Shown here: in pieces, positions 1-51,415 of the stretch
Position numbering within the stretch: position 1 is the stretch's first letter
Layout of the letters: each line of letters opens with the position of its first letter
Source: a virus
Virus record (IMG/VR): IMGVR_UViG_3300015241_000018
Location: 1-51,415 of that record
Length of the DNA: 51,415 bases
Reading direction: 5' to 3' (one strand)
Program-made: the position numbers and the translations under genes
The notes under the pieces: generated by a model
Told to the model about the DNA's origin: nothing
The model's database searches: none
The model's input: only the letters and a program-made list of their open reading frames with translations

Positions 1-328
1 CCTATAGATATCTATAGAGGGCGAGCCGGAGGCGAGCTAACGAATATGAACAGGGACGCCGGTTCATAATTGAAGCACAATATGCATGTCTGCCATGCAG
101 TATTGCATAGCTCTTCACGTCCTTGTGATTAGATAGCTGGCTAACCTAGTTGCGTTAGCCCTCTAGACATGAGACACTAGGTCTAAGGTCGCAAGACTGA
201 GTTGGCCGCACAGTGAACCAAGGTTGACGGTTATACCCGTAAAGCCCCAACACTGAGGCGATACCCGACAGCTTCCCCAACCTGCAATAATGCAGAGTGC
301 GAAGCTATGAGCAGAGAGAGAGAATACC
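1..328. other. Left-end non-coding leader, rich in hairpins
   Basis: No convincing gene is seen here. The stretch holds a perfect 16-bp palindrome at 2-17, a hairpin TGCATG/CATGCA at 83-99, a 7-bp inverted repeat GGCTAAC/GTTAGCC at 139-160 and a hairpin CTGCA/TGCAG at 282-295. No sigma70 promoter stands out. Rightward genes also end shortly before the right edge of the window, so on a circular map this would be the 3' part of a roughly 500-nt non-coding region. Inference: leader RNA, or a terminus/packaging region. Confidence 0.5.
2..17. repeat. Perfect 16-bp palindrome at the left end
   Basis: CTATAGATATCTATAG reads the same on both strands. It sits one base from the window edge, in AT-rich sequence next to GC-rich sequence. 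Function is unknown; a protein-binding dyad near the assembly junction is possible. Confidence 0.6.
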
Positions 329-1372
329 ATGACTAACGATAAAGACATTGGCGAACAACAAGAAGCATTGGCAACAGAACTCGCCGCGATGGCGACACCG
401 GAACTCAATGCTGCTATCGAGGTAGTACTGAAGGCAAAGGAAGATATGCTTTCAGGTCCATTCAAGATCATTGGTGCCCTTGAACAGGCATTCGGCGAGA
501 AGATGGAAAAGCTACCGCGACCGGGTGAGAAAGAGGGCAATAACCCTGCAATCTACAAGGTGGCAGTGACCGACAAGCGCACGGGCAAGCAAACCAAGCG
601 CGAGGTTAACTTCTACAATGTGTTCGCCGATAAGTTGCCCGAAGGTGCGGCTGTGATCGCCGAGTTGCGATACATCGCCCTATCACGCGACGTTGAAGCC
701 AACCATACGGGTATACCCCAGAACATCATGGACATGACACCACAACAGAAGAATGTCCGTGAGGGCTACCTCACTACGCGCAAGACTACTAACCGGGCAA
801 AGGTGCTGGCCGCTGTGGAACTCAGGTTCCAGCTTGTTGCCATCAACGACTTGACCGGCGTTGTTGCTGAACCGTTCTTTGACGATGAGGATCGGACAAT
901 CATCAACAATTCATCAACTCCGATCCATGTCTACAATCCCAAGAACGAAAAGAAAGAATGGAAGGCGATCAGCATCTCGTCTTTCATGAAACTGAATGCC
1001 GACAAGGCAAAAGAAAAAGGTGGCACCTTTGCCGCTGTGTTCGAAACCATCAAGCGCAAGCCAGCGGGTGACGAGCAAGACAACAGCAACAGCCAAGCCA
1101 AGCCTCAGTTAATCCGGACAATGGACACACTGAAGGCAAGGACAACGGACTTTCACGAGGGTCTGGATCATATCTGGACTTCGAGCGACAAGGCGCAGTA
1201 TCAAGCGTTGCTCAAGACAATGGGTCCGAAGTCCACGGCAGGCAACGGACAATTCAAGTTGGAATTGTACGCCATCTACAACATGCTCGGAGATATCTTC
1301 AAGCATGCTGAAATCAAGGCCCATATAGAAGCCTTGAAAGAAGCGGATGCACTTGGGCAGGATGCGGCCTAA
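329..1372 (+). CDS. Hypothetical early phage protein, 347 aa
   Basis: Complete reading frame starting ATG after a purine-rich ribosome site (GAGAGAGAGAA, 319-325 region), the same type of site as before the gene at 6281. The protein is soluble, charged and has no signal peptide or membrane segment. Residues 90-260 look globular; the last 90 residues are Lys/Gln/Asn rich. I do not recognise the family. It is the first long gene of the rightward block and its stop overlaps the next start (TAATG). Early timing is inferred from position only. Confidence 0.8.
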   Translation: MTNDKDIGEQQEALATELAAMATPELNAAIEVVLKAKEDMLSGPFKIIGALEQAFGEKMEKLPRPGEKEGNNPAIYKVAVTDKRTGKQTKREVNFYNVFADKLPEGAAVIAELRYIALSRDVEANHTGIPQNIMDMTPQQKNVREGYLTTRKTTNRAKVLAAVELRFQLVAINDLTGVVAEPFFDDEDRTIINNSSTPIHVYNPKNEKKEWKAISISSFMKLNADKAKEKGGTFAAVFETIKRKPAGDEQDNSNSQAKPQLIRTMDTLKARTTDFHEGLDHIWTSSDKAQYQALLKTMGPKSTAGNGQFKLELYAIYNMLGDIFKHAEIKAHIEALKEADALGQDAA

Positions 1373-1578
1373 TGAAGTATCGGCACACGCCTATTCAAAT
1401 TCATGGTGACATTGTGTTAGCATGGGTTTGGAACGGGCAGGAATGGCACGGTTCACCCGGTCACAGATTGCCAGTGTTTAGGTTAAAGAAACCTAAGCCG
1501 GGCATGTGGCGCAATGGCCGCGTACTTTCTATTCCCTTTCGATCCAGCTATGTAACAAACATGGCACCTAACAAATAA
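1372..1578 (+). CDS. Hypothetical small protein, 68 aa
   Basis: The ATG overlaps the preceding stop (TAATG), so translation is probably coupled. The product is basic and aromatic, with WVWNGQEWHGSPGHRLPVFRL near the middle. No family is recognised. An intrinsic terminator follows within 10 bases, so this gene closes the first transcription unit. Confidence 0.6.
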   Translation: MKYRHTPIQIHGDIVLAWVWNGQEWHGSPGHRLPVFRLKKPKPGMWRNGRVLSIPFRSSYVTNMAPNK

Positions 1579-1582
1579 CATT

Positions 1583-1617
1583 AACCCCGTTGCCCTAACC
1601 GGCAGCGGGGTTTTTTA
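1583..1617 (+). terminator. Rho-independent terminator
   Basis: Stem CCCCGTTGCC (1585-1594) pairs with GGCAGCGGGG (1601-1610) with one G-U pair and a 6-nt loop, followed by six T. It ends the unit 329-1578. Confidence 0.9.
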
Positions 1618-1630
1618 TTGTCTTGATTAG

Positions 1631-1712
1631 ATGCATGCGCATGCATGTTGCGTTGCCGTTATGTTCCATGTTGCACTGCACCATAGATCACTTCTATGTT
1701 GCGATGCAACAT
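1631..1712. repeat. Palindrome plus repeated ATGTTGC words (operator or origin-like)
   Basis: A perfect 16-bp palindrome (1631-1646) is followed by three copies of ATGTTGC (1645-1651, 1668-1674, 1696-1702). The last forms a perfect inverted repeat with GCAACAT at 1706-1712 (3-nt centre). The cluster lies in a gene-free gap between a terminator and the next promoter. Binding of a phage or host regulator, or an origin, is inferred. Confidence 0.5.
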
Positions 1713-1899
1713 ATCGTGATAGGAATTATACTATGCGCGTGTGTGGGGGATGTGTATGTACCTGGTTAGACTAATCAATTTAGCATTTAATATATGATTA
1801 ACATGATAGGTTGCCGACGTACGTGTGTATACAGACCCATAATGTCACTGACCTAAATAGACGCTTAAACACTTATAAGCCCATAAGGTTCTGGCTGGT
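1713..1899. other. AT-rich intergenic stretch
   Basis: Together with its neighbours this completes a gap of about 390 bases between genes. A weak second promoter candidate, TTAGAC (1766-1771), 16 bp, TAATAT (1788-1793), is visible. Otherwise no gene or strong structure is seen. Confidence 0.4.
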
Positions 1900-1928
1900 T
1901 TGCCTTAAGGAAGTCCAAGTGCTATAAT
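1900..1928 (+). promoter_or_regulatory. sigma70-type promoter
   Basis: TTGCCT (1900-1905), 17-bp spacer, perfect TATAAT (1923-1928). The expected start near 1935 gives a short leader that contains a small hairpin AATTTC/GAAATT and an AAGGGGAAA ribosome site before the ATG at 1972. It probably drives the small-gene operon from 1972 onwards. Confidence 0.75.
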
Positions 1929-1971
1929 CTGGATACTGGGAATTTCTTCCAGAAATTAAGGGGAAATACAA

Positions 1972-2277
1972 ATGGGACCATACAGTAGATACCGGGCTCA
2001 ATTCGAGAACATCCGGAATAACTCCAATCGCGTCATTACCCGACAGGTTGGTGAGATACCCGGTTGTGTGCCAGCAGTGGATGTGTTCATTGAGATGATT
2101 GAAGAACAGGTTCTAACTGAACTTAAAGCCAATCCATACTGGAAGGTATGGAATGACTATCGCTTCGGAGTTATTGGTTGGAATGAGTGGCTTAATCATC
2201 CCATTCATAAGCAACCCATTCGCTCATTCATCAAGAACCCTGTTACCAAATCAACTGGTAACAGGTACAATACTTAG
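1972..2277 (+). CDS. Hypothetical protein, 101 aa
   Basis: First gene after the promoter at 1900-1928, with an AAGGGGAAATACAA ribosome site before ATG. The product is soluble with aromatic residues in the second half (YWKVWNDYRFGVIGWNEWL) and a basic tail. No family recognised. The AGGGGAA-type site recurs before several following genes, suggesting one co-regulated cassette. Confidence 0.65.
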   Translation: MGPYSRYRAQFENIRNNSNRVITRQVGEIPGCVPAVDVFIEMIEEQVLTELKANPYWKVWNDYRFGVIGWNEWLNHPIHKQPIRSFIKNPVTKSTGNRYNT

Positions 2278-2314
2278 TCTTGCGACACAAGACACGGCTA
2301 CGCTAGCCCAAATA

Positions 2315-2342
2315 GCGACACACCAAGACCAAGGTGTATAAT
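2315..2342 (+). promoter_or_regulatory. Candidate internal sigma70-type promoter
   Basis: Perfect TATAAT at 2337-2342, with GCGACA (4/6 match to TTGACA) at 2315-2320 and a 16-bp spacer. It lies in the 120-base gap before the small lipoprotein gene at 2400. Confidence 0.45.
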
Positions 2343-2399
2343 AGTCCGAGGCTGGGCATCCTCGCAGCTTCTGCCCAATAACTCTAAGGGGAATGAATA

Positions 2400-2522
2400 G
2401 TGTCTACTAGAACTATATGGATTATAGCTGCTGTGCTCTGGATTATAGCAGCTATTGTAGCTTGTTCAGAGTTGCGTGTTAACGAGAGACCAATCCATCA
2501 CTACCCGCCAATAACTGGCTAA
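2400..2522 (+). CDS. Putative small lipoprotein, 40 aa
   Basis: GTG start 6 nt after an AAGGGGAA ribosome site (2386-2393). The sequence has a hydrophobic segment WIIAAVLWIIAAIVAC whose IVAC end fits a lipobox, so Cys21 may be lipidated. The mature part would be about 20 residues. It could instead be a plain membrane microprotein. The neighbour at 2541 is also an envelope-targeted product. The gene is short and found by reading the sequence, so certainty is moderate. Confidence 0.55.
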   Translation: MSTRTIWIIAAVLWIIAAIVACSELRVNERPIHHYPPITG

Positions 2523-2540
2523 CAACAGAAGGGGAATAGC

Positions 2541-2804
2541 ATGTTGCGCATTGTTTGTCTTACTATGTTGATGTCCACATCAGCATTCGCTCAGGGTGGA
2601 TACGGTGGTCCACCAATGTGGGACCGTGGTCCTAATCCTGAATACCGACGAGAGAGGCCTATGCCTCCTCCGCGTCGTCCTTGGGGTCCTCAAATGGAGG
2701 ACTGCATCTACCAAAATAACTGTCGCGGACCGCGTTACCGTGACTTCGAGGATCCCCGTCCATATCCTATGCCTCCTTATCCTCGATACGAGGGGGAGGA
2801 CTAA
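2541..2804 (+). CDS. Small secreted Pro/Arg-rich protein, 87 aa
   Basis: ATG preceded by an AAGGGGAATAGC site. Residues 1-17 form a signal peptide (MLRIVCLTMLMSTSAFA) with a good AFA cleavage site before QGG. The mature part is rich in Pro, Arg, Tyr and Gly and has a Cys pair (DCIYQNNC). Likely periplasmic. A role at the host envelope is inferred; no family recognised. Confidence 0.65.
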   Translation: MLRIVCLTMLMSTSAFAQGGYGGPPMWDRGPNPEYRRERPMPPPRRPWGPQMEDCIYQNNCRGPRYRDFEDPRPYPMPPYPRYEGED

Positions 2805-2808
2805 TACA

Positions 2809-2964
2809 ATGGACAAGAATGAACGCATCCTCGTCAAGGTGGGTGCAATCGTTGGTTGGGGCATTGCCCTGGCTTACTTGTGGCCATTGATACCATTGGC
2901 CATACTCAATCGCGTTATCGCGGAAGAACTCAGGCGCAAGGAACAGGACCATGACTCTCGTTGA
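2809..2964 (+). CDS. Small membrane protein, 51 aa
   Basis: ATG follows a strong GGGGGAGGA ribosome site that overlaps the end of the secreted-protein gene. A long hydrophobic stretch (about residues 10-35, VGAIVGWGIALAYLWPLIPL...) is followed by a charged tail ending EQDHDSR. An upstream extension in the same frame lacks a ribosome site and would overlap the secreted-protein gene, so I use this start. Confidence 0.6.
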   Translation: MDKNERILVKVGAIVGWGIALAYLWPLIPLAILNRVIAEELRRKEQDHDSR

Positions 2965-3145
2965 GATAGCAATGACTAAGATCAAGGTTACCTATGCACA
3001 TGGCGTGGACGTGTGTATGCCGTGGGAGGATGAGCTGTTCGGCGATTGGTATGAGTTCGCCGACTGGCTGAAGAAGGAAAACCATTCGAACGGTCCTATA
3101 ACAATCATCGCGTGGGAATACGTAGACGCCAAAACAGGCATATAA
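2951..3145 (+). CDS. Hypothetical protein, 64 aa
   Basis: Overlaps the preceding gene by 14 bases. A second in-frame ATG at 2972 is a possible alternative start. The product is acidic and aromatic (WEDELFGDWYEFADWLKKE) and has no membrane segment. Function unknown. Confidence 0.55.
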   Translation: MTLVEIAMTKIKVTYAHGVDVCMPWEDELFGDWYEFADWLKKENHSNGPITIIAWEYVDAKTGI

Positions 3146-3164
3146 TATACACAGGGGAATACAA

Positions 3165-3347
3165 ATGACTAAGCATACCATGCCTAGATTCGCCATACTG
3201 GTTACACGAGACGATAACAATTGGTGGCACTACGTATTAGTGGTGGACTACAAGACCACTACTACTACGGGTCCATTCGAAACAGCTGACTCTGCATTCA
3301 AGGCAGCGAAGAACGATGCCAATAGGAAGGGATTGTTACCGGTATGA
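3165..3347 (+). CDS. Hypothetical protein, 60 aa
   Basis: ATG after a CAGGGGAATACAA ribosome site. Short soluble product with a WWHYVLVVDY strand and a run of five Thr; predicted small alpha/beta fold. The last bases overlap the start of the NYN nuclease gene (ATGA), suggesting coupled translation. Confidence 0.6.
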   Translation: MTKHTMPRFAILVTRDDNNWWHYVLVVDYKTTTTTGPFETADSAFKAAKNDANRKGLLPV

Positions 3348-3931
3348 AACAGTACGATCGTAAGCGATACGGTCTGTTCATTGATGGGTCTAACCTGTAC
3401 GCTTCAGCTAAGGCCCTCGGTTTCCGAGTGGACTTCTCCAAGATCCACTCTCATTTCTCTAGCATGGGTGACGTAGCCCATGCCATGTACTTCACAGCCC
3501 TGCCACCTAAGACGGTGGAGTCTCCATTGCGTAGGATGGTAGACTTCGTGGAGTACAATGAGTTTACTTTGGTCTCCAAGGAGACTCATACTCACTACGA
3601 TTCAGACAATACACCACGATTGAAGGGGAATATGGATGTTGAGATCGCAGTCTATATGGAGGAGGTTGCTGGTACCCTTACTGATGTCGTTCTGTTCAGC
3701 GGTGACGGCGACTTTCGTTGTCTCATTGAGTCCGTACAGCGTCGTTTCGGTGTCCACGTCACGGTCATATCCACTCGTAGTCTGGTATCGGATGCGCTGC
3801 GACGACAAGCCAACAAGTACATTGACTTGTCCACACTCAAAGACAAGTTCATTCATCAGGCCGATGTGGTCAAGGTGAGTGAAGAAATTAAAGAGAAGCG
3901 TCGTCGGTTCTTGTTCGGCAAAGGGGAATAA
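3344..3931 (+). CDS. NYN-domain (LabA/DUF88-like) putative RNase, 195 aa
   Basis: Residues 9-170 fit the NYN/LabA-like PIN-fold family. Visible markers are FIDGSNLY (Asp14, Asn17), KGNMDVEIAVYME (Asp98) and LFSGDGDF (Asp121, Asp123), which supply the acidic metal-binding set. Family members are metal-dependent RNases or RNA-binding proteins in the cytoplasm. The C-terminus is a Lys/Arg-rich tail. The start overlaps the upstream gene (ATGA) and an AAGGGGAATA site follows for the next gene. In an early operon it may degrade host RNA, but the substrate is unknown. Confidence 0.8.
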   Translation: MKQYDRKRYGLFIDGSNLYASAKALGFRVDFSKIHSHFSSMGDVAHAMYFTALPPKTVESPLRRMVDFVEYNEFTLVSKETHTHYDSDNTPRLKGNMDVEIAVYMEEVAGTLTDVVLFSGDGDFRCLIESVQRRFGVHVTVISTRSLVSDALRRQANKYIDLSTLKDKFIHQADVVKVSEEIKEKRRRFLFGKGE

Positions 3932-3933
3932 CT

Positions 3934-4566
3934 ATGTTGCAACCATTCTTAGAAGATATGCTCAAAGCACTAGCCATCTTAGCTGGTGTATCGTTGTTCT
4001 TGAACGTAACCAGTCGTAGGATTATGCCTGCAATCGTGTTGATTGGAGGCTTATTCCTATCACAAAACGCCGATGCACGTGGCCATCGTCATCACCACAG
4101 ACATCGCCAACACCATCACGTTGAGAAGGTCAAACATGTCCCAATCCCTCATGTACGTCCGGTTATTCCTGGACCTGTTGATCCCGATCCTGTTCTTGAT
4201 CCTAGTGGTACTCCCGTGGTTGAGACGGTAATGGCTTTCAAGTATACGTTCAAGGATACCATTAAGTATATGGAACCTTGGGCTAATGCTTTGGGAATGT
4301 CTCCCTTTGACTTAATAGCCTATGCTGCCGGACAGCAGGCTTGGACAACTGATCCTTTGGAAGTTGTCCTATACAACCTTGATCGTAGAGCTAAATACGT
4401 CGAGGCTCAACGACAGATTGCCTTAGCTTATTATCTCAGTAATCCACCGCAGAAGAAGGTCCGTGGTTGGAAAGAACCTGTGGGTGTGATCTTCTTATTC
4501 CTCGGAATGTTCGTAGTAGTCGGAACGATGTGGTACGCCGCTCATACGTGGGGTAAGTCCGGTTGA
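3934..4566 (+). CDS. Membrane protein with His-rich segment, 210 aa
   Basis: N-terminal hydrophobic segments (about residues 10-25 and 31-46, the second ending like a signal peptide at NADA) are followed by a His-rich stretch (HRHHHRHRQHHH, about 51-62) and a Pro-rich linker. A globular part covers about 85-170, and a C-terminal transmembrane helix about 183-204. The His cluster could bind metal ions. Topology suggests a protein spanning or tethered to the inner membrane. No family recognised. The promoter at 4563-4591 starts within its stop codon. Confidence 0.65.
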   Translation: MLQPFLEDMLKALAILAGVSLFLNVTSRRIMPAIVLIGGLFLSQNADARGHRHHHRHRQHHHVEKVKHVPIPHVRPVIPGPVDPDPVLDPSGTPVVETVMAFKYTFKDTIKYMEPWANALGMSPFDLIAYAAGQQAWTTDPLEVVLYNLDRRAKYVEAQRQIALAYYLSNPPQKKVRGWKEPVGVIFLFLGMFVVVGTMWYAAHTWGKSG

Positions 4567-4591
4567 CTTAGTCAACTAGAAATGGTATGAT
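4563..4591 (+). promoter_or_regulatory. Strong sigma70-type promoter with dyad over the -35
   Basis: TTGACT (4563-4568), 17-bp spacer, TATGAT (4586-4591) preceded by TGG, which gives an extended -10. The -35 lies inside the inverted repeat TTGAC-TTA-GTCAA (4563-4575), a possible operator. Transcription would start near 4598, just before the AAGGAAAGGAGAAAG ribosome site of the gene at 4621. Confidence 0.75.
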
Positions 4592-4620
4592 CTTGATAAT
4601 GCCAAGGAAAGGAGAAAGTT

Positions 4621-5139
4621 ATGGCAAATCGTACTATGGCGGCTAAAAGACTGAAAGAGAAGAAGCAACGACGCGCATGGGCTAAACACCTGGCAATTCC
4701 CAGTGGTATCACTCCCAATCGCGTAATACTTAACGAGTACAAGACGCGTGCGCTGGGCCTAGGTGTGAATGAGTTCGAAGTCGACGAACACATTCGATCT
4801 TGGTACAAGCGCGATCCTCTACATCAGTTGACACCGGGCCAAGAAGAAGTGGCCAAGCTATCTCGGGAGATGCGGTTGCGTCAGCCGGGACTGATGTTCT
4901 TTGATCTATTCAACAATGATGCCCAGCGTTACATCTGTTGGCGCAATGCCGATGGCTCGTGCTGGGTAATCCAATATATCAACAAGAGGAAAGATATGCT
5001 CTTTACCTCTGTTGAATACCCCAATAAGGCTGCCGCCCTGGCTGCCTACAATAATCAGAAGTTACGTTGGGCTCACCATGAGCCTTACGCCCCCGTACAA
5101 TCAGGATTGTGCCCTCCCCTGATTGCTACCGGCGGCTAG
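4621..5139 (+). CDS. Hypothetical early protein, 172 aa
   Basis: First gene behind the strong promoter at 4563, with a good GGAG ribosome site. The N-terminal 25 residues are very basic (KRLKEKKQRRAWAK). The middle is helical, and the C-terminal half has WRNADGSCWVIQYINKRKDMLF, which looks like a beta-sheet module. Nucleic-acid or host-protein binding is plausible but unproven. It is the only long gene between its promoter and the terminator at 5163, so it forms its own transcription unit. Confidence 0.7.
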   Translation: MANRTMAAKRLKEKKQRRAWAKHLAIPSGITPNRVILNEYKTRALGLGVNEFEVDEHIRSWYKRDPLHQLTPGQEEVAKLSREMRLRQPGLMFFDLFNNDAQRYICWRNADGSCWVIQYINKRKDMLFTSVEYPNKAAALAAYNNQKLRWAHHEPYAPVQSGLCPPLIATGG

Positions 5140-5162
5140 TAGCCGCACTGCTAGCTGCCCCG

Positions 5163-5204
5163 CCCTCGTGTGCCGCTCCCCTCGGCGCACGGGGGCATTT
5201 CTTT
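5163..5204 (+). terminator. Rho-independent terminator
   Basis: A 13-bp stem CCCTCGTGTGCCG (5163-5175) pairs with CGGCGCACGGGGG (5183-5195) with two G-U pairs, then CATTTCTTT. A second hairpin GCGGCT/AGCCGC lies just upstream (5132-5146). It ends the unit started at 4563. Confidence 0.8.
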
Positions 5205-5223
5205 GCCTATTGAGGAGATTCCC

Positions 5224-5559
5224 ATGTCTGTTAAAGCCGCACTCGAGAAGCTTCACAAGCAAATCCATGAGGACAAAACCGATGGACGCTTTCCTGTATT
5301 TGTTCTGGGTCTTGAGGTGGGATCTGCGTCTTCATGGAGTAGTTGGGAATGTGAGGAAGATTGCAAGATATACTTTATATTTGAGAACTTCAGACCGCGA
5401 GATAACTTAAAAAAGTTATTTAATAATTGGGATAATATACTGATTGATTATGAGGACGGAGAAATCCACAAGTATACTGACAATGGCGATAGCTGGGATG
5501 TTGATTGGGAATTCCCCATCACGATTCTCTCAATTCAAATCGCCTTGACTACGGACTAA
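5224..5559 (+). CDS. Hypothetical protein, 111 aa
   Basis: ATG at 5224 follows a TTGAGGAGATTCCC ribosome site; the longer frame upstream runs through the terminator and is rejected. The protein is acidic and aromatic (SSWSSWECEEDCKIYFIFENF) with a predicted small alpha/beta fold. No family recognised. It is separated from the next start by 11 bases. Confidence 0.65.
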   Translation: MSVKAALEKLHKQIHEDKTDGRFPVFVLGLEVGSASSWSSWECEEDCKIYFIFENFRPRDNLKKLFNNWDNILIDYEDGEIHKYTDNGDSWDVDWEFPITILSIQIALTTD

Positions 5560-5570
5560 AGGAGAGAGAA

Positions 5571-6266
5571 GTGGAAGACAGAGGAATGGAGATGTTACGG
5601 AAAGCAGTCTCTCCCCGTGAGAGTCTGACTACCGGAAGCTGGGAAGAGAATACGAGTAACTACATTTCGCGTGTGTTTACTCAAGCAATGGGTTGGGTTG
5701 AGTCTAACCAAAGCAAACTCATCCTGTCCATTGGCGTTACCTTGGTACTGTGCGGTATGGTACTGGGTATTCGGGTCATCTGGCTGCAGTGGTTCCACAA
5801 AAGGTTCTTGGAACTTCACTACAATTGGGTTGTGTATCCTTGGCGTCGCTTCATTAAGCGGCCATACCAATGGGCATTCAAACCATTTCGTCGTATGCAC
5901 CGCAGGTGGTCCGAAAGGAACCTGAGGGCTAAGATGGCTAAGTTCGAGAAGAGACACCTAGCCGATATATTCATTGATGGCTTGTATAAGGGAGCCGAGG
6001 AAGGAGTCATATCAAGACAGACGTTCAAGAAAGTTCAGGCAGGACTTGCTGTGTTCTTCGATCTGCCTGATCTCAATCGTAAGAAGACACATCCTCAAGC
6101 CGTTGCCCATGAACAGGCAATGAAGAAAGCTAAGATCAAAGAGAGGAAAGGTAAAGTACCTGGTCCTCAGAATAAGATTCCCGGCGGCAAGCCCGGCGAG
6201 AATACTACGCCTGTGTATAAGGGGATTGGCCACTCTTACCTGGTCAAGAAGGCAGCTAAAGTTTAA
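5571..6266 (+). CDS. Membrane protein with long basic cytoplasmic tail, 231 aa
   Basis: A GTG at 5571 sits directly behind AAAGGAGAGAGAA, a much better start than an upstream ATG inside the preceding gene. One strong transmembrane helix (about residues 49-71, LILSIGVTLVLCGMVLGIRVIWL) is followed by about 150 residues rich in Arg, Lys and Trp, with RRFIKRPYQWAFKPFRRMHRRW. The C-terminus is Lys/Gly/Pro rich. It may anchor a nucleic acid or complex at the inner membrane; function unknown. Confidence 0.65.
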   Translation: MEDRGMEMLRKAVSPRESLTTGSWEENTSNYISRVFTQAMGWVESNQSKLILSIGVTLVLCGMVLGIRVIWLQWFHKRFLELHYNWVVYPWRRFIKRPYQWAFKPFRRMHRRWSERNLRAKMAKFEKRHLADIFIDGLYKGAEEGVISRQTFKKVQAGLAVFFDLPDLNRKKTHPQAVAHEQAMKKAKIKERKGKVPGPQNKIPGGKPGENTTPVYKGIGHSYLVKKAAKV

Positions 6267-6280
6267 CAGAGAGAGAGAAC

Positions 6281-7843
6281 ATGAACGCAATCAATCAACC
6301 ACAATCGATCGTCCGCAAGAAGGCTGGGTTCACAGTACCCAGAGAATTCTTCGAGACAGCGCTACGAAAGTGTCCATCAGCATCTGGCCTCGCTATACGC
6401 GATGTCGAAGGTGATGTGACTACCTTGTGTCTGGATCGCTTCGATACCACGGCAACCGTCGACAGCCTGATGGAAATGCAGGAGACGATCAAACCCTATG
6501 AGGCAGCCTATTGGTTCGCCAATCTACCCGGCGCCCACAAGGACAGCCTTCAACCATATACTCTCGAGGTACGTGAAGACGAGAGCTCTGAACCCGTAAC
6601 AGTGCTGACCTTCTTCGTCGAAGGTGATATCCCCAAGTACAGTATCGAGGGATCGGAACGTACTGATGAGGCCAACTTCGTCGCCGACGTGGTGATGCCT
6701 CTGCTGGAAGAATACTTTGAAGACTCTGAAGGCGACATCGGCAAGTTCACCGCCAAGTTGCACAAGCCCTCGTTCGAGAAGACCTTGATGGCGTATACCG
6801 GCCATCGAGCCATCTTCCTGTTCCTGCCTCTCGAAGGCGACCCGATCATGTTCGGTGATTCCAAGGGATTGGGCTCCGACTACGACTGGGGGAGTGTGTC
6901 TCAACACCTGGACTGGGACAAGAAGAAGGAGGAAACTCCTATCACAAAAGCGGCTGACGCGATCGTGGCAGGCGTCAAGAAGTACTCACTCATGGGTAAG
7001 AAAACCCCAGCAGTCACCACTGACGATAAGGGGATACATCACACTGCCCCAAAGCCGGCAGCTCCTCACCCCGATGCAGCAGCGGCCAAGGCTGGCGACA
7101 TTGCTTTGCCCACGGCTACAGCCGGTACACGAACTCGTGTCGAAGTTGTCGTCCCGAAGAAGCTGGACGGTGATGCCCGGAACATTTGGATTAGACTGTT
7201 CAATGATGGTGAGCTCCCAAAGGACCATCAGAAAAAAGACCTCAAGATTTGGGTCTACTCCGACCAAGTTCCCTTCGCTACTCGGGATGGGATCGTTACT
7301 AAGGCTCACGTCAAGGGACTGGAGAAGGAGATGCAAGGTCTCAAGCTCCCACCTCAGGACATGAAGGCCGCAGCACCCACGCCAGTAGCTCCCAAGTCTG
7401 GCTCAGACATTGCCAAGGAACGGGTGGCAGCAGGAGCCAGATCACCAGCAGACTTCATCCCGGACATGGACGACAAGGACATGACCGAACAGACTACCGT
7501 TCTCTCCGGCTTCGTCGGACGAGATAAGGTGCCAAGCTGGATGGAAATCCAGAAACTCGAAGCACCATGGCCCACGTATAGCCAGAAGATGGGAATACCT
7601 TTCGCCGATCTTCTGCGCTATACTGTCGGGGACATCTCTGCACTCTGCAAGGGCCACAAGCCATCGGTGATGCTCATCTTGGAGTTCAGGCGCAACCTGC
7701 TCCAGATGTTGTCAGCCGACAAGCTCAAGGACCTCATTGGTACGGCAACGACGGTCGAGAAGGAAACCGACAAGCACATCAAGGCCCAGGAAGTCCTCAA
7801 GCCTTCGGCCAACAAGAAGTACTCTGTCTTCGGTAAGAAATAA
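6281..7843 (+). CDS. Large hypothetical protein, possible degenerate amidotransferase-like N-terminus, 520 aa
   Basis: ATG follows ACAGAGAGAGAGAAC, the same ribosome-site type as the gene at 329. Residues 15-215 show a pattern reminiscent of class II glutamine amidotransferases (Ntn-hydrolase fold): FFETALRKCPSASGLAIRD, a late DEANFVADVVMPLLEEYFED helix and HRAIFLFLPLEGDPIMFGDS. The catalytic N-terminal Cys is absent, so if related it is inactive or altered. Residues 225-300 are an Ala/Pro/Lys linker; the remainder is helical. The next gene looks cyclotransferase-like, a glutamyl-chemistry neighbour. The assignment is weak and structural. Confidence 0.55.
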   Translation: MNAINQPQSIVRKKAGFTVPREFFETALRKCPSASGLAIRDVEGDVTTLCLDRFDTTATVDSLMEMQETIKPYEAAYWFANLPGAHKDSLQPYTLEVREDESSEPVTVLTFFVEGDIPKYSIEGSERTDEANFVADVVMPLLEEYFEDSEGDIGKFTAKLHKPSFEKTLMAYTGHRAIFLFLPLEGDPIMFGDSKGLGSDYDWGSVSQHLDWDKKKEETPITKAADAIVAGVKKYSLMGKKTPAVTTDDKGIHHTAPKPAAPHPDAAAAKAGDIALPTATAGTRTRVEVVVPKKLDGDARNIWIRLFNDGELPKDHQKKDLKIWVYSDQVPFATRDGIVTKAHVKGLEKEMQGLKLPPQDMKAAAPTPVAPKSGSDIAKERVAAGARSPADFIPDMDDKDMTEQTTVLSGFVGRDKVPSWMEIQKLEAPWPTYSQKMGIPFADLLRYTVGDISALCKGHKPSVMLILEFRRNLLQMLSADKLKDLIGTATTVEKETDKHIKAQEVLKPSANKKYSVFGKK

Positions 7844-7913
7844 GAACCCCGCGAGAGTGGGTTAATCGCACTAGCACGGTCAGGTGACCGCTGACTAGTA
7901 GTGGTGGAGTGAT

Positions 7914-7951
7914 GACCATGGATGTTTAACCTGACGTTTTCATCCATGGTC
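7914..7951. repeat. Perfect 11-bp inverted repeat
   Basis: GACCATGGATG (7914-7924) and CATCCATGGTC (7941-7951) flank a 16-nt loop in the 129-base gap before the gene at 7973. There is no T-tract, so it is not a normal terminator. It ends just before the ribosome site and could control translation of that gene. Confidence 0.6.
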
Positions 7952-7972
7952 CCTTCCTCAGGGGTATTTCCA

Positions 7973-8626
7973 ATGTTTAATAATGAAGCTAAAGCTCATC
8001 AAACCCTCCATCGGTTTGCTATGTCACGTACGAGATTTACTCCGGACATAGCTTACCTCGAACTCAGACAGTTCAACCTCGTATTCATCTGTGATGATGC
8101 AATGCTCGCAGGTAAGAACTACTCCCTCATACAAGAACACTCGGCGAAGGTGGCTAGAGGCTTCACTCGCAAAGCTTTCAACTTCTACGTCAAGCAGACG
8201 GATGGGTCTGCTATTCCCATGAGAGTCAAGCAGCAGCCAGGGTACTTCTCCTTTTCTTCCCTTAAGATCAAGGGTGAGATACATGCTGTGACGGCTGAAG
8301 GCATCATTAGACTTGACCACCACTACCAAAATGGAGTACAATACCGTCGAACTAGGACTCAGATCCTATTTCCCACCACTGAGCATGGTCGCGTAGTCAA
8401 TCGCGATGTCCAAGGTAGAGAACTCCCGCCTTGCTTAAGTGACAAGGATTATATACTCCCCGAGCGCGTAGATATTATTGATTGTTTCATGTACACTGGT
8501 GTACCGAACTATTGGAATGACTTACTCGACGGGGGTTTTGCATTTCAACCCTGTCCCATTAGATATCCGAAAGAAGAGAAGAGTTGGTTAATCAAATATT
8601 ACCATTATCAAAATCAACGAGGATAG
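7973..8626 (+). CDS. Gamma-glutamylcyclotransferase-like protein, catalytic Glu apparently replaced, 217 aa
   Basis: ATG at 7973 follows AGGGG; an upstream in-frame ATG lies inside the inverted repeat. The pattern IKGEIHAVTAEGIIRLDHH...YRR (about residues 96-124) followed by an Ile/Val-rich strand and CFMYTG fits the GGCT/AIG2-like fold of phage proteins. In active enzymes a Glu follows the Leu-Asp pair by three residues; here that position reads Tyr. So either the fold is reused for binding or the active site moved. It overlaps the primase gene by 43 bases. Confidence 0.5.
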   Translation: MFNNEAKAHQTLHRFAMSRTRFTPDIAYLELRQFNLVFICDDAMLAGKNYSLIQEHSAKVARGFTRKAFNFYVKQTDGSAIPMRVKQQPGYFSFSSLKIKGEIHAVTAEGIIRLDHHYQNGVQYRRTRTQILFPTTEHGRVVNRDVQGRELPPCLSDKDYILPERVDIIDCFMYTGVPNYWNDLLDGGFAFQPCPIRYPKEEKSWLIKYYHYQNQRG

Positions 8627-10179
8627 TAGAACAACACGTTCCTTGCGATGACTGTGGCTCATCTGATGCTAAGTGTACCTATGAGGATGGCCACAGTTAT
8701 TGTTTCAGTTGTTTAACCTATACTCCACCGGATCATAAAGATGAAGAGATACATACTTACGAGTACCTGCCCTGGCGTGGTGTGGACAAGCATACATTCG
8801 CCCTATACGATGTCAAAACTAAGATCGGATCTGAGGGCAATCCAATTTCTATTGGTTTTCCTTATCCTAATTCTTCTTATAAAATAAGGACACTAGATAA
8901 GAAAGCATTCTACTCAATAGGCGATATAGCTAAAGCTGGATTGTTTGGCCGAAATAAGTTTGCGGCTAGTAGTCACAAGACCGTGACAATCACAGAAGGG
9001 GAACTAGATGCTCTCTCGCTTTATCAAGTGGTACGCAGTCCTGTCGTCAGTGTTCACAGCTCTGCTAGTAGCGGAACTGACGTTGGCATCGATCGTGCCT
9101 GGGTCAACAGCTTCGAAAGAATTGTACTCGCATTTGATGCGGACGAGGCAGGACGTGAAGCAACACGTAAAGTCGCAAAGCTGTTTGATTACAACAAGGT
9201 TTTCGTGGTGTCCTTCCCTGGTGGAACCAGAAAAGACGCCAATGACTACCTCCGAGCCGGAGAACGCGACGAACTCTACACCATCTGGGCCAACGCCCGA
9301 CGCTTCCTCCCCGACGAAATAAAGTCTAGCTGGGAAGACTTCAAGAAGATACTTGCTGAGAAACCAAGGGACGGAGTTCCTTACCCCTTCCCTACTCTGA
9401 ACTACATGACGTATGGCATCCGCACTGGTGAGTCCGTACTAATTACGGCCATGGAGGGTGTGGGCAAAACAGAGGTGATGCATGCAATCGAACACCAGCT
9501 CCTTACGGCGACAGAGGATCCTATTGGCGCAATCTTCCTTGAAGAACCGAAGCGCCGGCATTTACAGGCGATTGCGGGCATTCATCTCGCTCGTCCCGCC
9601 CACCTGCCGGATAGTGGTGTCACTGACGCGCAAACTTTCCAAGCCGTACAGGACGTGGTTAGGACGGATGAGCGTCTTCACATCTATTCTCACTTTGGAT
9701 CAGATGATCCTGAGGTTATTCTCGATACAATTAGATTTCTGGTATCCGCACGTGGTTGCCGTTACATTCTTCTCGACCACATCACTATGGTTGTTAGTGG
9801 TCTTGGAGGGAAAGATGAAAGAATTTCGCTCGACTATCTCTCAACTCGTCTCGAAATGATGGTTAAAGAGTTAGACTTCGCGTTGATCGTTGTCAGCCAT
9901 GTCAACGACGATGGTTTAACTCGTGGAAGTCGTAATATCTCTAAGATTGCAGACATTCGTCTCGATCTATACAGGGATATTACGGCGTCAGATCCTATCA
10001 CGCGCCGCATAACGCGGATGGTCGTGAGCAAGAATAGGTTCTGCGGTCGCACAGGACCGGCAGGGGAACTGCTATTCGATCCTGCGACATACACTCTCAA
10101 CGAGGATATGGGTTATGGCACTAGCTCGTTCGCGAATGACAATTCACCCGGTGGCAGAAATGCTGCAATGGTCGCTTGA
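8584..10179 (+). CDS. T7 gp4-like primase-helicase, 531 aa
   Basis: Makes RNA primers and unwinds DNA at the fork. Visible: a zinc-binding domain with CDDC (21-24) and CFSC (40-43); a TOPRIM primase core with EGELDA (139-143) and DADEAG (185-190); a RecA-like helicase with Walker A EGVGKTE (291-297), Walker B ILLDH (395-399), motif VVSHVND (436-442) and the LTRGSRNISK loop. Length is close to T7 gp4 (566 aa). The only start before the zinc motif is TTG at 8584, after GAAGAGAAGAG and inside the preceding gene, implying coupled translation. Confidence 0.95.
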   Translation: MVNQILPLSKSTRIVEQHVPCDDCGSSDAKCTYEDGHSYCFSCLTYTPPDHKDEEIHTYEYLPWRGVDKHTFALYDVKTKIGSEGNPISIGFPYPNSSYKIRTLDKKAFYSIGDIAKAGLFGRNKFAASSHKTVTITEGELDALSLYQVVRSPVVSVHSSASSGTDVGIDRAWVNSFERIVLAFDADEAGREATRKVAKLFDYNKVFVVSFPGGTRKDANDYLRAGERDELYTIWANARRFLPDEIKSSWEDFKKILAEKPRDGVPYPFPTLNYMTYGIRTGESVLITAMEGVGKTEVMHAIEHQLLTATEDPIGAIFLEEPKRRHLQAIAGIHLARPAHLPDSGVTDAQTFQAVQDVVRTDERLHIYSHFGSDDPEVILDTIRFLVSARGCRYILLDHITMVVSGLGGKDERISLDYLSTRLEMMVKELDFALIVVSHVNDDGLTRGSRNISKIADIRLDLYRDITASDPITRRITRMVVSKNRFCGRTGPAGELLFDPATYTLNEDMGYGTSSFANDNSPGGRNAAMVA

Positions 10180-10369
10180 TGATGAGCGATGCACAATAAC
10201 CGGACATATTACTAAGTCCAGGTCTAAATACTACAGGAACGGAGAAGTCCACACAATTATGTATACTTCATTAACAAGTTATCCTTCTGGCCCGGATATG
10301 GGTCCCTACTATTTGGCTCGTAACCAGATGGGCTATTACTTTAAGTGCATGGTGGCACAACGAGCATGA
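10160..10369 (+). CDS. Hypothetical protein, 69 aa
   Basis: Fills the gap between primase-helicase and uracil-DNA glycosylase, overlapping the former by 20 bases and the latter by 4 (ATGA). The start at 10160 follows GGTGGCAG; in-frame ATGs at 10115 and 10136 have no ribosome site. The product begins LQWSLDDERCTITGHI and has many Tyr residues, giving a small beta-rich protein. No family recognised. Confidence 0.6.
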   Translation: MLQWSLDDERCTITGHITKSRSKYYRNGEVHTIMYTSLTSYPSGPDMGPYYLARNQMGYYFKCMVAQRA

Positions 10370-11181
10370 ACTATCCGTGGAAACTAGATTTCTGGCAATC
10401 AGGGGAATGGCAGGTAGTCAATGAGCGTCTCAAAGAGTTTGACAAGTTGGGTGTGGTTTATAATCCGAAACGGTCGGCGTTGTTCCGAGCTCTTTCGCTC
10501 ACATCGTTGGAACAAACGAAGGTTGTTATACTTGGGCAGGACCCCTACCCAGACCCCAAGCTCGCAACGGGGTTATCCTTTTCTATCCCGAGAGGATTTG
10601 GACCAGGTTCTTTTCCGCCCACTCTGCGAACCATCTTCAATGAGTACACCAATGACCTCAAATACCCCACTCCTAGTCACGGTGACCTCGAAGTATGGGC
10701 AACACAAGGCGTGCTTCTATGGAACGCAATCCCAAGTTGTCAAGCAGGTAAATCACTTTCTCATGACTGGCCGGGAAATGAGTGGGGATACCTTACCAAA
10801 GAAATCGTTGAGCGATGCGCTAGGAAGGGCATTGTGTTTGCGTTACTTGGAGCTGTGGCTAAAAGATATTCAGAATTAATTGATTTAAGTAATAATGAGG
10901 TAATCTTAACATCTCATCCCTCTCCACGTGGTAGTCGTAATTCAAGGACCCCATTCGAAGGGTCCAGACTATTCTCCACGATCAACGCTAAACTAATATC
11001 TCAAGGTTTGACTCCGATCGACTGGAGACTGGATGATGTTCAAGATCAACGAGACAAAGGTAATCCGAAGGTTCTCCCCCAATCTGGTCGCGTCTGGGAT
11101 AGTAACCGACGTTTATCATGGGAGAAAGGGCCGGATACTCGTGGAGTTCGAGACCACGGAAGGTTGGTTGTGCATGAGTGA
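10366..11181 (+). CDS. ung: Uracil-DNA glycosylase, family 1, with extended tail, 271 aa
   Basis: Removes uracil from DNA. Family-1 hallmarks are GQDPYP (57-62, catalytic Asp59), LLWN (117-120) with the uracil-selecting Asn120, and HPSP (184-187) with catalytic His184. Two usual residues differ: GQDPYH reads GQDPYP, and the Leu after HPSP that inserts into DNA is Arg188. The normal C-terminus TPIDW is at 216-220; another 51 residues follow and overlap the next gene in another frame. The start overlaps the upstream stop (ATGA). Confidence 0.9.
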   Translation: MNYPWKLDFWQSGEWQVVNERLKEFDKLGVVYNPKRSALFRALSLTSLEQTKVVILGQDPYPDPKLATGLSFSIPRGFGPGSFPPTLRTIFNEYTNDLKYPTPSHGDLEVWATQGVLLWNAIPSCQAGKSLSHDWPGNEWGYLTKEIVERCARKGIVFALLGAVAKRYSELIDLSNNEVILTSHPSPRGSRNSRTPFEGSRLFSTINAKLISQGLTPIDWRLDDVQDQRDKGNPKVLPQSGRVWDSNRRLSWEKGPDTRGVRDHGRLVVHE

Positions 11182-11227
11182 TCCGTCTCATTTGGAGATA
11201 CAAGATGAAGGCCAGAAAGAAGCGTAA
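11036..11227 (+). CDS. Hypothetical small beta-rich protein, 63 aa
   Basis: Lies in another frame over the tail of the glycosylase gene. GGAG at 11024-11027 is 8 nt before ATG 11036 (ATG 11033 is an alternative). The sequence NLVASGIVTDVYHGRKGRILVEF alternates like small barrel (KOW/SH3-like) proteins, which looks more natural than the overlapping glycosylase tail. Function unknown. It overlaps the next gene by 23 bases. Confidence 0.6.
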   Translation: MFKINETKVIRRFSPNLVASGIVTDVYHGRKGRILVEFETTEGWLCMSDPSHLEIQDEGQKEA

Positions 11228-11408
11228 AGCCCATGTGTACATCCCTGAATTGGCCCTGGAGTGTCTACTGAATGATCTGATTGAGGGCGGTACTCCTAAA
11301 CAACTAGCCAATAAGTATGGCGTAGCTGCCACTACGGTTAGGGCTATAAAGACTAAGTACCTAGAAGTTAAATTAGTCCGTAAATCAGTACAGCTAAAGT
11401 TATTATAA
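11205..11408 (+). CDS. Small helix-turn-helix protein, 67 aa
   Basis: The start at 11205 follows GGAGATACAAG. After a basic N-terminus (MKARKKRKAH) residues 25-50 (IEGGTPKQLANKYGVAATTVRAIK) form a helix-turn-helix of the kind used to bind DNA, followed by a short basic tail. Likely a phage transcription factor or DNA-binding accessory protein. Its target is not evident; the ATGTTGC cluster at 1645-1712 and the dyad at 4563 are untested candidates. Confidence 0.65.
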   Translation: MKARKKRKAHVYIPELALECLLNDLIEGGTPKQLANKYGVAATTVRAIKTKYLEVKLVRKSVQLKLL

Positions 11409-11453
11409 ATCAATACGTATTAAAATTGTGCCGTAAATTTTGGGAGGGCTCAC

Positions 11454-11702
11454 GTGAAACTGATTTACACTTACAAAACGCGTGAGTTCATGATGGTAGG
11501 TCATCTGTGGGTCAAATACACAACTTTAGGACGGGCTTGGCAGATGGATAAAACTATCAACGAACAGGTCCACAAATACATGGAAAAGTACGCTAAAGTT
11601 AGTCTCGACCACTTTTCCCGGTGTCCCAGTACCTCCAAGTTAATTAAACGCACCAGTGAGCTTCCTAGAGGCTCCCAGACCCCTTCTAAAACAGGTGGAT
11701 GA
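11454..11702 (+). CDS. Hypothetical basic protein, 82 aa
   Basis: GTG start after a strong GGGAGGG ribosome site. The N-terminal 50 residues are basic and aromatic, the C-terminal 25 are Ser/Thr/Pro rich and probably disordered. The stop overlaps the next start (ATGA). No family recognised. Confidence 0.55.
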   Translation: MKLIYTYKTREFMMVGHLWVKYTTLGRAWQMDKTINEQVHKYMEKYAKVSLDHFSRCPSTSKLIKRTSELPRGSQTPSKTGG

Positions 11703-12022
11703 TGCTGAAACTAGTAGTAAATAATGAAATTGAGGAAGAGAAGCTTCCCACCCCTGTTTCTAAGACAAAAGGTAAGGGTCCGACGGGTGAAGATTGGCTG
11801 TCTGGAATGCTCTGTGGAACTGAGTTCTTAGTCAAGCCAAGGATGATGCAGACCTGGGTATTGCATGAGTTCATGCATGCTGGGTTGAAAGAAGGGAATG
11901 TTCTGCTCATTCCACACGGTAAGATTAATATCCCCGGTGAATGGGTGTGGACAGATCCAATTGAATTCTGTAAAGTATTTGAATTGAGGGCTATACTGGA
12001 AGTACCAAAGGATGACGACTAA
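11699..12022 (+). CDS. Hypothetical protein, 107 aa
   Basis: Starts within the preceding stop codon. A short charged N-terminus is followed by a Lys/Gly linker (KTKGKGPTGEDW) and a compact domain with WVLHEFMHAGLKEGNVLLIPHG. HEFMH matches HExxH in form, but no third ligand or protease family context is visible, so I do not call a protease. It overlaps the next gene by 11 bases. Confidence 0.6.
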   Translation: MMLKLVVNNEIEEEKLPTPVSKTKGKGPTGEDWLSGMLCGTEFLVKPRMMQTWVLHEFMHAGLKEGNVLLIPHGKINIPGEWVWTDPIEFCKVFELRAILEVPKDDD

Positions 12023-12215
12023 TATTATTGATGTGAGTGATCCAGCAGATTGGTTCACAATGAATATGTTAAAGCGATCCATTAAATTCATGAAGAACAT
12101 TAACAAGGAAGGTAAGTACGACATAGCCATCCACAAAGAAGAAGCCATACTTAGATCTTTCCTCGATAAAGCATTAGGAAGATCAGAAGCAGTAGCCGAG
12201 CAGGTTGCTGCCTAA
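12012..12215 (+). CDS. Hypothetical protein, 67 aa
   Basis: Begins 11 bases inside the preceding gene. A helical, basic product (MLKRSIKFMKNINKEGKYDIAIHKEE) ending in an Ala/Val/Glu helix. Function unknown. The next small gene begins 13 bases after the stop. Confidence 0.6.
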   Translation: MTTNIIDVSDPADWFTMNMLKRSIKFMKNINKEGKYDIAIHKEEAILRSFLDKALGRSEAVAEQVAA

Positions 12216-12228
12216 CTCGGAGCAAGGA

Positions 12229-12372
12229 ATGAATGTACACGCCTTCATTGCTGCCATCGTGGTGACACTAGCTGTCGCCACTGGCTTTCTCTACTACGTT
12301 AACGAGCATGCCGACGCCAATGGATGCGTTGACTTCGGCAAGTCTCAAGTCTGCGTCGCTCCTAAGAAGTGA
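12229..12372 (+). CDS. Small membrane protein, 47 aa
   Basis: ATG at 12229 is 6 nt after GGAG (12219-12222). Residues 4-23 (HAFIAAIVVTLAVATGFLYY) are a transmembrane helix or uncleaved signal. The C-terminal part carries two Cys (CVDFGKSQVC) that could form a disulphide in the periplasm. A terminator follows directly. Confidence 0.55.
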   Translation: MNVHAFIAAIVVTLAVATGFLYYVNEHADANGCVDFGKSQVCVAPKK

Positions 12373-12382
12373 TGCTCAAGAT

Positions 12383-12427
12383 AGCCGGCTCAGGGTTCCT
12401 CTCTCCCCTGGGTCGGCTTATTGTTGA
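12383..12427 (+). terminator. Rho-independent terminator
   Basis: A 13-bp stem AGCCGGCTCAGGG (12383-12395) pairs with CCCTGGGTCGGCT (12406-12418) with two G-U pairs, followed by a short T-rich TATTGTTG. It separates the unit ending at 12372 from the ATPase operon. Confidence 0.75.
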
Positions 12428-12463
12428 GGGAGCAACAAGTAAGACCCCCGTAAGGAGGCCAAG

Positions 12464-13435
12464 ATGGCTAAGCCAAAGCCTATTCCCGTTCCCATCAAGA
12501 TCATCAGCACAGAGGAACTCGAAGCTAACCGAGCAGCCCTAGCTGAACTCAACAAGGAACTTCTTCCTGAGCCTGAGGCAGGTGCTCTGTCCTTCCTGCG
12601 TAAGAGCATTGATGTTCCTACGACAGCTGAAGTCAAGGACATGATCCATCAGGAGATAATGGAGTACAATGTTCTCACAAATATTGAACTCAAGATTGGT
12701 GAGGAGATCAAGACTCTTCCAGAAGAGCCGAGACACTTTCTCTTCCCTGAAATCTTGGCGGCCACCAACGCGGACATACCAGCTGCTCTTGTGGGCCCTG
12801 CTGGTTCTGGTAAATCTACTCTTTGTGAACAAGTGGCTACCGCTCTGAGTCTGAAGTACTTCCTTCAGAACAGTGTGAGTGGTGATCACCAGCTCGCAGG
12901 GTATATGGATGCACACGGTCACTACCAGACTACATCATTCCGAACTGCGTTCGAGATGGGTGGACTGTTGTTGATCGATGAGGTTGATACCTCTGATGCT
13001 GGTGCCCTGAAGTGGGTGAACACTGCCTTGGCCAATGGTCACGCCATGTTCCCCGACAAGCCTGAGCCTGTGCGTAGACACAAGGACTTCCGCATCATGA
13101 TTGCCGCCAATACCTTCGGCAATGGTGCTGACCGACTGTACGTTGGTGCCAATCAGTTGGATGCCAGTACCTTGGATCGGTTTGTGTTCTTCGACTTCGT
13201 CTATGACGAGAAGTTGGAGACCATGTTGTCCGGTAATCTTCTATGGGCCAAGCGTGTGCAGAACCTGCGTAAGGCAGCTGCCACTGAGAAGGCTCGTATC
13301 GTCATCTCTCCCCGAGCTACCATCAATGGAGCCAAGCTCTTGGCTGTCGGTTGGAAGCAGTCAGTGGTTGAAGACCGCTTGATTTGGAAGGGTATCGATG
13401 AGGAACTGAAGAATAGAATTCGGAAGGCAGCCTGA
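12464..13435 (+). CDS. MoxR/CobS-type AAA+ ATPase, 323 aa
   Basis: Strong TAAGGAGG ribosome site. After a helical N-terminus, Walker A GPAGSGKST is at 111-119, Walker B LLLIDEVD at 168-175 and the sensor AANTFGNG near 216-223; this pattern belongs to the MoxR/CobS branch (AAA_5-like). Such ATPases remodel proteins or load metal together with a von Willebrand A-type partner gene next door. Here the adjacent gene overlaps (TGATG) and shows a VWA-like pattern. Phage substrates of these pairs are unknown. Confidence 0.85.
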   Translation: MAKPKPIPVPIKIISTEELEANRAALAELNKELLPEPEAGALSFLRKSIDVPTTAEVKDMIHQEIMEYNVLTNIELKIGEEIKTLPEEPRHFLFPEILAATNADIPAALVGPAGSGKSTLCEQVATALSLKYFLQNSVSGDHQLAGYMDAHGHYQTTSFRTAFEMGGLLLIDEVDTSDAGALKWVNTALANGHAMFPDKPEPVRRHKDFRIMIAANTFGNGADRLYVGANQLDASTLDRFVFFDFVYDEKLETMLSGNLLWAKRVQNLRKAAATEKARIVISPRATINGAKLLAVGWKQSVVEDRLIWKGIDEELKNRIRKAA

Positions 13436-14442
13436 TGCAGATGTTATCTGGCAACGCCAAAGAATTGAATGATCTCATCCCCAAGCAGGCTTGGAGTTCA
13501 ACTTGGGATAGCCCTGAAACATTCGGAAGACACATCGCATCACTAGACAAGAAGAAAGCTTGGACTGATGCAGGTTGGAGTGGAGACAAAGATTTCTGTG
13601 GCACCGACGACATGGATGAAGCTCTCCGACTATCTCAGAATGGTTGGAAGGAAGGTGTGGCAGGCATTGAGAGGCTCAGAACTAAGATCCTCGCAATGAA
13701 CCCCACCCATCCTAAGATCAAGAAGTACTCTATCGCTGGGTCCTACCCTGATGTGGCTCGTGCTGTATCAGGTAACCCCATGAACATGAGAACTCTTGAC
13801 TCAGCTAAGTCCAGGCGTAGACCTGTGATCACGCTGCTCTCCAACATGTCAGCTAACTGTAATGTGGCTAAGGAGTCCATCACCAACAGAGCATCTGTCG
13901 TAGCTGCAATCATAGATCAGATTGAAGCTGCGGGTTATGCTTGTGAGGTGGTTGCTATTGCACCTACCTCAGGCAGTACTTGGGATGGAAAGCCAGGATA
14001 CAGCGCTTGCACATCTGTGATGGTCAAGCGAAGTAACCAAGCTGTCGATCTAAGTCGACTATCTTTTGGCATGGGTCATGCAGCCATGTTCAGACGCATG
14101 GTATTTGCTGACTGGGGTTCTTCTGAACCTAATAAGGAAGGACTCGGTCGTGGCTTAGGTCACAGTCACAACATCACGGATGAGTTCGTCGATGACCTGA
14201 ACTTCAAGAACATCTACGTTCTACCTTCAGCAGAAGGGAACAGTTCTAAGTTCAAGACGGAAGACGTCGCAGCTATTGTTGGTCTGAGGTTGATTGTGGA
14301 CTCACTCAAGAAACAGGGATGCCCAGCGTTTGCTGGGCCTCTCACTCCTGATATTCCATTAACTGATGCTCAGAAACAAATCCATACCATCAGAACCATT
14401 AAAGATCTCGTGGGAGACATCATAGACGGTCTTGAATTCTAA
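13435..14442 (+). CDS. Putative partner of the MoxR/CobS-type ATPase (VWA-like), 335 aa
   Basis: The ATG overlaps the ATPase stop. Residues 1-125 include AGSYPDVARAVSGNPMNM, a pattern I associate with phage proteins found beside CobS-like ATPases. From residue 131, VITLLSNMSANCNVAKESI and then a helix and AACEVVAI-like strand resemble the first half of a VWA domain, but the metal-binding DxSxS reads SNMSA (136-140), so metal binding is probably lost. Inference: adaptor that links the ATPase to its substrate. No direct evidence of activity. Confidence 0.6.
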   Translation: MQMLSGNAKELNDLIPKQAWSSTWDSPETFGRHIASLDKKKAWTDAGWSGDKDFCGTDDMDEALRLSQNGWKEGVAGIERLRTKILAMNPTHPKIKKYSIAGSYPDVARAVSGNPMNMRTLDSAKSRRRPVITLLSNMSANCNVAKESITNRASVVAAIIDQIEAAGYACEVVAIAPTSGSTWDGKPGYSACTSVMVKRSNQAVDLSRLSFGMGHAAMFRRMVFADWGSSEPNKEGLGRGLGHSHNITDEFVDDLNFKNIYVLPSAEGNSSKFKTEDVAAIVGLRLIVDSLKKQGCPAFAGPLTPDIPLTDAQKQIHTIRTIKDLVGDIIDGLEF

Positions 14443-14465
14443 AGGATATTATGCTAAGATGATTA

Positions 14466-16439
14466 ATGCGCGTCGTAATTGATATTGAATGTAATGGATT
14501 ACACAATCCCACACAGATTTGGGTCATTGTCTGCAAGGATATTGATACAAATTCCTATCACATTTTTAGAAATATAACCTCAGATGAAAATGAACTTAAT
14601 AGGTTTACTGAATTCAGCAACCAAGTGGCTCTTTGGATTGGCCACAATTTCTTGGGGTATGACCTCATTCATCTCCAACGACTTACAAACTGTCCGGCAT
14701 TCCACGATAATGATGTCGTTGTCTTACATAGCCTGGACACTCTTATTCTTTCCAAACTCATCGACTACCCCAGACAAGGCCACAGCATAGAAAGCTATGG
14801 TCTTGAGTTTGGAATGGAGAAGGGGAAGTATTCCGACTGGTCTAAGTATTCGTTAGATATGGAAGAATATTGTAAGAGAGACGTAGATATCTGTAGTAAG
14901 ATATATACTAAGTATCTTAGTTACATTGATAATGAAGAACATAGATTATGTATATCTATAGAACATAGGTTCCAATGTATAGTCAACGCCCTTAGTAGTA
15001 ATGGTTTTTCTTTCAATAAAGACAAAGCTACTAAGTTACTTAGTAAGGTAGAAGAAGAGCTAGCTATATTGGATGTGTCTATCTTAGAAGCATTCCCTCC
15101 CAAACTTAAACTGATTAGGGAAGTAACTCCTAAGGAGACTAAATATGGTACTATTAGTCTTACGTCTATACCTAAAGCTCTTAGAGATGACATTGCATCT
15201 CTTAGTGTGGGTAGCCCGTTCTCCTACTGTACGTGGGAAACCTTTAATCCTAGCAGCCATAAGCAAATTGTACATGTCCTTACTGAAGCATCTTGGCGTC
15301 CGGTAGACAAGACACAGACACACATAGATACTGAAAGAGAACTCACTAAGCTAAAACATACTAAACAACGTTCTAATGAACTTGACTTAAGACTTAAAGA
15401 ATTATATACTAAGCTCGAACTAATGAAGAAGGTTGGATGGAAGGTCAACGAGACTAATCTCGAAACCTTACCAAGAACAGCCCCTCCCAGTGCACGCTTC
15501 CTAGCGAAGCGTATCCTCCTTGAGTCCAGACGTCGTACACTCGTTGAGTGGCTAGGCCTAGTTGATGTAGGTGATGGCCGTATACACGGGCGCTTCTACG
15601 GAATAGGCGCCTGGACTCATAGGATGGCTCACCAACAGCCTAACACTGCTAACATTCCCAATGAATTTGATACTGCAGGTAAGAAGAAACTATACGGTAA
15701 AGAACTTAGATCATTGTGGCAGGCTCCTAAGAATAGATTATTAGTTGGAGTAGATGCTGAGGGAATACAACTTCGTATCTTCGCACATTACATCAATGAC
15801 CCTGATTTTACATTTGCTTTGGTCAACGGTAAGAAGGAAGATAAGAGTGACCCGCACAGTCTTAATCAATCCATTCTCGGATCTGTCTGTAAAAGTAGAG
15901 CAGCAGCCAAACGTTATATCTATGCCCTCCTTCTCGGAGCAGGACCAGGAAAACTGCAAGAGATTTTGGGATGCAGTGGTGAAGATGAACGCCAAGCTTA
16001 TGGAAGATTGGTTTCCAGATATACAGGGTTCGCTCATCTCAAAGAAACGATCATACCTCGTGACGCGAGACGAGGATGGTTCCGTGGACTTGACGGACGT
16101 TCAGTTCGTATCCTTGGAGACAGCGATGGAACACGTCGACACTTGTGTATGTCTGGCTACCTTCAAAACGGTGAAGCTGTCGTAATGAAGTCTGCCACTC
16201 TCAAGTGGCATCACCTACTCAAGCAAGACAATGCCATTCTCGTAAACTTAGTGCACGATGAATGGCAGACAGAAGTCCCCAACAATATGGAGGTAGCATT
16301 ACGTATAGCAAAGATGCAAGCAGACAGTCTGCGAGAAGTAGGTGAAGACCTTAAACTTAATTGTCCTCTAGCCGGTTCCTATTGGAACGATGACGACAAG
16401 GACTATACTATAGATACTAACTGGAGTAGGACACATTGA
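14466..16439 (+). CDS. Family A DNA polymerase with 3'-5' exonuclease, T7 gp5-like, 657 aa
   Basis: Replicative polymerase. Exonuclease motifs: DIE (6-8), HNFLGYD (60-66), YCKRD (135-139). Polymerase motif A VDAEGIQLR with catalytic Asp430; motif B RAAAKRYIYALLLGAG with Arg478, Lys482, Tyr485; motif C HDE (597-599). Length is near T7 gp5 (704 aa). Motif B lacks the usual Phe/Tyr-Gly pair after the helix (YALLLGAG). The start at 14466 has only a weak ribosome site. The region 14850-15460 is more AT-rich than its neighbours. It acts with the primase-helicase and the single-strand binding protein. Confidence 0.95.
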   Translation: MRVVIDIECNGLHNPTQIWVIVCKDIDTNSYHIFRNITSDENELNRFTEFSNQVALWIGHNFLGYDLIHLQRLTNCPAFHDNDVVVLHSLDTLILSKLIDYPRQGHSIESYGLEFGMEKGKYSDWSKYSLDMEEYCKRDVDICSKIYTKYLSYIDNEEHRLCISIEHRFQCIVNALSSNGFSFNKDKATKLLSKVEEELAILDVSILEAFPPKLKLIREVTPKETKYGTISLTSIPKALRDDIASLSVGSPFSYCTWETFNPSSHKQIVHVLTEASWRPVDKTQTHIDTERELTKLKHTKQRSNELDLRLKELYTKLELMKKVGWKVNETNLETLPRTAPPSARFLAKRILLESRRRTLVEWLGLVDVGDGRIHGRFYGIGAWTHRMAHQQPNTANIPNEFDTAGKKKLYGKELRSLWQAPKNRLLVGVDAEGIQLRIFAHYINDPDFTFALVNGKKEDKSDPHSLNQSILGSVCKSRAAAKRYIYALLLGAGPGKLQEILGCSGEDERQAYGRLVSRYTGFAHLKETIIPRDARRGWFRGLDGRSVRILGDSDGTRRHLCMSGYLQNGEAVVMKSATLKWHHLLKQDNAILVNLVHDEWQTEVPNNMEVALRIAKMQADSLREVGEDLKLNCPLAGSYWNDDDKDYTIDTNWSRTH

Positions 16440-16585
16440 TTAAAGATATTGATGATCTATTAAATAGATTGGATGATCCCTCTAATACAGATGAATACGG
16501 AGACTGGTCCTTTAGATTTTCTGATGTTGAAAGAGATTTAATTATTGATGCATTAATACTTTACAAGGAGATGAATATTAAGTAA
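16436..16585 (+). CDS. Hypothetical acidic protein, 49 aa
   Basis: TTG start overlapping the polymerase stop (TTGA), 9 nt after GGAG, and ending in TAATG, where the stop overlaps the next start. Sequence begins IKDIDDLLNRLDDPSN and ends ERDLIIDALILYKEMNIK, giving an acidic helical protein. Tight packing between polymerase and SSB supports it being real. Confidence 0.6.
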   Translation: MIKDIDDLLNRLDDPSNTDEYGDWSFRFSDVERDLIIDALILYKEMNIK

Positions 16586-17079
16586 TGGTATTTTACGGCA
16601 AGACAGAAACAATATACATACAAGGTAAGGTGGCTTGGTTCAAGCCTAACATACCTAATAAGTGGGATAAGTATTCTGTACAGATACACCCACAGCCTAA
16701 GGACTTGGAAGTCATCCGTGACTTACAGGCCAGAGGTCTTAAAAATCAAATGAAGAAAGACGATGATGGTTATTTCATACATTTCACACGACCTATATCC
16801 AAGCGATTTCAATCGGGTAAGATACGGGTATTCGAGCCCATCGAGGTATTCGACAAAGCTGGTGTTCCTTACGATGGTCCTGTTGGTAACGGATCAGATG
16901 CGACCCTGAAGATTGAAGTCTACGAGCATGAAGTTCCCGGTGGTGGTAAATCTGTTGCTGCCAGGTGGGTGTCAGCTCGTATCGATAACTTAGTTCCTTA
17001 CGAACCTGATCGGGACCTCACGGAAGGTCAACGCGAAGCCGCAGCAGGTTTGAAAGAGCAGCCAGAACAACTCTTCTGA
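16585..17079 (+). CDS. Single-stranded DNA-binding protein, T7 gp2.5-like, 164 aa
   Basis: Position beside the polymerase and the pattern KVAWFKPNIPNKWDKYSVQ, NGSDATLKIEVYEHEV and WVSARIDNLVPYEP match phage OB-fold ssDNA-binding proteins. The acidic Glu/Gln-rich tail ends in Phe, like T7 gp2.5, where the terminal Phe contacts polymerase and helicase. Coats exposed single strands at the fork and in recombination. The start overlaps the upstream stop. Confidence 0.8.
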   Translation: MVFYGKTETIYIQGKVAWFKPNIPNKWDKYSVQIHPQPKDLEVIRDLQARGLKNQMKKDDDGYFIHFTRPISKRFQSGKIRVFEPIEVFDKAGVPYDGPVGNGSDATLKIEVYEHEVPGGGKSVAARWVSARIDNLVPYEPDRDLTEGQREAAAGLKEQPEQLF

Positions 17080-17380
17080 CCGTTGGAGTGCTAAACACTT
17101 TTCAACAAACAGATCGCTAAGAAGCGAGCCGGGGAAAAGTTGTTCTAGCTTTACTAGGAGTCGACCGTGGGTGAAAACTCTTCCCGTGAAGATTGGGTAA
17201 GTCCCTGCACCCCGAGAGAATAACGGCGCTCTCCGTATTATTTAACACCAGCAACGCGAACCCTCCCCGCTCCGGGATACCCCAACCTCCCGCAGGACTC
17301 AGGTGCCTGGTTGCTGTGACTGCCTCGTATAGCCAGGCAGACCAAGAGACCGTTTGACCGTTCGTCTGCTAAAACGGTAG

Positions 17381-17475
17381 AGTATCATCCTACTGGGAAT
17401 ATAGCTGTTCGGGTGACGCCCCAGAACTTCGTCAGCAATAGACCATGAGTGTGGGTGCAATCCCCACTGGCACTA
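17381..17475 (+). ncRNA. tRNA-like element 1 (class II-like, non-canonical)
   Basis: T-arm GTGGG-TGCAATC-CCCAC at 17451-17467 is followed by TGGCACT, which pairs with AGTATCA (17381-17387) at six of seven positions. Between them lie a 3-bp D-like arm with GG in its loop (17390-17404), a bulged hairpin 17407-17427 and a short GTC/GAC variable-arm-like stem. Not a canonical tRNA. Confidence 0.3.
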
Positions 17476-17642
17476 CTACGGTGGCGAACCTAATAGGAGT
17501 GCATGGTGAGCAAGACAGTGAGCGAAGGTAGCGTGAGCGCCAGCACATGTGTATCATTAACACAATGACTGTCAGATCAAATAGATGTCGCGTATGCTAG
17601 GGTCGGTAGTGACCGATGCTATAACCTCTGTAGAGGGCGCGT

Positions 17643-17743
17643 ATGAGGGTAAAGGCCTTGCCTTAACTGGCTAGAGTGTCTGAAGCGATAGTAGGTGGTA
17701 GAATTAGATGTCCAACCGGAGAGTTCGATCCTCTCCCCCCGTG
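17643..17743 (+). ncRNA. tRNA-like element 2 (T-arm with weak remainder)
   Basis: T-arm GAGAG-TTCGATC-CTCTC at 17719-17735 has a classic T-loop. The following CCCCCGT pairs with ATGAGGG (17643-17649) at six of seven positions, and TA follows as expected for positions 8-9. D and anticodon arms are not convincing. Confidence 0.25.
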
Positions 17744-17780
17744 TATCGGGGACTGGCGGCTGTAGGACTGGACCACTTGG

Positions 17781-17857
17781 TATGTGGAGGTTCGTGGACT
17801 AGGGATATACACATGGGGTGCAACCTGTGCATGTCAGTTCAAGTCTGACCCGGATAT
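17781..17857 (+). ncRNA. tRNA-like element 3 (tRNA-sized)
   Basis: T-arm GTCAG-TTCAAGT-CTGAC at 17833-17849. CCGGATA (17850-17856) pairs with TATGTGG (17781-17787) at six of seven positions; the span is 76 nt. D-like arm GTTC/GGAT with GG in the loop (17790-17806), and a bulged anticodon-like stem CACA/TGTG (17810-17829). The 5' strand competes with an alternative hairpin at 17773-17787 whose 7-nt loop TTGGTAT would read as a Thr (GGT) anticodon. Confidence 0.3.
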
Positions 17858-17914
17858 CGTAATGAAGTAGGACACCGATAAAAGCGAGACCCGACCGGAC
17901 AACGTCATCGGTAT

Positions 17915-18410
17915 TGGCGTTAGCTTAGCGGTAAGAGTTCACCTCTCAACTACTCTGACCCGACTGCTAGGAAGCGCGTCATCTGGACTGCGCCTTCAGG
18001 AAGCGTAGACGCAGCATTCTATGACTGTACACTGGATACCTTGTAACCTCCAGGCTATTGCAGCAGTATGTACGATGCCGGAAGGCCTTAGGATGTGGAG
18101 CAACGATTATTGATCGTCTGGCTCAATATAGACTGCGTACATTCGCAGGGATGTGGTCTTCGTACCGTTCGGATGGTAGAAAGTATGTATCACTAGGTCA
18201 GGTTCCTAGCATTGAGCATGCGACGGCCAGGATACGTAAGAGCATCAAGCAACAGACTACTGTGACTAGGTGTACCGCTCAAGGACTGTGAGCCAGAGAG
18301 CATACGCTGAATGGGTGGAGTAAGACGCCTCTAACGCTGTCTAATAACATGGATGGTAAGAGCCGCAAGCCGGTCCAGCAAGTCCATATAACTGAATTCC
18401 AGTAACGCCA
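17915..18410 (+). ncRNA. Candidate 496-nt structured RNA closed by a perfect 8-bp helix
   Basis: TGGCGTTA (17915-17922) pairs perfectly with TAACGCCA (18403-18410). Inside are hairpins GCGTC/GACGC (17976-18012), ACGAT/ATCGT (18103-18117), CTGCG/CGCAG (18133-18148), TACC/GGTA (18163-18178), CTAGG/CCTAG with a 7-nt loop (18193-18209) and ATGGA/TCCAT (18349-18387). The 5' end resembles a tRNA acceptor and D-arm (GGCGTTAGCTTAGCGGTAAGAG), but no T-arm precedes the 3' strand. No terminator is seen. A new ornate RNA is inferred. Confidence 0.4.
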
Positions 18411-18549
18411 GATAAGCGTGAATCTAGCTGATGGAGGAGCCAATGCCCAAAAGAGCCTCTCAACAGCAGCCCCAGCCTCCTTAATACAACCAAGATGGTG
18501 GGGAGTGCCGAGTACGAGTACTCCCCAAGCCACAGAAGGAGTAGATGTT

Positions 18550-18900
18550 ATGAGTAGATTTGGAGATATGATGACCATCGCGAAGATGCTCAATGACTCT
18601 AAGTCAGAGAAGCCATCTAAGCCGTGGAAGAAAGCTTCTAAGGAAAAGGATCCAATCGCTATACTGATTGAATTTCAGGAGAAGATGGATCGATATAATA
18701 AATGGCAGAAAGACCAGGAGAAGATTAACAAGAAGGAAGATAAGAAGGAACACAAAGGCTTGCTACCAGCCGACTGGTCAGTAGCCAAGCAGACAGCCTT
18801 CTTTGCCTTGGCTGGTCCACCGATAGCCATAGGATATTTATTCGGAATTATTATTCTGGTACGTATGCTCTCAGTATTTATTGTAGGATCACATGGATGA
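18550..18900 (+). CDS. Small membrane protein with charged N-terminal domain, 116 aa
   Basis: ATG at 18550 is 8 nt after AAGGAG. Residues 15-75 are very Lys/Glu rich and probably a helix or coiled coil (KEKDPIAILIEFQEKMDRYNKW). Residues 83-113 form one or two hydrophobic helices ending near the C-terminus. The upstream in-frame extension to 18418 runs over the hairpin at 18500-18526 and is rejected. Holin-like in form but not near the lysis genes; function unknown. Confidence 0.65.
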   Translation: MSRFGDMMTIAKMLNDSKSEKPSKPWKKASKEKDPIAILIEFQEKMDRYNKWQKDQEKINKKEDKKEHKGLLPADWSVAKQTAFFALAGPPIAIGYLFGIIILVRMLSVFIVGSHG

Positions 18901-19064
18901 TAAGATGTGAATACTGCACACAACCTGAAGAAGAATTATTGAAGCTAGATAAAGAACTATTAGAAATGAAAGAGTTAATACTAAAAGGTGATAAAAGATA
19001 TAAACACATTAATCCCGGACATCTACAAGCTAGTAGGCGGGAAGGAGAATTGGCTACAAGGTGA
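18897..19064 (+). CDS. Small CxxC coiled-coil protein, 55 aa
   Basis: The ATG overlaps the preceding stop (ATGA). MIRCEYCTQPEEE carries a CxxC that could hold half a zinc site, followed by a Leu/Glu/Lys helix (LLKLDKELLEMKELILKG) and KRYKHINPG. It overlaps the nuclease gene by 77 bases in another frame. Short, but well placed. Confidence 0.55.
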   Translation: MIRCEYCTQPEEELLKLDKELLEMKELILKGDKRYKHINPGHLQASRREGELATR

Positions 19065-19854
19065 CATCGCTAATCAGTTCACAACTGAACTCACTATTAA
19101 ACTCCAAGGATCCCTTGAAGAGAAAGGCAGCCCTAGGCTACGTCTCTCAGGTATGGGCCCAAAGTGCCACTGCGCACTGTGGCACTCAATACATTCCGCA
19201 ATGGATGCGGAACCACTCCCCCCTTGGGCTAAAATCAAATACACCTACGGACACATACTTGAAGCGCTTGTAATCGCAATGGCCAAGGCTGCCGGCCATG
19301 AAGTAACAGGAGAACAGGATGCTGTATCTGTTGACGGGATCGTGGGGCATAGAGATTGTGTCATTGACGGCTGCATCGTGGACGTTAAGTCTGCTTCTAG
19401 CCGTGGCTTCCAAAAGTTCAAGGACCGTTCAATCACATCCGATGATACTTTTGGCTACTTGGATCAACTTGATGGCTATATTGTGGGGTCCCTTCATGAC
19501 CCCCTTGTTCGGGATAAAGAGCATGGCTATCTATTAGCAATCGACAAAACATTAGGACATATGTGTTTATATGAGCATACTGCGCGCGAAGAAAGTATTA
19601 GAAAAAGAATTCGAGATTATAGAGATGTCGTCGCTCTTAGTAGAGCTCCACCGTGCACTTGTGAACAAGTTCCCGATGGAAAGTCCGGAAACATTAAGCT
19701 GGGCATTAGAGCAAGCTATAATGCGTTTAAGTACCAGTGTCACCCACAGCTTCGAACCTTTCTCTACGCAAGTGGACCAGTCTACCTCACCCATGTTGCC
19801 AGAAAGCCAGACGTAATTGAGATAGACAAATACGGTAAAGTAGTTTATAATTAA
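18988..19854 (+). CDS. RecB/Cas4-type PD-(D/E)XK nuclease, 288 aa
   Basis: Motifs in order: YGHILEAL (Glu92), GHRDCVIDG (Asp123), VDVKSAS (Asp132, Lys134) and YLDQLDGY (Gln160), the core of Cas4/RecB-like exonucleases. Probably degrades DNA from ends during host DNA breakdown, recombination or packaging, taking the place of T7 gp6. Cys60/Cys62 and Cys223/Cys225/Cys251 resemble the split Cys set of iron-sulphur members, but spacing is not standard. GTG start with a weak ribosome site. Confidence 0.85.
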   Translation: MIKDINTLIPDIYKLVGGKENWLQGDIANQFTTELTIKLQGSLEEKGSPRLRLSGMGPKCHCALWHSIHSAMDAEPLPPWAKIKYTYGHILEALVIAMAKAAGHEVTGEQDAVSVDGIVGHRDCVIDGCIVDVKSASSRGFQKFKDRSITSDDTFGYLDQLDGYIVGSLHDPLVRDKEHGYLLAIDKTLGHMCLYEHTAREESIRKRIRDYRDVVALSRAPPCTCEQVPDGKSGNIKLGIRASYNAFKYQCHPQLRTFLYASGPVYLTHVARKPDVIEIDKYGKVVYN

Positions 19855-19870
19855 TACATTGGAGAACGAA

Positions 19871-20053
19871 ATGATTACCAGAGAATACGAGATTACTCCC
19901 CTTGAGAATGGCTATGTTGTAGAACACTCTTTTAAAGAACCCACAGATGGATTAGAATTCAACTACAAGTACAAGAGGTATATGTTTACTGATTGGAATG
20001 GCGTAGTCGATTGGGTAAAGAATAATCCCATTGCCATCCCGCAAGAAACCTAA
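19871..20053 (+). CDS. Hypothetical protein, 60 aa
   Basis: ATG at 19871 is 6 nt after GGAG; a TTG 12 bases upstream would swallow that site. Acidic and aromatic (YKYKRYMFTDWNGVVDWVKN), predicted small alpha/beta fold. The end overlaps the resolvase gene by 23 bases. Function unknown. Confidence 0.6.
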   Translation: MITREYEITPLENGYVVEHSFKEPTDGLEFNYKYKRYMFTDWNGVVDWVKNNPIAIPQET

Positions 20054-20384
20054 GCCCAGGAATAAGTTCGAGACTAGAGTCTATAGTGCCCTGACCTCTT
20101 CCAGGGTTAAGTTCAAGTATGAGTCTGAGAAGATACCCTACTTGATTTCAGGGCACTATATACCTGACTTCGTACTCAATACTAAGCAAGGAAAAATATA
20201 CATCGAGACTAAGGGACACTTCAGACCTGAGGCTAAACGTAAGATGGCAGCAGTGAAGAAGCTAAATCCAAGTCTCGACATTAGAATTCTATTCTATTCA
20301 TACAACAAGTCATACGTTAAATGGTGCACAAAACATGGCTTTCAATACGCGATCGGTGAGCTACCGGAGGAATGGTTACAATGA
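20031..20384 (+). CDS. T7 endonuclease I-like Holliday junction resolvase, 117 aa
   Basis: Close pattern match to T7 gp3: NKFETRVYSALTSSRVKFKYES, IPYLISGHYIPDF, IYIETKG, NPSLDIRILF and the closing ELPEEWLQ. Catalytic residues align as Glu14, Asp46, Glu59 and Lys61. Resolves branched DNA before packaging and helps digest host DNA. No ATG precedes the first motif; the start is TTG at 20031, inside the previous gene. Shorter than T7 gp3 (149 aa) at both ends. Confidence 0.92.
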   Translation: MPSRKKPKPRNKFETRVYSALTSSRVKFKYESEKIPYLISGHYIPDFVLNTKQGKIYIETKGHFRPEAKRKMAAVKKLNPSLDIRILFYSYNKSYVKWCTKHGFQYAIGELPEEWLQ

Positions 20385-20536
20385 GCTTTCAGCATGGTCC
20401 TAGCAATCAGGATAACCACGCTTTACTTGGGTGTCTATTTGGCGCTGTACTCGTTCTGGCTATATGCCTCGTAATAGGTGTATTAGATAAACACGGTACT
20501 CTTGATCCTATTCTGGACTACCTAGGGATACAGTGA
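20381..20536 (+). CDS. Small membrane protein, 51 aa
   Basis: ATG overlaps the resolvase stop (ATGA), with CCGGAGG 10 nt upstream. Residues 15-35 (LLGCLFGAVLVLAICLVIGVL) are a transmembrane helix between a polar N-terminus and an acidic tail. It begins a run of tiny genes linked by stop/start overlaps. Confidence 0.6.
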   Translation: MSFQHGPSNQDNHALLGCLFGAVLVLAICLVIGVLDKHGTLDPILDYLGIQ

Positions 20537-20679
20537 CTACATACGCTACCCTACTTGAAGTATATACTTTAGAAGAAATACTTGAACTAAACGATAAGAC
20601 AGAAGAAGATTGCTTAGAGTACTTGGTCGACCAAGGCTACGTCAAGTTACCCACAATCAAACCATTGGACTTCGAATGA
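20533..20679 (+). CDS. Hypothetical acidic protein, 48 aa
   Basis: GTG start overlapping the previous stop (GTGA). The sequence YTLEEILELNDKTEEDCLEY followed by LVDQGYVKLP resembles short helical proteins of T7-like phages. Stop overlaps the next ATG. Confidence 0.6.
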   Translation: MTTYATLLEVYTLEEILELNDKTEEDCLEYLVDQGYVKLPTIKPLDFE

Positions 20680-20777
20680 AAGAACTAAACTTTTGGATAG
20701 GAGCGCTAGCAGGAGCTTTAGCTCTTTATCTAGCTGAACGTACACACTGTGTTATGGGACATTGCTTCTTCTTCTAA
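20676..20777 (+). CDS. Small membrane protein, 33 aa
   Basis: ATGA overlap with the preceding gene. MKELNFWIGALAGALALYLA is a hydrophobic helix with GxxxG-like small residues; the tail has two Cys (HCVMGHC). Support is the tight arrangement. Confidence 0.45.
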   Translation: MKELNFWIGALAGALALYLAERTHCVMGHCFFF

Positions 20778-20787
20778 TGAGGTTCGA

Positions 20788-20889
20788 ATGATGTCAACAG
20801 CCGAACATATCTATCGTCTTGAAATGGGGGTTATGTCTTTAATAGCAGCTATGTTTATTATGATCGTTATACTACTTTTAAAGAAATGA
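20788..20889 (+). CDS. Small membrane protein, 33 aa
   Basis: ATG after GAGG (20779-20782); a second ATG follows at once. One transmembrane helix (MGVMSLIAAMFIMIVILLL) with a Lys-Lys end. The stop overlaps the next start (ATGA). Confidence 0.45.
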   Translation: MMSTAEHIYRLEMGVMSLIAAMFIMIVILLLKK

Positions 20890-21071
20890 ATAAAACACAC
20901 CATCCTAGTAACCGTGCAGAGCGGCTACGCCTAAAGAGAATGAGAGATACCTTTGACAATAAATCAAGTGAGCTCGGAAGGATACGTAAACGAAACCTCC
21001 AAGAGCTCAAGACAAAGGAACTCGAAAATGAGCTTAGGATCGTCGTATCTGGCTCGCAAGAAGAAGTCTAA
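20886..21071 (+). CDS. Hypothetical basic protein, 61 aa
   Basis: Starts in the previous stop (ATGA). N-terminal half very Arg-rich (RAERLRLKRMRDTF), then a Lys/Glu helix (LQELKTKELENEL). Nucleic-acid binding is possible. Overlaps the next gene by 44 bases in another frame. Confidence 0.55.
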   Translation: MNKTHHPSNRAERLRLKRMRDTFDNKSSELGRIRKRNLQELKTKELENELRIVVSGSQEEV

Positions 21072-21261
21072 CTCTTCTTCAATTAAATCTCAGATCTCTC
21101 TGAGCCACATCACCAACGGGATCATACCCATCCTAGAGATGGTTAAACTACTCAAGCCTAGAGATGAGGTCATCTCCATTGACTTTGACTGGCACAACAT
21201 CAAGGACGATATATGTCCTATAACAATAAACGTAAGAAAGGAGGCGTCTAAGACCAAATGA
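21028..21261 (+). CDS. Hypothetical protein, 77 aa
   Basis: ATG at 21028 is 8 nt after AAGGA; a longer frame from 20953 overlaps the preceding gene and lacks a ribosome site. Ser/Lys-rich N-terminus, then ITNGIIPILEMVKLLKPRDEVISIDFDWHNI, a predicted alpha/beta unit. Function unknown. Confidence 0.55.
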   Translation: MSLGSSYLARKKKSNSSSIKSQISLSHITNGIIPILEMVKLLKPRDEVISIDFDWHNIKDDICPITINVRKEASKTK

Positions 21262-21270
21262 CTACAATGA

Positions 21271-21513
21271 ATGGCTAAGGGGAATAGAAACTATCCAAAG
21301 GAAACTGCTTATGAAGAACGTCCTGCGCAGGTCAAACGCCGGGAAGCTCGCAATAGAGCGAGAACTAAAGCAGCTAAAGCCGGTAAAGTACACAAGCATG
21401 ATGGACTCGAAGTTGATCACCTTGGGTACCACAGAACTGGCAGTCTTGATCACGTTAGGACTGCTGTTGTCACAAAGCATGCGAATAGAATTAGGCAACC
21501 AAAGAGACATTGA
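21271..21513 (+). CDS. Small HNH-like endonuclease, 80 aa
   Basis: Basic N-terminus (PAQVKRREARNRARTKAAKAGKV) followed by DGLEVDHL, GSLDHVRT and HANRIRQPK, which fits the order Asp-His, Asn-like and Asn/His of compact phage HNH proteins. Key candidates are His48 in VDHL and the closing NRIR. Could nick DNA at packaging or recombination. No Cys zinc pairs. The ribosome site is weak. Confidence 0.6.
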   Translation: MAKGNRNYPKETAYEERPAQVKRREARNRARTKAAKAGKVHKHDGLEVDHLGYHRTGSLDHVRTAVVTKHANRIRQPKRH

Positions 21514-21548
21514 TACTTAGGCTATTACAGCCCAACAAAGGAAATAAC

Positions 21549-21713
21549 ATGAATGAGATCATTCACGAAGTGGTTTCAGAAGATAGCAAGCGCTATGTAT
21601 TCGCTATCGATCCCATCACAGGTGAGCAGATTAAGATCGAGCTTGCAGGCACGGGGGAGTTCAGCCAGGATCTCGACGATGCTCCGGCGCCGGAAGGCGT
21701 AACCATCCACTAA
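21549..21713 (+). CDS. Hypothetical acidic protein, 54 aa
   Basis: ATG after AAAGGAAATAAC. Begins NEIIHEVVSEDSKRYVFAID and ends in an acidic, Pro-containing tail (DLDDAPAPEGVTIH). Followed by two hairpins and an intrinsic terminator. No family recognised. Confidence 0.55.
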   Translation: MNEIIHEVVSEDSKRYVFAIDPITGEQIKIELAGTGEFSQDLDDAPAPEGVTIH

Positions 21714-21715
21714 CT

Positions 21716-21789
21716 CCAGCAGCGCATCCTCCCTTGAGGCTGCTGGTAAACTGACCCGGGTTCTCTTAACAGAGGCCCGGGTCCTTTTT
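21716..21789 (+). terminator. Tandem hairpins; second is a rho-independent terminator
   Basis: First hairpin CCAGCAGC (21716-21723) with GCTGCTGG (21739-21746), without a T-tract. Second stem GACCCGGG (21753-21760) with CCCGGGTC (21776-21783), an inner CTCT/AGAG, then CTTTTTA. It ends directly at the next gene's first ATG. Confidence 0.85.
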
Positions 21790-21801
21790 ATGAGTATAAC
21801 A

Positions 21802-22422
21802 ATGAAATATATTGATCTAGATGAAATTAAATCTATGGGCTATCTTAAAGAAGTATTCAAAAAGCGTAGAGCTGAAGTCAATTCATTAGCACCTACTGAA
21901 GAAATAGGCGGCTATGCGGTGCCCGCCCAAGAAGGGAATAATCCCATGTTCGACAAGTATAGTGATGTCCCCACGCCGAAGGCTCCCCGTAACGCTGCAG
22001 TGGCTGCCAACAGTGTGGTTGGTTCGTCTCTGGTGATCGAGTCTCCTGCTAAGACGGAGGAAGATCAGCGCCGGTACCTCGGTGCACGCGCCATGGATGT
22101 GCTGCTGGAGAAGCAGGATGCTCTGATGGAAGAGTTCAAGATCACGTTTCGGTGGCGTCCCAAGACGGTGCAGGAAGCTCTGAAGCGTATTCAGGACGGT
22201 CTGTTCACCATGAAGGGTTCCGAGAAGACGGATCCAGTTCCCTACAGCTGGCTGGAGAATGTGTTCTCCTGGCGTGGCCCCGAGGATCAGCCGGATGAGG
22301 CTGGCTTCAAGGTTGCTTCGGAGAAGCTGCACAAGGCCTTCGGTGATCTCCTGGACAAGATGCGGATCCTCTCTCCCATCGACGGTCTGAAGGAGTTCCA
22401 GGCGTTCCAGGCTGCTGCCTAA
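21802..22422 (+). CDS. Hypothetical protein, 206 aa
   Basis: I choose ATG 21802; an in-frame ATG at 21790 abuts the terminator T-tract. The N-terminus is helical and basic. Residues 70-200 form an acidic helical domain (RRYLGARAMDVLLEKQDALM, YSWLENVFSWRGPEDQP, EKLHKAFGDLLDKMRIL). No family recognised. How it is transcribed past the terminator is unclear: read-through or an unseen promoter. The stop overlaps the next start. Confidence 0.65.
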   Translation: MKYIDLDEIKSMGYLKEVFKKRRAEVNSLAPTEEIGGYAVPAQEGNNPMFDKYSDVPTPKAPRNAAVAANSVVGSSLVIESPAKTEEDQRRYLGARAMDVLLEKQDALMEEFKITFRWRPKTVQEALKRIQDGLFTMKGSEKTDPVPYSWLENVFSWRGPEDQPDEAGFKVASEKLHKAFGDLLDKMRILSPIDGLKEFQAFQAAA

Positions 22423-22526
22423 TGGACTACAAGAAATGGGAAGAGCTAAGGAAAAGAAGTAAAGAAGATTTCAAGCTCTCTCCAAAGTGGTTGAAGTTAC
22501 CAAACACTAAATGGTTGATTTGGTAA
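22422..22526 (+). CDS. Small basic Trp-rich protein, 34 aa
   Basis: TAATG overlap with the preceding stop. Lys-rich with four Trp (KKWEELRKRS, SPKWLKLPN, KWLIW). Last rightward gene before the convergent terminator. Short, so moderate confidence. Confidence 0.45.
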   Translation: MDYKKWEELRKRSKEDFKLSPKWLKLPNTKWLIW

Positions 22527-22580
22527 CAAACTAGTTGTCCTCCTACTGAGCTTGCCGGCTTCGAAAGCGGACAAAGAAAG

Positions 22581-22612
22581 ACCCCCATGCCTTACGGTGT
22601 GGGGGTTTTTTT
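22581..22612. terminator. Bidirectional terminator between converging gene blocks
   Basis: ACCCCCATGCC (22581-22591) pairs with GGTGTGGGGGT (22596-22606) around TTAC, with T7 on the + side. On the - strand the same stem is followed by CTTTCTTTG. It stops both the early (+) and late (-) transcripts. Confidence 0.9.
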
Positions 22613-22651
22613 ATGTCTATACTAGACTTTAAGCGCCTAATGATAGGAATT

Positions 22652-24286
22652 TTACTTCTGAATTTGTGTAAATCTAGGTCTGTCTTCGGTAAGGCGTGGG
22701 GGTGTGAAAGCTCTATCCCATTTATTCATGTACATTCTCTTCTGAACATTACGAGCTTCTACTTCACCCATGAGTCTATTGTACTGTTCAACCTGTTTCT
22801 TTGATTCTTGTTTAAGTAAATCTTCACCTTCAACCACATCTTTAAGACGTTGGATTAATTTGGGATCTGTATACTCGAATAGACGCTTGTGAAGACCTGA
22901 AGGTAGGGATTCAGGATTCCTAATTGCATTCTTAAGGTTAGTTAATTGAGTGCTACTTATCTTATAGTCTTCCTTAATTTGCTGTTCAGTCTGAGTCTTA
23001 ACATTATTGAACTTCTGTTCCTGCGTAAGTAACTCTTTAGACTTAAACTCCATAGGATTACCACCCCTAGCAAAGCCTTCTATATCTTGAATACGGTGTT
23101 GAGCCTCATGTAATACCAAACTCTTAACGTAGTTAGGATTTAATTTATCCCCTAAGCTAAGTGTATTAGATATAGGATCCATTGCAGCATGAGCTACATC
23201 CTTTAAGTAATCAGGTAATCTAGCTACTTTAGTATGCATTAATTCAGGGTAAGCCTTAAACAACTCTGGATGATCTAGTACATCAGGTAAGTAAATGGGC
23301 TTAACAGTCTTACCAAAGAAGTCTTTAGGTTGATCTTTAAGACTTATTAAACCTCCTTCTGGAGTTTTACCAACACTATCTGAAAGTAAGCCTGTATCAA
23401 AATGTTCAGTCTTCAGGAGAGCTTTAGAATCATCTATCTCTTGACGCCACTGTGTATCAGCACCCCGGAATGTACCTGTAGCAGCGTGAATCTCGTCAGG
23501 ATGGGTGACATTAGCTTCTAACTCTTGAGCTTTAGCTAAGGCAGCTTTATCGAAGGTTAGGGCCTTGACCCCCTTCATAGTACCTGGGCCTGCGCTCAGA
23601 CCTATATTAATACCTCTATCTATATCTTCAGGAGTAATAGTTATCCAAGGATTAACCTTAATATCTTGAGAAGAGTCTCTAGGAGGAATGTAAGTCTTAC
23701 CGTCCTCAGCCCAATGTCCAGCTAAGTCTGGACGATCTTTAGCATACATACTTTGGTCAGAGAAAGTAGGATGATTAGGTTTCTTGAAGGTATCTGGCCA
23801 ATGTCCTGTGGTAGCATCTGGTTCTAGTCCAGCCTTATAAGCTCCTCGTAAATCATAGTCAGCTCCTGAGTCATTAGGAGCAAACTTCTGCTTCCAATCT
23901 TGGAACTTAGTCTCCTCTTCAGGAGATAAGTTAGTCTCGTACTGTTTCCCCGGTGTATTGATACCCCCAGGTGATTCTAACGCACCACGGGGCTCCCCAG
24001 GGGCTTGGGGACCCCTTCCAGAGAGATCGTAGTCTATGATATTACCCTGTTCATCATAGATATTATGGGGATCTTTACCTATATCTAGGTTATTCTTCAA
24101 TTGATTGGGAGTCTGTACATTCTCGTCTCTAGTAGGAGCAGGTTCTACTACATTATTATCTTTAGTATCGGGGGGATTACCCTTGTAGACATCAATCCTA
24201 TTCTTATCTAGGGTAGGATCATGTTGAGCAGCAGCATGTTCAAAGTCATTCTCATAGACACTCCCATCGCTAGTTCCAATGGCCAT
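22652..24286 (-). CDS. Virion-associated protein with zincin-like HExxH motif, 544 aa
   Basis: Last gene of the late operon. Residues 1-120 are polar and probably disordered. A segment at about 143-182 (ADYDLRGAYKAGL, GHWPDTFKKPNHPTFS) is a pattern common in phage internal virion proteins. LHEAQHRIQDIEGFARGGNP (392-411) contains HEAQH (393-397), like large polyvalent protein-associated peptidase domains. The C-terminus is a long charged helix. Likely packaged in the virion next to the ejection proteins, perhaps acting on host proteins or cell wall after entry. Activity is inferred. Confidence 0.7.
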   Translation of the reverse strand: MAIGTSDGSVYENDFEHAAAQHDPTLDKNRIDVYKGNPPDTKDNNVVEPAPTRDENVQTPNQLKNNLDIGKDPHNIYDEQGNIIDYDLSGRGPQAPGEPRGALESPGGINTPGKQYETNLSPEEETKFQDWKQKFAPNDSGADYDLRGAYKAGLEPDATTGHWPDTFKKPNHPTFSDQSMYAKDRPDLAGHWAEDGKTYIPPRDSSQDIKVNPWITITPEDIDRGINIGLSAGPGTMKGVKALTFDKAALAKAQELEANVTHPDEIHAATGTFRGADTQWRQEIDDSKALLKTEHFDTGLLSDSVGKTPEGGLISLKDQPKDFFGKTVKPIYLPDVLDHPELFKAYPELMHTKVARLPDYLKDVAHAAMDPISNTLSLGDKLNPNYVKSLVLHEAQHRIQDIEGFARGGNPMEFKSKELLTQEQKFNNVKTQTEQQIKEDYKISSTQLTNLKNAIRNPESLPSGLHKRLFEYTDPKLIQRLKDVVEGEDLLKQESKKQVEQYNRLMGEVEARNVQKRMYMNKWDRAFTPPRLTEDRPRFTQIQK

Positions 24287-24288
24287 GA

Positions 24289-26466
24289 TTACCTCTGGAA
24301 TGCAGCGCCGAAGCGTTCATCGAAGTTAGGACCAGAGATTGGAGGAGTAACTCTACTGTCAATAGGTGGTTGATCTGGCTTCCTACCAGCATTAAGGATT
24401 GAGTTCATCATCTTAGTGGGAATACCCTCAACATTGTTCTTGAAGTCAAATCCACTATTAGACAATACCTTAACTATGTAAGCGTTAGTATCACCATTGT
24501 TAGAACGTTCAATGTGAGCTAAGTTAGCGATACCACTATTCATCCTAGTTGTTACTTCAGTAACTGGACGAGCATAGGAAGCTTCAGTCTGAGACATAGG
24601 CCTACCTTGTTTATTGAGTACTTCGAAGTAGGGTGCATTACCTGTACCACCTTCGGTGTGCCAGGCAATCTTATAGCTCTTCAGGAAGGTCTGGTCTTTG
24701 ATCTTAGACAGATCAGCAATGCTGTCTCTAGCGAGTACACCACCCCATTCCTTCTCAGCCCATTGGCGATACATCTCTTGAGTTCGCATGGGCATCTTAG
24801 CCACAGCATCTGTGATCTTAGGATCAGTCATAGTCTCGAAGGCAGCCTGTCTACCAGGAGCATCCGGACCATCCTTAGTAATCTTATTTAGAACACCATA
24901 GTTCTTAGGACTGAATAGAGAAGTCATAAGGTTAGCCTTAGCTTCATCTTTAACTGCTGGATTAGATATGACCTTAGCTACATCAGTGATGCTACCATAG
25001 ACATTAGGATCTTGAATCTTCTTCTGCCTAGCATCATCAATAGCACTGGATAGAGTAGTAGGAGTAGCTGGGTTAGCTGGTGCTAACATATCCATCTTCA
25101 CACCCTTGACATATTCAGTGTACTTCTTATCCATCTTATTAATGATGGCATCTTGTAGCAAGATAGCTCCAGTCTGAGGACCAACAGCTTCATTGACAGC
25201 AGACATACGCTGAGAGGCTTCACCTACTGTAGGATCATTATAGAGAACATTGGTAGCTTTATTATGAATGGCATTATTCATATTAAGAACAGCATAAACA
25301 CCTTGGTAATCTTTATCCTTAACGAACTTGATTACATTATCGTAAATACCAAGTTGTTCGTCCATTTCATCTTTAAGATTATGCAGACCCCCTGCAGACT
25401 TAGCATAGGAATTACCTTCGCTATCTCTACGTAAAGCTATGGACCTAAGTATATTAGCAGCAGAGTTACGTTGAGCTGCTAAATTAGTGAGCCACATCCT
25501 ATTTTGTGCTTCATCCATCTGAGGCATCTGACCCGTAGCTTGGCCTGTGAAATAATCAGACAACTCCTTAGGCGTCTGTACATTGGTAGCCATACGCTGT
25601 GTATTGAATGCGTCGTTGATAGTGGCTCCAGCTTCAGCCGTGAAGTCTTCTTTCACACGCTGCACGGTAAGCTCACCTTGGCTCTTAGCAGCAGCTCTGG
25701 CAGCTTCAGCAGCTACCTGATTGATATGTAGTTGGGACTTCTGAGCTACGAAAGCTCTTAGACCTTGGCCATCCATATCTCCTCTGAGATACTTCTCTCT
25801 AGCGAGAGCAGCACCTGGAATAGAATCCACGTACTTATCGATGAAGGTTAAATCTTTATTCTTCTCGGAGTTAGCGTTAGTAGCACCACGGTTAATATCT
25901 TCCAGAAGGTTCTTCATGAAAGCATTGGCAGGATCTACACCTGAGACAGACTTAATCTGTTCATCAATGTAATCTTTGTAACCTGGGTATTGATTGCGTA
26001 GTTGTTTAGCTAGAGCATTAAGGGAGCCTGTGTACAGAGTGTCGTTAGCTTTACCACCACCACCATTCTGTGCTTGAGCTGTACCAAGAGCTGAAGCCTT
26101 ATCGAGACCAGCCTGTAAGCCACCAGGGACGTCAGGAGCTGGGGTCTCACCTAGTGTATCTGCACTGATACCAGCAGCAGATAAAGCACCTGAGGGAGGT
26201 ACTGTACCAGCTATCTGCATGTTACGAACTTGAACTAGAGACCTAGTATAACTATCTCTTAGATCGTTGACACCAGTTTCAACCTTATCCTTAAGATAGC
26301 TCTTCTCTGTAGTGTCAGCTAGCTTAGCAGCAGTGTCTAGGCCTTCACCTATAGTTGCGAGAGTAAGTCCTGTGGACTTATCTGACTCAGGTTGCTGAAT
26401 AGGTTTAGAGAGTCTATCCCAATTAGGGGGATTGACATCGGGACCTGTTGGATTGAACACAGCCAT
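24289..26466 (-). CDS. Internal virion (ejection) protein, T7 gp15-like, 725 aa
   Basis: Size (T7 gp15 is 747 aa) and position between a gp16-like giant and the end of the tail module support an inner-core protein. It is mostly helical and Ala/Lys/Asp/Gln rich with no membrane segment. The N-terminus has a LATIGEGLDTAAKLADTTEKSY helix typical of gp15-like proteins. Probably forms part of the channel for DNA entry across the periplasm. The ATG overlaps the stop of the 1794-aa gene (TAATG). Confidence 0.75.
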   Translation of the reverse strand: MAVFNPTGPDVNPPNWDRLSKPIQQPESDKSTGLTLATIGEGLDTAAKLADTTEKSYLKDKVETGVNDLRDSYTRSLVQVRNMQIAGTVPPSGALSAAGISADTLGETPAPDVPGGLQAGLDKASALGTAQAQNGGGGKANDTLYTGSLNALAKQLRNQYPGYKDYIDEQIKSVSGVDPANAFMKNLLEDINRGATNANSEKNKDLTFIDKYVDSIPGAALAREKYLRGDMDGQGLRAFVAQKSQLHINQVAAEAARAAAKSQGELTVQRVKEDFTAEAGATINDAFNTQRMATNVQTPKELSDYFTGQATGQMPQMDEAQNRMWLTNLAAQRNSAANILRSIALRRDSEGNSYAKSAGGLHNLKDEMDEQLGIYDNVIKFVKDKDYQGVYAVLNMNNAIHNKATNVLYNDPTVGEASQRMSAVNEAVGPQTGAILLQDAIINKMDKKYTEYVKGVKMDMLAPANPATPTTLSSAIDDARQKKIQDPNVYGSITDVAKVISNPAVKDEAKANLMTSLFSPKNYGVLNKITKDGPDAPGRQAAFETMTDPKITDAVAKMPMRTQEMYRQWAEKEWGGVLARDSIADLSKIKDQTFLKSYKIAWHTEGGTGNAPYFEVLNKQGRPMSQTEASYARPVTEVTTRMNSGIANLAHIERSNNGDTNAYIVKVLSNSGFDFKNNVEGIPTKMMNSILNAGRKPDQPPIDSRVTPPISGPNFDERFGAAFQR

Positions 26467-29400
26467 TATTGATTACCTTGTTTAAGTTGTTGGCTACGTA
26501 TAAATGTATCTTTACGAACTGCTCTCTTATCCGTGGGTACGTCTTCACCTAGATAGAAGTTATAGTCAGAACGATCAATTGAATTGGAGTTAGCTTTAGC
26601 TGCTTGTGCAATAGCTGAGAGCATCTTCTCGTAAGGGAAGCCTGCTGCATGGAGAGTAGCGAAACCATTCTTGTGGTATTGTTCAGCAGCCTCAGGATCT
26701 TTATTCTTAGCAGCCATATCAGCTCTAGCCATGTCCTGCATGTAGCTCTTTAATGCAGACTTCTGCATCTCTTTCTCTTCCTTCATGATGTCTCCCTTGA
26801 GCCAAGCATCGCCTTGCTCTGTAGGATTAAGACCTGATATACCCATGAAGATAGCATTAGCCTTAGACACATCCATCACTGGAGCATCACTCTTAGACAC
26901 CCACTTACCCAATGTAGTGCCTACAATTACTTTCTTCAAAGTACTTAGTGAAGAGATTTCCATGGCAGGTTTAACTAGGTCATCAAACGTAAGTTTGAAT
27001 CTCTCTTCAGCTGGATCTTGTCTAGCAAAGGAAATCATAGCCTTATACCAACCATCAAAGCCACCTAGGAATTTGAAGATATTATCTATACCAGCACCAC
27101 CTACGAGCTGTAACCAAGTCTTATCTCCTCTTAGAAGATCAGAGACAGTGGTCATACCCTTAGTACCCCACTTACCTCCTATGTCGTAGTTATTACCTGT
27201 AGCCTTATTCAAAAAGAGGGCGGGCCATCCTTCCATAATAGCAGTTGAATACCAGTGCTCACCAGGTATGTACCCGAAGTTATCCAAAGCATATTTACGG
27301 GCTTTATCTCCACCAGGAATACCTGTAACACCAATAGCACTAGGAATACCATACATAGCTCCATAGCCAGCCATGAGCCGGGCACGAGCTAAATTACGTT
27401 CTGTAGTTGTTTCACCTATTTCCTTACCAAGAAATGTTTCGCCTAATCTATATTGATATGATAGGAACTGCATGGGTAGAGACAACACACCTTCATTTAG
27501 AATGGAGTTGGAAGCTCTAGTCATGTTGTTAGTCAGAATGTTAGCGTGGTGTAAAATACCTTGACGATCTAGTTCAGTCAGCTTACCAAAAGGATTACCT
27601 TCTCGGTAGAGACGGAACGCAGTGTAGTAAGCAGGTATACGAGCAGCTTTCTCACCCCATTGGAATGGTTTCTGACCACCTCTAGTAATAGCTCCTGTAC
27701 CTTGTACCACTGAATGATTATTAAAGACACTATCAAGATCAACCATCTCGCCCCCTACATTGAGGAAGCCTGATCTAATTAATTCTTGTCTACCTTCCAT
27801 GAACTCTCCTGCACGCCAGCGACTAGAGCCAAGCATTACCTTGCCCATGTCAAGCTTGGTGGCAGCATTGTCCAAAGCTTTGAGAACCTCAGGATTACTG
27901 TTTACTGCAGCCCAGCTATGAAGCAGAGATGCATAGGTACCAGCCATACCAGCTCTAGGCTCTAGAGCCATAGTGGTAGTCCAGCTATTGAACTGAGTTA
28001 TTATTTGGGGTAGAGCATATAGACCTAGCTTGAAGTGGTAAGCTAATGATCGTACAGCGGATACGGGTTCTGCATGGTATGGGAGTAACCAGTGTGGAAC
28101 TAACAGAGCTGCACGCTTGAAAGGATTATTAGCCTCCCAGACTTGATCAGCAATGTACTGTGTTAACTGGTGTATGGTAGTATCAAACTTACTGGGTAGA
28201 CCAATGAACTCTCTAGCCTTATAACGATTAGAAAGAAGATTAGACTTCTTCATTAAGTCAACACTATCTAGACCGCTCTTCCACTCAGGAGTTAGGAAGT
28301 GAGCAAATGGAGCAGACCTAATCTGTTCTTCTGTAGGCTTCATATACTTAGAAGCTTCACGGAGCCAATGTTCTACTGTGTAGATCTTGTAGTCATCCAT
28401 GAAGGTACTGTTGATCATTCTGTTGAGAGAACGATCAAAAGAAGCAATAGGATCCACCATGCTAGCAGGCTGATATTCGTAATCAGGACGGCCAGCCTTA
28501 CCTTTATCATTGAAAGTATAGACACGGTCTGAGTCACGCTCCCTGTTATATTCAACTTGGAACTGTTTGGAAAGATCGCCTGATCTAGTACCATCTCTGA
28601 AGTTACCGGCATACTTAGCTTCTAGGTCTTTACCAGTAGGGAGATCAATGATCTGTCTTCCCTTAGGAACTACTTGGAAGTGTTCCTTAGTAGAGTATCT
28701 AGGAAGCTGCATTGTTCCGTCGTCTAGCTTCTTAGCTTCAAAGTATCCTTTGAACTTATCCCATTCAATAGGAAGTTTATGTTCTTCATACTTAGCTTTA
28801 GCTGCATCAAACTTCTTGGCATCTAGGAGATCAATGACTTCATTCATCTTCTTAGCAATGTCATTACCCATGGCTCTATTGTCCACAGGCATGAAGGTTC
28901 TATCTCCCTCGTAGAGAGCTTCCACCTTACTACCACGTCTATCAACGACTACGTTACCAGACTGAGTCTTAGTAACTATAGCTTGCTTAAGATAGTTATC
29001 GTAGTCAAAGTCAAAGTGACCACCACCACGTCTATTGACATGATTGTAGCCTAAGTCTTTAGTCTCAACGTTATCAGCTATAACGTAGACAACTCTTTCA
29101 TTGCCAGCAATCTTACTGAAGTCTTTTAGAGGACGTTCACCAGTGGCATAGATCTGAATTACTTTCTTCGAACCATTAGCTACTTCTTCTGTCCAACGTT
29201 CTCTATTGCCCTTGGGTATAGCATTAGTTTTGTATAGACGCTCATCACCTTGACGCTCACCTAATACAATTACGTTCTCACTGCCACCCGGTAGACGTTT
29301 AAGATCAACACCGTCTACGAAATCAGAGAGTACTCTCTTGCCGTCAGGTCCAATCATGGAGAACTGATGTTGCTCTACGCCTAAACGACTACGATACTTG

Positions 29401-31850
29401 TATTCAGAAATCTCTCTTAGCGTACGTTCAGCTTCCATCATCTTTACGAATGAGAAATAAGCATTAGCTTCATTGAAGCTAGGTGGACGCTCATAGTGAG
29501 TTAAGTAATGGCTTTCTAATTCACCTAGTGTCTTAAAGAAATAACCAGGCTCACCATTGAAGTTAGGATCAGGAGCATCTTGGGCATACTTCAATGTTCT
29601 GACAAATTGTTCCTTAACCTCGGCAGGAGATAGTTTACCAGTTATAGTTCTAGGTGCACTGCGGTACCAAGGAATAGGTTCACCAGTAACTTCATCATGG
29701 GTTATCTTACCCCGAGCAATATCTACTAGAGCCTGTCCTTCTTGAGAAGCCCATCTACGCAAACCTGAGGTAGAGAAGGTGGCAGCATTGCGCTGCATCA
29801 TCTCATTCTTAGACAGGGTCTGGTTAGCACCACGGATCCAGCCTGTAACACCATTAACGATATTAGAGAAGCCAGAAGCACTGGAAGTACCAATAGCATC
29901 AGGAACTAAGTTGCCTGCAGTATCTCTAATCATTAAATCTTTAACGAGAGTCTGACCCTCATTGAAAGGAACCAGCTTCTCAATGTAGAAACCAATGCCC
30001 TTCTGGTTGACCACAGCAGCAACAGGAGTAACACGTTTATTAACAGCAGCTAGAGTTTCTTTATATCCTTTAAGGATAACTCTAATACTATCCTTACCAG
30101 TAATGTGAGATTGAGCCTCAACTCTGGCAGCTTTAGATAGTCTGGGATTAGTAGCTGCAGCCTTGTATCTCTTTAGAGCAGCTTCAGTCTCAGGAATAGA
30201 TTTCTCTAGACGTTCCTTAGTAGCCAGATCAGTCTTAGATCCAGTGAACTTAGCAGCTTCCTGTTCTACCTTACCTTCAGCCTGCCCTACACGATAGCCT
30301 TGTGTATTAAGCTTTAGTTCTTGTTGGGCAAAGTTATGGGCCATCTCATCCGAAGAGAAGAGAAGGTTGTCATGGCTGCCAAACCTAACTGGCCATACGT
30401 GAGTATTGGTCAATTCATTAGGAATAGGATCCCCAATATCTAAGATAGCATTCTTGCTACCTCTAAACTCACCGTAGAGTTGTTGTCTAAGCTTATCTAC
30501 ATTCTCAGGAACAGACAAAGCCAGAGGAGTCCTCTGTACTTTAGACATCTCTATAGCTTCGTTGAGTAAAGTTTCTCCACCACGGATAATACCGTCTTGT
30601 ATTCTGGTTACAGCTTCACGAGTAAAGCTACCGATGTTGTTACCGAGCAATTCAACATCTTGTCTGAATCCAGACATTAAAGCTTCCCTGCCAACTTGAG
30701 TTGGATCAGCTGTACCCTGAACTGTTTTAATTAGGTTATCGGATACTCTAAGGGTAGCAGCCTGTGTAACGTTGCCAGCAGACTCAGCTATGGTAGCCTT
30801 AGTAGGTCTCTCAATCTCTAGGGACTTAGCAAGGTCCTTATAGATATTCTGAGTCTTATTAAATAGATCTACGCGTTTAGCTAACTTGACACCACCGCCT
30901 GCAACTGTAGCTACGTCTAATGGAGCTAGTACAGTGAAGATGTTGTTAAGGTATCTATCGGAAGTAGTTGAGCCTAGGATGGTCTTAGCGAACATTAAGG
31001 CTAGAGTGGGATTGTGCCCTTCTAAGTAGTCTAGTATTCTTGTAGTCTCAGATCTGAACTGAGGTCCAGGGAGAAACATAAGGTGATCAACAGTAGCTTC
31101 TAAGTTAGTACCTAGGAGGACACCACCATCTATCTTACCCACTTCTTGGACTAATCCTCTGAGCATGTACTCAGAGTAAGGTTGAGCTATCAAGGCTAGC
31201 TGGTCAGCAGACCAACCAATCCAACCTTGCTTAGCTATACCATCTTGTATATTCTGCGCTCGCGTCTCCACGAAACCACGCATGGAAGCTAGATCACTAG
31301 TCTTCGATGCCGTCTCGTCTACCTGATCTGGGATCTCACCGGTAGCTTTATCAAGAAAGTTGTCAGCCATATACCCTGCAGCAGTATTGGCGGAGCTGAC
31401 ATAGTTAGTAGCGTAGGCTCTCTCAATTACTTCATGAGGATCTGCAGGAGCATTAACAGGGCTAAAGGGATCAAGTACAGTAGCAACTTCCTTTGGGTCA
31501 AGTGGACCACCCTTACTATTAGCAGCGGCTACTATCTTCTGATGTTGTTCTTCTGCTTTGTTGTAGTCAATCTTAGCGGCAGCTTCCTTACGTATCCAAT
31601 CTTCCTGACCAGCAGCAATGGCAGATCTAACTCCATCCTCTGTCTGACCAATTAGATCAGCAATACCACCATAAGTAGTTTTGAAAGTTCTCTTCTCAAT
31701 GGTAGGATCTGAAGGTTGAGGAGGAGCTGCACCGGGAGCTGGTAAGCTCACCATAGGCAAGCCGTCCTTAGTTCCAGGTACTCCTAAGGCTACACCTTCG
31801 TCTTGTACGATTGGCTGAGGTTGAGGTTGGTCTTGAAGTTCAGGATCCAT
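26466..31850 (-). CDS. Giant internal virion (ejection) protein, T7 gp16-like position, 1794 aa
   Basis: Largest gene. The order gp14-, gp16- and gp15-like mirrors the T7 core. It exceeds T7 gp16 (1318 aa) and lacks the N-terminal lytic transglycosylase: residues 1-60 are Pro/Gln rich instead. The middle is helical with long charged coils. A more hydrophobic part lies in the C-terminal third (LLVPHWLLPYHAEPVSAVRS, HFKLGLYALPQIITQF), which could enter the inner membrane. Probably ejected with DNA. Both ends overlap neighbours by TAATG. Confidence 0.75.
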   Translation of the reverse strand: MDPELQDQPQPQPIVQDEGVALGVPGTKDGLPMVSLPAPGAAPPQPSDPTIEKRTFKTTYGGIADLIGQTEDGVRSAIAAGQEDWIRKEAAAKIDYNKAEEQHQKIVAAANSKGGPLDPKEVATVLDPFSPVNAPADPHEVIERAYATNYVSSANTAAGYMADNFLDKATGEIPDQVDETASKTSDLASMRGFVETRAQNIQDGIAKQGWIGWSADQLALIAQPYSEYMLRGLVQEVGKIDGGVLLGTNLEATVDHLMFLPGPQFRSETTRILDYLEGHNPTLALMFAKTILGSTTSDRYLNNIFTVLAPLDVATVAGGGVKLAKRVDLFNKTQNIYKDLAKSLEIERPTKATIAESAGNVTQAATLRVSDNLIKTVQGTADPTQVGREALMSGFRQDVELLGNNIGSFTREAVTRIQDGIIRGGETLLNEAIEMSKVQRTPLALSVPENVDKLRQQLYGEFRGSKNAILDIGDPIPNELTNTHVWPVRFGSHDNLLFSSDEMAHNFAQQELKLNTQGYRVGQAEGKVEQEAAKFTGSKTDLATKERLEKSIPETEAALKRYKAAATNPRLSKAARVEAQSHITGKDSIRVILKGYKETLAAVNKRVTPVAAVVNQKGIGFYIEKLVPFNEGQTLVKDLMIRDTAGNLVPDAIGTSSASGFSNIVNGVTGWIRGANQTLSKNEMMQRNAATFSTSGLRRWASQEGQALVDIARGKITHDEVTGEPIPWYRSAPRTITGKLSPAEVKEQFVRTLKYAQDAPDPNFNGEPGYFFKTLGELESHYLTHYERPPSFNEANAYFSFVKMMEAERTLREISEYKYRSRLGVEQHQFSMIGPDGKRVLSDFVDGVDLKRLPGGSENVIVLGERQGDERLYKTNAIPKGNRERWTEEVANGSKKVIQIYATGERPLKDFSKIAGNERVVYVIADNVETKDLGYNHVNRRGGGHFDFDYDNYLKQAIVTKTQSGNVVVDRRGSKVEALYEGDRTFMPVDNRAMGNDIAKKMNEVIDLLDAKKFDAAKAKYEEHKLPIEWDKFKGYFEAKKLDDGTMQLPRYSTKEHFQVVPKGRQIIDLPTGKDLEAKYAGNFRDGTRSGDLSKQFQVEYNRERDSDRVYTFNDKGKAGRPDYEYQPASMVDPIASFDRSLNRMINSTFMDDYKIYTVEHWLREASKYMKPTEEQIRSAPFAHFLTPEWKSGLDSVDLMKKSNLLSNRYKAREFIGLPSKFDTTIHQLTQYIADQVWEANNPFKRAALLVPHWLLPYHAEPVSAVRSLAYHFKLGLYALPQIITQFNSWTTTMALEPRAGMAGTYASLLHSWAAVNSNPEVLKALDNAATKLDMGKVMLGSSRWRAGEFMEGRQELIRSGFLNVGGEMVDLDSVFNNHSVVQGTGAITRGGQKPFQWGEKAARIPAYYTAFRLYREGNPFGKLTELDRQGILHHANILTNNMTRASNSILNEGVLSLPMQFLSYQYRLGETFLGKEIGETTTERNLARARLMAGYGAMYGIPSAIGVTGIPGGDKARKYALDNFGYIPGEHWYSTAIMEGWPALFLNKATGNNYDIGGKWGTKGMTTVSDLLRGDKTWLQLVGGAGIDNIFKFLGGFDGWYKAMISFARQDPAEERFKLTFDDLVKPAMEISSLSTLKKVIVGTTLGKWVSKSDAPVMDVSKANAIFMGISGLNPTEQGDAWLKGDIMKEEKEMQKSALKSYMQDMARADMAAKNKDPEAAEQYHKNGFATLHAAGFPYEKMLSAIAQAAKANSNSIDRSDYNFYLGEDVPTDKRAVRKDTFIRSQQLKQGNQ

Positions 31851-32404
31851 TAACCAGTTCCGTATCCAGAGGGACTACCACCACCCATTAAGCTTCCACC
31901 CATTGCACCAATGTTCTTACCAAAGCCACCAATGATTGGGCCTGCTTTAATTAGAGCACCACCGAGAGAAGCAATACCTTGGTCAGTAGCAGCCTCACCT
32001 CCAAGGGATGCTAGTTGTTCTTTATGTCGACTAATGTCAGCGTCAATGCCAAAGATGTTTTGACCAATCTGTAGGTTCTGACTTATATTTTTAGAATTGA
32101 GCAAACCTTGATCTGTAGCTTCAGCTTGTCCACCTTGTAAACCTGAACCAAACTCAGCTCCTTGCGAAGTAGCAGAAGCTAAACCTTGAGCTCTAGCTTT
32201 CTGTGCATTACGAAAGTTCTCCATCTGGGCTCTACTAGCTTCTAATTGCATCTGTTGCTGTTTTTGTTCATTAACTTGTTGTTCATCTGCAGAAATAGCT
32301 TGGCTTTGTTCGGCTTGAGCTTTAGCATTAGATGCTGCGGATAAGCCACCGAAGAGTTGCATACCCAGACCAGCTATGCCTAAACCTATTGTAATTGGAT
32401 CCAT
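31850..32404 (-). CDS. Internal virion protein, T7 gp14-like, 184 aa
   Basis: Matches gp14 in size (196 aa) and order. An N-terminal hydrophobic segment (ITIGLGIAGLGMQLFGGLSAAS) is followed by a Gln/Ala-rich coiled coil (about 28-75) and a Gly-rich C-terminus with another hydrophobic stretch. Family members leave the virion first and build the outer-membrane pore. SD-like AAGGTACATA precedes the ATG, which overlaps the upstream stop (TAATG). Confidence 0.75.
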   Translation of the reverse strand: MDPITIGLGIAGLGMQLFGGLSAASNAKAQAEQSQAISADEQQVNEQKQQQMQLEASRAQMENFRNAQKARAQGLASATSQGAEFGSGLQGGQAEATDQGLLNSKNISQNLQIGQNIFGIDADISRHKEQLASLGGEAATDQGIASLGGALIKAGPIIGGFGKNIGAMGGSLMGGGSPSGYGTG

Positions 32405-34740
32405 TATGTACCTTGATTAATAGTATCTAGTTCGGCCCAGCCTTGAATATCAAAGGGCTTTCCATCTGTAGATATAACTTTAAATTGAAGAGCATAACCA
32501 TTGCCTCTTACCTTAACACGTTTAAATACAGTATCGAAGTGAGTTAAGCCATGATTAATTTGTTGAATACTAGACCATTTACCGGAGTTTTTATTATTAG
32601 CAAAGTTCCATATGAACTGTATTTTATAAGAATTAGGTTCTGAATTAGTTCGAGTATATAGTTGTAAGTATTGAAGTTGAAACTTCTTAATAGCTTGACC
32701 TCTAAGCTTAAATCCAGTTACGAAGTAACTAATGTAATTAATAGAGCCCCAATCTACGAAGGCAGTATCGTGTTCATCTGCAAAGCTACTACCAGTAGTG
32801 TTAGAAGATATATATTTAAAGCCAGAGGGCGATGAATTTAAACCACCAGGACTAGATACGTAGACAATACCATTAATAGAATTATTAGATGTATCAACTG
32901 TATAAGGATAGAAAGCTTTATTATAACTATTGAAGTTTAAAACTCTATTGAAAGTATATCTGTCTGTTACACTAATTGCCTCAGTATCTTTATACACCCA
33001 CTGCAAAGTATAATCTATCGGATGGTAGGCACCTCTTGCGTACTTCTTACTAGATAGAGGAATATTGTTATAGAAGGTAAGAATTGTACCTACCGTAATA
33101 GGAATAACTTCTAATGGGTTAACATGTAGGGGGCTGTTGAGAAGTGATGTACCTTGCTTAGCAGGTTCTACAGCATAGATACCCTCTTCATTCCAAAAGT
33201 ACGGTAAACCTTGAACATCTACATAAGACGTACAAGAGATAGATCTAACAGAAGACAGTTTAACGATAGTGTAATCATTAGCTGAAAACCCTATTCCCGA
33301 GCTTCCAGTAAGATACCAAACTCCATTAGCTGCAAATATTAGAAGAGCATTCTGAAGAGCAAATAGTTTATAGATAGTTCCACTGCCTTGAATAGTAATC
33401 ACCCCTCCATCAGAAGGAAGTAATCCAAATAGCTGCTCTGAAGTAGGATCGTTAGTTTGGTAACAAGCTCCGAAGTCGTTAACTCCTTGGACTATCTTGG
33501 AGAAATATATATTCTCTGTCCAAGTATAGTAAGGAGCATCTCCTGTAGGTTGCTGCGAATCATCTATCCCAGTATACCAAACTCTACCTTGAAACCAGGT
33601 TCCATTGGTGGGTCTCTTAAGAGTTGTTGTGGAAGTGACAGTGAGACTTGACGCGAGGTCCTTCCGTTGATTGAAAGCGGAGACAATGTAATGTCCCTTG
33701 GGTGCATTAGCAGAACCTAATGGTGTATTCGCAACTGTAGTTGTGGGATCAAATACATTACTAGTATTTTTAAAATACCACCAAACGTCTGCATTACTAG
33801 GGTAGTTTCCAATAGCTGTAAACCACGAAGTAATATGTCCTAAATTAGTTTGTTGAAGCTGCCATGAACTATGTGGTAAATTACCCCAAGGAGCACCTTG
33901 TGCAAAGGTAATAGTTATAGTAAGAGTAGTTCCTACGTAAGAAGATACAGTACCGGTTATGGCTACTGCTCCTCCCAGTAGATAAGCATACTGTCCTGTA
34001 TCATAGATATTGACAGTATCTCCTCCTGCTATAGTTAACCCAGAAGGAACCGTAAAGGCTTTAGTCCCAGTGTAAGGAGGATTAAAGGAAGTTGTAGAAT
34101 TCGCTATCCAAGCTGAACCTGAAGTCCATCCTTGGTTTTGAAGATTATATTGATGCTCGGCATTAAGAGTAGGAGGTCTGTTGGTTACTCCGATAGTTTC
34201 AGGTATACCTACAAAGTCTCTAATCTGTACAATTATAGGATTAGCAGTAATAACACCTGCATTATAGGAACAATAAATGGGCTCACAATTAGGATGATAA
34301 ACAAACAGGTATCCATTACCATCTGAAAATTGGCATTCTAAATTAGCATTGAATAAGACACCCAATACACCGAAGCTAGCTATATTTACGGTCGATGCTA
34401 ATAGTTGAGTAGATAGTGGAGTAGCCACCATAGCTGTACTAGACTTATAGAAATATAGGATACTTCCAATCTGTTCTACTACAATTTGAGTTAGACCATC
34501 TCCACCTGCGTTATTCCACTTATAAGAATTGATTGCAACGTTATCTCTACCAACGGGATTAAAAGAACCATTAATCTCAGTATTAATACCTTCACGTCGA
34601 GTAACATCGCCTACAAGAGTATAAATACAATTGTTAGTATCAGTAGTTGCATTTTCTGGAAAATTAAGTCCAGTAGATTCGGTTATAAGACCTTTAGTAA
34701 AGTTGTTCTCAACTGCTGTGGTAACTTGCTGTGGAGACAT
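32404..34740 (-). CDS. Tail tubular protein B (nozzle), T7 gp12-like, 778 aa
   Basis: Length is close to T7 gp12 (794 aa). The opening ENNFTKGLITESTGLNFPENATTDTNN and the VTRREGINTE pattern are typical of the family. The rest is beta-rich with many Ser, Thr, Tyr and Asn, as in a beta-propeller nozzle. It forms the distal tail tube below the gp11-like adaptor. ATG overlaps the upstream stop (TAATG). Confidence 0.85.
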   Translation of the reverse strand: MSPQQVTTAVENNFTKGLITESTGLNFPENATTDTNNCIYTLVGDVTRREGINTEINGSFNPVGRDNVAINSYKWNNAGGDGLTQIVVEQIGSILYFYKSSTAMVATPLSTQLLASTVNIASFGVLGVLFNANLECQFSDGNGYLFVYHPNCEPIYCSYNAGVITANPIIVQIRDFVGIPETIGVTNRPPTLNAEHQYNLQNQGWTSGSAWIANSTTSFNPPYTGTKAFTVPSGLTIAGGDTVNIYDTGQYAYLLGGAVAITGTVSSYVGTTLTITITFAQGAPWGNLPHSSWQLQQTNLGHITSWFTAIGNYPSNADVWWYFKNTSNVFDPTTTVANTPLGSANAPKGHYIVSAFNQRKDLASSLTVTSTTTLKRPTNGTWFQGRVWYTGIDDSQQPTGDAPYYTWTENIYFSKIVQGVNDFGACYQTNDPTSEQLFGLLPSDGGVITIQGSGTIYKLFALQNALLIFAANGVWYLTGSSGIGFSANDYTIVKLSSVRSISCTSYVDVQGLPYFWNEEGIYAVEPAKQGTSLLNSPLHVNPLEVIPITVGTILTFYNNIPLSSKKYARGAYHPIDYTLQWVYKDTEAISVTDRYTFNRVLNFNSYNKAFYPYTVDTSNNSINGIVYVSSPGGLNSSPSGFKYISSNTTGSSFADEHDTAFVDWGSINYISYFVTGFKLRGQAIKKFQLQYLQLYTRTNSEPNSYKIQFIWNFANNKNSGKWSSIQQINHGLTHFDTVFKRVKVRGNGYALQFKVISTDGKPFDIQGWAELDTINQGT

Positions 34741-35036
34741 TAATCTTGGACTTCTACAATCTCAATATTGCGTTTAGCAAAATATGAACCAGCATGATTA
34801 AGTAAACCTTTAAAGCTAGTAAACTTACCTTTTAAAGGTTCAGGTAAAACACCACCCTGCTCATATTTGAAACTCCACATAGTGGTTGGGGGATCGAGTA
34901 CGGCACGTATTTTATTATCACCGGTAAATATTCTAGTATCGACATTACCAGTACCTAGTTTAGGATTTACTTTACGCAATACAAGAATTCTATCTTGACT
35001 ACGCATCTTGCTTTCTGGGCTATCCATTGGAAGCAT
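34740..35036 (-). CDS. Hypothetical protein between tail tubular genes, 98 aa
   Basis: Lies between the adaptor and nozzle genes and overlaps both (17 bases upstream; TAATG downstream). GAGGATGGG precedes the ATG. Basic protein with PPTTMWSFKYEQGGVLP in the middle. A minor virion or assembly protein is inferred from position only. Confidence 0.6.
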   Translation of the reverse strand: MLPMDSPESKMRSQDRILVLRKVNPKLGTGNVDTRIFTGDNKIRAVLDPPTTMWSFKYEQGGVLPEPLKGKFTSFKGLLNHAGSYFAKRNIEIVEVQD

Positions 35037-36156
35037 CCCATCCTCTTGATTTGAAATAACTTACTGGGCTAGTAAAGCCTATACCACGTCTACCAAAGTT
35101 AGGCAGTTGATTAAAGTAAGTAGGTCTGTTCACTATTGCTTTAGTTTTTTGAACTGAACTCCATCCTCGCTTAATCTCCATCTCAGCCTTAGGATGTGGA
35201 GATTGCTTAAGCTCAAAGAAGGCCATAGCCTTAGCTTCATTGAAAAGCAAAGTAAATTGTTCATCATCCATATCAGGTATAAAAGAATCTACCATATTAA
35301 ACACTGGTATAATCTTACCCCATGCCATGGTCTTTTCCATCTGCAAGGTTGAGTCTTGAGTAGAATCATAACCATCGAAGATGACGTTGAAGTCACTTAG
35401 AATGCAACAGTATTGTGGCTGTTTATTGTTCTTATAATAGAACTTATAAGTACCTGGAATACCGTTTACATTATCTGTGAAGATAAAGCTGAATACATTA
35501 ATATCTGAAGGATTAAAAGTATTAACCATATCTATGAATTGCTTAACAGGAAGTATAGTTACGTAAGCATAACCTGGCACAGCAAACTGATTAGATAGAG
35601 CTGAGATAATCCAAGAAGTAAAAGTACCTGAACCAATTCTAGACGTTACATTGATAGATAAACTAGTTCCCGTATAAGCAGTTACAGAACCGGTGACTGA
35701 ATTACTTCCGGAAGTAGCTGTAGCTATTTGACTTACTTTAATAGGCAGAGTAGCTGAACCAACTGTAAACGTTAGGACACCTAAACCAATTGTATTAGAT
35801 GTAGTAGAGGTAGTCGACCAGAGTACAGTAGGAACGATGTTAGTGTTAACACCGTGAGTAACTGTGTTGCCTATTAACTGACTGTTAATATTAGTATTGA
35901 AATATTTAAGCCATTTAATCTCGGCTACATTATCCGGAACAAACATCTGTACAGGAGAGGTAGAATCTAAAGAAGGAAGCAGTTGTATAAGCTGCTCATG
36001 CTCGGGAAGATCAACTCTGTTAACTATATCAAAGTATTTATTCTTGATTATAGTCGCTACCTGCATAGACTCAACGGTATCCGAGATACTGTTAACTTCA
36101 TCAGAGCTAAGAGAACTCATAATATCTTGAGTCATTTGTAGTAAGGTCATGTGCAT
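35020..36156 (-). CDS. Tail tubular protein A / head-tail adaptor-like, 378 aa
   Basis: TLLQMTQDIMSSLSSDEVNSISDTVESMQVATIIKN is the helical opening typical of podovirus adaptor proteins placed before the nozzle gene. It is about twice the length of T7 gp11 (196 aa): residues 90-195 add a Ser/Thr/Val/Gly-rich beta domain that looks inserted. Attaches tail to portal. GGAGACGTAAATA precedes ATG, which overlaps the upstream stop (TAATG). Confidence 0.7.
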   Translation of the reverse strand: MHMTLLQMTQDIMSSLSSDEVNSISDTVESMQVATIIKNKYFDIVNRVDLPEHEQLIQLLPSLDSTSPVQMFVPDNVAEIKWLKYFNTNINSQLIGNTVTHGVNTNIVPTVLWSTTSTTSNTIGLGVLTFTVGSATLPIKVSQIATATSGSNSVTGSVTAYTGTSLSINVTSRIGSGTFTSWIISALSNQFAVPGYAYVTILPVKQFIDMVNTFNPSDINVFSFIFTDNVNGIPGTYKFYYKNNKQPQYCCILSDFNVIFDGYDSTQDSTLQMEKTMAWGKIIPVFNMVDSFIPDMDDEQFTLLFNEAKAMAFFELKQSPHPKAEMEIKRGWSSVQKTKAIVNRPTYFNQLPNFGRRGIGFTSPVSYFKSRGWDASNG

Positions 36157-36524
36157 TATTTACGTCTCCAGACATTGAGAGCAAGGTTGCCTAATAGGAA
36201 AGCAAAGGCTGCTCCTGGAAGATAGGCTAGAGAGGGTGGGTAAGGAGGTACTTCAAAATATAACCAATTCCAATGGCGAACCACGATAGTATCCCAACCA
36301 ACAATACCAGCCCAAGCCACCGGGGGTAAAAGTAAAGCATCTCTAATTAACCTTATACCGATATCATCTCGAGTAGCATCAATAATAGAAGTAGAAGCCT
36401 TCATAGCTTCTACATCTACTTTACCATCGATTGTATACTTACCAAGTTCTGTATCTTGCCACTTCGAAAAGATGGAAGTTATACCTTGGATAATGGGCCC
36501 GATTAAGGGAATCCAACTAAGCAT
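36156..36524 (-). CDS. Holin-like membrane protein, 122 aa
   Basis: I use ATG 36524 behind GGACGGGATAATA. Hydrophobic segments at about 3-17, 60-76 and 92-115 suggest two to three membrane helices, as in 3TM holins. A charged loop contains TRDDIGIRLIRDALL. Its place beside the endolysin supports a lysis role: forming membrane holes at the end of infection. Final identity is not certain. Confidence 0.6.
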   Translation of the reverse strand: MLSWIPLIGPIIQGITSIFSKWQDTELGKYTIDGKVDVEAMKASTSIIDATRDDIGIRLIRDALLLPPVAWAGIVGWDTIVVRHWNWLYFEVPPYPPSLAYLPGAAFAFLLGNLALNVWRRK

Positions 36525-36810
36525 TATTATCCCGTCCATGGGCTACCCAAGTTACAATACCCAGAGCAGCTAAACCAATTGTGAAGGATTTAGGTAAGTC
36601 CATCTCACCTAAGTAACCCTTAATAGTAGGGTCACTTACGTAAGAATGCATTTCACCTAGTGTAAGGAGAGTGGCTCCTGAGAGGGCTTGTGTCCATCCT
36701 AGGAACTTAGTCCAGCTCTTATACCAGACAGCCTTAAGCGGCTGTAGGAGTAGATCCAGTGAGCTTGTCTTTGAGGGTTTTAATTTCGTTTTGCGCATTT
36801 GAAAGATCAA
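36517..36810 (-). CDS. Membrane protein of the lysis region, 97 aa
   Basis: A TTG start at 36810 has GGAG 6 nt upstream, while the in-frame ATG at 36798 has none, so TTG is preferred. A basic N-terminus (RKTKLKPSKTSS) is followed by two hydrophobic helices (about 35-55 and 72-90). Could be a holin or antiholin partner of the neighbouring membrane proteins. Confidence 0.6.
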   Translation of the reverse strand: MIFQMRKTKLKPSKTSSLDLLLQPLKAVWYKSWTKFLGWTQALSGATLLTLGEMHSYVSDPTIKGYLGEMDLPKSFTIGLAALGIVTWVAHGRDNNA

Positions 36811-37006
36811 TCTTTACTCCGGCCATACCTCGGCCCTTGACGTACCATCCGAGGCCAGCACCAACCATGGCACTAACAGCAGAGGCGATTACAGAATATA
36901 ACATGGGGACTCCATTTTGAATGTATTGGATTGCAGGTTTAAGGGGCTCAACAACCTGAGCTGCATGCTTTGCATGCGGGACTACTTCCATGAGTAGATC
37001 GGTCAT
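36734..37006 (-). CDS. Membrane protein with coiled-coil tail, 90 aa
   Basis: One strong transmembrane helix (about 34-57, MLYSVIASAVSAMVGAGLGWYVKG), then a helix DLSNAQNEIKTLKDKLTG. The layout resembles an inner-membrane spanin or a holin accessory, but no outer-membrane lipoprotein partner was found. Overlaps the next membrane gene by 77 bases and the endolysin stop by TAATG. Confidence 0.55.
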   Translation of the reverse strand: MTDLLMEVVPHAKHAAQVVEPLKPAIQYIQNGVPMLYSVIASAVSAMVGAGLGWYVKGRGMAGVKIDLSNAQNEIKTLKDKLTGSTPTAA

Positions 37007-37629
37007 TATTTACCTTTATTTGCGTACAGATGAATGAGTGTTCCAACTACCAGGGCAAGTACGCCGGCACCGATGAGAACTGCATTTTGATGTGCGTGAA
37101 TGTATTGTGAGAAGGTAACACCTGTACCAGCGATTACTGTACCAGCAACTGGACCAGCTACGTTATTCCTCGTGGCTAGAACTTTACTATAAGCTCTTAC
37201 GCCGTCCACTCTCTTTGCCCAACCCTTACCAAACGTAGACCATGTCGACAGTGACTTTAAGAAGGCCATACGTTCGTCATTAATAGCGTCTATTAGTTCA
37301 GTACCTGACTTCGATTTAAACCGCTGTAGAGCCTTCCTAGGGCGTCCTAGCCCACTATTGACGCCGTAATCGAAACAAGTATAATCAACACCAGAGGGAA
37401 GATCACTACAACCCAAAGCATCCCAGTACTTGGCTCGGTAAATCGATTTGGCATCTTCCACCTTCATTTTCCTGACATCATTAGCCGTACCTTGTTTATT
37501 GATATACTTTTGATAGTCGGTAAGAGTGATTCCAAAGTTAGTAGGACCACCGGGATCAAGAGGATGATTGCTATATCCACCTTCGTCCTTGAGAAGTCTG
37601 TCCAAACAGTCATTAAAATTTGATTTCAT
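37006..37629 (-). CDS. Endolysin, GH108-type N-acetylmuramidase with C-terminal membrane helix, 207 aa
   Basis: Cleaves the glycan of peptidoglycan at lysis. Residues 3-150 match the GH108 family: LLKDEGGYSNHPLDPGGPTNFGIT with catalytic Glu16 in the EGGY motif, IYRAKYWDALGCSDLP and FDYGVNSG. The usual enzyme ends near residue 160. Here a hydrophobic helix (about 182-201, NAVLIGAGVLALVVGTLIHL) follows with a Lys end, suggesting membrane tethering. SD AGGTAAATT before ATG. Confidence 0.9.
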   Translation of the reverse strand: MKSNFNDCLDRLLKDEGGYSNHPLDPGGPTNFGITLTDYQKYINKQGTANDVRKMKVEDAKSIYRAKYWDALGCSDLPSGVDYTCFDYGVNSGLGRPRKALQRFKSKSGTELIDAINDERMAFLKSLSTWSTFGKGWAKRVDGVRAYSKVLATRNNVAGPVAGTVIAGTGVTFSQYIHAHQNAVLIGAGVLALVVGTLIHLYANKGK

Positions 37630-37636
37630 AATTTAC

Positions 37637-38956
37637 CTATTGGTTACAATATTCTGTAATAATTACCACTCCAGCAGATCCTGCTCCACCAGTTCCAGTG
37701 GTAGCACTATTATTACTTAATGATCCAGCTCCTCCTGATCCATAAGCAGCAGCAGCTCCACCATTAGTCGATCCAGTACCACCGAAAGATCCTAGTCCTC
37801 CTCCTCCGAAAACAGAAGAACCACCATTACCTCCAGCTAATTGAATAGTTAGAGCCGTTGCAAATAAACCACAATTACCCGGCATTCCAGCTGAAGCTAT
37901 ATCACCAGCTCCTGCTGTTGCTCCTGCCCCACCACTAGGCGCTGCTCCAGAGTTTGCAACTGCACCTCCAGAACCTCCGTTAGCAATGCAAAGAACGCCT
38001 ACACTAGTAGCTGAACCATTACCACCTGAAAGACCAATACCACCTGCGCCTGCAGTTCCTATTGTGACTGCTTTAGATGCTCCGATAGTTGCAGTCGTAG
38101 CTAATGTTCTAGAATAGCCTCCCGAACCTCCGCCTCCTCCTGTAAAGAAGTCCGCGACTGTACCTACGGTTCCTCCTCCACCTGCCCCACCACCAACACA
38201 TTCAATGTTAGCAAAAAGCATTCCTGGGGAAGGAGTATAAGTACCACTTGCAGTAAATACTTGTTTCTTAACAGTTACAACTGCTCCTGTTGAACTATTA
38301 GTTCCTCCATTTGCAATTGGAAGTATTCCAGTTACACCAGTCGTTAAGGGTAAACCTGTTGCCCCCGTTAAAGTACCGGATGCAACTGTACCAAGAATAG
38401 GTGAAACTAAAGTAGGAGATGTACTGAGAACTACATTGTTTGTTCCTGTAACTGCAGTAAGCTGTGTGCCATTCACCTTTAAAACATTACCTGCACCAGC
38501 AGTATCGAATGTCTTATTAATTAATGTATCTGTAGAAATTCTAGACACTAAAGAACTAGCAGCTGCGGGAACTGCAAGATCAGCTCCATTATTAATAACA
38601 GGAGTAATTACTTTAGGAGTGGTTACACTCGTGGCAAAGTTAGGATTAGCAATGGTTGAGATTATTAGACCACCAACATTTATATTAGTGCCGCTGGTAT
38701 ATACCCCTAAACCACCGTTGATATTAATTTGATCTTGGAGTCTTAAAGGAGAATTAGCCGTGCCTGGAGCAGGTAGATTTACAATCTGGTTACCATTCAT
38801 ATCCAAATTAGAACCCATCTGATCAGGAGTTGTTCCATCTCTAGATAAGGTATTATCAAATGCTGTTTGCAGAGTAGCATTATTAGCATTAATAGTAGCC
38901 TGAGCTGTGGTAAAATTAGTTAAGTCAGCTACGTTGTTTAAAGTTATTTTACTCAT
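37637..38956 (-). CDS. Tail fibre/adhesin with glycine-rich C-terminus, 439 aa
   Basis: ATG 38956 overlaps the stop of the preceding spike gene (ATGA); eight upstream codons are less likely coding. Residues 1-80 (SKITLNNVADLTNF, NTLSRDGT, SNLDMNGNQIVNLPAPGT, RLQD) closely copy the N-terminus of the spike at 38953. The middle is a Thr/Ala/Val repeat shaft; residues about 210-439 form a Gly-rich domain (VGGGAGGGGTVG and similar) typical of fibre tips that contact the host. Probable receptor-binding protein. Confidence 0.75.
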   Translation of the reverse strand: MSKITLNNVADLTNFTTAQATINANNATLQTAFDNTLSRDGTTPDQMGSNLDMNGNQIVNLPAPGTANSPLRLQDQININGGLGVYTSGTNINVGGLIISTIANPNFATSVTTPKVITPVINNGADLAVPAAASSLVSRISTDTLINKTFDTAGAGNVLKVNGTQLTAVTGTNNVVLSTSPTLVSPILGTVASGTLTGATGLPLTTGVTGILPIANGGTNSSTGAVVTVKKQVFTASGTYTPSPGMLFANIECVGGGAGGGGTVGTVADFFTGGGGGSGGYSRTLATTATIGASKAVTIGTAGAGGIGLSGGNGSATSVGVLCIANGGSGGAVANSGAAPSGGAGATAGAGDIASAGMPGNCGLFATALTIQLAGGNGGSSVFGGGGLGSFGGTGSTNGGAAAAYGSGGAGSLSNNSATTGTGGAGSAGVVIITEYCNQ

Positions 38957-40785
38957 GGATTTATTGGTCTCCATGTCCAAGTAGGTGCCACACTATATGT
39001 AATAGCGATTTGATCCCCCGGACTTAGTACTGCGGATATGCCGCTTCCAGTACCTGTTGCAATTTGTTGGGATGCTCCAATAGTAGCTGTAATAACATTA
39101 ATTGAAGTTACAGTACCTCCTATGATATAGGCCTCCACCGTTACATAACTAGTATTAGTTACAAAGGCAGTCGAAGCAGGAACTGATGGAGCATTGATAT
39201 TAGGAATCTGCGCAAGACCTCCATAAAGATTATTAGCTACTCTTATAAGGGTCGTAGTAGTTCCTACAAAAACTGCAGATGCTAATGAAGGTGCATTACT
39301 AGAAAATATATTACCTACAACACTTACTTGAGTTGCACCGTTTATGGAAACTGCTGGTACTGTCGTATTATTAAAATCATATAAGAAGGTGTTTCCCGTT
39401 ATAGAAACACCACCAATCCACGAAGGTATAGTAATACCTGCGGTCATGGAGACTCCTATATTAGTGAAGAATTCATTGCCTGTAATACACCAACCACTAG
39501 CAGAGCCTTGTGAAGAAGCATTAGGTGTAAATAGAATTCCTATAACAGTTCCCTCAATAGAATTGTTTGAAATAAGTCCGGGAGTCATTGTAAACGGAAC
39601 TCCTAGGTTTTGAGGAGAAATCTGGATGCCATTCTGAAAGATTCCTGAAGCACCTCCATTGATCTTATTATTACAAATCTTAAAACCGCTGCCAGATAAA
39701 AGCAGTATTGCAGTAGTTCCTTGAGTACCAAACATAGTACAATTCATAATTACAGGATCTCCAGCAACTGCCGATGTAGTTGATCCTGAATAGTTTATGG
39801 TACTGTTATTCTTACAAGTAATACATGCTGCATTATAAGCGAAGAAGATATTATCAAAAGTAAAACTTACCATATCAAAAGCTTGAATACCTAATCCAGC
39901 ATTATTGATATAAACATCTCTAACAATAGACCCTGTACTTGTTCCTATTCCAGATATAGAACCTAAGAAAGCTATTGCTATTCCGGTATTACCAATGGGT
40001 GAAACTGGATACGTAAGATGAAGTTTTTCAATACTTATTGGATCTTGGGTAGCACAGTTGAATATATTAACATTAGCAGGAGCTACTATGACACTACCTT
40101 TAAAACCAGTGCTTCTTAAATCATAAGCATTGGCTGCATAAAGACTAGGAGCTTGAAATCCACATCCCATTATTACACAATGGGCAGTTACGTTTAACTG
40201 AGCAGTTATTTTGTAAGTGCCTGCTGGAAAGAAACAAGTTCCTCCTATGGCGCATGCTGCGGTAAGAGCAGCTTGAATAGCCACAGTATCATCTGCTATA
40301 CCATTACCTACTGCACCAAAATCAGTAACAGTATAATATTGATCTAACAGCTTAGAATTGATAGTTCGAGCAACGGCTCCTACACCTGTTTGTGTAAACG
40401 GAATAACAGGAAGACCTGTGAAAGTAGGGGAAACAGACTCTACTACACTGCCAGATCCAGTAACAGCAATACCACCGAAGGTACCGCCATTATTAAATTG
40501 TATCTGTCCTGAAGTTCCTCCAGGAGTATTGTTGACAGTAATAGGTACGCCAGCAGCAACATCCTGAAGACGTGCTGCAGAGTTTATTGTAGACGGTGCT
40601 GGTAGGTTGAGAATTTGATTACCATTCATGTCTAGGTTGGAACTCATCGGGTTAGGAGCAGTTCCATCCCTAGACAGAGTATTATCCATTGCAGCTGTTA
40701 TTACTGCATTGTTAGCATTGATAGCGTTAACCGCCGTAGTTTCATTTTGGAGATTAACAAGATTGGTTAACGTTATTTTAGACAT
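38953..40785 (-). CDS. Tailspike with pectate-lyase-like beta-helix, 610 aa
   Basis: N-terminal anchor shared with the gene at 37637 (about 1-80). YTVTDFGAVGNGIADDTVAIQAAL (about 150-173) is the start signature of phage pectate_lyase_3-type beta-helix spikes. It is followed by about 300 residues of Asn/Gly/Ile-rich repeat coils (NSIEGTVIG, GNEFFTN, GNTFLYD) and a C-terminal beta domain. Likely binds or cuts a surface polysaccharide; catalytic residues not identified. Confidence 0.82.
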   Translation of the reverse strand: MSKITLTNLVNLQNETTAVNAINANNAVITAAMDNTLSRDGTAPNPMSSNLDMNGNQILNLPAPSTINSAARLQDVAAGVPITVNNTPGGTSGQIQFNNGGTFGGIAVTGSGSVVESVSPTFTGLPVIPFTQTGVGAVARTINSKLLDQYYTVTDFGAVGNGIADDTVAIQAALTAACAIGGTCFFPAGTYKITAQLNVTAHCVIMGCGFQAPSLYAANAYDLRSTGFKGSVIVAPANVNIFNCATQDPISIEKLHLTYPVSPIGNTGIAIAFLGSISGIGTSTGSIVRDVYINNAGLGIQAFDMVSFTFDNIFFAYNAACITCKNNSTINYSGSTTSAVAGDPVIMNCTMFGTQGTTAILLLSGSGFKICNNKINGGASGIFQNGIQISPQNLGVPFTMTPGLISNNSIEGTVIGILFTPNASSQGSASGWCITGNEFFTNIGVSMTAGITIPSWIGGVSITGNTFLYDFNNTTVPAVSINGATQVSVVGNIFSSNAPSLASAVFVGTTTTLIRVANNLYGGLAQIPNINAPSVPASTAFVTNTSYVTVEAYIIGGTVTSINVITATIGASQQIATGTGSGISAVLSPGDQIAITYSVAPTWTWRPINP

Positions 40786-41258
40786 TACATATAGACCACG
40801 TAAGCTTCAGAACCAGGGGTTACATTCGTCAAACGAACGAATATAGTCTTAGCTCCTGCAATTGCAATAACCTTTGCACCAGCAGTTACGTTAGTATCAA
40901 ATGTGCCTCCAGTTCCTGTACCAATGGTAGAAGTACCAGTGTTAGCAGAGAACTCAAATGCAACCATGTCACCAACGTTAGCACCAGCTGAAGCAGTATT
41001 GACGCCTGCTACTATATTAGCAGCGGTATCAAGAGTGACTGTTGCACCTGCACTATTATTAACAACAATGCCCGTAAGCATATTTGCAATAGTTATAGTA
41101 AACGAGGTGGAAGTATTACTCAGAGGAGCGTTTCCGTTACCCCAGAGTTGTTTGAAGCCTGCACCACCTGTAGCCGCAGCCGTCATAATATTACGACAGA
41201 TAATGTCGTTACCGGATAGATCAACTACCCGTTCTTTAGCAATATAAGGTACCGCCAT
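40785..41258 (-). CDS. Virion protein, beta-rich, 157 aa
   Basis: Ala/Thr/Gly/Val-rich beta protein (TSFTITIANMLTGIVVNNSAGATVTLDTAAN) with a GTGTGGTFDT turn region, between capsid and tail-fibre genes. Head decoration or fibre-base protein is inferred from composition and position. Its stop overlaps the spike start (TAATG). SD AAAAGGATAAATAA before ATG. Confidence 0.55.
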   Translation of the reverse strand: MAVPYIAKERVVDLSGNDIICRNIMTAAATGGAGFKQLWGNGNAPLSNTSTSFTITIANMLTGIVVNNSAGATVTLDTAANIVAGVNTASAGANVGDMVAFEFSANTGTSTIGTGTGGTFDTNVTAGAKVIAIAGAKTIFVRLTNVTPGSEAYVVYM

Positions 41259-41282
41259 TTATTTATCCTTTTAAGTAAGAAT

Positions 41283-41300
41283 AGGGGAGCGTCCTCCCCT
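41283..41300 (-). terminator. Hairpin with weak T-tract after capsid module
   Basis: Perfect 7-bp stem AGGGGAG/CTCCCCT with a 4-nt loop, directly after the gene at 41307 on the - strand and followed by ATTCTTACTT. Probably a partial terminator that lowers expression of the genes that follow. Confidence 0.6.
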
Positions 41301-41306
41301 AAACTA

Positions 41307-42023
41307 TTACTGACTGATGTTACCGTACAGGGTATAACGAAGCCGAAGCTTAATCAGACCATTAGTAAATGCACCGGTTGCAATCGTAGAGATGTACGCC
41401 TTCTGAGGAAGGGGTACAATCGCATTCGTTACAAGAGGAACGGTACCAAGCCACGTAGACGCACTGCCTGCTACTGCAGTACCAGAAGCATCCCATGCCA
41501 GACCGGTAGTAGCACCGGGAATGGTATAAGTAGTCTTCTGACCTGAAGTAGTCATACGAGCAATTGGGAACGCGTTAAGAAGCTGCGTGCCCGCGTTCGG
41601 CGTAAGCTGAACGTACTGTTGTGGACTGTTAGGATTTATACCTGCAAGACCAACTGAGATGCTGGTGCCGCCAGTAGCGCCAATTATCGTATCAACTTCT
41701 ACAGACTCAAAGAAGAGCTGCGAAGTTGTAAACGTAATAACACCACCAGAGACAGTAGTCACCGGAGTAATCTGTAAGGGTACAATATCAGTTAAAGACT
41801 GAATACCAGCTGCGATCGGGGTCGTAGTTCCAACGAACGATGTCGGTGGAGCGGGAACCTGAATACCACCGACACCATTAGCCATGGGGACGAGTGGAAT
41901 AAGCTGTTCAATCTCACGAGTTTCGCCGTAGACGAGATAATCGCCTCCGACTTCTGCGATAGCCTTCTGCGTTCCGAATTGGAGCGGAAGACCATCTTGG
42001 TTAAGCCAAAAACCTGCTACCAT
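41307..42023 (-). CDS. Capsid-associated virion protein, 238 aa
   Basis: Directly follows the major capsid gene with its own GGAGAAATGAT ribosome site. N-terminus FWLNQDGLPLQFGTQKAIAEVGGDYLVYG, then Thr/Gly/Val-rich beta sequence through the end. Likely decorates or stabilises the head. No specific family recognised. A hairpin terminator follows. Confidence 0.6.
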   Translation of the reverse strand: MVAGFWLNQDGLPLQFGTQKAIAEVGGDYLVYGETREIEQLIPLVPMANGVGGIQVPAPPTSFVGTTTPIAAGIQSLTDIVPLQITPVTTVSGGVITFTTSQLFFESVEVDTIIGATGGTSISVGLAGINPNSPQQYVQLTPNAGTQLLNAFPIARMTTSGQKTTYTIPGATTGLAWDASGTAVAGSASTWLGTVPLVTNAIVPLPQKAYISTIATGAFTNGLIKLRLRYTLYGNISQ

Positions 42024-42034
42024 ATCATTTCTCC

Positions 42035-42994
42035 TTAGCTAGGCACAGCGGATGTGCTGGTAATGATAGTGACCATGTTTTCAGGGCGATAAAGCTTGAA
42101 ACCATATTCAGCGATTGTGAGGTATTCTTCTTGCTGAAGATCCTTATTGAACTCACTGTAAACAGTGGGCATCTGTCGGAATCCACCGATCCAAGGAACA
42201 GTGTCCCCGGGAGCTGCAGAGAAGAAATAGTTACATACGCCACCAGTTACCGTGATGCTATTGATCGTTTCCGATGCAATGGGCGGCAGGTAATTAGAAA
42301 CGTAGATATCAAAACCAAACACGTTGAAGCGGAACTTGAAACCAGTCATAAGACCGTCACGAGTCACGTCAGTCCACATCTGGACGGGCGAGAGCAAGTT
42401 AACGAGGTTAGCCTGAGTTGCAAGAGTATACGCGACGGATGGATCAACCACAGCGCACAGATTGGTCAGAGGAATATTAGCCTTAGTGAGGGCGTAATGT
42501 GCTCTAGCGAAATCGGAAAGCGTGATTGATTGTGTAACACCAGTAGCCACCCAACGATGGTCGGCGAGGTTGATGATGTTAGGGTTGCCTGCAATTTGTC
42601 CGGCATTCGCAACAGCGAATATCCGAGATTCAACGGCTTCCATCAGGGCGCGATGTTCGCGAGGTACAAACCTGGCAATAACATCGGAGCTGTAAAAGCT
42701 ATCGCGCTTAAACTTTTCGCTGATCGAGTGGGCAGAGTACTTGTACTGGTCGAAGGAGAAGGTAAAGTTACCTGTATCCATCGAGTTGTACTTGACTGCT
42801 TGATTTTCCATGAAATCTGCAGTTTCTGCTTCACCAATCGACGGAATATTAATCGTATAGCCATCGGGGAAGTCTTGAATAATTTTGACAAACTTCATAG
42901 CGTTCAGTTCATCCAGAAGAAGTTCCTTGATCTGTGTAGACCAAAGTTGACTCCTAATGAGATACTGATTATTGCTGTCTGTAAAACCAGCCAT
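42035..42994 (-). CDS. Major capsid protein, 319 aa
   Basis: Position after a scaffold gene, strong AAGGAGACTTCATT ribosome site and family pattern support this. The opening LIRSQLWSTQIKELLLDELNAMKFVKIIQDFPDG is a capsid N-arm. ALMEAVESRIFAVANAG is the long spine-like helix, and VNLLSPVQMWTDV and FKFRFNVFGFDIYVSNYLP are A-domain-like strands. Probable HK97 fold. Forms the icosahedral head. Confidence 0.85.
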   Translation of the reverse strand: MAGFTDSNNQYLIRSQLWSTQIKELLLDELNAMKFVKIIQDFPDGYTINIPSIGEAETADFMENQAVKYNSMDTGNFTFSFDQYKYSAHSISEKFKRDSFYSSDVIARFVPREHRALMEAVESRIFAVANAGQIAGNPNIINLADHRWVATGVTQSITLSDFARAHYALTKANIPLTNLCAVVDPSVAYTLATQANLVNLLSPVQMWTDVTRDGLMTGFKFRFNVFGFDIYVSNYLPPIASETINSITVTGGVCNYFFSAAPGDTVPWIGGFRQMPTVYSEFNKDLQQEEYLTIAEYGFKLYRPENMVTIITSTSAVPS

Positions 42995-43019
42995 AATGAA
43001 GTCTCCTTAAATTATTAAA

Positions 43020-43760
43020 TTAATTCTTAGGCAATCCGAACTCTTCACCGAGGTCAAGAGCATCGTTATGCATCTGAATTGCGAGTTTGGGGTCTAGATA
43101 GCCCCTGGGATCTTTCTTAAGCAGTTCCTGATAATAGTTGTAGTCTCGCTTCGGTTTTACCGGTGCAAAGCGGTCAGGCCTTACAGTAGAGCGGGGTGGT
43201 GCAAAACTATCAGTTTGACGATTTGGCTCGTCCAATCCGAATGTCTTTAGGAAGACAGTAGGATGATTCTTAGCTAGTTCGTCGGTAAATGCTTGGTCGA
43301 GTCCAAGTGTATCCATACGTTGTTTAAGGTTAGCTGAGGCATTATCGCCAAACAGTTCCTTTAACTTAGCCTTAACGAAATTGAAGTTCTCAGTCTGCTT
43401 AGTAGAACGATCCCGTTCAGTAAGTTTCTTTTCGAGAAGTGTTTCAATGTCTTCGGCTTTTAGGGAGGGCTGGTTTACAGGTTCTTTAAGGTGTTCTAGA
43501 TCCGTATCCGTGTTAGCAAGATTCTTCTTGTGTTGGTCTATAAGTTCTTGTAACGAAGCCTTCGTAGTGGCCTCTTCGCGTAGTTTGATGTAGTCATCTC
43601 TGACTGCGTCCATCCTAGCGTTCTGAGTCTTAATGTAGAGGTCTCCCTCTACCTTTGCTGCGAGAATTTCTTCCTTGGTTTTGTCTTTCCATTTATTGAA
43701 GAGTTCATCTCGGTCTTTGTTGGATTGGTTACCAGTGTCGTCTAATAGGCTGTCAGCCAT
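43020..43760 (-). CDS. Scaffolding protein, 246 aa
   Basis: Highly charged helical protein (Lys, Asp, Glu, Gln) directly upstream of the capsid gene. A long coiled coil covers about 45-125, then a Pro/Arg-rich linker (FAPPRSTVRPDRFAPVKPKRDYNYYQEL) and a short helical C-terminus that could touch capsid subunits. Directs prohead assembly and is expected to exit before packaging. Confidence 0.75.
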   Translation of the reverse strand: MADSLLDDTGNQSNKDRDELFNKWKDKTKEEILAAKVEGDLYIKTQNARMDAVRDDYIKLREEATTKASLQELIDQHKKNLANTDTDLEHLKEPVNQPSLKAEDIETLLEKKLTERDRSTKQTENFNFVKAKLKELFGDNASANLKQRMDTLGLDQAFTDELAKNHPTVFLKTFGLDEPNRQTDSFAPPRSTVRPDRFAPVKPKRDYNYYQELLKKDPRGYLDPKLAIQMHNDALDLGEEFGLPKN

Positions 43761-43763
43761 TGA

Positions 43764-44018
43764 TTATTCCTTGTCTAGGTTAAGTAATCGTTTAATAGTT
43801 CTCAATGTGGATTTCTGTCCATTCACATGAGCCTGTTTGAAGTCCCAGTTGGGAGTATCATAATTCTTAGCGCTGATTTCAGCACTGTTCAAATCGTTCT
43901 CAGCTTCAGTCAGAATATCTGAAAGACGATCTAATATGTATTTAGAGGAGCGTAGACCCTTTTCGAAGTTGTCCTTCTCCTGTTGAGTAGATAAATTTCT
44001 GGTCCATGCAGTAATCAT
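43764..44018 (-). CDS. Hypothetical helical protein, 84 aa
   Basis: Between portal and scaffold, overlapping the portal stop by four bases (ATGA). Helical and charged (QEKDNFEKGLRSSKYILDRL, LTEAENDLNSAEISAKNY). Probably a small assembly factor or virion protein; function unknown. Confidence 0.6.
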   Translation of the reverse strand: MITAWTRNLSTQQEKDNFEKGLRSSKYILDRLSDILTEAENDLNSAEISAKNYDTPNWDFKQAHVNGQKSTLRTIKRLLNLDKE

Positions 44019-45895
44019 TGCGTTCCGATAGTCCCCGTCGGGGTTGCGTTAGCTGGAGGATTTCTCTGTAAGCCCAAACCCGGTTTGGCAGGAGTCGTAG
44101 GCGGCGGAGTAAATTGTCCAGTTTGAGGGTGTACGTCATAGTCTCCACCGATCCCGGTTGCTGTTCCGGCTTCTTGGTGAAGTTGCTCTTGCATAGCTTG
44201 TATATATCGTTGGCCATCTGCTTGTTCAGCCAGCTGTATGTACGGAGTAACAACTCCATAATCCTTGAGGTCAAATGTAGTTTCAAGTATCTTAGCCAGG
44301 ATAATCCCCGAGAAATGGGGAGATACGGTTTGCCAGAGGTTCGATCCCGTAAGCGCAGTAAGGTTCTGTACGAGCTCCGCTTGTTCAGCAAAGTGCCTAG
44401 CTCCAACAGGCTTAATTCGTCCAACTCCAGTAATGTCGTCGACTGTAAGAGTTTGGAAGGTAGTGATGTTGAGGTCATTATCAAAGACTCGGATTGAGGT
44501 TGAGCCCGCCAAGTTTCTCCGCGCTAGTTCAAGCATGTAGTTCAGAAGCTGTTCAAGCATCTCTGAGAATTGAAATATCTTATTCTGGAATAGGCGTGAG
44601 CTCGCATTCTCAAGACGCTGTACTTCGTACTTTGTCTTTTCACCTGGAGAACGGATACCCATGGCTTCTCTGGGGGCTCCCGCCATCTCTTCCATTTGAG
44701 TGGCTAGCTTATCAATCTCCATGTTGGATTGCATGATCTGCACTTCAGGTTGGACAAGTTCCACATCTCCTTCATCGGAGACAAAGATCTTCTCACCTGG
44801 TTGCCAAGTATATTCTTCTACGAAACCTTTGACCTTCTGCACTGGATAAGTCACTAGATCCCAGATATCGGCCTTCATATTCTCTACGTGGTCCATGCGA
44901 TACTGCATACCCACGAGATTATCTAGGGGACCCATGCCCCAGAGGTTATCTTGCTTTCGTCTCCACGGTGAGTGGACGATCGTAGGATACCCATAGAAAG
45001 ACGGATTAGGTTTATTATTGATCAATTTATGACGATCTACAACCGTAATTACACGATTCTTTTCAAAGGTGTCCTGATAGGGATCATACCAGTCGCCGTA
45101 GAAAGTAAGCACTTCCACCATGTCAGATTTCAAGTAGTCTCGGAAAGAAGTGAAACCGTCCATTGCATATAGACGATCCTTCTGTATCCAGTCTCCTTGG
45201 AAATTCTGCGCGTGGAAGCGTATTTCTTTTATATAACCGTAAAGCTTTTCATATTCTTTTTGGTTCTCATCTGTAGACAGACGTTCTAGATGTTCTTTAA
45301 GCTCCCCAAGAGACAAGATAGTTCTTATAATCTTGGGAGACTCCATGAAGTTCTCTGAAGTCGGATTAAAGACGATGTCTAGAGGGCTGATGCGTCTAAT
45401 GGCCGGACCAACAAAGCCAGTCTGTGTTTTGTCAGATTGTTCTACTCTTTGGTCCATCCATTCGACTGTGGCAAAGCAATTACCGAAATCGATGTAATCT
45501 TGTACTACTTTCTCAATCTCAGTCTTAAATTGAGGTTGATCGAGCGCCCAAGCCATGTAATTGACTATGGCGTCTCGTTTAGCGACTTGACTCGAGTCTA
45601 GGTTATCGGCTTCCCAGACGAGCCACTTTCTCTTGGGAAATAGAGTTGCAATGTAGTTCGCAAAGAGATTATCCCGGATCTGACATAGTTTTGGTATTGT
45701 AGTTTTGTTTTTCCAAGGTAGTTGTGAATTTGTAGTTTGAGTTGTGTCAGTTGCATAAACGTATCTCCGAACTTCCTCCCAGGCGTCCTTCTTGACCTGA
45801 CGCAAGGTTTCCCACTGAATATACTTCTCTGTGATCTTTGTAGCCAATAAATCAGGAGAAATTACATTCTCCAGAGGCATTACCTTACCGGTCAT
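44015..45895 (-). CDS. Portal (head-tail connector) protein, 626 aa
   Basis: Forms the 12-fold ring through which DNA passes. Family-like parts are KRKWLVWEADNLDSSQ, RRISPLDIVFNPTS, a central KPNPSFYGYPTIVHSPWR segment, PREAMGIRSPGEKTKYEVQRLENASSRLF and a Gln/Pro-rich tail. Longer than T7 gp8 (536 aa). It follows the terminase genes and precedes scaffold and capsid, the usual order. ATG overlaps the stop of a small gene (TAATG). Confidence 0.85.
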   Translation of the reverse strand: MTGKVMPLENVISPDLLATKITEKYIQWETLRQVKKDAWEEVRRYVYATDTTQTTNSQLPWKNKTTIPKLCQIRDNLFANYIATLFPKRKWLVWEADNLDSSQVAKRDAIVNYMAWALDQPQFKTEIEKVVQDYIDFGNCFATVEWMDQRVEQSDKTQTGFVGPAIRRISPLDIVFNPTSENFMESPKIIRTILSLGELKEHLERLSTDENQKEYEKLYGYIKEIRFHAQNFQGDWIQKDRLYAMDGFTSFRDYLKSDMVEVLTFYGDWYDPYQDTFEKNRVITVVDRHKLINNKPNPSFYGYPTIVHSPWRRKQDNLWGMGPLDNLVGMQYRMDHVENMKADIWDLVTYPVQKVKGFVEEYTWQPGEKIFVSDEGDVELVQPEVQIMQSNMEIDKLATQMEEMAGAPREAMGIRSPGEKTKYEVQRLENASSRLFQNKIFQFSEMLEQLLNYMLELARRNLAGSTSIRVFDNDLNITTFQTLTVDDITGVGRIKPVGARHFAEQAELVQNLTALTGSNLWQTVSPHFSGIILAKILETTFDLKDYGVVTPYIQLAEQADGQRYIQAMQEQLHQEAGTATGIGGDYDVHPQTGQFTPPPTTPAKPGLGLQRNPPANATPTGTIGTQ

Positions 45896-45996
45896 TAGTG
45901 ATACCCAATTCCAAATAAGACATCTCTAAATGCCCAACCAATATAAGCTATTGCAGCTAGTAAAGCTAGGAATAAGACTGGGCCTACTAATCTCAT
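45895..45996 (-). CDS. Small membrane protein, 33 aa
   Basis: Starts inside the terminase stop (ATGA) with CGGAGGTGTGGT upstream and ends in TAATG at the portal start. Almost entirely one transmembrane helix (MRLVGPVLFLALLAAIAYIG). Function unknown; the good ribosome site supports expression. Confidence 0.55.
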   Translation of the reverse strand: MRLVGPVLFLALLAAIAYIGWAFRDVLFGIGYH

Positions 45997-46811
45997 ACCA
46001 CACCTCCGAATTTACCATGGTAATTCCATAAAGGAGTAGCACCTCTGCGTACATTGTAATAATTCATGGGAGGGTGTGCAAAATCTATTGCAGATGCAAG
46101 AGCATCCTTAACATCATCGTGAGCTGGGTTAGTGTAAAGCAATTCTTCCTCTAATACCTGGCAATTACCGGCTTGGTAGTGCCATATTTGTCTATTGGCG
46201 TATTTAGGTTCTAAAATGGAGAATATCCTCTCTTCCTTGGAACCAATCCAGCGAGAGGGTCTATATTCATCTACTGAAAGAGACAAACCATTAGGTCTGA
46301 TGTAGTTTTCCTTCAGATCGTCTACGATGACCTTCTGAGCTACGCTGACTTCGGCTCGTATCTTCCTGAAGCCCCATTTCTCATAGAGTTTCAGTATGTG
46401 TTGGAAATATTCAGATATTTTAGTAGTTCTGAAGCGATCTATTTCGAGAATATAATAATTATTAAGACCATCAACACCCAGTACCACAATACTAGTGTAA
46501 TCAGACTTTTTTCCTGTTGAATACGCAAAGTCAACGGATGCAACGATGTTAAGGCGTTCTCGCTTAAAGAACCAGGTGTAATCTTTACGGGACAGATAGT
46601 TCTGGTCGTAGTATTGGAATAAATCTCTTTGGATGGGGGACGAGTCCACATCATGTGGGTCGTTGTAGTATTGGGCCCTAAAGTGTATCTTGTTGAGGTA
46701 TTGAGCCCTCTTTTTAGCCAGAATGTCTGAGTCGAACCCAAACCATTTACCATCTGAGCGCTGTTGTTTTGGCCAGATGAACTGTCCTGTACCGTCTCCC
46801 GCGGTTTCCAC
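45993..46811 (-). CDS. Large terminase, C-terminal nuclease part (after in-frame TAA), 272 aa
   Basis: RNase H-like nuclease half of the packaging motor: NIVASVDFAYSTGKKSDYTS (Asp94, Asp104), a mid-domain acidic strand and HDDVKDAL (231-238) supply the metal site that cuts concatemers. It is in the same frame as the ATPase gene at 46815, separated only by TAA-CCT. The listed start is GTG at 46811 with no clear SD. So it is either a separate coupled subunit or the end of one protein made by read-through. Confidence 0.8.
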   Translation of the reverse strand: METAGDGTGQFIWPKQQRSDGKWFGFDSDILAKKRAQYLNKIHFRAQYYNDPHDVDSSPIQRDLFQYYDQNYLSRKDYTWFFKRERLNIVASVDFAYSTGKKSDYTSIVVLGVDGLNNYYILEIDRFRTTKISEYFQHILKLYEKWGFRKIRAEVSVAQKVIVDDLKENYIRPNGLSLSVDEYRPSRWIGSKEERIFSILEPKYANRQIWHYQAGNCQVLEEELLYTNPAHDDVKDALASAIDFAHPPMNYYNVRRGATPLWNYHGKFGGVV

Positions 46812-46814
46812 AGG

Positions 46815-47564
46815 TTATTCTTTACTCTCGAAAAGAGGCTCGGCTTTAACAACATTTCCGATTTCGTCGTATTCATCTACTTCCATCTCTAACAAACTGG
46901 AATACAAGTCCTTGGGGTGGTATCTAGTACCGACTACCCATTCGCGGGCATTGACAGTTTCAATAGAAGACAAGAGACTGTATTGATCTATAACCTTATT
47001 TCTTCCCTCTTCCAGATAGGCATTACTCTGGACTACGACGTCATCTAGGACCGCAATATCGCAATGCATGCCCACAATATTGGAGGTAAGGCCTGCAGTA
47101 AATATACTGGGATCGCGGATCGATTCCTCGCGTCTTCGCGGATGATCCAAGGATATTTCTCGTTCAGTCCACTTCTCTCGCTTCGCTTCTTCGGTGATGA
47201 CCATATCGGGCCAGTATAGGCGGTATACGTCATCAGTGAAGATATCCTTAATGAACTTAAGCTGCTTAGTAGCTAAATTTGATGTACTAGAAATGTATAG
47301 TACTCTGAGAGTAGGATCTCTAGTTAGTTCCCAAGCCACACGGTAAGCTATCAAAGCTGACTTCATGTGGTCTCTAGGTAACAATAATAGCTGGTGACTC
47401 TTGGATTTACCAGAGGTCCACCAGCTGATTACTTCTCTGTGAATATTACCTAGTAGACGTTTAGGATGTACTAGATTAATGAAACTTTCTAAGTTTGCTT
47501 CAGCTAGTTCTCTACGCTCTTTCCTTCGTAATTGTAAGTCAGAGAGGGGTTTCTTCTTAGGCAT
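46815..47564 (-). CDS. Large terminase, N-terminal ATPase part, 249 aa
   Basis: Translocation ATPase. Walker A variant LLPRDHMKSA (61-70) and Walker B DIAVLDDVV (169-177), followed by a coupling-motif-like WVVGTRYHP. Ends at TAA after EPLFESKE; the next sense codons continue the same frame into the nuclease domain. Together about 520 residues, a normal TerL length. N-terminus is basic (KKKPLSDLQLRRKERRE). Overlaps the upstream gene by eight bases. Confidence 0.88.
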   Translation of the reverse strand: MPKKKPLSDLQLRRKERRELAEANLESFINLVHPKRLLGNIHREVISWWTSGKSKSHQLLLLPRDHMKSALIAYRVAWELTRDPTLRVLYISSTSNLATKQLKFIKDIFTDDVYRLYWPDMVITEEAKREKWTEREISLDHPRRREESIRDPSIFTAGLTSNIVGMHCDIAVLDDVVVQSNAYLEEGRNKVIDQYSLLSSIETVNAREWVVGTRYHPKDLYSSLLEMEVDEYDEIGNVVKAEPLFESKE

Positions 47565-47841
47565 CGGATTTAGGTCTAATGGGAGACATTACCAATCCAT
47601 CTTTAGCGGCATTCCGAATACGGATGTCCCAAAGATCATTACTGATCCCTAGGAATCTGAAGTCATCGTGCTTTTCATGGTACTCTAGCTTCTCGAGAAT
47701 ATTCTTCTCGACTAGACCAATTCTCTCGTAAACCAAGTGACGGATCGAAGAGAACTGCCCCGATAACCACCAGGTCAGAGAGGACACTGCCGATACTACC
47801 GTAAAGATAATACCGAAAGTAGCCCATTCTGATCCGAACAT
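47557..47841 (-). CDS. Membrane-anchored helical protein upstream of terminase, 94 aa
   Basis: One transmembrane helix (about 8-28, TFGIIFTVVSAVSSLTWWLSG) and a soluble helical part (VEKNILEKLEYHEKHDDFRF). Similar short membrane proteins occur beside phage terminases, but I cannot give a function. It occupies the usual place of a small terminase yet does not look like one. Confidence 0.6.
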   Translation of the reverse strand: MFGSEWATFGIIFTVVSAVSSLTWWLSGQFSSIRHLVYERIGLVEKNILEKLEYHEKHDDFRFLGISNDLWDIRIRNAAKDGLVMSPIRPKSDA

Positions 47842-47843
47842 TG

Positions 47844-48143
47844 TTAGACTGCGGGTGCTACGGGCGTGTTAGCAGTAACGGCAGCCTGGATCTTAGCGGT
47901 GTTAGCATGGATACCATCAACCACGGCCTGAAGGGCGACGGGGTCATTGGCGGCCAAGGCATCCTTGAGTTGCTGGGCGATACCGTTCAGAAGAACGATA
48001 ATCGAATCATCAACGGTGCTTTCAGCAGCGACAGCTGCAGCGACATCTTGCATAGTAGCCATAATTGTATTTTCCTTTTGTATAATTTCTTTTAGAAGAC
48101 GAATAACATGATCGTCAGCGTGAAAGTAGTGGTGAATGTCCAT
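47844..48143 (-). CDS. Hypothetical virion-region protein, 99 aa
   Basis: Start ATG 48143 has GAGGAAGTAA in front. An internal in-frame ATG at 48062 also has AAAGGAAAATAC upstream, so a shorter 72-residue form is possible. The C-terminal two thirds are Ala/Val/Asp-rich helices (LLNGIAQQLKDALAANDPVA). A short N-terminal His/Asp patch (HHYFHADDH). Function unknown. Confidence 0.6.
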   Translation of the reverse strand: MDIHHYFHADDHVIRLLKEIIQKENTIMATMQDVAAAVAAESTVDDSIIVLLNGIAQQLKDALAANDPVALQAVVDGIHANTAKIQAAVTANTPVAPAV

Positions 48144-48407
48144 TTACTTCCTCAGGGTTGCTAGGTTTGATTTAGAGTTGTACTTATAGTCGGAAGTCTT
48201 GTGTTTAGACTTCTTGGCAGCCCTGTCTTTAGCGCGGGCACCGGGAGTCATAGCTCCCCTACGCTTCCCTTTGGCCGTAGCCGTCTGGGTACCCTTCTTA
48301 AGCTCGCCGTGCTTCTGTAGAGCAGCAGTGGCGATAGCGAAAGCAGAGGATTTCGATTTACCTTTAGCTTGAAGCTGCGAAACTAGGCGTTCAAGGATTG
48401 CAGGCAT
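48144..48407 (-). CDS. Small Lys-rich protein, possible DNA-binding virion factor, 87 aa
   Basis: Two parts: a helix (ILERLVSQLQAKGKSKSSAFAIATAAL) and a Lys/Arg/Ala-rich tail with MTPGARAKDRAAKKSKHK and DYKYNSKSNLATL. The same architecture is found in small phage proteins near structural genes. Could bind packaged DNA or be the missing small terminase; neither is shown. ATG overlaps the upstream stop (TAATG). Confidence 0.6.
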   Translation of the reverse strand: MPAILERLVSQLQAKGKSKSSAFAIATAALQKHGELKKGTQTATAKGKRRGAMTPGARAKDRAAKKSKHKTSDYKYNSKSNLATLRK

Positions 48408-49969
48408 TATGGTAGTGCGTTGATGCCATTGACGAACAGCGTTGCTAGGAATGGTTGGGTTGCATCAGTAAGATGCACGCCATCACCTGCTGTTGAGAAT
48501 GTAGCATAGGAACCATCAACACCTACGTGAGTATCCGTGTGAATAGGCATGTAACTATCGATATTGAGTGTATGTGCAGCATCCCAAGCAGAATCATAAG
48601 TTGCTCGATTAGCGATTGGATCTGCAGTTTCACTCGTGGAAGTACCCCAGCATGTTTGTAGATTTGGAATCAATTTTCTCGGTGCCAAATAAAGTTGACC
48701 ATTTGCTGTCGTAGTGTCTTGTTGATTGTGCCACTCAAAACCTGTTACTGCAGTCTTCTTTCCAATCAATGCAGGAATGGGATCTACCCAAGTCGTAGCA
48801 AGCGTCTTCATATTATTGAGCGAGATACCACCAACAGCAATGTTATGCCACTGTCCAAGCGATAGTCCCAAGGTTTGAGCGGCTAAATACGGTGCCTGAT
48901 GTACAGTATCGCTAGCGCCAACGCCTTGCGTAATACTATCACCGAAGAAGACGTTAAAGCGGGTCAATCCAGCCCATGGATATGGTTGCGCGTACTTGTC
49001 GCAAGCCCACATTTGCGCCTGCATGTACTGTGCTGGTGTAAGCGGTTTATTCCATACAAGGATATCAAAAATCTCAGCCTGACATGAGAAATTATTTCCA
49101 GCGTTATTCCCAATGGTAATGGTGTTTCCACCAGTTCCAATGGCAGTAGCCACAGACGATGATACCGCTCCTCCATTCACATAGAGCGATTGAAGAGCGC
49201 CTGACGAACTAAAAGTAGGCGTTGTGCTAAATGATGTCGAACCAAGAGTTGAAAATGCCGCTCCTGTATAAGGTATATTAATTACAGAGCCGAAACCGCC
49301 GCTAAAAATATTCACGTTCGTACCATTGGCAACATACATGTACGCATTACCACCTGCCGAAGCTGCTAATAGCGCCCCAAAGCCAGCCGTACCCAAAGTT
49401 CTGAACACGATAAGAGTCGTACAGTCTAGACTATCTATAGCTGTTTTCATTGCGCCGGGAGTGGCGATAGCAAGCCCACCATTGGCGTTAAACTTTACCG
49501 AGGGTTTTCCGTTTAGACGGTTCGTTGTATAGAGAGGCGCGGTACCAACAATGGTTCCAGCTACGATACTATTAACACTATCAGTCCAAGATGTAAGAGA
49601 AGAATTGTTAGTTTGAATTGGAATTGCATCAGCGCTAAAACGAGTAACCAAATTACCAAGCAGAGGAAGAGCAGTTCCAAATAAAGATCCAGAAACTACA
49701 TTTACTCTCTGAGCCCCATTGGTAAAAGGTGTACCTGATACGTATAGACTACCATCAGGAGCTCTAATAGGTAAAGCACCTATGGTAGGTGCAATAGCAG
49801 GAGTTACCCACCAAGCTCCGCAAGGATGGTAAGCACCTACATAAGTAGAACCAGTCGCTTTAACAACATTAATAGAACCATCAGCAGCGTATAGACCAGT
49901 ATATGAAGTACCTGGTACTACAGTTACATTCATAGATCCATCAGCTGCGTAGAAACCAGGAGAAGGCAT
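48407..49969 (-). CDS. Tail protein with LamG-like and SGNH/GDSL hydrolase domains, 520 aa
   Basis: Residues 1-80 hold YAADGSxNV-type repeats that look like an anchor. About 105-310 fit a LamG/concanavalin-like beta sandwich (VTRFSAD, INGKPSVKFNANGG-like, LYVNGGAVSSS, EIFDILVWNKPLTPAQ). From 338 an SGNH hydrolase begins: FFGDSITQG (GDS at 343-345, catalytic Ser345) and GDGVHL (Asp496, His499). Such domains remove acetyl groups from surface glycans. Inferred role: receptor deacetylation during adsorption. Confidence 0.8.
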   Translation of the reverse strand: MPSPGFYAADGSMNVTVVPGTSYTGLYAADGSINVVKATGSTYVGAYHPCGAWWVTPAIAPTIGALPIRAPDGSLYVSGTPFTNGAQRVNVVSGSLFGTALPLLGNLVTRFSADAIPIQTNNSSLTSWTDSVNSIVAGTIVGTAPLYTTNRLNGKPSVKFNANGGLAIATPGAMKTAIDSLDCTTLIVFRTLGTAGFGALLAASAGGNAYMYVANGTNVNIFSGGFGSVINIPYTGAAFSTLGSTSFSTTPTFSSSGALQSLYVNGGAVSSSVATAIGTGGNTITIGNNAGNNFSCQAEIFDILVWNKPLTPAQYMQAQMWACDKYAQPYPWAGLTRFNVFFGDSITQGVGASDTVHQAPYLAAQTLGLSLGQWHNIAVGGISLNNMKTLATTWVDPIPALIGKKTAVTGFEWHNQQDTTTANGQLYLAPRKLIPNLQTCWGTSTSETADPIANRATYDSAWDAAHTLNIDSYMPIHTDTHVGVDGSYATFSTAGDGVHLTDATQPFLATLFVNGINALP

Positions 49970-49972
49970 TAA

Positions 49973-50101
49973 CTAGGGAATCTTATTGAAGACATCAGGA
50001 ACATGGGAAATAGAACTATGAGTTCCAAAGGCTGTCTTCAAGTCCTTCTTGGGTTTCATCTTAGCTTTATCGTCTTTCTGAGGTTTATTACCTTTGCTCA
50101 T
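49973..50101 (-). CDS. Small Lys-rich protein, 42 aa
   Basis: ATG after AAGGAAATTCCATTA. The first 20 residues are Lys rich (GNKPQKDDKAKMKPKKDLK), the rest polar (THSSISHVPDVFNKIP). Stop is three bases before the next start. Its leader shares TTCATGGTAAGGAA with the gene at 50126. Function unknown. Confidence 0.5.
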   Translation of the reverse strand: MSKGNKPQKDDKAKMKPKKDLKTAFGTHSSISHVPDVFNKIP

Positions 50102-50125
50102 TAATGGAATTTCCTTACCATGAAA

Positions 50126-50302
50126 TTACTTTCTTTCATTCATTGAGCCTCCGTTAATACCCTTAACTTCTAGACCGAGTACCTGTATTCTTTCAGGAGG
50201 CATGTTGTTGGGGGAATGCTTCCTAGGATCTTGGGGGACACCATGGGCTACGCCATAGTCATCGTCACCAATGATCTCTGAGTTAGTATATTTCTCTACC
50301 AT
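50126..50302 (-). CDS. Hypothetical protein, 58 aa
   Basis: ATG downstream of TTCATGGTAAGGAATTTTCAGT, the repeated leader. Polar protein with DPRKHSPNNMPPERIQVLGL and a short basic end. Function unknown. Found by reading the strand directly. Confidence 0.5.
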   Translation of the reverse strand: MVEKYTNSEIIGDDDYGVAHGVPQDPRKHSPNNMPPERIQVLGLEVKGINGGSMNERK

Positions 50303-50336
50303 TTTACTGAAAATTCCTTACCATGAATTTGCATAT

Positions 50337-50441
50337 TTAGTATTTACCTTTATCTTTCTTCTTATCTTTCTTAGAACCTTCTTTGATTCCAAACTTCTTA
50401 TCCTTGGCCATATCGGCCTTCTTGGCAGTAGACATAGCCAT
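50337..50441 (-). CDS. Small Lys-rich protein, 34 aa
   Basis: Very basic (AKKADMAKDKKFGIKEGSKK, then DKKKDKGKY). AAAGGA is 12 nt upstream. Could bind nucleic acid. Short and low complexity, so confidence is limited. Confidence 0.4.
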   Translation of the reverse strand: MAMSTAKKADMAKDKKFGIKEGSKKDKKKDKGKY

Positions 50442-50457
50442 GTTTGTTATTAATCCT

Positions 50458-50565
50458 TTAACGATGGAGAAAAGAACCGATGAAGTTGAGGACGTTAGAT
50501 CCTACAATCCATCCCATTCCCATGAATAGACCCCAGAGAAACCAATCAATTGCCTTGTAGAACAT
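50458..50565 (-). CDS. Small membrane protein, 35 aa
   Basis: ATG follows AAGGGAGAAGCTATAA. Aromatic transmembrane helix (WFLWGLFMGMGWIVGSNVL). Overlaps the first late gene by 20 bases. Function unknown. Confidence 0.5.
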   Translation of the reverse strand: MFYKAIDWFLWGLFMGMGWIVGSNVLNFIGSFLHR

Positions 50566-50749
50566 TTATAGCTTCTCCCTTAATTATCTTAGACTTACTA
50601 AGTTCTTTCTTAGCTGTCTCTTCTGTAAGTAACTTCATAGCTTGCTGACCTAGAAGAATAGATAGAACTAAGATACCACGTTGATCTAGTCTTTCTATTA
50701 GAGCTTCTAAGGTACTTTCTTTAGGTACTATGGGTTTAATGTTTGACAT
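50546..50749 (-). CDS. First gene of the leftward operon, 67 aa, apparently leaderless
   Basis: ATG at 50749 lies six bases downstream of the -10 TATAAT, where transcription should start, so the mRNA would begin at or next to AUG. No SD is present upstream; the longer frame would cross the promoter. Helical protein (TLEALIERLDQRGILVLSIL, LTEETAKKELSKSKII). Function unknown; its position suggests an early product of the late strand. Confidence 0.65.
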   Translation of the reverse strand: MSNIKPIVPKESTLEALIERLDQRGILVLSILLGQQAMKLLTEETAKKELSKSKIIKGEAINVLQGN

Positions 50750-50771
50750 AGCACAATTATAAAGGTATTCT
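50743..50771 (+). promoter_or_regulatory. Rightward sigma70-type promoter, overlapping a leftward one
   Basis: TTGACA (50743-50748), 17-bp spacer, TATTCT (50766-50771). The start near 50778 gives a 20-25 nt leader with AAAAAGGA before the ATG at 50801. It shares DNA with the leftward promoter. Confidence 0.8.
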
Positions 50772-50784
50772 ATTGGCTTGTCAA
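50756..50784 (-). promoter_or_regulatory. Leftward consensus sigma70 promoter for the late operon
   Basis: On the - strand TTGACA (50784-50779), 17-bp spacer, TATAAT (50761-50756): a perfect match in both boxes. It points at the ATG at 50749 and is the only strong promoter seen ahead of the 28-kb leftward block. Confidence 0.9.
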
Positions 50785-50800
50785 GAAAAAGGATATTACT

Positions 50801-51034
50801 ATGAAAATAGTTAAAGATAATAAACATCCGGAGATGTACAGATTAGACTGGGAAGATGGAACAAAGTCAGTTCCTTCACAAAATCCTAAGCCTTGGGCCA
50901 AAGGCGGTCACTACGGTTTTTACAATAAAACTAGGGCTAAAGAACATCTTCGTCGAGAAGGAATAGAAAACTACATCATCGGAAGAACCTACGATGCCCC
51001 TATGGCGCGATTAGAAGCCCGTGGGTGCGTTTAA
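50801..51034 (+). CDS. Hypothetical early protein, 77 aa
   Basis: First gene behind the rightward promoter, with AAAAAGGATATTACT before ATG. Basic, aromatic protein (YRLDWEDGTKSVPSQNPKPW, HYGFYNKTRAKEHLRREGI). Position just after a consensus promoter suggests immediate-early expression. Function unknown. Confidence 0.65.
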   Translation: MKIVKDNKHPEMYRLDWEDGTKSVPSQNPKPWAKGGHYGFYNKTRAKEHLRREGIENYIIGRTYDAPMARLEARGCV

Positions 51035-51084
51035 ATTGAAATTAGGTACCAAGGTACCGGAAAAGGTTAAAAGGTAAGATTTAG

Positions 51085-51243
51085 GTGTCAGAAGAAATAG
51101 AATTCAGAGGAGTAATTAATTTGATTGAATGGATTCAATACCACCCAGGCTGGACTATAGCAATCTTATTTGGGTTAGGTTACCTCGTAATGTTGCTAAT
51201 TGATATATTTAGTAAACCAGGTAATGGGACTCCAGGGGTATAA
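51085..51243 (+). CDS. Small membrane protein, 52 aa (start uncertain)
   Basis: From GTG 51085 (AAGG 10 nt upstream). An in-frame TTG at 51121 has a better site, AGAGGAG at 51106-51112, and would give 40 residues. One transmembrane helix (WTIAILFGLGYLVMLLIDIF) and a Gly/Pro tail. Function unknown. Confidence 0.5.
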   Translation: MSEEIEFRGVINLIEWIQYHPGWTIAILFGLGYLVMLLIDIFSKPGNGTPGV

Positions 51244-51415
51244 AAACTTGGGGCGATATATTTCTGGTGTAATTCAATGCGCTGGGAAGGCCCCCCGACC
51301 CCCTATAACCGCTTTTGCGAGTCATTTGCAACTGGAGGGAGGTAGAAAATTACCTTAAGATCCTGCTCTCGTAGAGCACTCTGCTGGCCAGATTACTCTG
51401 ACGATAGAATACGTA
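51244..51415. other. Right-end non-coding stretch
   Basis: No gene seen. Contains hairpins AGGTA/TACCT (51340-51355) and GCTCT/AGAGC (51365-51377). If the ends are joined it forms, with 1-328, a 500-nt non-coding region between rightward genes. TACTCTGAC here also occurs at 17950-17958 in the hairpin island. Confidence 0.45.

Follow-up and report, generated by a model that had tools for sequence, protein, structure and literature searches.

Few very large structured RNAs are known from bacteria and phages; OLE, GOLLD and ROOL are the examples, and what exactly each of them does is unsettled. GOLLD and ROOL are very large, ornate phage or prophage RNAs of unknown function, often found near tRNA genes, and GOLLD can carry tRNAs in a linker (available text of PMC12286853). 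The most common immediate downstream neighbor of OLE is the gene for the membrane protein OapA, a partner of OLE RNA that has positive charges on its cytoplasmic face (PMC12265935, in the sections at hand). Other RNAs are known to borrow from tRNA: YrlA is a tRNA mimic that tethers Rsr and PNPase (partial text of PMC8394870), Y RNAs have been suggested for abundant transcripts near an Rsr-like gene in a Listeria phage (excerpt of PMC12282133), and two-piece tmRNA contains a permuted tRNA-like domain (excerpt of PMC3985003). The locus compared with these systems here lies in a 51,415-nt stretch of DNA from a soil phage (hereafter, the window; IMG/VR record IMGVR_UViG_3300015241_000018). GOLLD, ROOL and OLE are the nearest kind to the RNA that we describe, and membership in each fails at the Rfam level, as their covariance models found no match in the window or in the island within it. 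The search covered 4227 Rfam families, none of which matched the whole window at the gathering score or the island at E≤10.

The island spans positions 17080-18549 (1.47 kb), from the stop codon of a single-stranded DNA-binding protein (SSB) at 17079 to the next ORF at 18550. The sequence-only reading of this DNA had placed it between the SSB gene and a nuclease operon; the SSB gene does lie upstream, but a 116-aa membrane-type ORF (18550-18900, + strand) precedes the nuclease gene. The SSB (16585-17079, + strand) is T7 gp2.5-like according to its AlphaFold model (pLDDT 80.7), whose best PDB matches were T7 gp2.5 (1je5, E 1e-6) and the Enc34 SSB; it had no PHROG match and no significant Pfam match. 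The downstream neighbor (18988-19854, + strand) is a Cas4-domain exonuclease (phrog_1990, E 4e-21). Stop codons in the three forward frames of 17080-18440 number 23, 28 and 29, with about 21 expected, leaving no credible long frame, and most short indels that separate relatives have lengths not divisible by three (remainders 1, 2 and 0 in 711, 387 and 292 cases). The earlier statement that the island has no convincing coding frame thus stands for long forward frames but not for one short, translated-looking ORF at 18443-18484.

Several other genes of the window were noted in passing. The terminase large subunit (45993-47564, - strand) is seemingly split into two adjacent ORFs, of which 46815-47564 (- strand) matches the middle of phrog_38 and the other would be the second half by its position. 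The DNA polymerase gene is closely preceded by genes for an AAA_5 (MoxR-like) ATPase and, next to it, a DUF7192 protein (12464-14442, + strand), and the NYN-domain protein at 3344-3931 (+ strand) is possibly an RNase. The product of 10345-11181 (+ strand) is presumably a uracil-DNA glycosylase, going by the motif GQDPYPDP.

Folding energy against shuffled controls had been proposed beforehand as a check on the island, with stability no greater than shuffled sequence counting against it, and this is what we found. Eighteen island windows on the + strand had a mean folding z of 0.04, compared with -0.60 for 66 coding windows, and a 1000-nt island fold was weaker than all 20 of its shuffles (z +2.2). 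Only the 3' edge was unusually stable, with z -3.2 for the window that begins at 18400, -4.4 for that at 18475 and -3.0 for that at 18550. As support for a structured RNA, folding energy was therefore negative for both the island windows and the 1000-nt fold. Since this result alone would speak against an RNA, relatives were compared.

Searches with the SSB and the nuclease, the latter contributing the best 80 of 214 relatives, gave 103 sequences, window included. In 81 of these, the SSB gene, a gap of 0.5-5 kb and the nuclease gene follow in order, and removal of 15 overlapping copies left 66 loci; the remaining 22 were dropped with one flank missing, and several of these fragments carry the T-arms or the micro-ORF described below. 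The 66 loci are distinct IMG/VR records and not independent ones, with near copies such as L034/L045, L003/L004 and L080/L081/L083/L094. A gap between a T7-gp2.5-like SSB and a Cas4-like nuclease is found at the same place in all 66 phages, with lengths from 1465 to 4171 nt and extra ORFs in the longer ones. The sequence-only reading had argued from the cost of space in a packaged genome that the island should be functional, and had named absence from close relatives as counting against this. Its conservation at one place and on one strand, in all 66 distinct relatives open to examination, bears the argument out. Iterated nhmmer detected sequence links among only 35 of the 66 islands, and every hit was on the + strand. 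The islands of L012 and L060 differ from the rest of the family in having AGCTTA/CAAAGTT-rich repeats near a T-arm.

Seven more distant loci that carry the nuclease (L095-L097 and L099-L102) showed no T-arm, and an ORF ending in Pro-Pro-stop was present in L095 and L096 only. In the deposited, cultured phages CRP-13, CRP-4 and T5S1, the gene at the place of the SSB abuts or nearly abuts the nuclease gene and there is no island, and phiM6, likewise cultured, has other genes there; no T-loop core was found in the corresponding interval of these four genomes. The absence of the island from deposited, more distant Cobavirinae-type phages marks it as a clade-specific module. Deposited phages gave no DNA match for the window and no match for the SSB or the 18550-18900 membrane protein, and a provirus search found no relatives of the nuclease in bacterial genomes.

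To examine conserved RNA structure, we took 10 sequences from the window's clade, simulated 20 alignments on the tree of these sequences and compared the local helices of the real and simulated sets. Alignment A6 proved misaligned and is not drawn on here. The real sequences contained 53 helices (simulations: mean 17.25, maximum 27), 17 of them with at least two compensated pairs (mean 2.75, maximum 5), and 68 compensated pairs overall (mean 12.75, maximum 23). An all-pairs covariation analysis of the same 10 sequences found no pair at E≤0.05, which we attribute to the low power of so few sequences. As to the claim that the island is dense in hairpins, islands totalling 160 kb hold 389 short G-N7-C hairpins; their shuffled versions hold 156-178, and the 620 kb of flanking sequence holds 827. 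Across the family, several loops are kept while their stems vary (TTCGANN, GTGCAA/GTGAAA, CYCUGAA, CAGAUNA and GTCCAAA). The CYCUGAA heptaloop sits on 6-bp stems of changing sequence in 15 of the 15 loci listed (for example L005, L038 and L052); it could be a kissing loop. Hairpins in the window, all on the + strand, include a hairpin with a UGCAA/UGAAA-type loop and compensation in 5/5 pairs (17812-17829), one assigned by its recurrent CAGAUNA loop ahead of the micro-ORF (18405-18419), and a stable 9-bp hairpin after the micro-ORF stop with 6/9 pairs compensated (18500-18526). Conserved helices with compensatory changes, together with the conserved loops, argue for selection on RNA structure. 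We conclude that the island almost certainly encodes a structured RNA of about 1.3 kb on the + strand, at approximately 17229-18527, as judged from the alignment, nhmmer and the helix-level test. The 5' boundary is where relatives start to align, as they do not over the first ~150 nt (17080 to ~17228), and in L003 the conserved part nearly adjoins the SSB gene; the 3' boundary is the last conserved hairpin. The structured RNA itself is near certain, and its function we infer.

These results also bear on two readings that involve no functional RNA. The island sits in the replication module and phage origins can be noncoding, so a DNA-level element (a replication origin, a promoter field or a packaging site) with incidental RNA structure might be considered. 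The compensatory pairs of the helix test speak against this, as do the strand bias of the T-loops (84 on one strand and 0 on the other; see below) and the sigma-70-like sites, which are not in excess (2 found, 3.8 expected), and we consider such an element extremely improbable. A decayed tRNA array or functionless insertion could account for tRNA-like pieces without intact tRNA genes, but the stems stay paired across wide divergence and a Pro-Pro-stop ORF is retained in 66/66 loci, making the probability of decay practically negligible.

The tRNA-like pieces are a second hallmark of the islands. Hairpins resembling the tRNA T-arm, defined as G-TTCRANN-C with at least 5 bp, occur 84 times in the islands (50/66 loci), once in 620,542 flanking bases and never on the reverse strand; two control loops had counts of 1 and 2. 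A related TGCRANN class occurs 18 times in islands, once outside and never on the reverse strand; by this loop class, the window has a T-loop-like hairpin at 17451-17467 (+ strand, GTGGG-TGCAATC-CCCAC). The window also contains T-arm-like hairpin 1 (17718-17736, + strand; loop TTCGATC), with compensation in 6/6 pairs, followed by a capped acceptor-like hairpin supported by covariation (17737-17751, + strand; CCCCG-TGTAT-CGGGG); across nine phages, T-arm 1 and this capped stem have a covariation of 0.456, compared with 0.199 when shuffled. T-arm-like hairpin 2 (17833-17849, + strand; loop TTCAAGT) directly follows the hairpin at 17812-17829, and in an alignment of 16 phages 100% of its cells are paired, with compensatory change in 4/5 pairs.

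Many relatives have, after the T-arm, an acceptor stem that a short loop closes (as CTACC-GAAA-GGTAG does in L087), with a tRNA D-arm next in line. Judged by its sequence, this module is a circularly permuted tRNA, with the permutation at the acceptor and the opening at the anticodon end. In an alignment of 12 seeds picked by eye, 95.1% of cells are paired, with a covariation of 0.579 versus 0.168 for shuffled controls. A model built on this module had 66 matches at E≤1 over 779 kb, of which 63 were inside islands on the + strand, and eight non-seed matches had E<1e-6. The window matches the model at E=0.49 only, and our claim for it is therefore limited to the T-arms and the capped stem, without a D-arm. 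With a loose setting (at least 4 bp), a capped stem directly follows 46 of the 84 T-arms; random positions give 37%, so this count is weak on its own and the covariance tests were used instead. Cloverleaf tRNA genes were not found by default ARAGORN in the window or in any of the 66 gaps, allowing introns gave nothing consistent, and relaxed settings over the 66 gaps returned only scattered, low-quality tRNA matches on both strands.

The permuted module is close to YrlA, in which T-arm, capped acceptor and D-arm are likewise permuted and entered through the anticodon-side stem, as seen in the relatives and in the Rfam alignment of L065. The island might then form a phage Y RNA complex, with YrlA-like modules that tether host Rsr (Ro60-like) and PNPase and alter RNA decay, and both tethering and tRNA mimicry are on record for YrlA (available text of PMC8394870). 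When the window and 48 island records were searched for YrlA (RF02553), L065 scored best at 29.4 bits and 4/49 records had E≤0.05; however, 0/49 reached the gathering score of 69, and weak matches were also present in 10/14 control genomes. A TROVE (Rsr) protein was found in 0/35 of the island-bearing records tested and not in the window, although a host-encoded Rsr is possible. Moreover, the modules lie within an RNA of kilobase size, which often has several T-arms and exceeds YrlA (90-150 nt; PMC8394870) in length roughly tenfold. We regard a Y RNA complex as highly unlikely, and class the island RNA with the large ornate kind, built partly from Y-RNA-like modules.

The module was also searched for elsewhere in IMG/VR, where, among at least 120 stretches, 80 loci were listed with 81 matches. 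Ordinary tRNAs overlap 67 of the 81 listed matches, so most are tandem tRNAs; some others are Y-RNA-like. In one such stretch, L179:3877-4568 of another 50-kb phage contig, two YrlA-like Rfam matches and a permuted module fall within 700 nt, and a TROVE (Rsr) protein is encoded elsewhere in the genome; by its predicted content, L179 contains an array of phage Y RNAs accompanied by an Rsr of its own. The part of L179 that was searched had no SSB or nuclease match to the island-bearing family. Two further phage contigs, one of them 354 kb long, have YrlA-like matches at L124:1624-1686 and L121:2993-3101.

A tmRNA-like device, with a permuted tRNA-like domain and a tag ORF, would resemble the two-piece tmRNA of alphaproteobacteria, in which the tRNA-like domain precedes the ORF. 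The islands show the same order of T-arm, acceptor and D-arm with an ORF later on, and this ORF ends in Pro-Pro-stop, a known site of trans-translation (excerpt of PMC3985003). However, the window had no tmRNA match in Rfam or default ARAGORN, and the tmRNA mode of ARAGORN found 0/66 among the gaps. The ORF has its own start codon and Shine-Dalgarno-like motif, and the acceptor is capped and without CCA. The chance that the island is such a device is, in our judgment, very remote.

This short ORF is the third feature common to the islands. In the window, a Shine-Dalgarno-like GGAGGAG (18433-18439, + strand) precedes the micro-ORF (18443-18484, + strand), which encodes MPKRASQQQPQPP followed by a stop and is proposed, from comparison across the 66 loci, to be a termination-arrest peptide. 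The pattern CCN-CCN-stop lies near the 3' end of the island in 66/66 gaps (75 sites altogether, nine of which were set aside as extra). A strict form (ATG, Shine-Dalgarno-like motif, 6-25 codons) is present in 57/66 loci; each of 20 shuffles gave 0-2/66, and the reverse strand gave none. The micro-ORFs start with ATG (58), GTG (7) or TTG (1), are 11-33 codons long and stop with TAA (64) or TAG (2). Of the 66 peptides, 30 have Gln ahead of Pro-Pro, 25 have Arg, 4 have Glu and 7 have other residues. Gln is encoded by CAG 15 times and by CAA 15 times, all six Arg codons are used, and the third base of the first Pro codon takes all four values (T 24, A 20, G 11, C 11). The use of different codons for the same residues argues for selection on the peptide. 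Proline before a stop codon, Pro-Pro included, slows termination in bacteria (available text of PMC3985003). We also considered CCUCCUUAA as an anti-Shine-Dalgarno mimic and rejected it, as the idea has no family-wide support: the first Pro third base is free, and the predicted pairing between the downstream Shine-Dalgarno and the sequence around Pro-Pro-stop shows no covariation (4.32 observed, 4.44 permuted), exceeding 0.5 in only 6/65 loci, of which the window is one (0.58).

The gene next to the island was found in 65/66 loci. Its product is 71-132 aa long and in most cases rich in Lys and Glu, with a hydrophobic segment at the C-terminal end; the 19-residue mean hydropathy exceeds 1.6 in 50/65 of these proteins. 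In L013 and L092, the first gene found after the island is clearly not hydrophobic. Nine of the proteins aligned poorly overall, and eight had no PHROG match. In the window, this gene has a Shine-Dalgarno-like AAGGAG (18536-18541, + strand), and its product, the 116-aa protein introduced above, is Lys/Glu-rich with a C-terminal hydrophobic segment by hydropathy; it had no PHROG match and no significant Pfam match, and we propose it as a candidate RNA partner or anchor.

The proximity of the micro-ORF to this gene raises the reading that the whole island acts only in cis, as a very long leader of the operon for the membrane protein and the nuclease, and yields no separate RNA product; the micro-ORF would then encode an attenuator peptide, with the RNA upstream of it serving as a sensor. 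Termination- and proline-dependent arrest peptides such as TnaC and the RAPP peptides offer the closest comparison; they too are short leader ORFs that end in a proline motif upstream of a gene, a layout that the island resembles. The micro-ORF shares with such leaders its shortness, its own ribosome-binding site and its conserved C-terminal residues, and a hairpin lies between its stop and the next gene in most loci. However, it conserves only [Gln/Arg]-Pro-Pro at the stop and sits at the end of a giant RNA, and its stalling is our inference. Furthermore, the distance from stop to gene varies (13-192 nt), the pairing with the downstream Shine-Dalgarno lacks covariation as described above, and more than 1 kb with many conserved helices far exceeds usual leaders. 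We judge a leader to be rather unlikely.

The explanation that we prefer is a structured RNA together with a translated micro-ORF that arrests ribosomes at Pro-Pro-stop, a joint claim that is probable on the sequence comparisons. The large RNA (~17229-18527, + strand) would be transcribed together with the replication genes. Ribosomes would likely begin translation at the micro-ORF and stall when they terminate it, given the slow release after a final Pro-Pro, and the stall would park a ribosome beside the 3' hairpin, just upstream of the membrane-protein gene. With less certainty, the tRNA-elbow modules may hold host readers of the tRNA elbow, candidates being PNPase and tRNA-modifying enzymes, as for Y RNAs, and also RNase P. 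The adjacent Lys/Glu-rich protein may in turn hold the RNA at the membrane, a less certain step suggested by adjacency and by analogy with OLE, which has OapA as downstream neighbor and partner. That the RNA is a membrane scaffold is accordingly a tentative proposal, possible though somewhat doubtful.

The island RNA resembles OLE in being large and structured, with a membrane-type gene adjacent downstream. It differs in that OapA is predicted to have four transmembrane helices whereas the island neighbor has one hydrophobic segment, in that OLE belongs to Gram-positive chromosomes and the island RNA to phages, and in its tRNA-like modules and micro-ORF, which the available sections of PMC12265935 do not mention for OLE. 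Like GOLLD and ROOL, it is very large and phage-encoded, but it is longer, matches nothing in Rfam, has permuted, capped tRNA-like domains instead of tRNA genes, and comes with a conserved micro-ORF and a membrane-protein neighbor. No description of such an RNA was found in open-licence PubMed Central papers, and it looks like a class of large phage RNA not described before.

This RNA recurs in dozens of phage genomes, is longer than OLE, GOLLD and ROOL, and offers handles that those RNAs lack: a tRNA-mimic fold, which points to partners that bind the tRNA elbow, an invariant Pro-Pro-stop micro-ORF and an adjacent candidate partner protein. The [Gln/Arg]-Pro-Pro-stop sequence, kept through all codon choices, is a candidate arrest signal at termination. 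In its most ambitious form, which we hold to be unlikely as a whole, the proposal is of a giant viral RNA that would build a membrane-attached RNP through tRNA mimicry, a bound tail-anchored protein and a ribosome captured by the micro-ORF. One to three elbow modules would imitate tRNA, a dedicated tail-anchored protein would be encoded alongside, and the conserved [Gln/Arg]-Pro-Pro-stop micro-ORF would catch a host ribosome in the act of terminating and keep it on the RNA. If true, phage translation, or the seizure of translation factors, would take place at a phage-made membrane site.

Follow-up and report, generated by a model that had tools for sequence, protein, structure and literature searches.

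A large structured RNA that is new to Rfam 15 is encoded in the DNA analysed here, a 51,415-base IMG/VR virus record which is referred to as the window. The existence of this RNA, about 1.3 kb long, is near certain and as secure as the comparison of sequences allows, and its most likely class is a new large ornate phage RNA in which T-arms are used as tertiary modules. A new class had been suggested by a sequence-only reading of the interval 17915-18410, and strong covariation, the absence of an Rfam match and the absence of coding bear this out. The explanation that best accounts for the whole, and to which a probability of about 50% is given, is that the new RNA acts itself, contains T-arm modules, ends in a 3' arrest cassette and originated at a tRNA locus. 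Phage RNAs that are both structured and very large are rare; neither GOLLD nor ROOL, whose cages consist of RNA only, has a known function. The window RNA would be another such class and comes with handles, namely the exact T-arms, a single origin with empty sites, and an (R/Q)PP-stop peptide; about 80 natural variants are on hand.

Phage group and genomic setting

The DNA polymerase of the window phage finds its best matches, 33-37% identical, in Zobellviridae (Roseobacter phage CRP-4, Vibrio phage ICP2), and its head-tail adaptor reaches 45-47% identity at best, again to Zobellviridae including these two phages. Both phages share with the window the gene order polymerase - small gene - Cas4-like exonuclease; in CRP-4, unlike in the window, the small gene and the exonuclease gene that flank the island slot abut, and there is no RNA island. 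Similar DNA was not found in annotated phage records. About 80 relatives were taken from IMG/VR, and the enlarged set comprises 83 islands, some of which are near-duplicates. The RNA-bearing phages are a large, uncultivated family known so far from environmental sequence data alone. A polymerase profile search of 84,980 bacterial and archaeal genomes found no prophage relatives; because no genome in this collection carries a relative, the island phages are probably lytic.

The RNA is flanked by an SSB-like gene on its left and a Cas4-type exonuclease gene on its right, and it is encoded on the strand that carries the early replication genes:

16585-17079, plus strand: left flanking gene, 164 aa, called 'ssb' for convenience (SSB-like); syntenic in relatives, and also in outgroups where detectable
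18988-19854, plus strand: right flanking gene, Cas4-domain exonuclease (phrog_1990, E 4.3e-21)

The left flanking gene has no Pfam or PHROG match. Positions 17080-18440 hold no convincing gene, a gap of about 1.4 kb, in agreement with the gene-poor island described earlier. A search for an RNA-specific sigma-70 promoter or terminator gave nothing beyond chance. As no promoter of its own was found, and as the conserved RNA of relative L011 starts right after the upstream stop codon, it would likely be transcribed together with the replication operon. It would act as an RNA in its own right.

Extent, covariation and non-coding nature

The limits of the RNA were set by homology, in a collinear nhmmer/MAFFT alignment of the window and 8 relatives (9 phages, 55-87% identity):

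17231-18541, plus strand: whole conserved structured RNA

Its size in the core group is about 1.2-1.4 kb. The interval 17915-18410, proposed earlier as an ornate RNA, is indeed part of this conserved structure, but it covers the 3' part only, and the RNA reaches about 680 nt further upstream and about 130 nt further downstream. RNAalifold gives -369 on the alignment of 17231-18541, -339 on the antisense strand and about -203 in six column shuffles. Covariation among homologues was looked for and found, beyond both slid and parallel-strand controls. Among the collinear sequences, 85-90% of the cells are paired, and double changes are seen in 80 of the 194 predicted pairs (slid controls, at most 46%). 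In a tool-made alignment of the T-arm domain, 89.7% of the cells are paired and both partners have changed in 47 of the 98 pairs, where slid controls reach no more than 46% and 13 pairs; likewise, the 3' part, which holds most of the interval 17915-18410, has 85.0% of its cells paired and 33 double changes in 96 pairs (slid controls, at most 43% and 12). An exhaustive scan that was blind to the fold returned 16 antiparallel helices with at least 3 covarying pairs each, all of them within the fold, against 2 in the parallel-strand control.

Conserved coding across the interval was also looked for. Gap lengths in the alignment of islands are multiples of three in 196 of 974 cases, and no long ORF is held in common; hence the RNA is non-coding except for one short ORF. 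That there is no functional RNA at all, and that chance or hidden coding produced the signal, has a negligible probability. The unremarkable folding of single sequences would suit such an artefact, but the covariation lies far above every control, the indels and the lack of a shared long ORF speak against coding, and the T-arms are strand-specific. Single-sequence folding energy was itself dropped as uninformative: the interval folds no better than its shuffles (z +0.46), and folding windows have a mean z of +0.16 against shuffles. The perfect hairpins pointed out within the interval are for that reason no proof by themselves, and it is comparison that reveals the structure. Energy-based scans would miss this strongly covarying RNA of 17231-18541, as its single-sequence z-scores are near zero.

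Parts of the RNA

The elements upstream of the short ORF, with the evidence for each in brackets, are the following:

17250-17338, plus strand: 5' domain, helix 17250-17255/17310-17315 around hairpins 17273-17292 and 17293-17309, then hairpin 17322-17338 (compensatory changes)
17384-17535, plus strand: second domain, helices 17384-17394/17527-17535, 17404-17409/17514-17519 and 17412-17418/17430-17436 (compensatory changes)
17451-17467, plus strand: T-arm-like hairpin T0, GTGGG-TGCAATC-CCCAC, with U55 replaced by G, in some relatives only (sequence)
17588-17646, plus strand: helix 17588-17597/17637-17646 around hairpins 17598-17621 and 17625-17636 (alignment helices 1-3)
17647-17650/17889-17892, plus strand: outer pairs of the T-arm domain
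17674-17876, plus strand: T-arm domain, closed by 17674-17681/17870-17876 and 17685-17689/17856-17860 (helices 4, 8, 9)
17718-17736, plus strand: T-arm T1, GGAGAG-TTCGATC-CTCTCC (loop nearly invariant, stem covarying, 100% of cells paired; helix 12)
17737-17751, plus strand: hairpin directly 3' of T1 (helix 13)
17752-17760, plus strand: conserved ACTGGCGGC after that hairpin (invariant columns)
17811-17849, plus strand: T2 module, a GUGNAA-loop hairpin (17811-17830) and T-arm T2 (17833-17849, GTCAG-TTCAAGT-CTGAC) (covariance model R1)
17901-17921, plus strand: local hairpin AACGTCA/TGGCGTT (helix 18; sequences of relatives)
17929-17961, plus strand: hairpin with a 13-nt conserved loop, TCACCTCTCAACT (helix 19)
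18098-18124, plus strand: 3'-domain hairpin, 18098-18101/18121-18124 and 18103-18109/18111-18117 (helices 10 and 11 of the 3' part)
18269-18308, plus strand: 3'-domain hairpin (helix 15: 94% of cells paired, 5 double-change pairs)
18405-18419, plus strand: local hairpin ACGC/GCGT (covarying stems in L003, L013, L018, L004 and L005)

The closing helices 4, 8 and 9 of the T-arm domain have 93-100% of their cells paired and 9 double-change pairs.

The interval had been delimited by a perfect 8-bp helix across its ends. The two strands, TGGCGTTA at 17915-17922 and TAACGCCA at 18403-18410, are present as claimed, but a helix between them as the boundary of the RNA was rejected, its occurrence being at chance frequency. 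The island contains 6 perfect 8-bp pairs whose strands are separated by 300 nt or more, where shuffles contain 9.8 +/- 3.9, and the claimed helix has 62.5% of its cells paired against 60.3% in shuffles, with no covariation (8 aligned sequences). Both strands belong instead to separate local hairpins. The 5' strand pairs as AACGTCA (17901-17907) with TGGCGTT (17915-17921), and the counterparts of this hairpin are CACCA/TGGTG in L005, L011 and L012 and CTCAG/CTGAG in L004 and L008. Similarly, the 3' strand forms ACGC-cagataa-GCGT (18405-18408 with 18416-18419), for which relatives have CACGC/GCGTG, CCCTC/GAGGG, CCCAC/GTGGG or GAACAC/GTGTTC. The stretch read as 'acceptor/D-arm-like' is not a tRNA end in the relatives; it is the covarying hairpin 17929-17961 with its conserved loop.

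T-arms without tRNAs

The tRNA flavour of the region is real, though it had been located in the wrong place. The window has two canonical T-arms, 17718-17736 and 17833-17849, with covarying stems and nearly invariant loops, and no tRNA gene by ARAGORN, Infernal or Rfam. When T-arms are counted as a G-UUCRANY-C loop on a stem of at least 5 bp, 80 islands (180 kb) contain 85 on the plus strand and none on the antisense strand, while a shuffled set contains 0.05 and 918 kb of neighbouring sequence contains 10. The enlarged set yields 95 T-arms in 58 of 83 islands (some islands being near-duplicates), as a rule 1-3 canonical arms per RNA. Loops with a single-base variant of U54, C56, R57 or A58 occur 0-3 times each and closing pairs other than G-C not at all; the G55 variant, as in T0, occurs in 19 copies in 17 islands. 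For the T2 module, 11 of the 12 pairs in its covariance model show double changes. With E < 0.01, this model (R1) has matches in over 30 contigs, diverged islands included; every match is on the plus strand, and nearly every one falls within the syntenic island. The module was absent from the marine Zobellviridae searched with the model, and the pattern GCGTAGACGCAGCAT gave chance matches only in viral contigs outside the clade. Some divergent islands hold inserted ORFs. As the deepest members are unalignable and 25 of the 83 islands are without a perfect canonical T-arm, the entire RNA is taken to be homologous throughout the clade on the grounds of position, T-arms and the T2 module.

Two observations concern the sequences next to the arms. 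The stretch 17692-17716, 5' of T1, has the sequence GGTGGCGGAAT, exactly or nearly, in L004, L008, L011 and L048, a string found also at the start of bacterial tRNA-Leu; the stretch may be a remnant or may imitate a D-loop. The hairpin 17811-17830 beside T2 has a conserved GUG(A/C)A(A/U) hexaloop in relatives, which is possibly a docking or kissing loop.

In tRNA, C56 and the G53-C61 pair are determinants of the elbow contact and of the T-loop, and TruB accepts a 17-mer with GUUYRANYC (PMC7912444). The window T-arms keep C56 and G53-C61, and their sequence matches the minimal TruB/TrmA substrate. Because each canonical arm carries this minimal substrate, the host enzymes TruB and TrmA probably modify U55 and U54, respectively. 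The letters kept are those for the T-loop fold and GG docking together with those for TruB/TrmA, and on this ground the arms are expected to serve as modified tertiary modules. They would adopt the fold that they have in tRNA and bind GG-containing loops in the way that T-loops dock on D-loops, ACTGGCGGC at 17752-17760 being a candidate partner in a stretch where the predicted pairing is poorly supported. The docked arms could build an extended architecture, perhaps a multimeric one, comparable to those of GOLLD and ROOL, which use kissing loops and A-minor contacts (PMC12286853).

The same arms could instead make the RNA a decoy or sponge that titrates or recruits a host factor reading the tRNA elbow (TruB, TrmA, RNase P, the L1 stalk of the ribosome) or that shields phage translation from tRNA-directed defences. 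The arms do match minimal TruB/TrmA substrates almost without exception (PMC7912444), many phages have several per RNA, and outgroups have a tRNA in the same slot. However, about one-sixth of the arms have G55, which TruB could not modify, the rule is 1-3 canonical arms per RNA, and most of the structure is unrelated to T-arms, so that a decoy is improbable. Still less can be said for a decayed tRNA array or for intron-bearing tRNAs missed by ARAGORN, a highly unlikely reading that the several T-arms and the outgroup tRNA in the slot would call to mind. A tRNA covariance model matches the relatives' islands mainly at the T-arm part (positions 46-63) or weakly and in pieces, below cut-off, and decay would not preserve loop letters while stems covary. 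Intron-containing or decayed tRNAs were rejected since the helices beside the T-arms are no acceptor stems and their covariation is that of other structures.

Comparison with known RNA families

The proposed check with Rfam covariance models (GOLLD, ROOL, HEARO, tmRNA) was run. With cmscan and Rfam 15, HEARO included, there was no match in the window at the gathering score, and the only match among 12 relatives was a true tRNA lying outside the island; lax Rfam searches gave chance matches only. For GOLLD (RF02032), the 11 records searched, among them the window, gave no match at E <= 10, and cmscan gave none either; the GOLLD search is one in which matches were reportable, five control genomes having given weak sub-cut-off matches. 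ROOL (RF03087) likewise had none at E <= 10 (11 records) or by cmscan, in a search to which no control genome responded at E <= 10. For tmRNA, ARAGORN and Rfam were negative in the window. In the open-access literature, no description of this RNA class was found.

A kinship with GOLLD or ROOL, as suggested earlier, is thus not supported by the models, with the reservation given for the ROOL control. Like GOLLD, the window RNA is an ornate, phage-encoded RNA of more than 800 nt with conserved and variable regions. It differs from GOLLD in that T-arms, not whole tRNAs, lie inside the RNA, in the (R/Q)PP-stop ORF that follows, and in its one fixed genomic slot in one phage clade. GOLLD is found near tRNAs; in the window no tRNA gene lies beside the RNA, and the same-slot tRNA is confined to outgroups. 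GOLLD has been resolved by cryo-EM as a 14-mer RNA nanocage (PMC12286853). ROOL, too, is a large ornate phage RNA, often close to tRNA islands; the window RNA is longer, has T-arms, lies in another setting and has no match to the model (again in the search without a responding control). With tmRNA and tRNA it shares a T-arm with G53-C61, U54, C56, R57 and A58, as well as the slot in which some outgroups have a tRNA-Thr, whereas it is without acceptor stem, CCA, anticodon, tag ORF and any Rfam or ARAGORN call.

A GOLLD or ROOL RNA that has diverged past detection would share the phage origin, the length above 800 nt and the tRNA-associated slot, which are habits of both (PMC12286853). It is nevertheless very unlikely, as neither model matches, with the scope and control stated above, and as the term 'T-loop' is absent from the text of the cryo-EM paper (PMC12286853).

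Origin in one phage clade

In the polymerase tree, the island marks one clade: all 25 members sampled carry it, with support 100/100 for the clade and a single change on the tree. The RNA was accordingly gained once and never lost, in a clade distantly related to Zobellviridae. Outgroups other than CRP-4 have from 15 to several hundred bases in the slot. A tRNA-Thr stands before the exonuclease gene in the outgroups L271 (6090-6165), L252 (6990-7064), L274, L275 and L276. The slot of L212, a gap of about 100 nt, has a tRNA-like gene at 9911-9985 which scores 49.3 bits, above the Rfam cut-off, and has an odd anticodon loop with an anticodon that ARAGORN could not read. In L210, a sister phage of L212, a 130-nt structured stretch in the same slot (L210:5405-5536) looks like a more degenerate tRNA with acceptor-like AAGGATGG/CCATCCTT.

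The RNA could have arisen at, or replaced, a tRNA gene which some outgroups still keep in the slot. The giant RNA may have grown from the slot tRNA, or tRNAs may have been gained and lost there repeatedly. The empty sites, together with the tRNA-bearing outgroups, would make the emergence of a giant RNA at a tRNA locus open to testing. A bolder, quite unlikely extension is that the phage lineage turned the tRNA locus into a giant RNA machine, with the tRNA elbow as its building block and a self-made ribosome trap at its 3' end. If true, the RNA and a ribosome stalled at the 3' end of that RNA would work jointly.

The 3' end: a Pro-Pro-stop ORF and a small membrane protein

The elements at the 3' end are as follows:

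18444-18485, plus strand: short ORF MPKRASQQQPQPP-stop with Shine-Dalgarno GGAGGAG (Shine-Dalgarno and Pro-Pro-stop ORF in 58/83 islands)
18477-18481/18537-18541, plus strand: possible pairing of CCTCC at the end of the short ORF with the next gene's Shine-Dalgarno (37/40 cells paired; helix 19)
18500-18526, plus strand: 11-bp G+C-rich hairpin between the short ORF and the next gene (covarying, helix 21)
18550-18900, plus strand: protein gene, product of 116 aa, charged in its middle and with one membrane segment at the C-terminus (similar proteins in relatives)

An ORF that has a Shine-Dalgarno sequence and ends in Pro-Pro-stop is found in 58 of the 83 islands, compared with 1 on the antisense strand, 1.6 +/- 1.2 in shuffles and 0-6 for other dipeptide ends. 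The residue before Pro-Pro is R (26) or Q (20), the third base of the proline codons is variable, and the remaining peptide is free. A conserved C-terminus with varying third codon bases is what an arrest peptide would be expected to show. In E. coli, a Pro-Pro at the C-terminus hampers termination (PMC3834316), and TnaC is arrested at a C-terminal proline before the stop (PMC8429421). The window ORF resembles TnaC and YbeL-PP, for which termination arrest is documented, in being a short ORF with a proline codon before the stop (PMC8429421, PMC3834316). It differs from TnaC, which has a single C-terminal Pro24 and needs tryptophan, in conserving only its last three residues, (R/Q)PP, and it differs from both in lying at the 3' end of a giant RNA.

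In the pairing 18477-18481/18537-18541, the pairs are conserved and show little covariation. The CCTCCTTAA of the short ORF (18477-18541 region) can pair with the AAGGAG of the next gene, and it matches the anti-Shine-Dalgarno end of 16S rRNA. After the short ORF, many relatives encode proteins of 65-118 aa whose middle is charged and whose C-terminus has a membrane segment; neither the window protein (18550-18900) nor its relatives belong to a Pfam or PHROG family. A 160-aa ORF in the mechanical listing (18418-18900) starts inside the RNA, and the ATG at 18550 is the likely start.

These features suggest that the 3' end is a translational attenuator. A ribosome that halts on the (R/Q)PP-stop peptide would open the structure masking the next Shine-Dalgarno, would thereby couple the small membrane protein to the RNA, and would possibly also mark the 3' end of the RNA. 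Alternatively, the whole RNA could be a cis-acting leader of giant size which controls the genes for the small membrane protein and the Cas4 exonuclease, the (R/Q)PP-stop peptide being its sensor and the T-arm domain a riboswitch-like element. Such a leader has in its favour the arrest of the TnaC leader peptide at its C-terminal proline (PMC8429421), and the direct succession of RNA, short ORF, hairpin and masked Shine-Dalgarno in the window and its relatives. Even so, it is unlikely, though less so than the other alternatives: the bulk of the covarying structure is found hundreds of bases 5' of the short ORF, several T-arms are needless for regulating a 100-aa protein, and the 3' arrest cassette accounts for regulation by itself. 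To our knowledge, known leaders are also far smaller than the 1.3 kb of this RNA.

Other genes of the early region

The early operon that contains the RNA also encodes, at 3344-3931, a protein with an NYN domain (PIN-like nuclease), which is a candidate processing enzyme. Just upstream of the polymerase, in the region 12464-14442, lies a DUF7192 protein (Pfam PF23822, E 3e-39, 13435-14442), and a phrog_249 'porphyrin biosynthesis' protein (12464-13435) adjoins it.

Follow-up and report, generated by a model that had tools for sequence, protein, structure and literature searches.

The promoter pair and the two genome arms

Between two oppositely transcribed arms of a phage genome lies a 42-bp stretch (50743-50784) in which two near-consensus promoters, one for each direction, are interlocked. 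The question raised by this locus is whether both promoters are real and, if they are, whether they make RNA polymerase choose between the two arms. The DNA analysed (hereinafter referred to as the window) is the whole virus record of 51,415 bases. The leftward arm (22652..50749, minus strand), which corresponds to the leftward block of 28 kb noted in the first-pass annotation, contains tail, terminase, portal, major head, and internal virion genes. The rightward arm (329..22422, plus strand) contains genes for primase-helicase, a CobS-like protein, DNA polymerase, exonuclease, and endonuclease. The rightward promoter (hereinafter R) reaches its arm across the circular join of the record, a gene order that was supported by relatives. 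In two of them, which are almost as long as the window (51,402 and 51,413 bases), the promoter pair was closely followed by a homologue of the far-left gene of the window. The primase gene of one of these two spans the ends of the record, which indicates a circular map in which R feeds the replication arm. In near-complete relatives, early-arm genes were also found across the pair, on its far side. Over the circular join, past the first small genes downstream of R, about 500 bp (51244-51415 and 1-328) contained no convincing gene, and about 1 kb lies between open reading frames near 17.1-18.1 kb.

The closest named relatives were members of Zobellviridae, with portal identities of 44-47% (up to 47% to ICP2-type phages); terminase identity reached 66% with Cobavirinae and similar phages. 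The window has homologues of the portal, terminase, and replication genes in the two opposed arms that are characteristic of Zobellviridae, and SIO1, ICP2, and CVT22 of this family share the homologous terminase and portal as well as the two-arm layout. The phage is Zobellviridae-like and comes from an uncultivated soil phage group. A nearest-DNA search of the window against phage records gave no match.

The large terminase gene contained an in-frame TAA (46815-46817, minus strand) between the parts encoding the ATPase (46815-47564) and the nuclease (45993-46811), and its homologue in the related locus L086 was a single uninterrupted gene for 525 amino acids. Candidate explanations for this stop codon are sequencing error, a genuine mutation, and a split gene. 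In addition, a 520-aa protein with a Laminin-G/concanavalin-like domain and, by eye, an SGNH-hydrolase-like stretch was encoded in the leftward arm (48407-49969, minus strand). It had few relatives in the viral collection and is probably a receptor-binding or sugar-cleaving part of the tail.

The promoter site reads TTGACATAGCACAATTATAAAGGTATTCTATTGGCTTGTCAA. R (50743..50771, plus strand) consists of a -35 box TTGACA (50743-50748) and a -10 box TATTCT (50766-50771), and the leftward promoter (L; 50756..50784, minus strand) consists of a -35 box TTGACA (50784-50779) and a -10 box TATAAT (50761-50756). Both were located by consensus scan and supported by relatives, and both conform to the sigma70 type (TTGACA and TATAAT with a spacer of 16-18 bp); with the sigma70 consensus assumed for the host, R matched at 10 of 12 positions and L at all 12. 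The rescan recovered the interdigitated boxes of the first-pass annotation, with spacers of 17 bp in both promoters and a 16-bp overlap (50756-50771) between the two -35 to -10 intervals. Along the plus strand, boxes of R and L alternate (R -35, L -10, R -10, L -35), and the two -10 boxes (50756-50761 and 50766-50771) do not overlap each other. The pair had been described as head to head, which is apt for the opposed promoters but not for their transcripts, since the predicted starts (approximately 50749 to the left and 50778 to the right) are 29 bp apart and the transcripts diverge. Each predicted start sits on or beside the -35 box of the opposite promoter, and the predicted +1 of R is a T. 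The first leftward and first rightward start codons are separated by 51 bp, and the promoters together with one ribosome site occupy this gap.

Chance expectation was assessed using 200 order-2 Markov copies of the window. Among opposed pairs with a span of 30-60 bp, only one in the window had at least 20 of 24 matches, and it scored 22. The mean number per Markov copy was 0.23 at a score of at least 20, 0.005 at at least 21, and 0 at at least 22. Moreover, L was the sole 12/12 sigma70-type site of the window and also the sole site on the leftward strand with at least 11 matches.

Probable competition between the promoters and a possible switch in time

We consider it probable that R and L are real, mutually exclusive promoters for the host housekeeping sigma factor, which serve as the main start for both arms and couple them by competition. 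With a polymerase bound one way, both boxes (-35 and -10) of the opposite promoter would be covered; each initiation would thus pick one arm, and the arms would be coupled through this competition. The predicted inability of opposing polymerases to bind together follows from the geometry and from published overlapping promoters, which exclude each other, with an increase in one direction repressing the other and with little competition where bidirectional promoters are weak (PMC12825309, PMC4207663). L, which leads into the structural arm, is expected to be the stronger of the two. Both are near the consensus, where competition should matter. We infer that transcription is bidirectional, that the promoters exclude each other, and that their coupling is under selection.

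Bidirectional promoters have been defined as having a -10 element in which the two promoters reciprocally overlap and divergent starts separated by 7-25 bp (PMC10268837), usually by 18 bp (PMC12825309; PMC10268837). The pair in the window falls outside this definition of Warman and colleagues, as its predicted starts are 29 bp apart and its -10 boxes are separate, but in our analysis it is built on the same principle, as a strong, wider-register form of bacterial overlapping divergent promoters. It resembles the bidirectional promoters in its short pseudo-symmetric DNA, its divergent transcripts, and the predicted exclusion between polymerases. It differs from them in that both -35 boxes are consensus, that the predicted starts are farther apart (approximately 34 bp in relatives with a 38-bp span), and that two entire arms of a genome meet at the site. 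As evidence against competition, the five E. coli bidirectional promoters that were tested were too weakly active at the basal level to compete (PMC12825309); the promoters of the window are nearer the consensus than these.

By themselves, the same 42 bp would set a fixed competition between the arms, and a switch in time would need a factor acting on one orientation, either to block or to boost it. The first-pass annotation had suggested a simple direction switch. The mutual exclusion on which this suggestion builds agrees with the geometry and with published systems (PMC12825309, PMC4207663), and the location between the arms was common to relatives. A true temporal switch, in which a phage or host factor would block R or boost L and so redirect transcription away from the replication arm and into the structural arm, is possible but doubtful. 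Besides the position between the arms and the mutual exclusion, it is favored by the precedent of pLS20, in which the divergent overlapping promoters Pc and Pr differ in strength and the polymerase itself acts as a switch, complemented by the dedicated regulator Rco, operators, and DNA looping (PMC4207663). The pair in the window is similar to Pc/Pr in that two unequal core promoters, one on each strand, overlap (by 16 bp), but no regulator was found. Neither the window nor eight near-complete relatives gave a match to HTH_3 above the cut-off or a match to Sigma70_r2 or Sigma70_r4_2, and a PHROG scan found no RNA polymerase or sigma factor among the open reading frames scanned. The family of single-subunit polymerases gave no match even in control genomes, and the negative result for an RNA polymerase therefore rests on the PHROG scans. 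Many early proteins belong to no known family and could supply the factor, possibly as a regulator of uncharacterized fold. Further evidence against the temporal switch is that no palindrome was present beyond the boxes, that the 51-bp gap leaves no spare DNA for an operator, and that the stronger promoter, a perfect consensus that would be active from the start, serves the structural arm.

Conservation of the pair and its gene starts in relatives

The boxes, their register, and the gene starts that match them were conserved in related phages. Approximately 150 related Zobellviridae-like viral loci were obtained by portal and terminase searches; the first rightward protein was unusable as a query, giving only a 9-residue match. 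Opposed pairs in these loci numbered 53 at a score of at least 21 of 24 and 25 at at least 22, compared with 1.7 and 0 in shuffles, respectively, although the raw counts of 53 and 25 are inflated by several loci from the same contigs and by ten that had been found by the pattern itself. Spacing was examined with distinct pairs from homology-fetched loci only, within 300 bp either way and with no preselection of spacing. Of the 49 distinct pairs with a score of at least 20, 12 had a span of exactly 38 bp, seven of 42 bp, and two of 43 bp, against a background of approximately 0.05 per bp, and the remaining pairs were scattered. In nearly all these pairs, genes of the leftward type lay downstream and those of the rightward type upstream.

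In an automatic survey with four boundaries corrected, an interlocked pair with a span of 36-58 bp was found at about 20 of 31 distinct arm junctions, and about one third of the junctions had no clean interlocked pair, boundary calling being rough. The corrected boundaries were those of L088, L090, L103 (a duplicate of L014), and L125, which were interlocked according to their locus context. Several relatives carried wider pairs (55-139 bp), and exact interlocking is thus not essential. In a tree of terminases, the 42-bp group to which the window belongs formed one supported clade, the 38-bp group was placed on neighboring branches, and spans of 49-139 bp were mostly found farther away in the tree.

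Within the 42-bp group, the four hexamers were 83-96% identical between members, and the other 18 bases 22-83%. Members of the 38-bp group retained a rightward -10 box at the correct spacing, with TA in 14 of 15 and the last T in 11 of 15. An arrangement that is kept while the surrounding bases change looks like a real control point, and the conservation of both sets of boxes suggests that selection keeps both promoters rather than a single promoter or an operator.

Genome compaction alone, by which ordinary promoters would have been squeezed together in a small genome and their exclusion would have no function, appears unlikely. It would be in accordance with an intergenic gap of only 51 bp and with spans that differ among relatives. 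The same genome, however, has room to spare in the two stretches of about 500 bp and 1 kb mentioned above, and spans of 81-139 bp in relatives make the transcripts overlap yet save no space. The spare DNA and these wide facing pairs make compaction alone not compelling, and the fixed spacing of 38 or 42 bp that many relatives share also argues against it.

The first leftward gene (50546..50749, minus strand; 67 aa) is predicted to be leaderless, with its ATG at +1, and homologues begin at the same place. The A of this codon lies on the predicted transcription start and the opposing -35 box (TGTCAA on this strand) gives the remaining bases of ATGTCAA, so that start codon, predicted transcription start, and opposing -35 box share seven bases. 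A predicted ATG at +1, 6 nt past the -10 box, was found in seven members (the window and the 42/43-bp relatives L084, L085, L088, L089, L165, and L078). L128 had the same leftward start as an eighth case but scored no strong opposing promoter. The first genes with ATG at +1 belonged to two unrelated families, characterized by LDQRG...GQQAMKLL and AHDWY..CCG..HC. Homologues of the first kind in the 38-bp group (L010, L014, L015, L019, and L147) had predicted starts at +8 to +12, and their ribosome site stands at the 5' extremity of the predicted mRNA. The first rightward gene (50801..51034, plus strand; 77 aa) has its ATG at +24, downstream of the ribosome site AAAAAGGA, and in the 42-bp clade the rightward gene had a normal ribosome site and a predicted start at +23 to +27. 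The leftward mRNA is accordingly predicted to be leaderless and the rightward mRNA to carry its ribosome site in a short leader.

The first rightward gene of L003 (4985-5329, minus strand) encoded a protein of the YspA/SLOG family, as indicated by a match to Pfam YAcAr tested on this locus. Those of L125, L140, and L093 were YspA/SLOG-like by sequence resemblance. The protein of this family possibly senses nucleotides.

It is improbable that only L works and that the boxes of R are a by-product of the ATGTCA start, of ribosome-site sequence, or of chance. R is the weaker promoter in the window (10/12) and has a T as its predicted +1, and in many relatives TGTCAA adjoins a start codon or a ribosome site. 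The rightward -10 box, however, has no coding role and was still kept at the right spacing, in the 42-bp group as in the 38-bp group, and a gene with a ribosome site follows within approximately 30 nt after R. An operator for a dimeric regulator or a part of an origin, with an accidental resemblance to promoters, would suit the 42-bp dyad formed by the boxes but is very improbable and was rejected, because all the symmetry resides in the promoter boxes (the other bases paired at 1-4 of 9 positions in the 42-bp group, the level expected by chance), so that the dyad reflects the promoters and not an extra operator, and because the 38-bp register keeps the promoters and alters the half-site distances.

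The exact 42-bp pattern was found in 11 stretches of viral contigs, five of them in the clade of the window (L156, L085, L157, L163, and L165) and the remainder in different viruses or in ones left unassigned; a Cro/C1-type gene accompanied one of these. In L160 (4834-5085, minus strand), a virus not recognized as a relative, the interlocked pattern was accompanied by a Cro/C1-type HTH gene with its ATG at the predicted +1 of one promoter, an arrangement resembling a lysogeny switch. In bacterial and archaeal genomes, 12 stretches with the exact pattern were found in 257 Gb, compared with a rough composition-based expectation of approximately 0.2-7, and the pattern is thus not a common bacterial element.

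Opposed promoters in other phages and the meaning of the series

At the junctions of the named or cultured Zobellviridae-type genomes examined, no interlocked pair was found at the threshold used. SIO1 and ctOsX528 nevertheless resemble the window in having a 12/12 promoter toward the structural arm. In SIO1, a perfect TTGACA-17-TATAAT occurred twice on the minus strand with a shared flank (8612-8584 and 37512-37484), toward structural genes. In temperate phages, the face-to-face promoters Pe/Pc of P2 and pR/pL of 186 show transcriptional interference and govern lysis versus lysogeny together with repressors. Some relatives with wider spans (e.g., L050 and L034) look similar to these, whereas the pair of the window is divergent and divides replication genes from structural genes.

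Taken as a tentative reading for a phage group in which no polymerase or sigma factor of its own was detected, the site may be a conserved orientation switch at which host polymerase chooses between the replication arm and the structural arm, with a start codon laid across the opposing -35 box. The relatives provide a natural series of strong opposed promoters, with spans of 38, 42, 43-57, and 66-139 bp, located where a single phage group has its main control point. With this series it can be tested directly whether competition between polymerases could by itself set the balance or timing between the halves of a genome.
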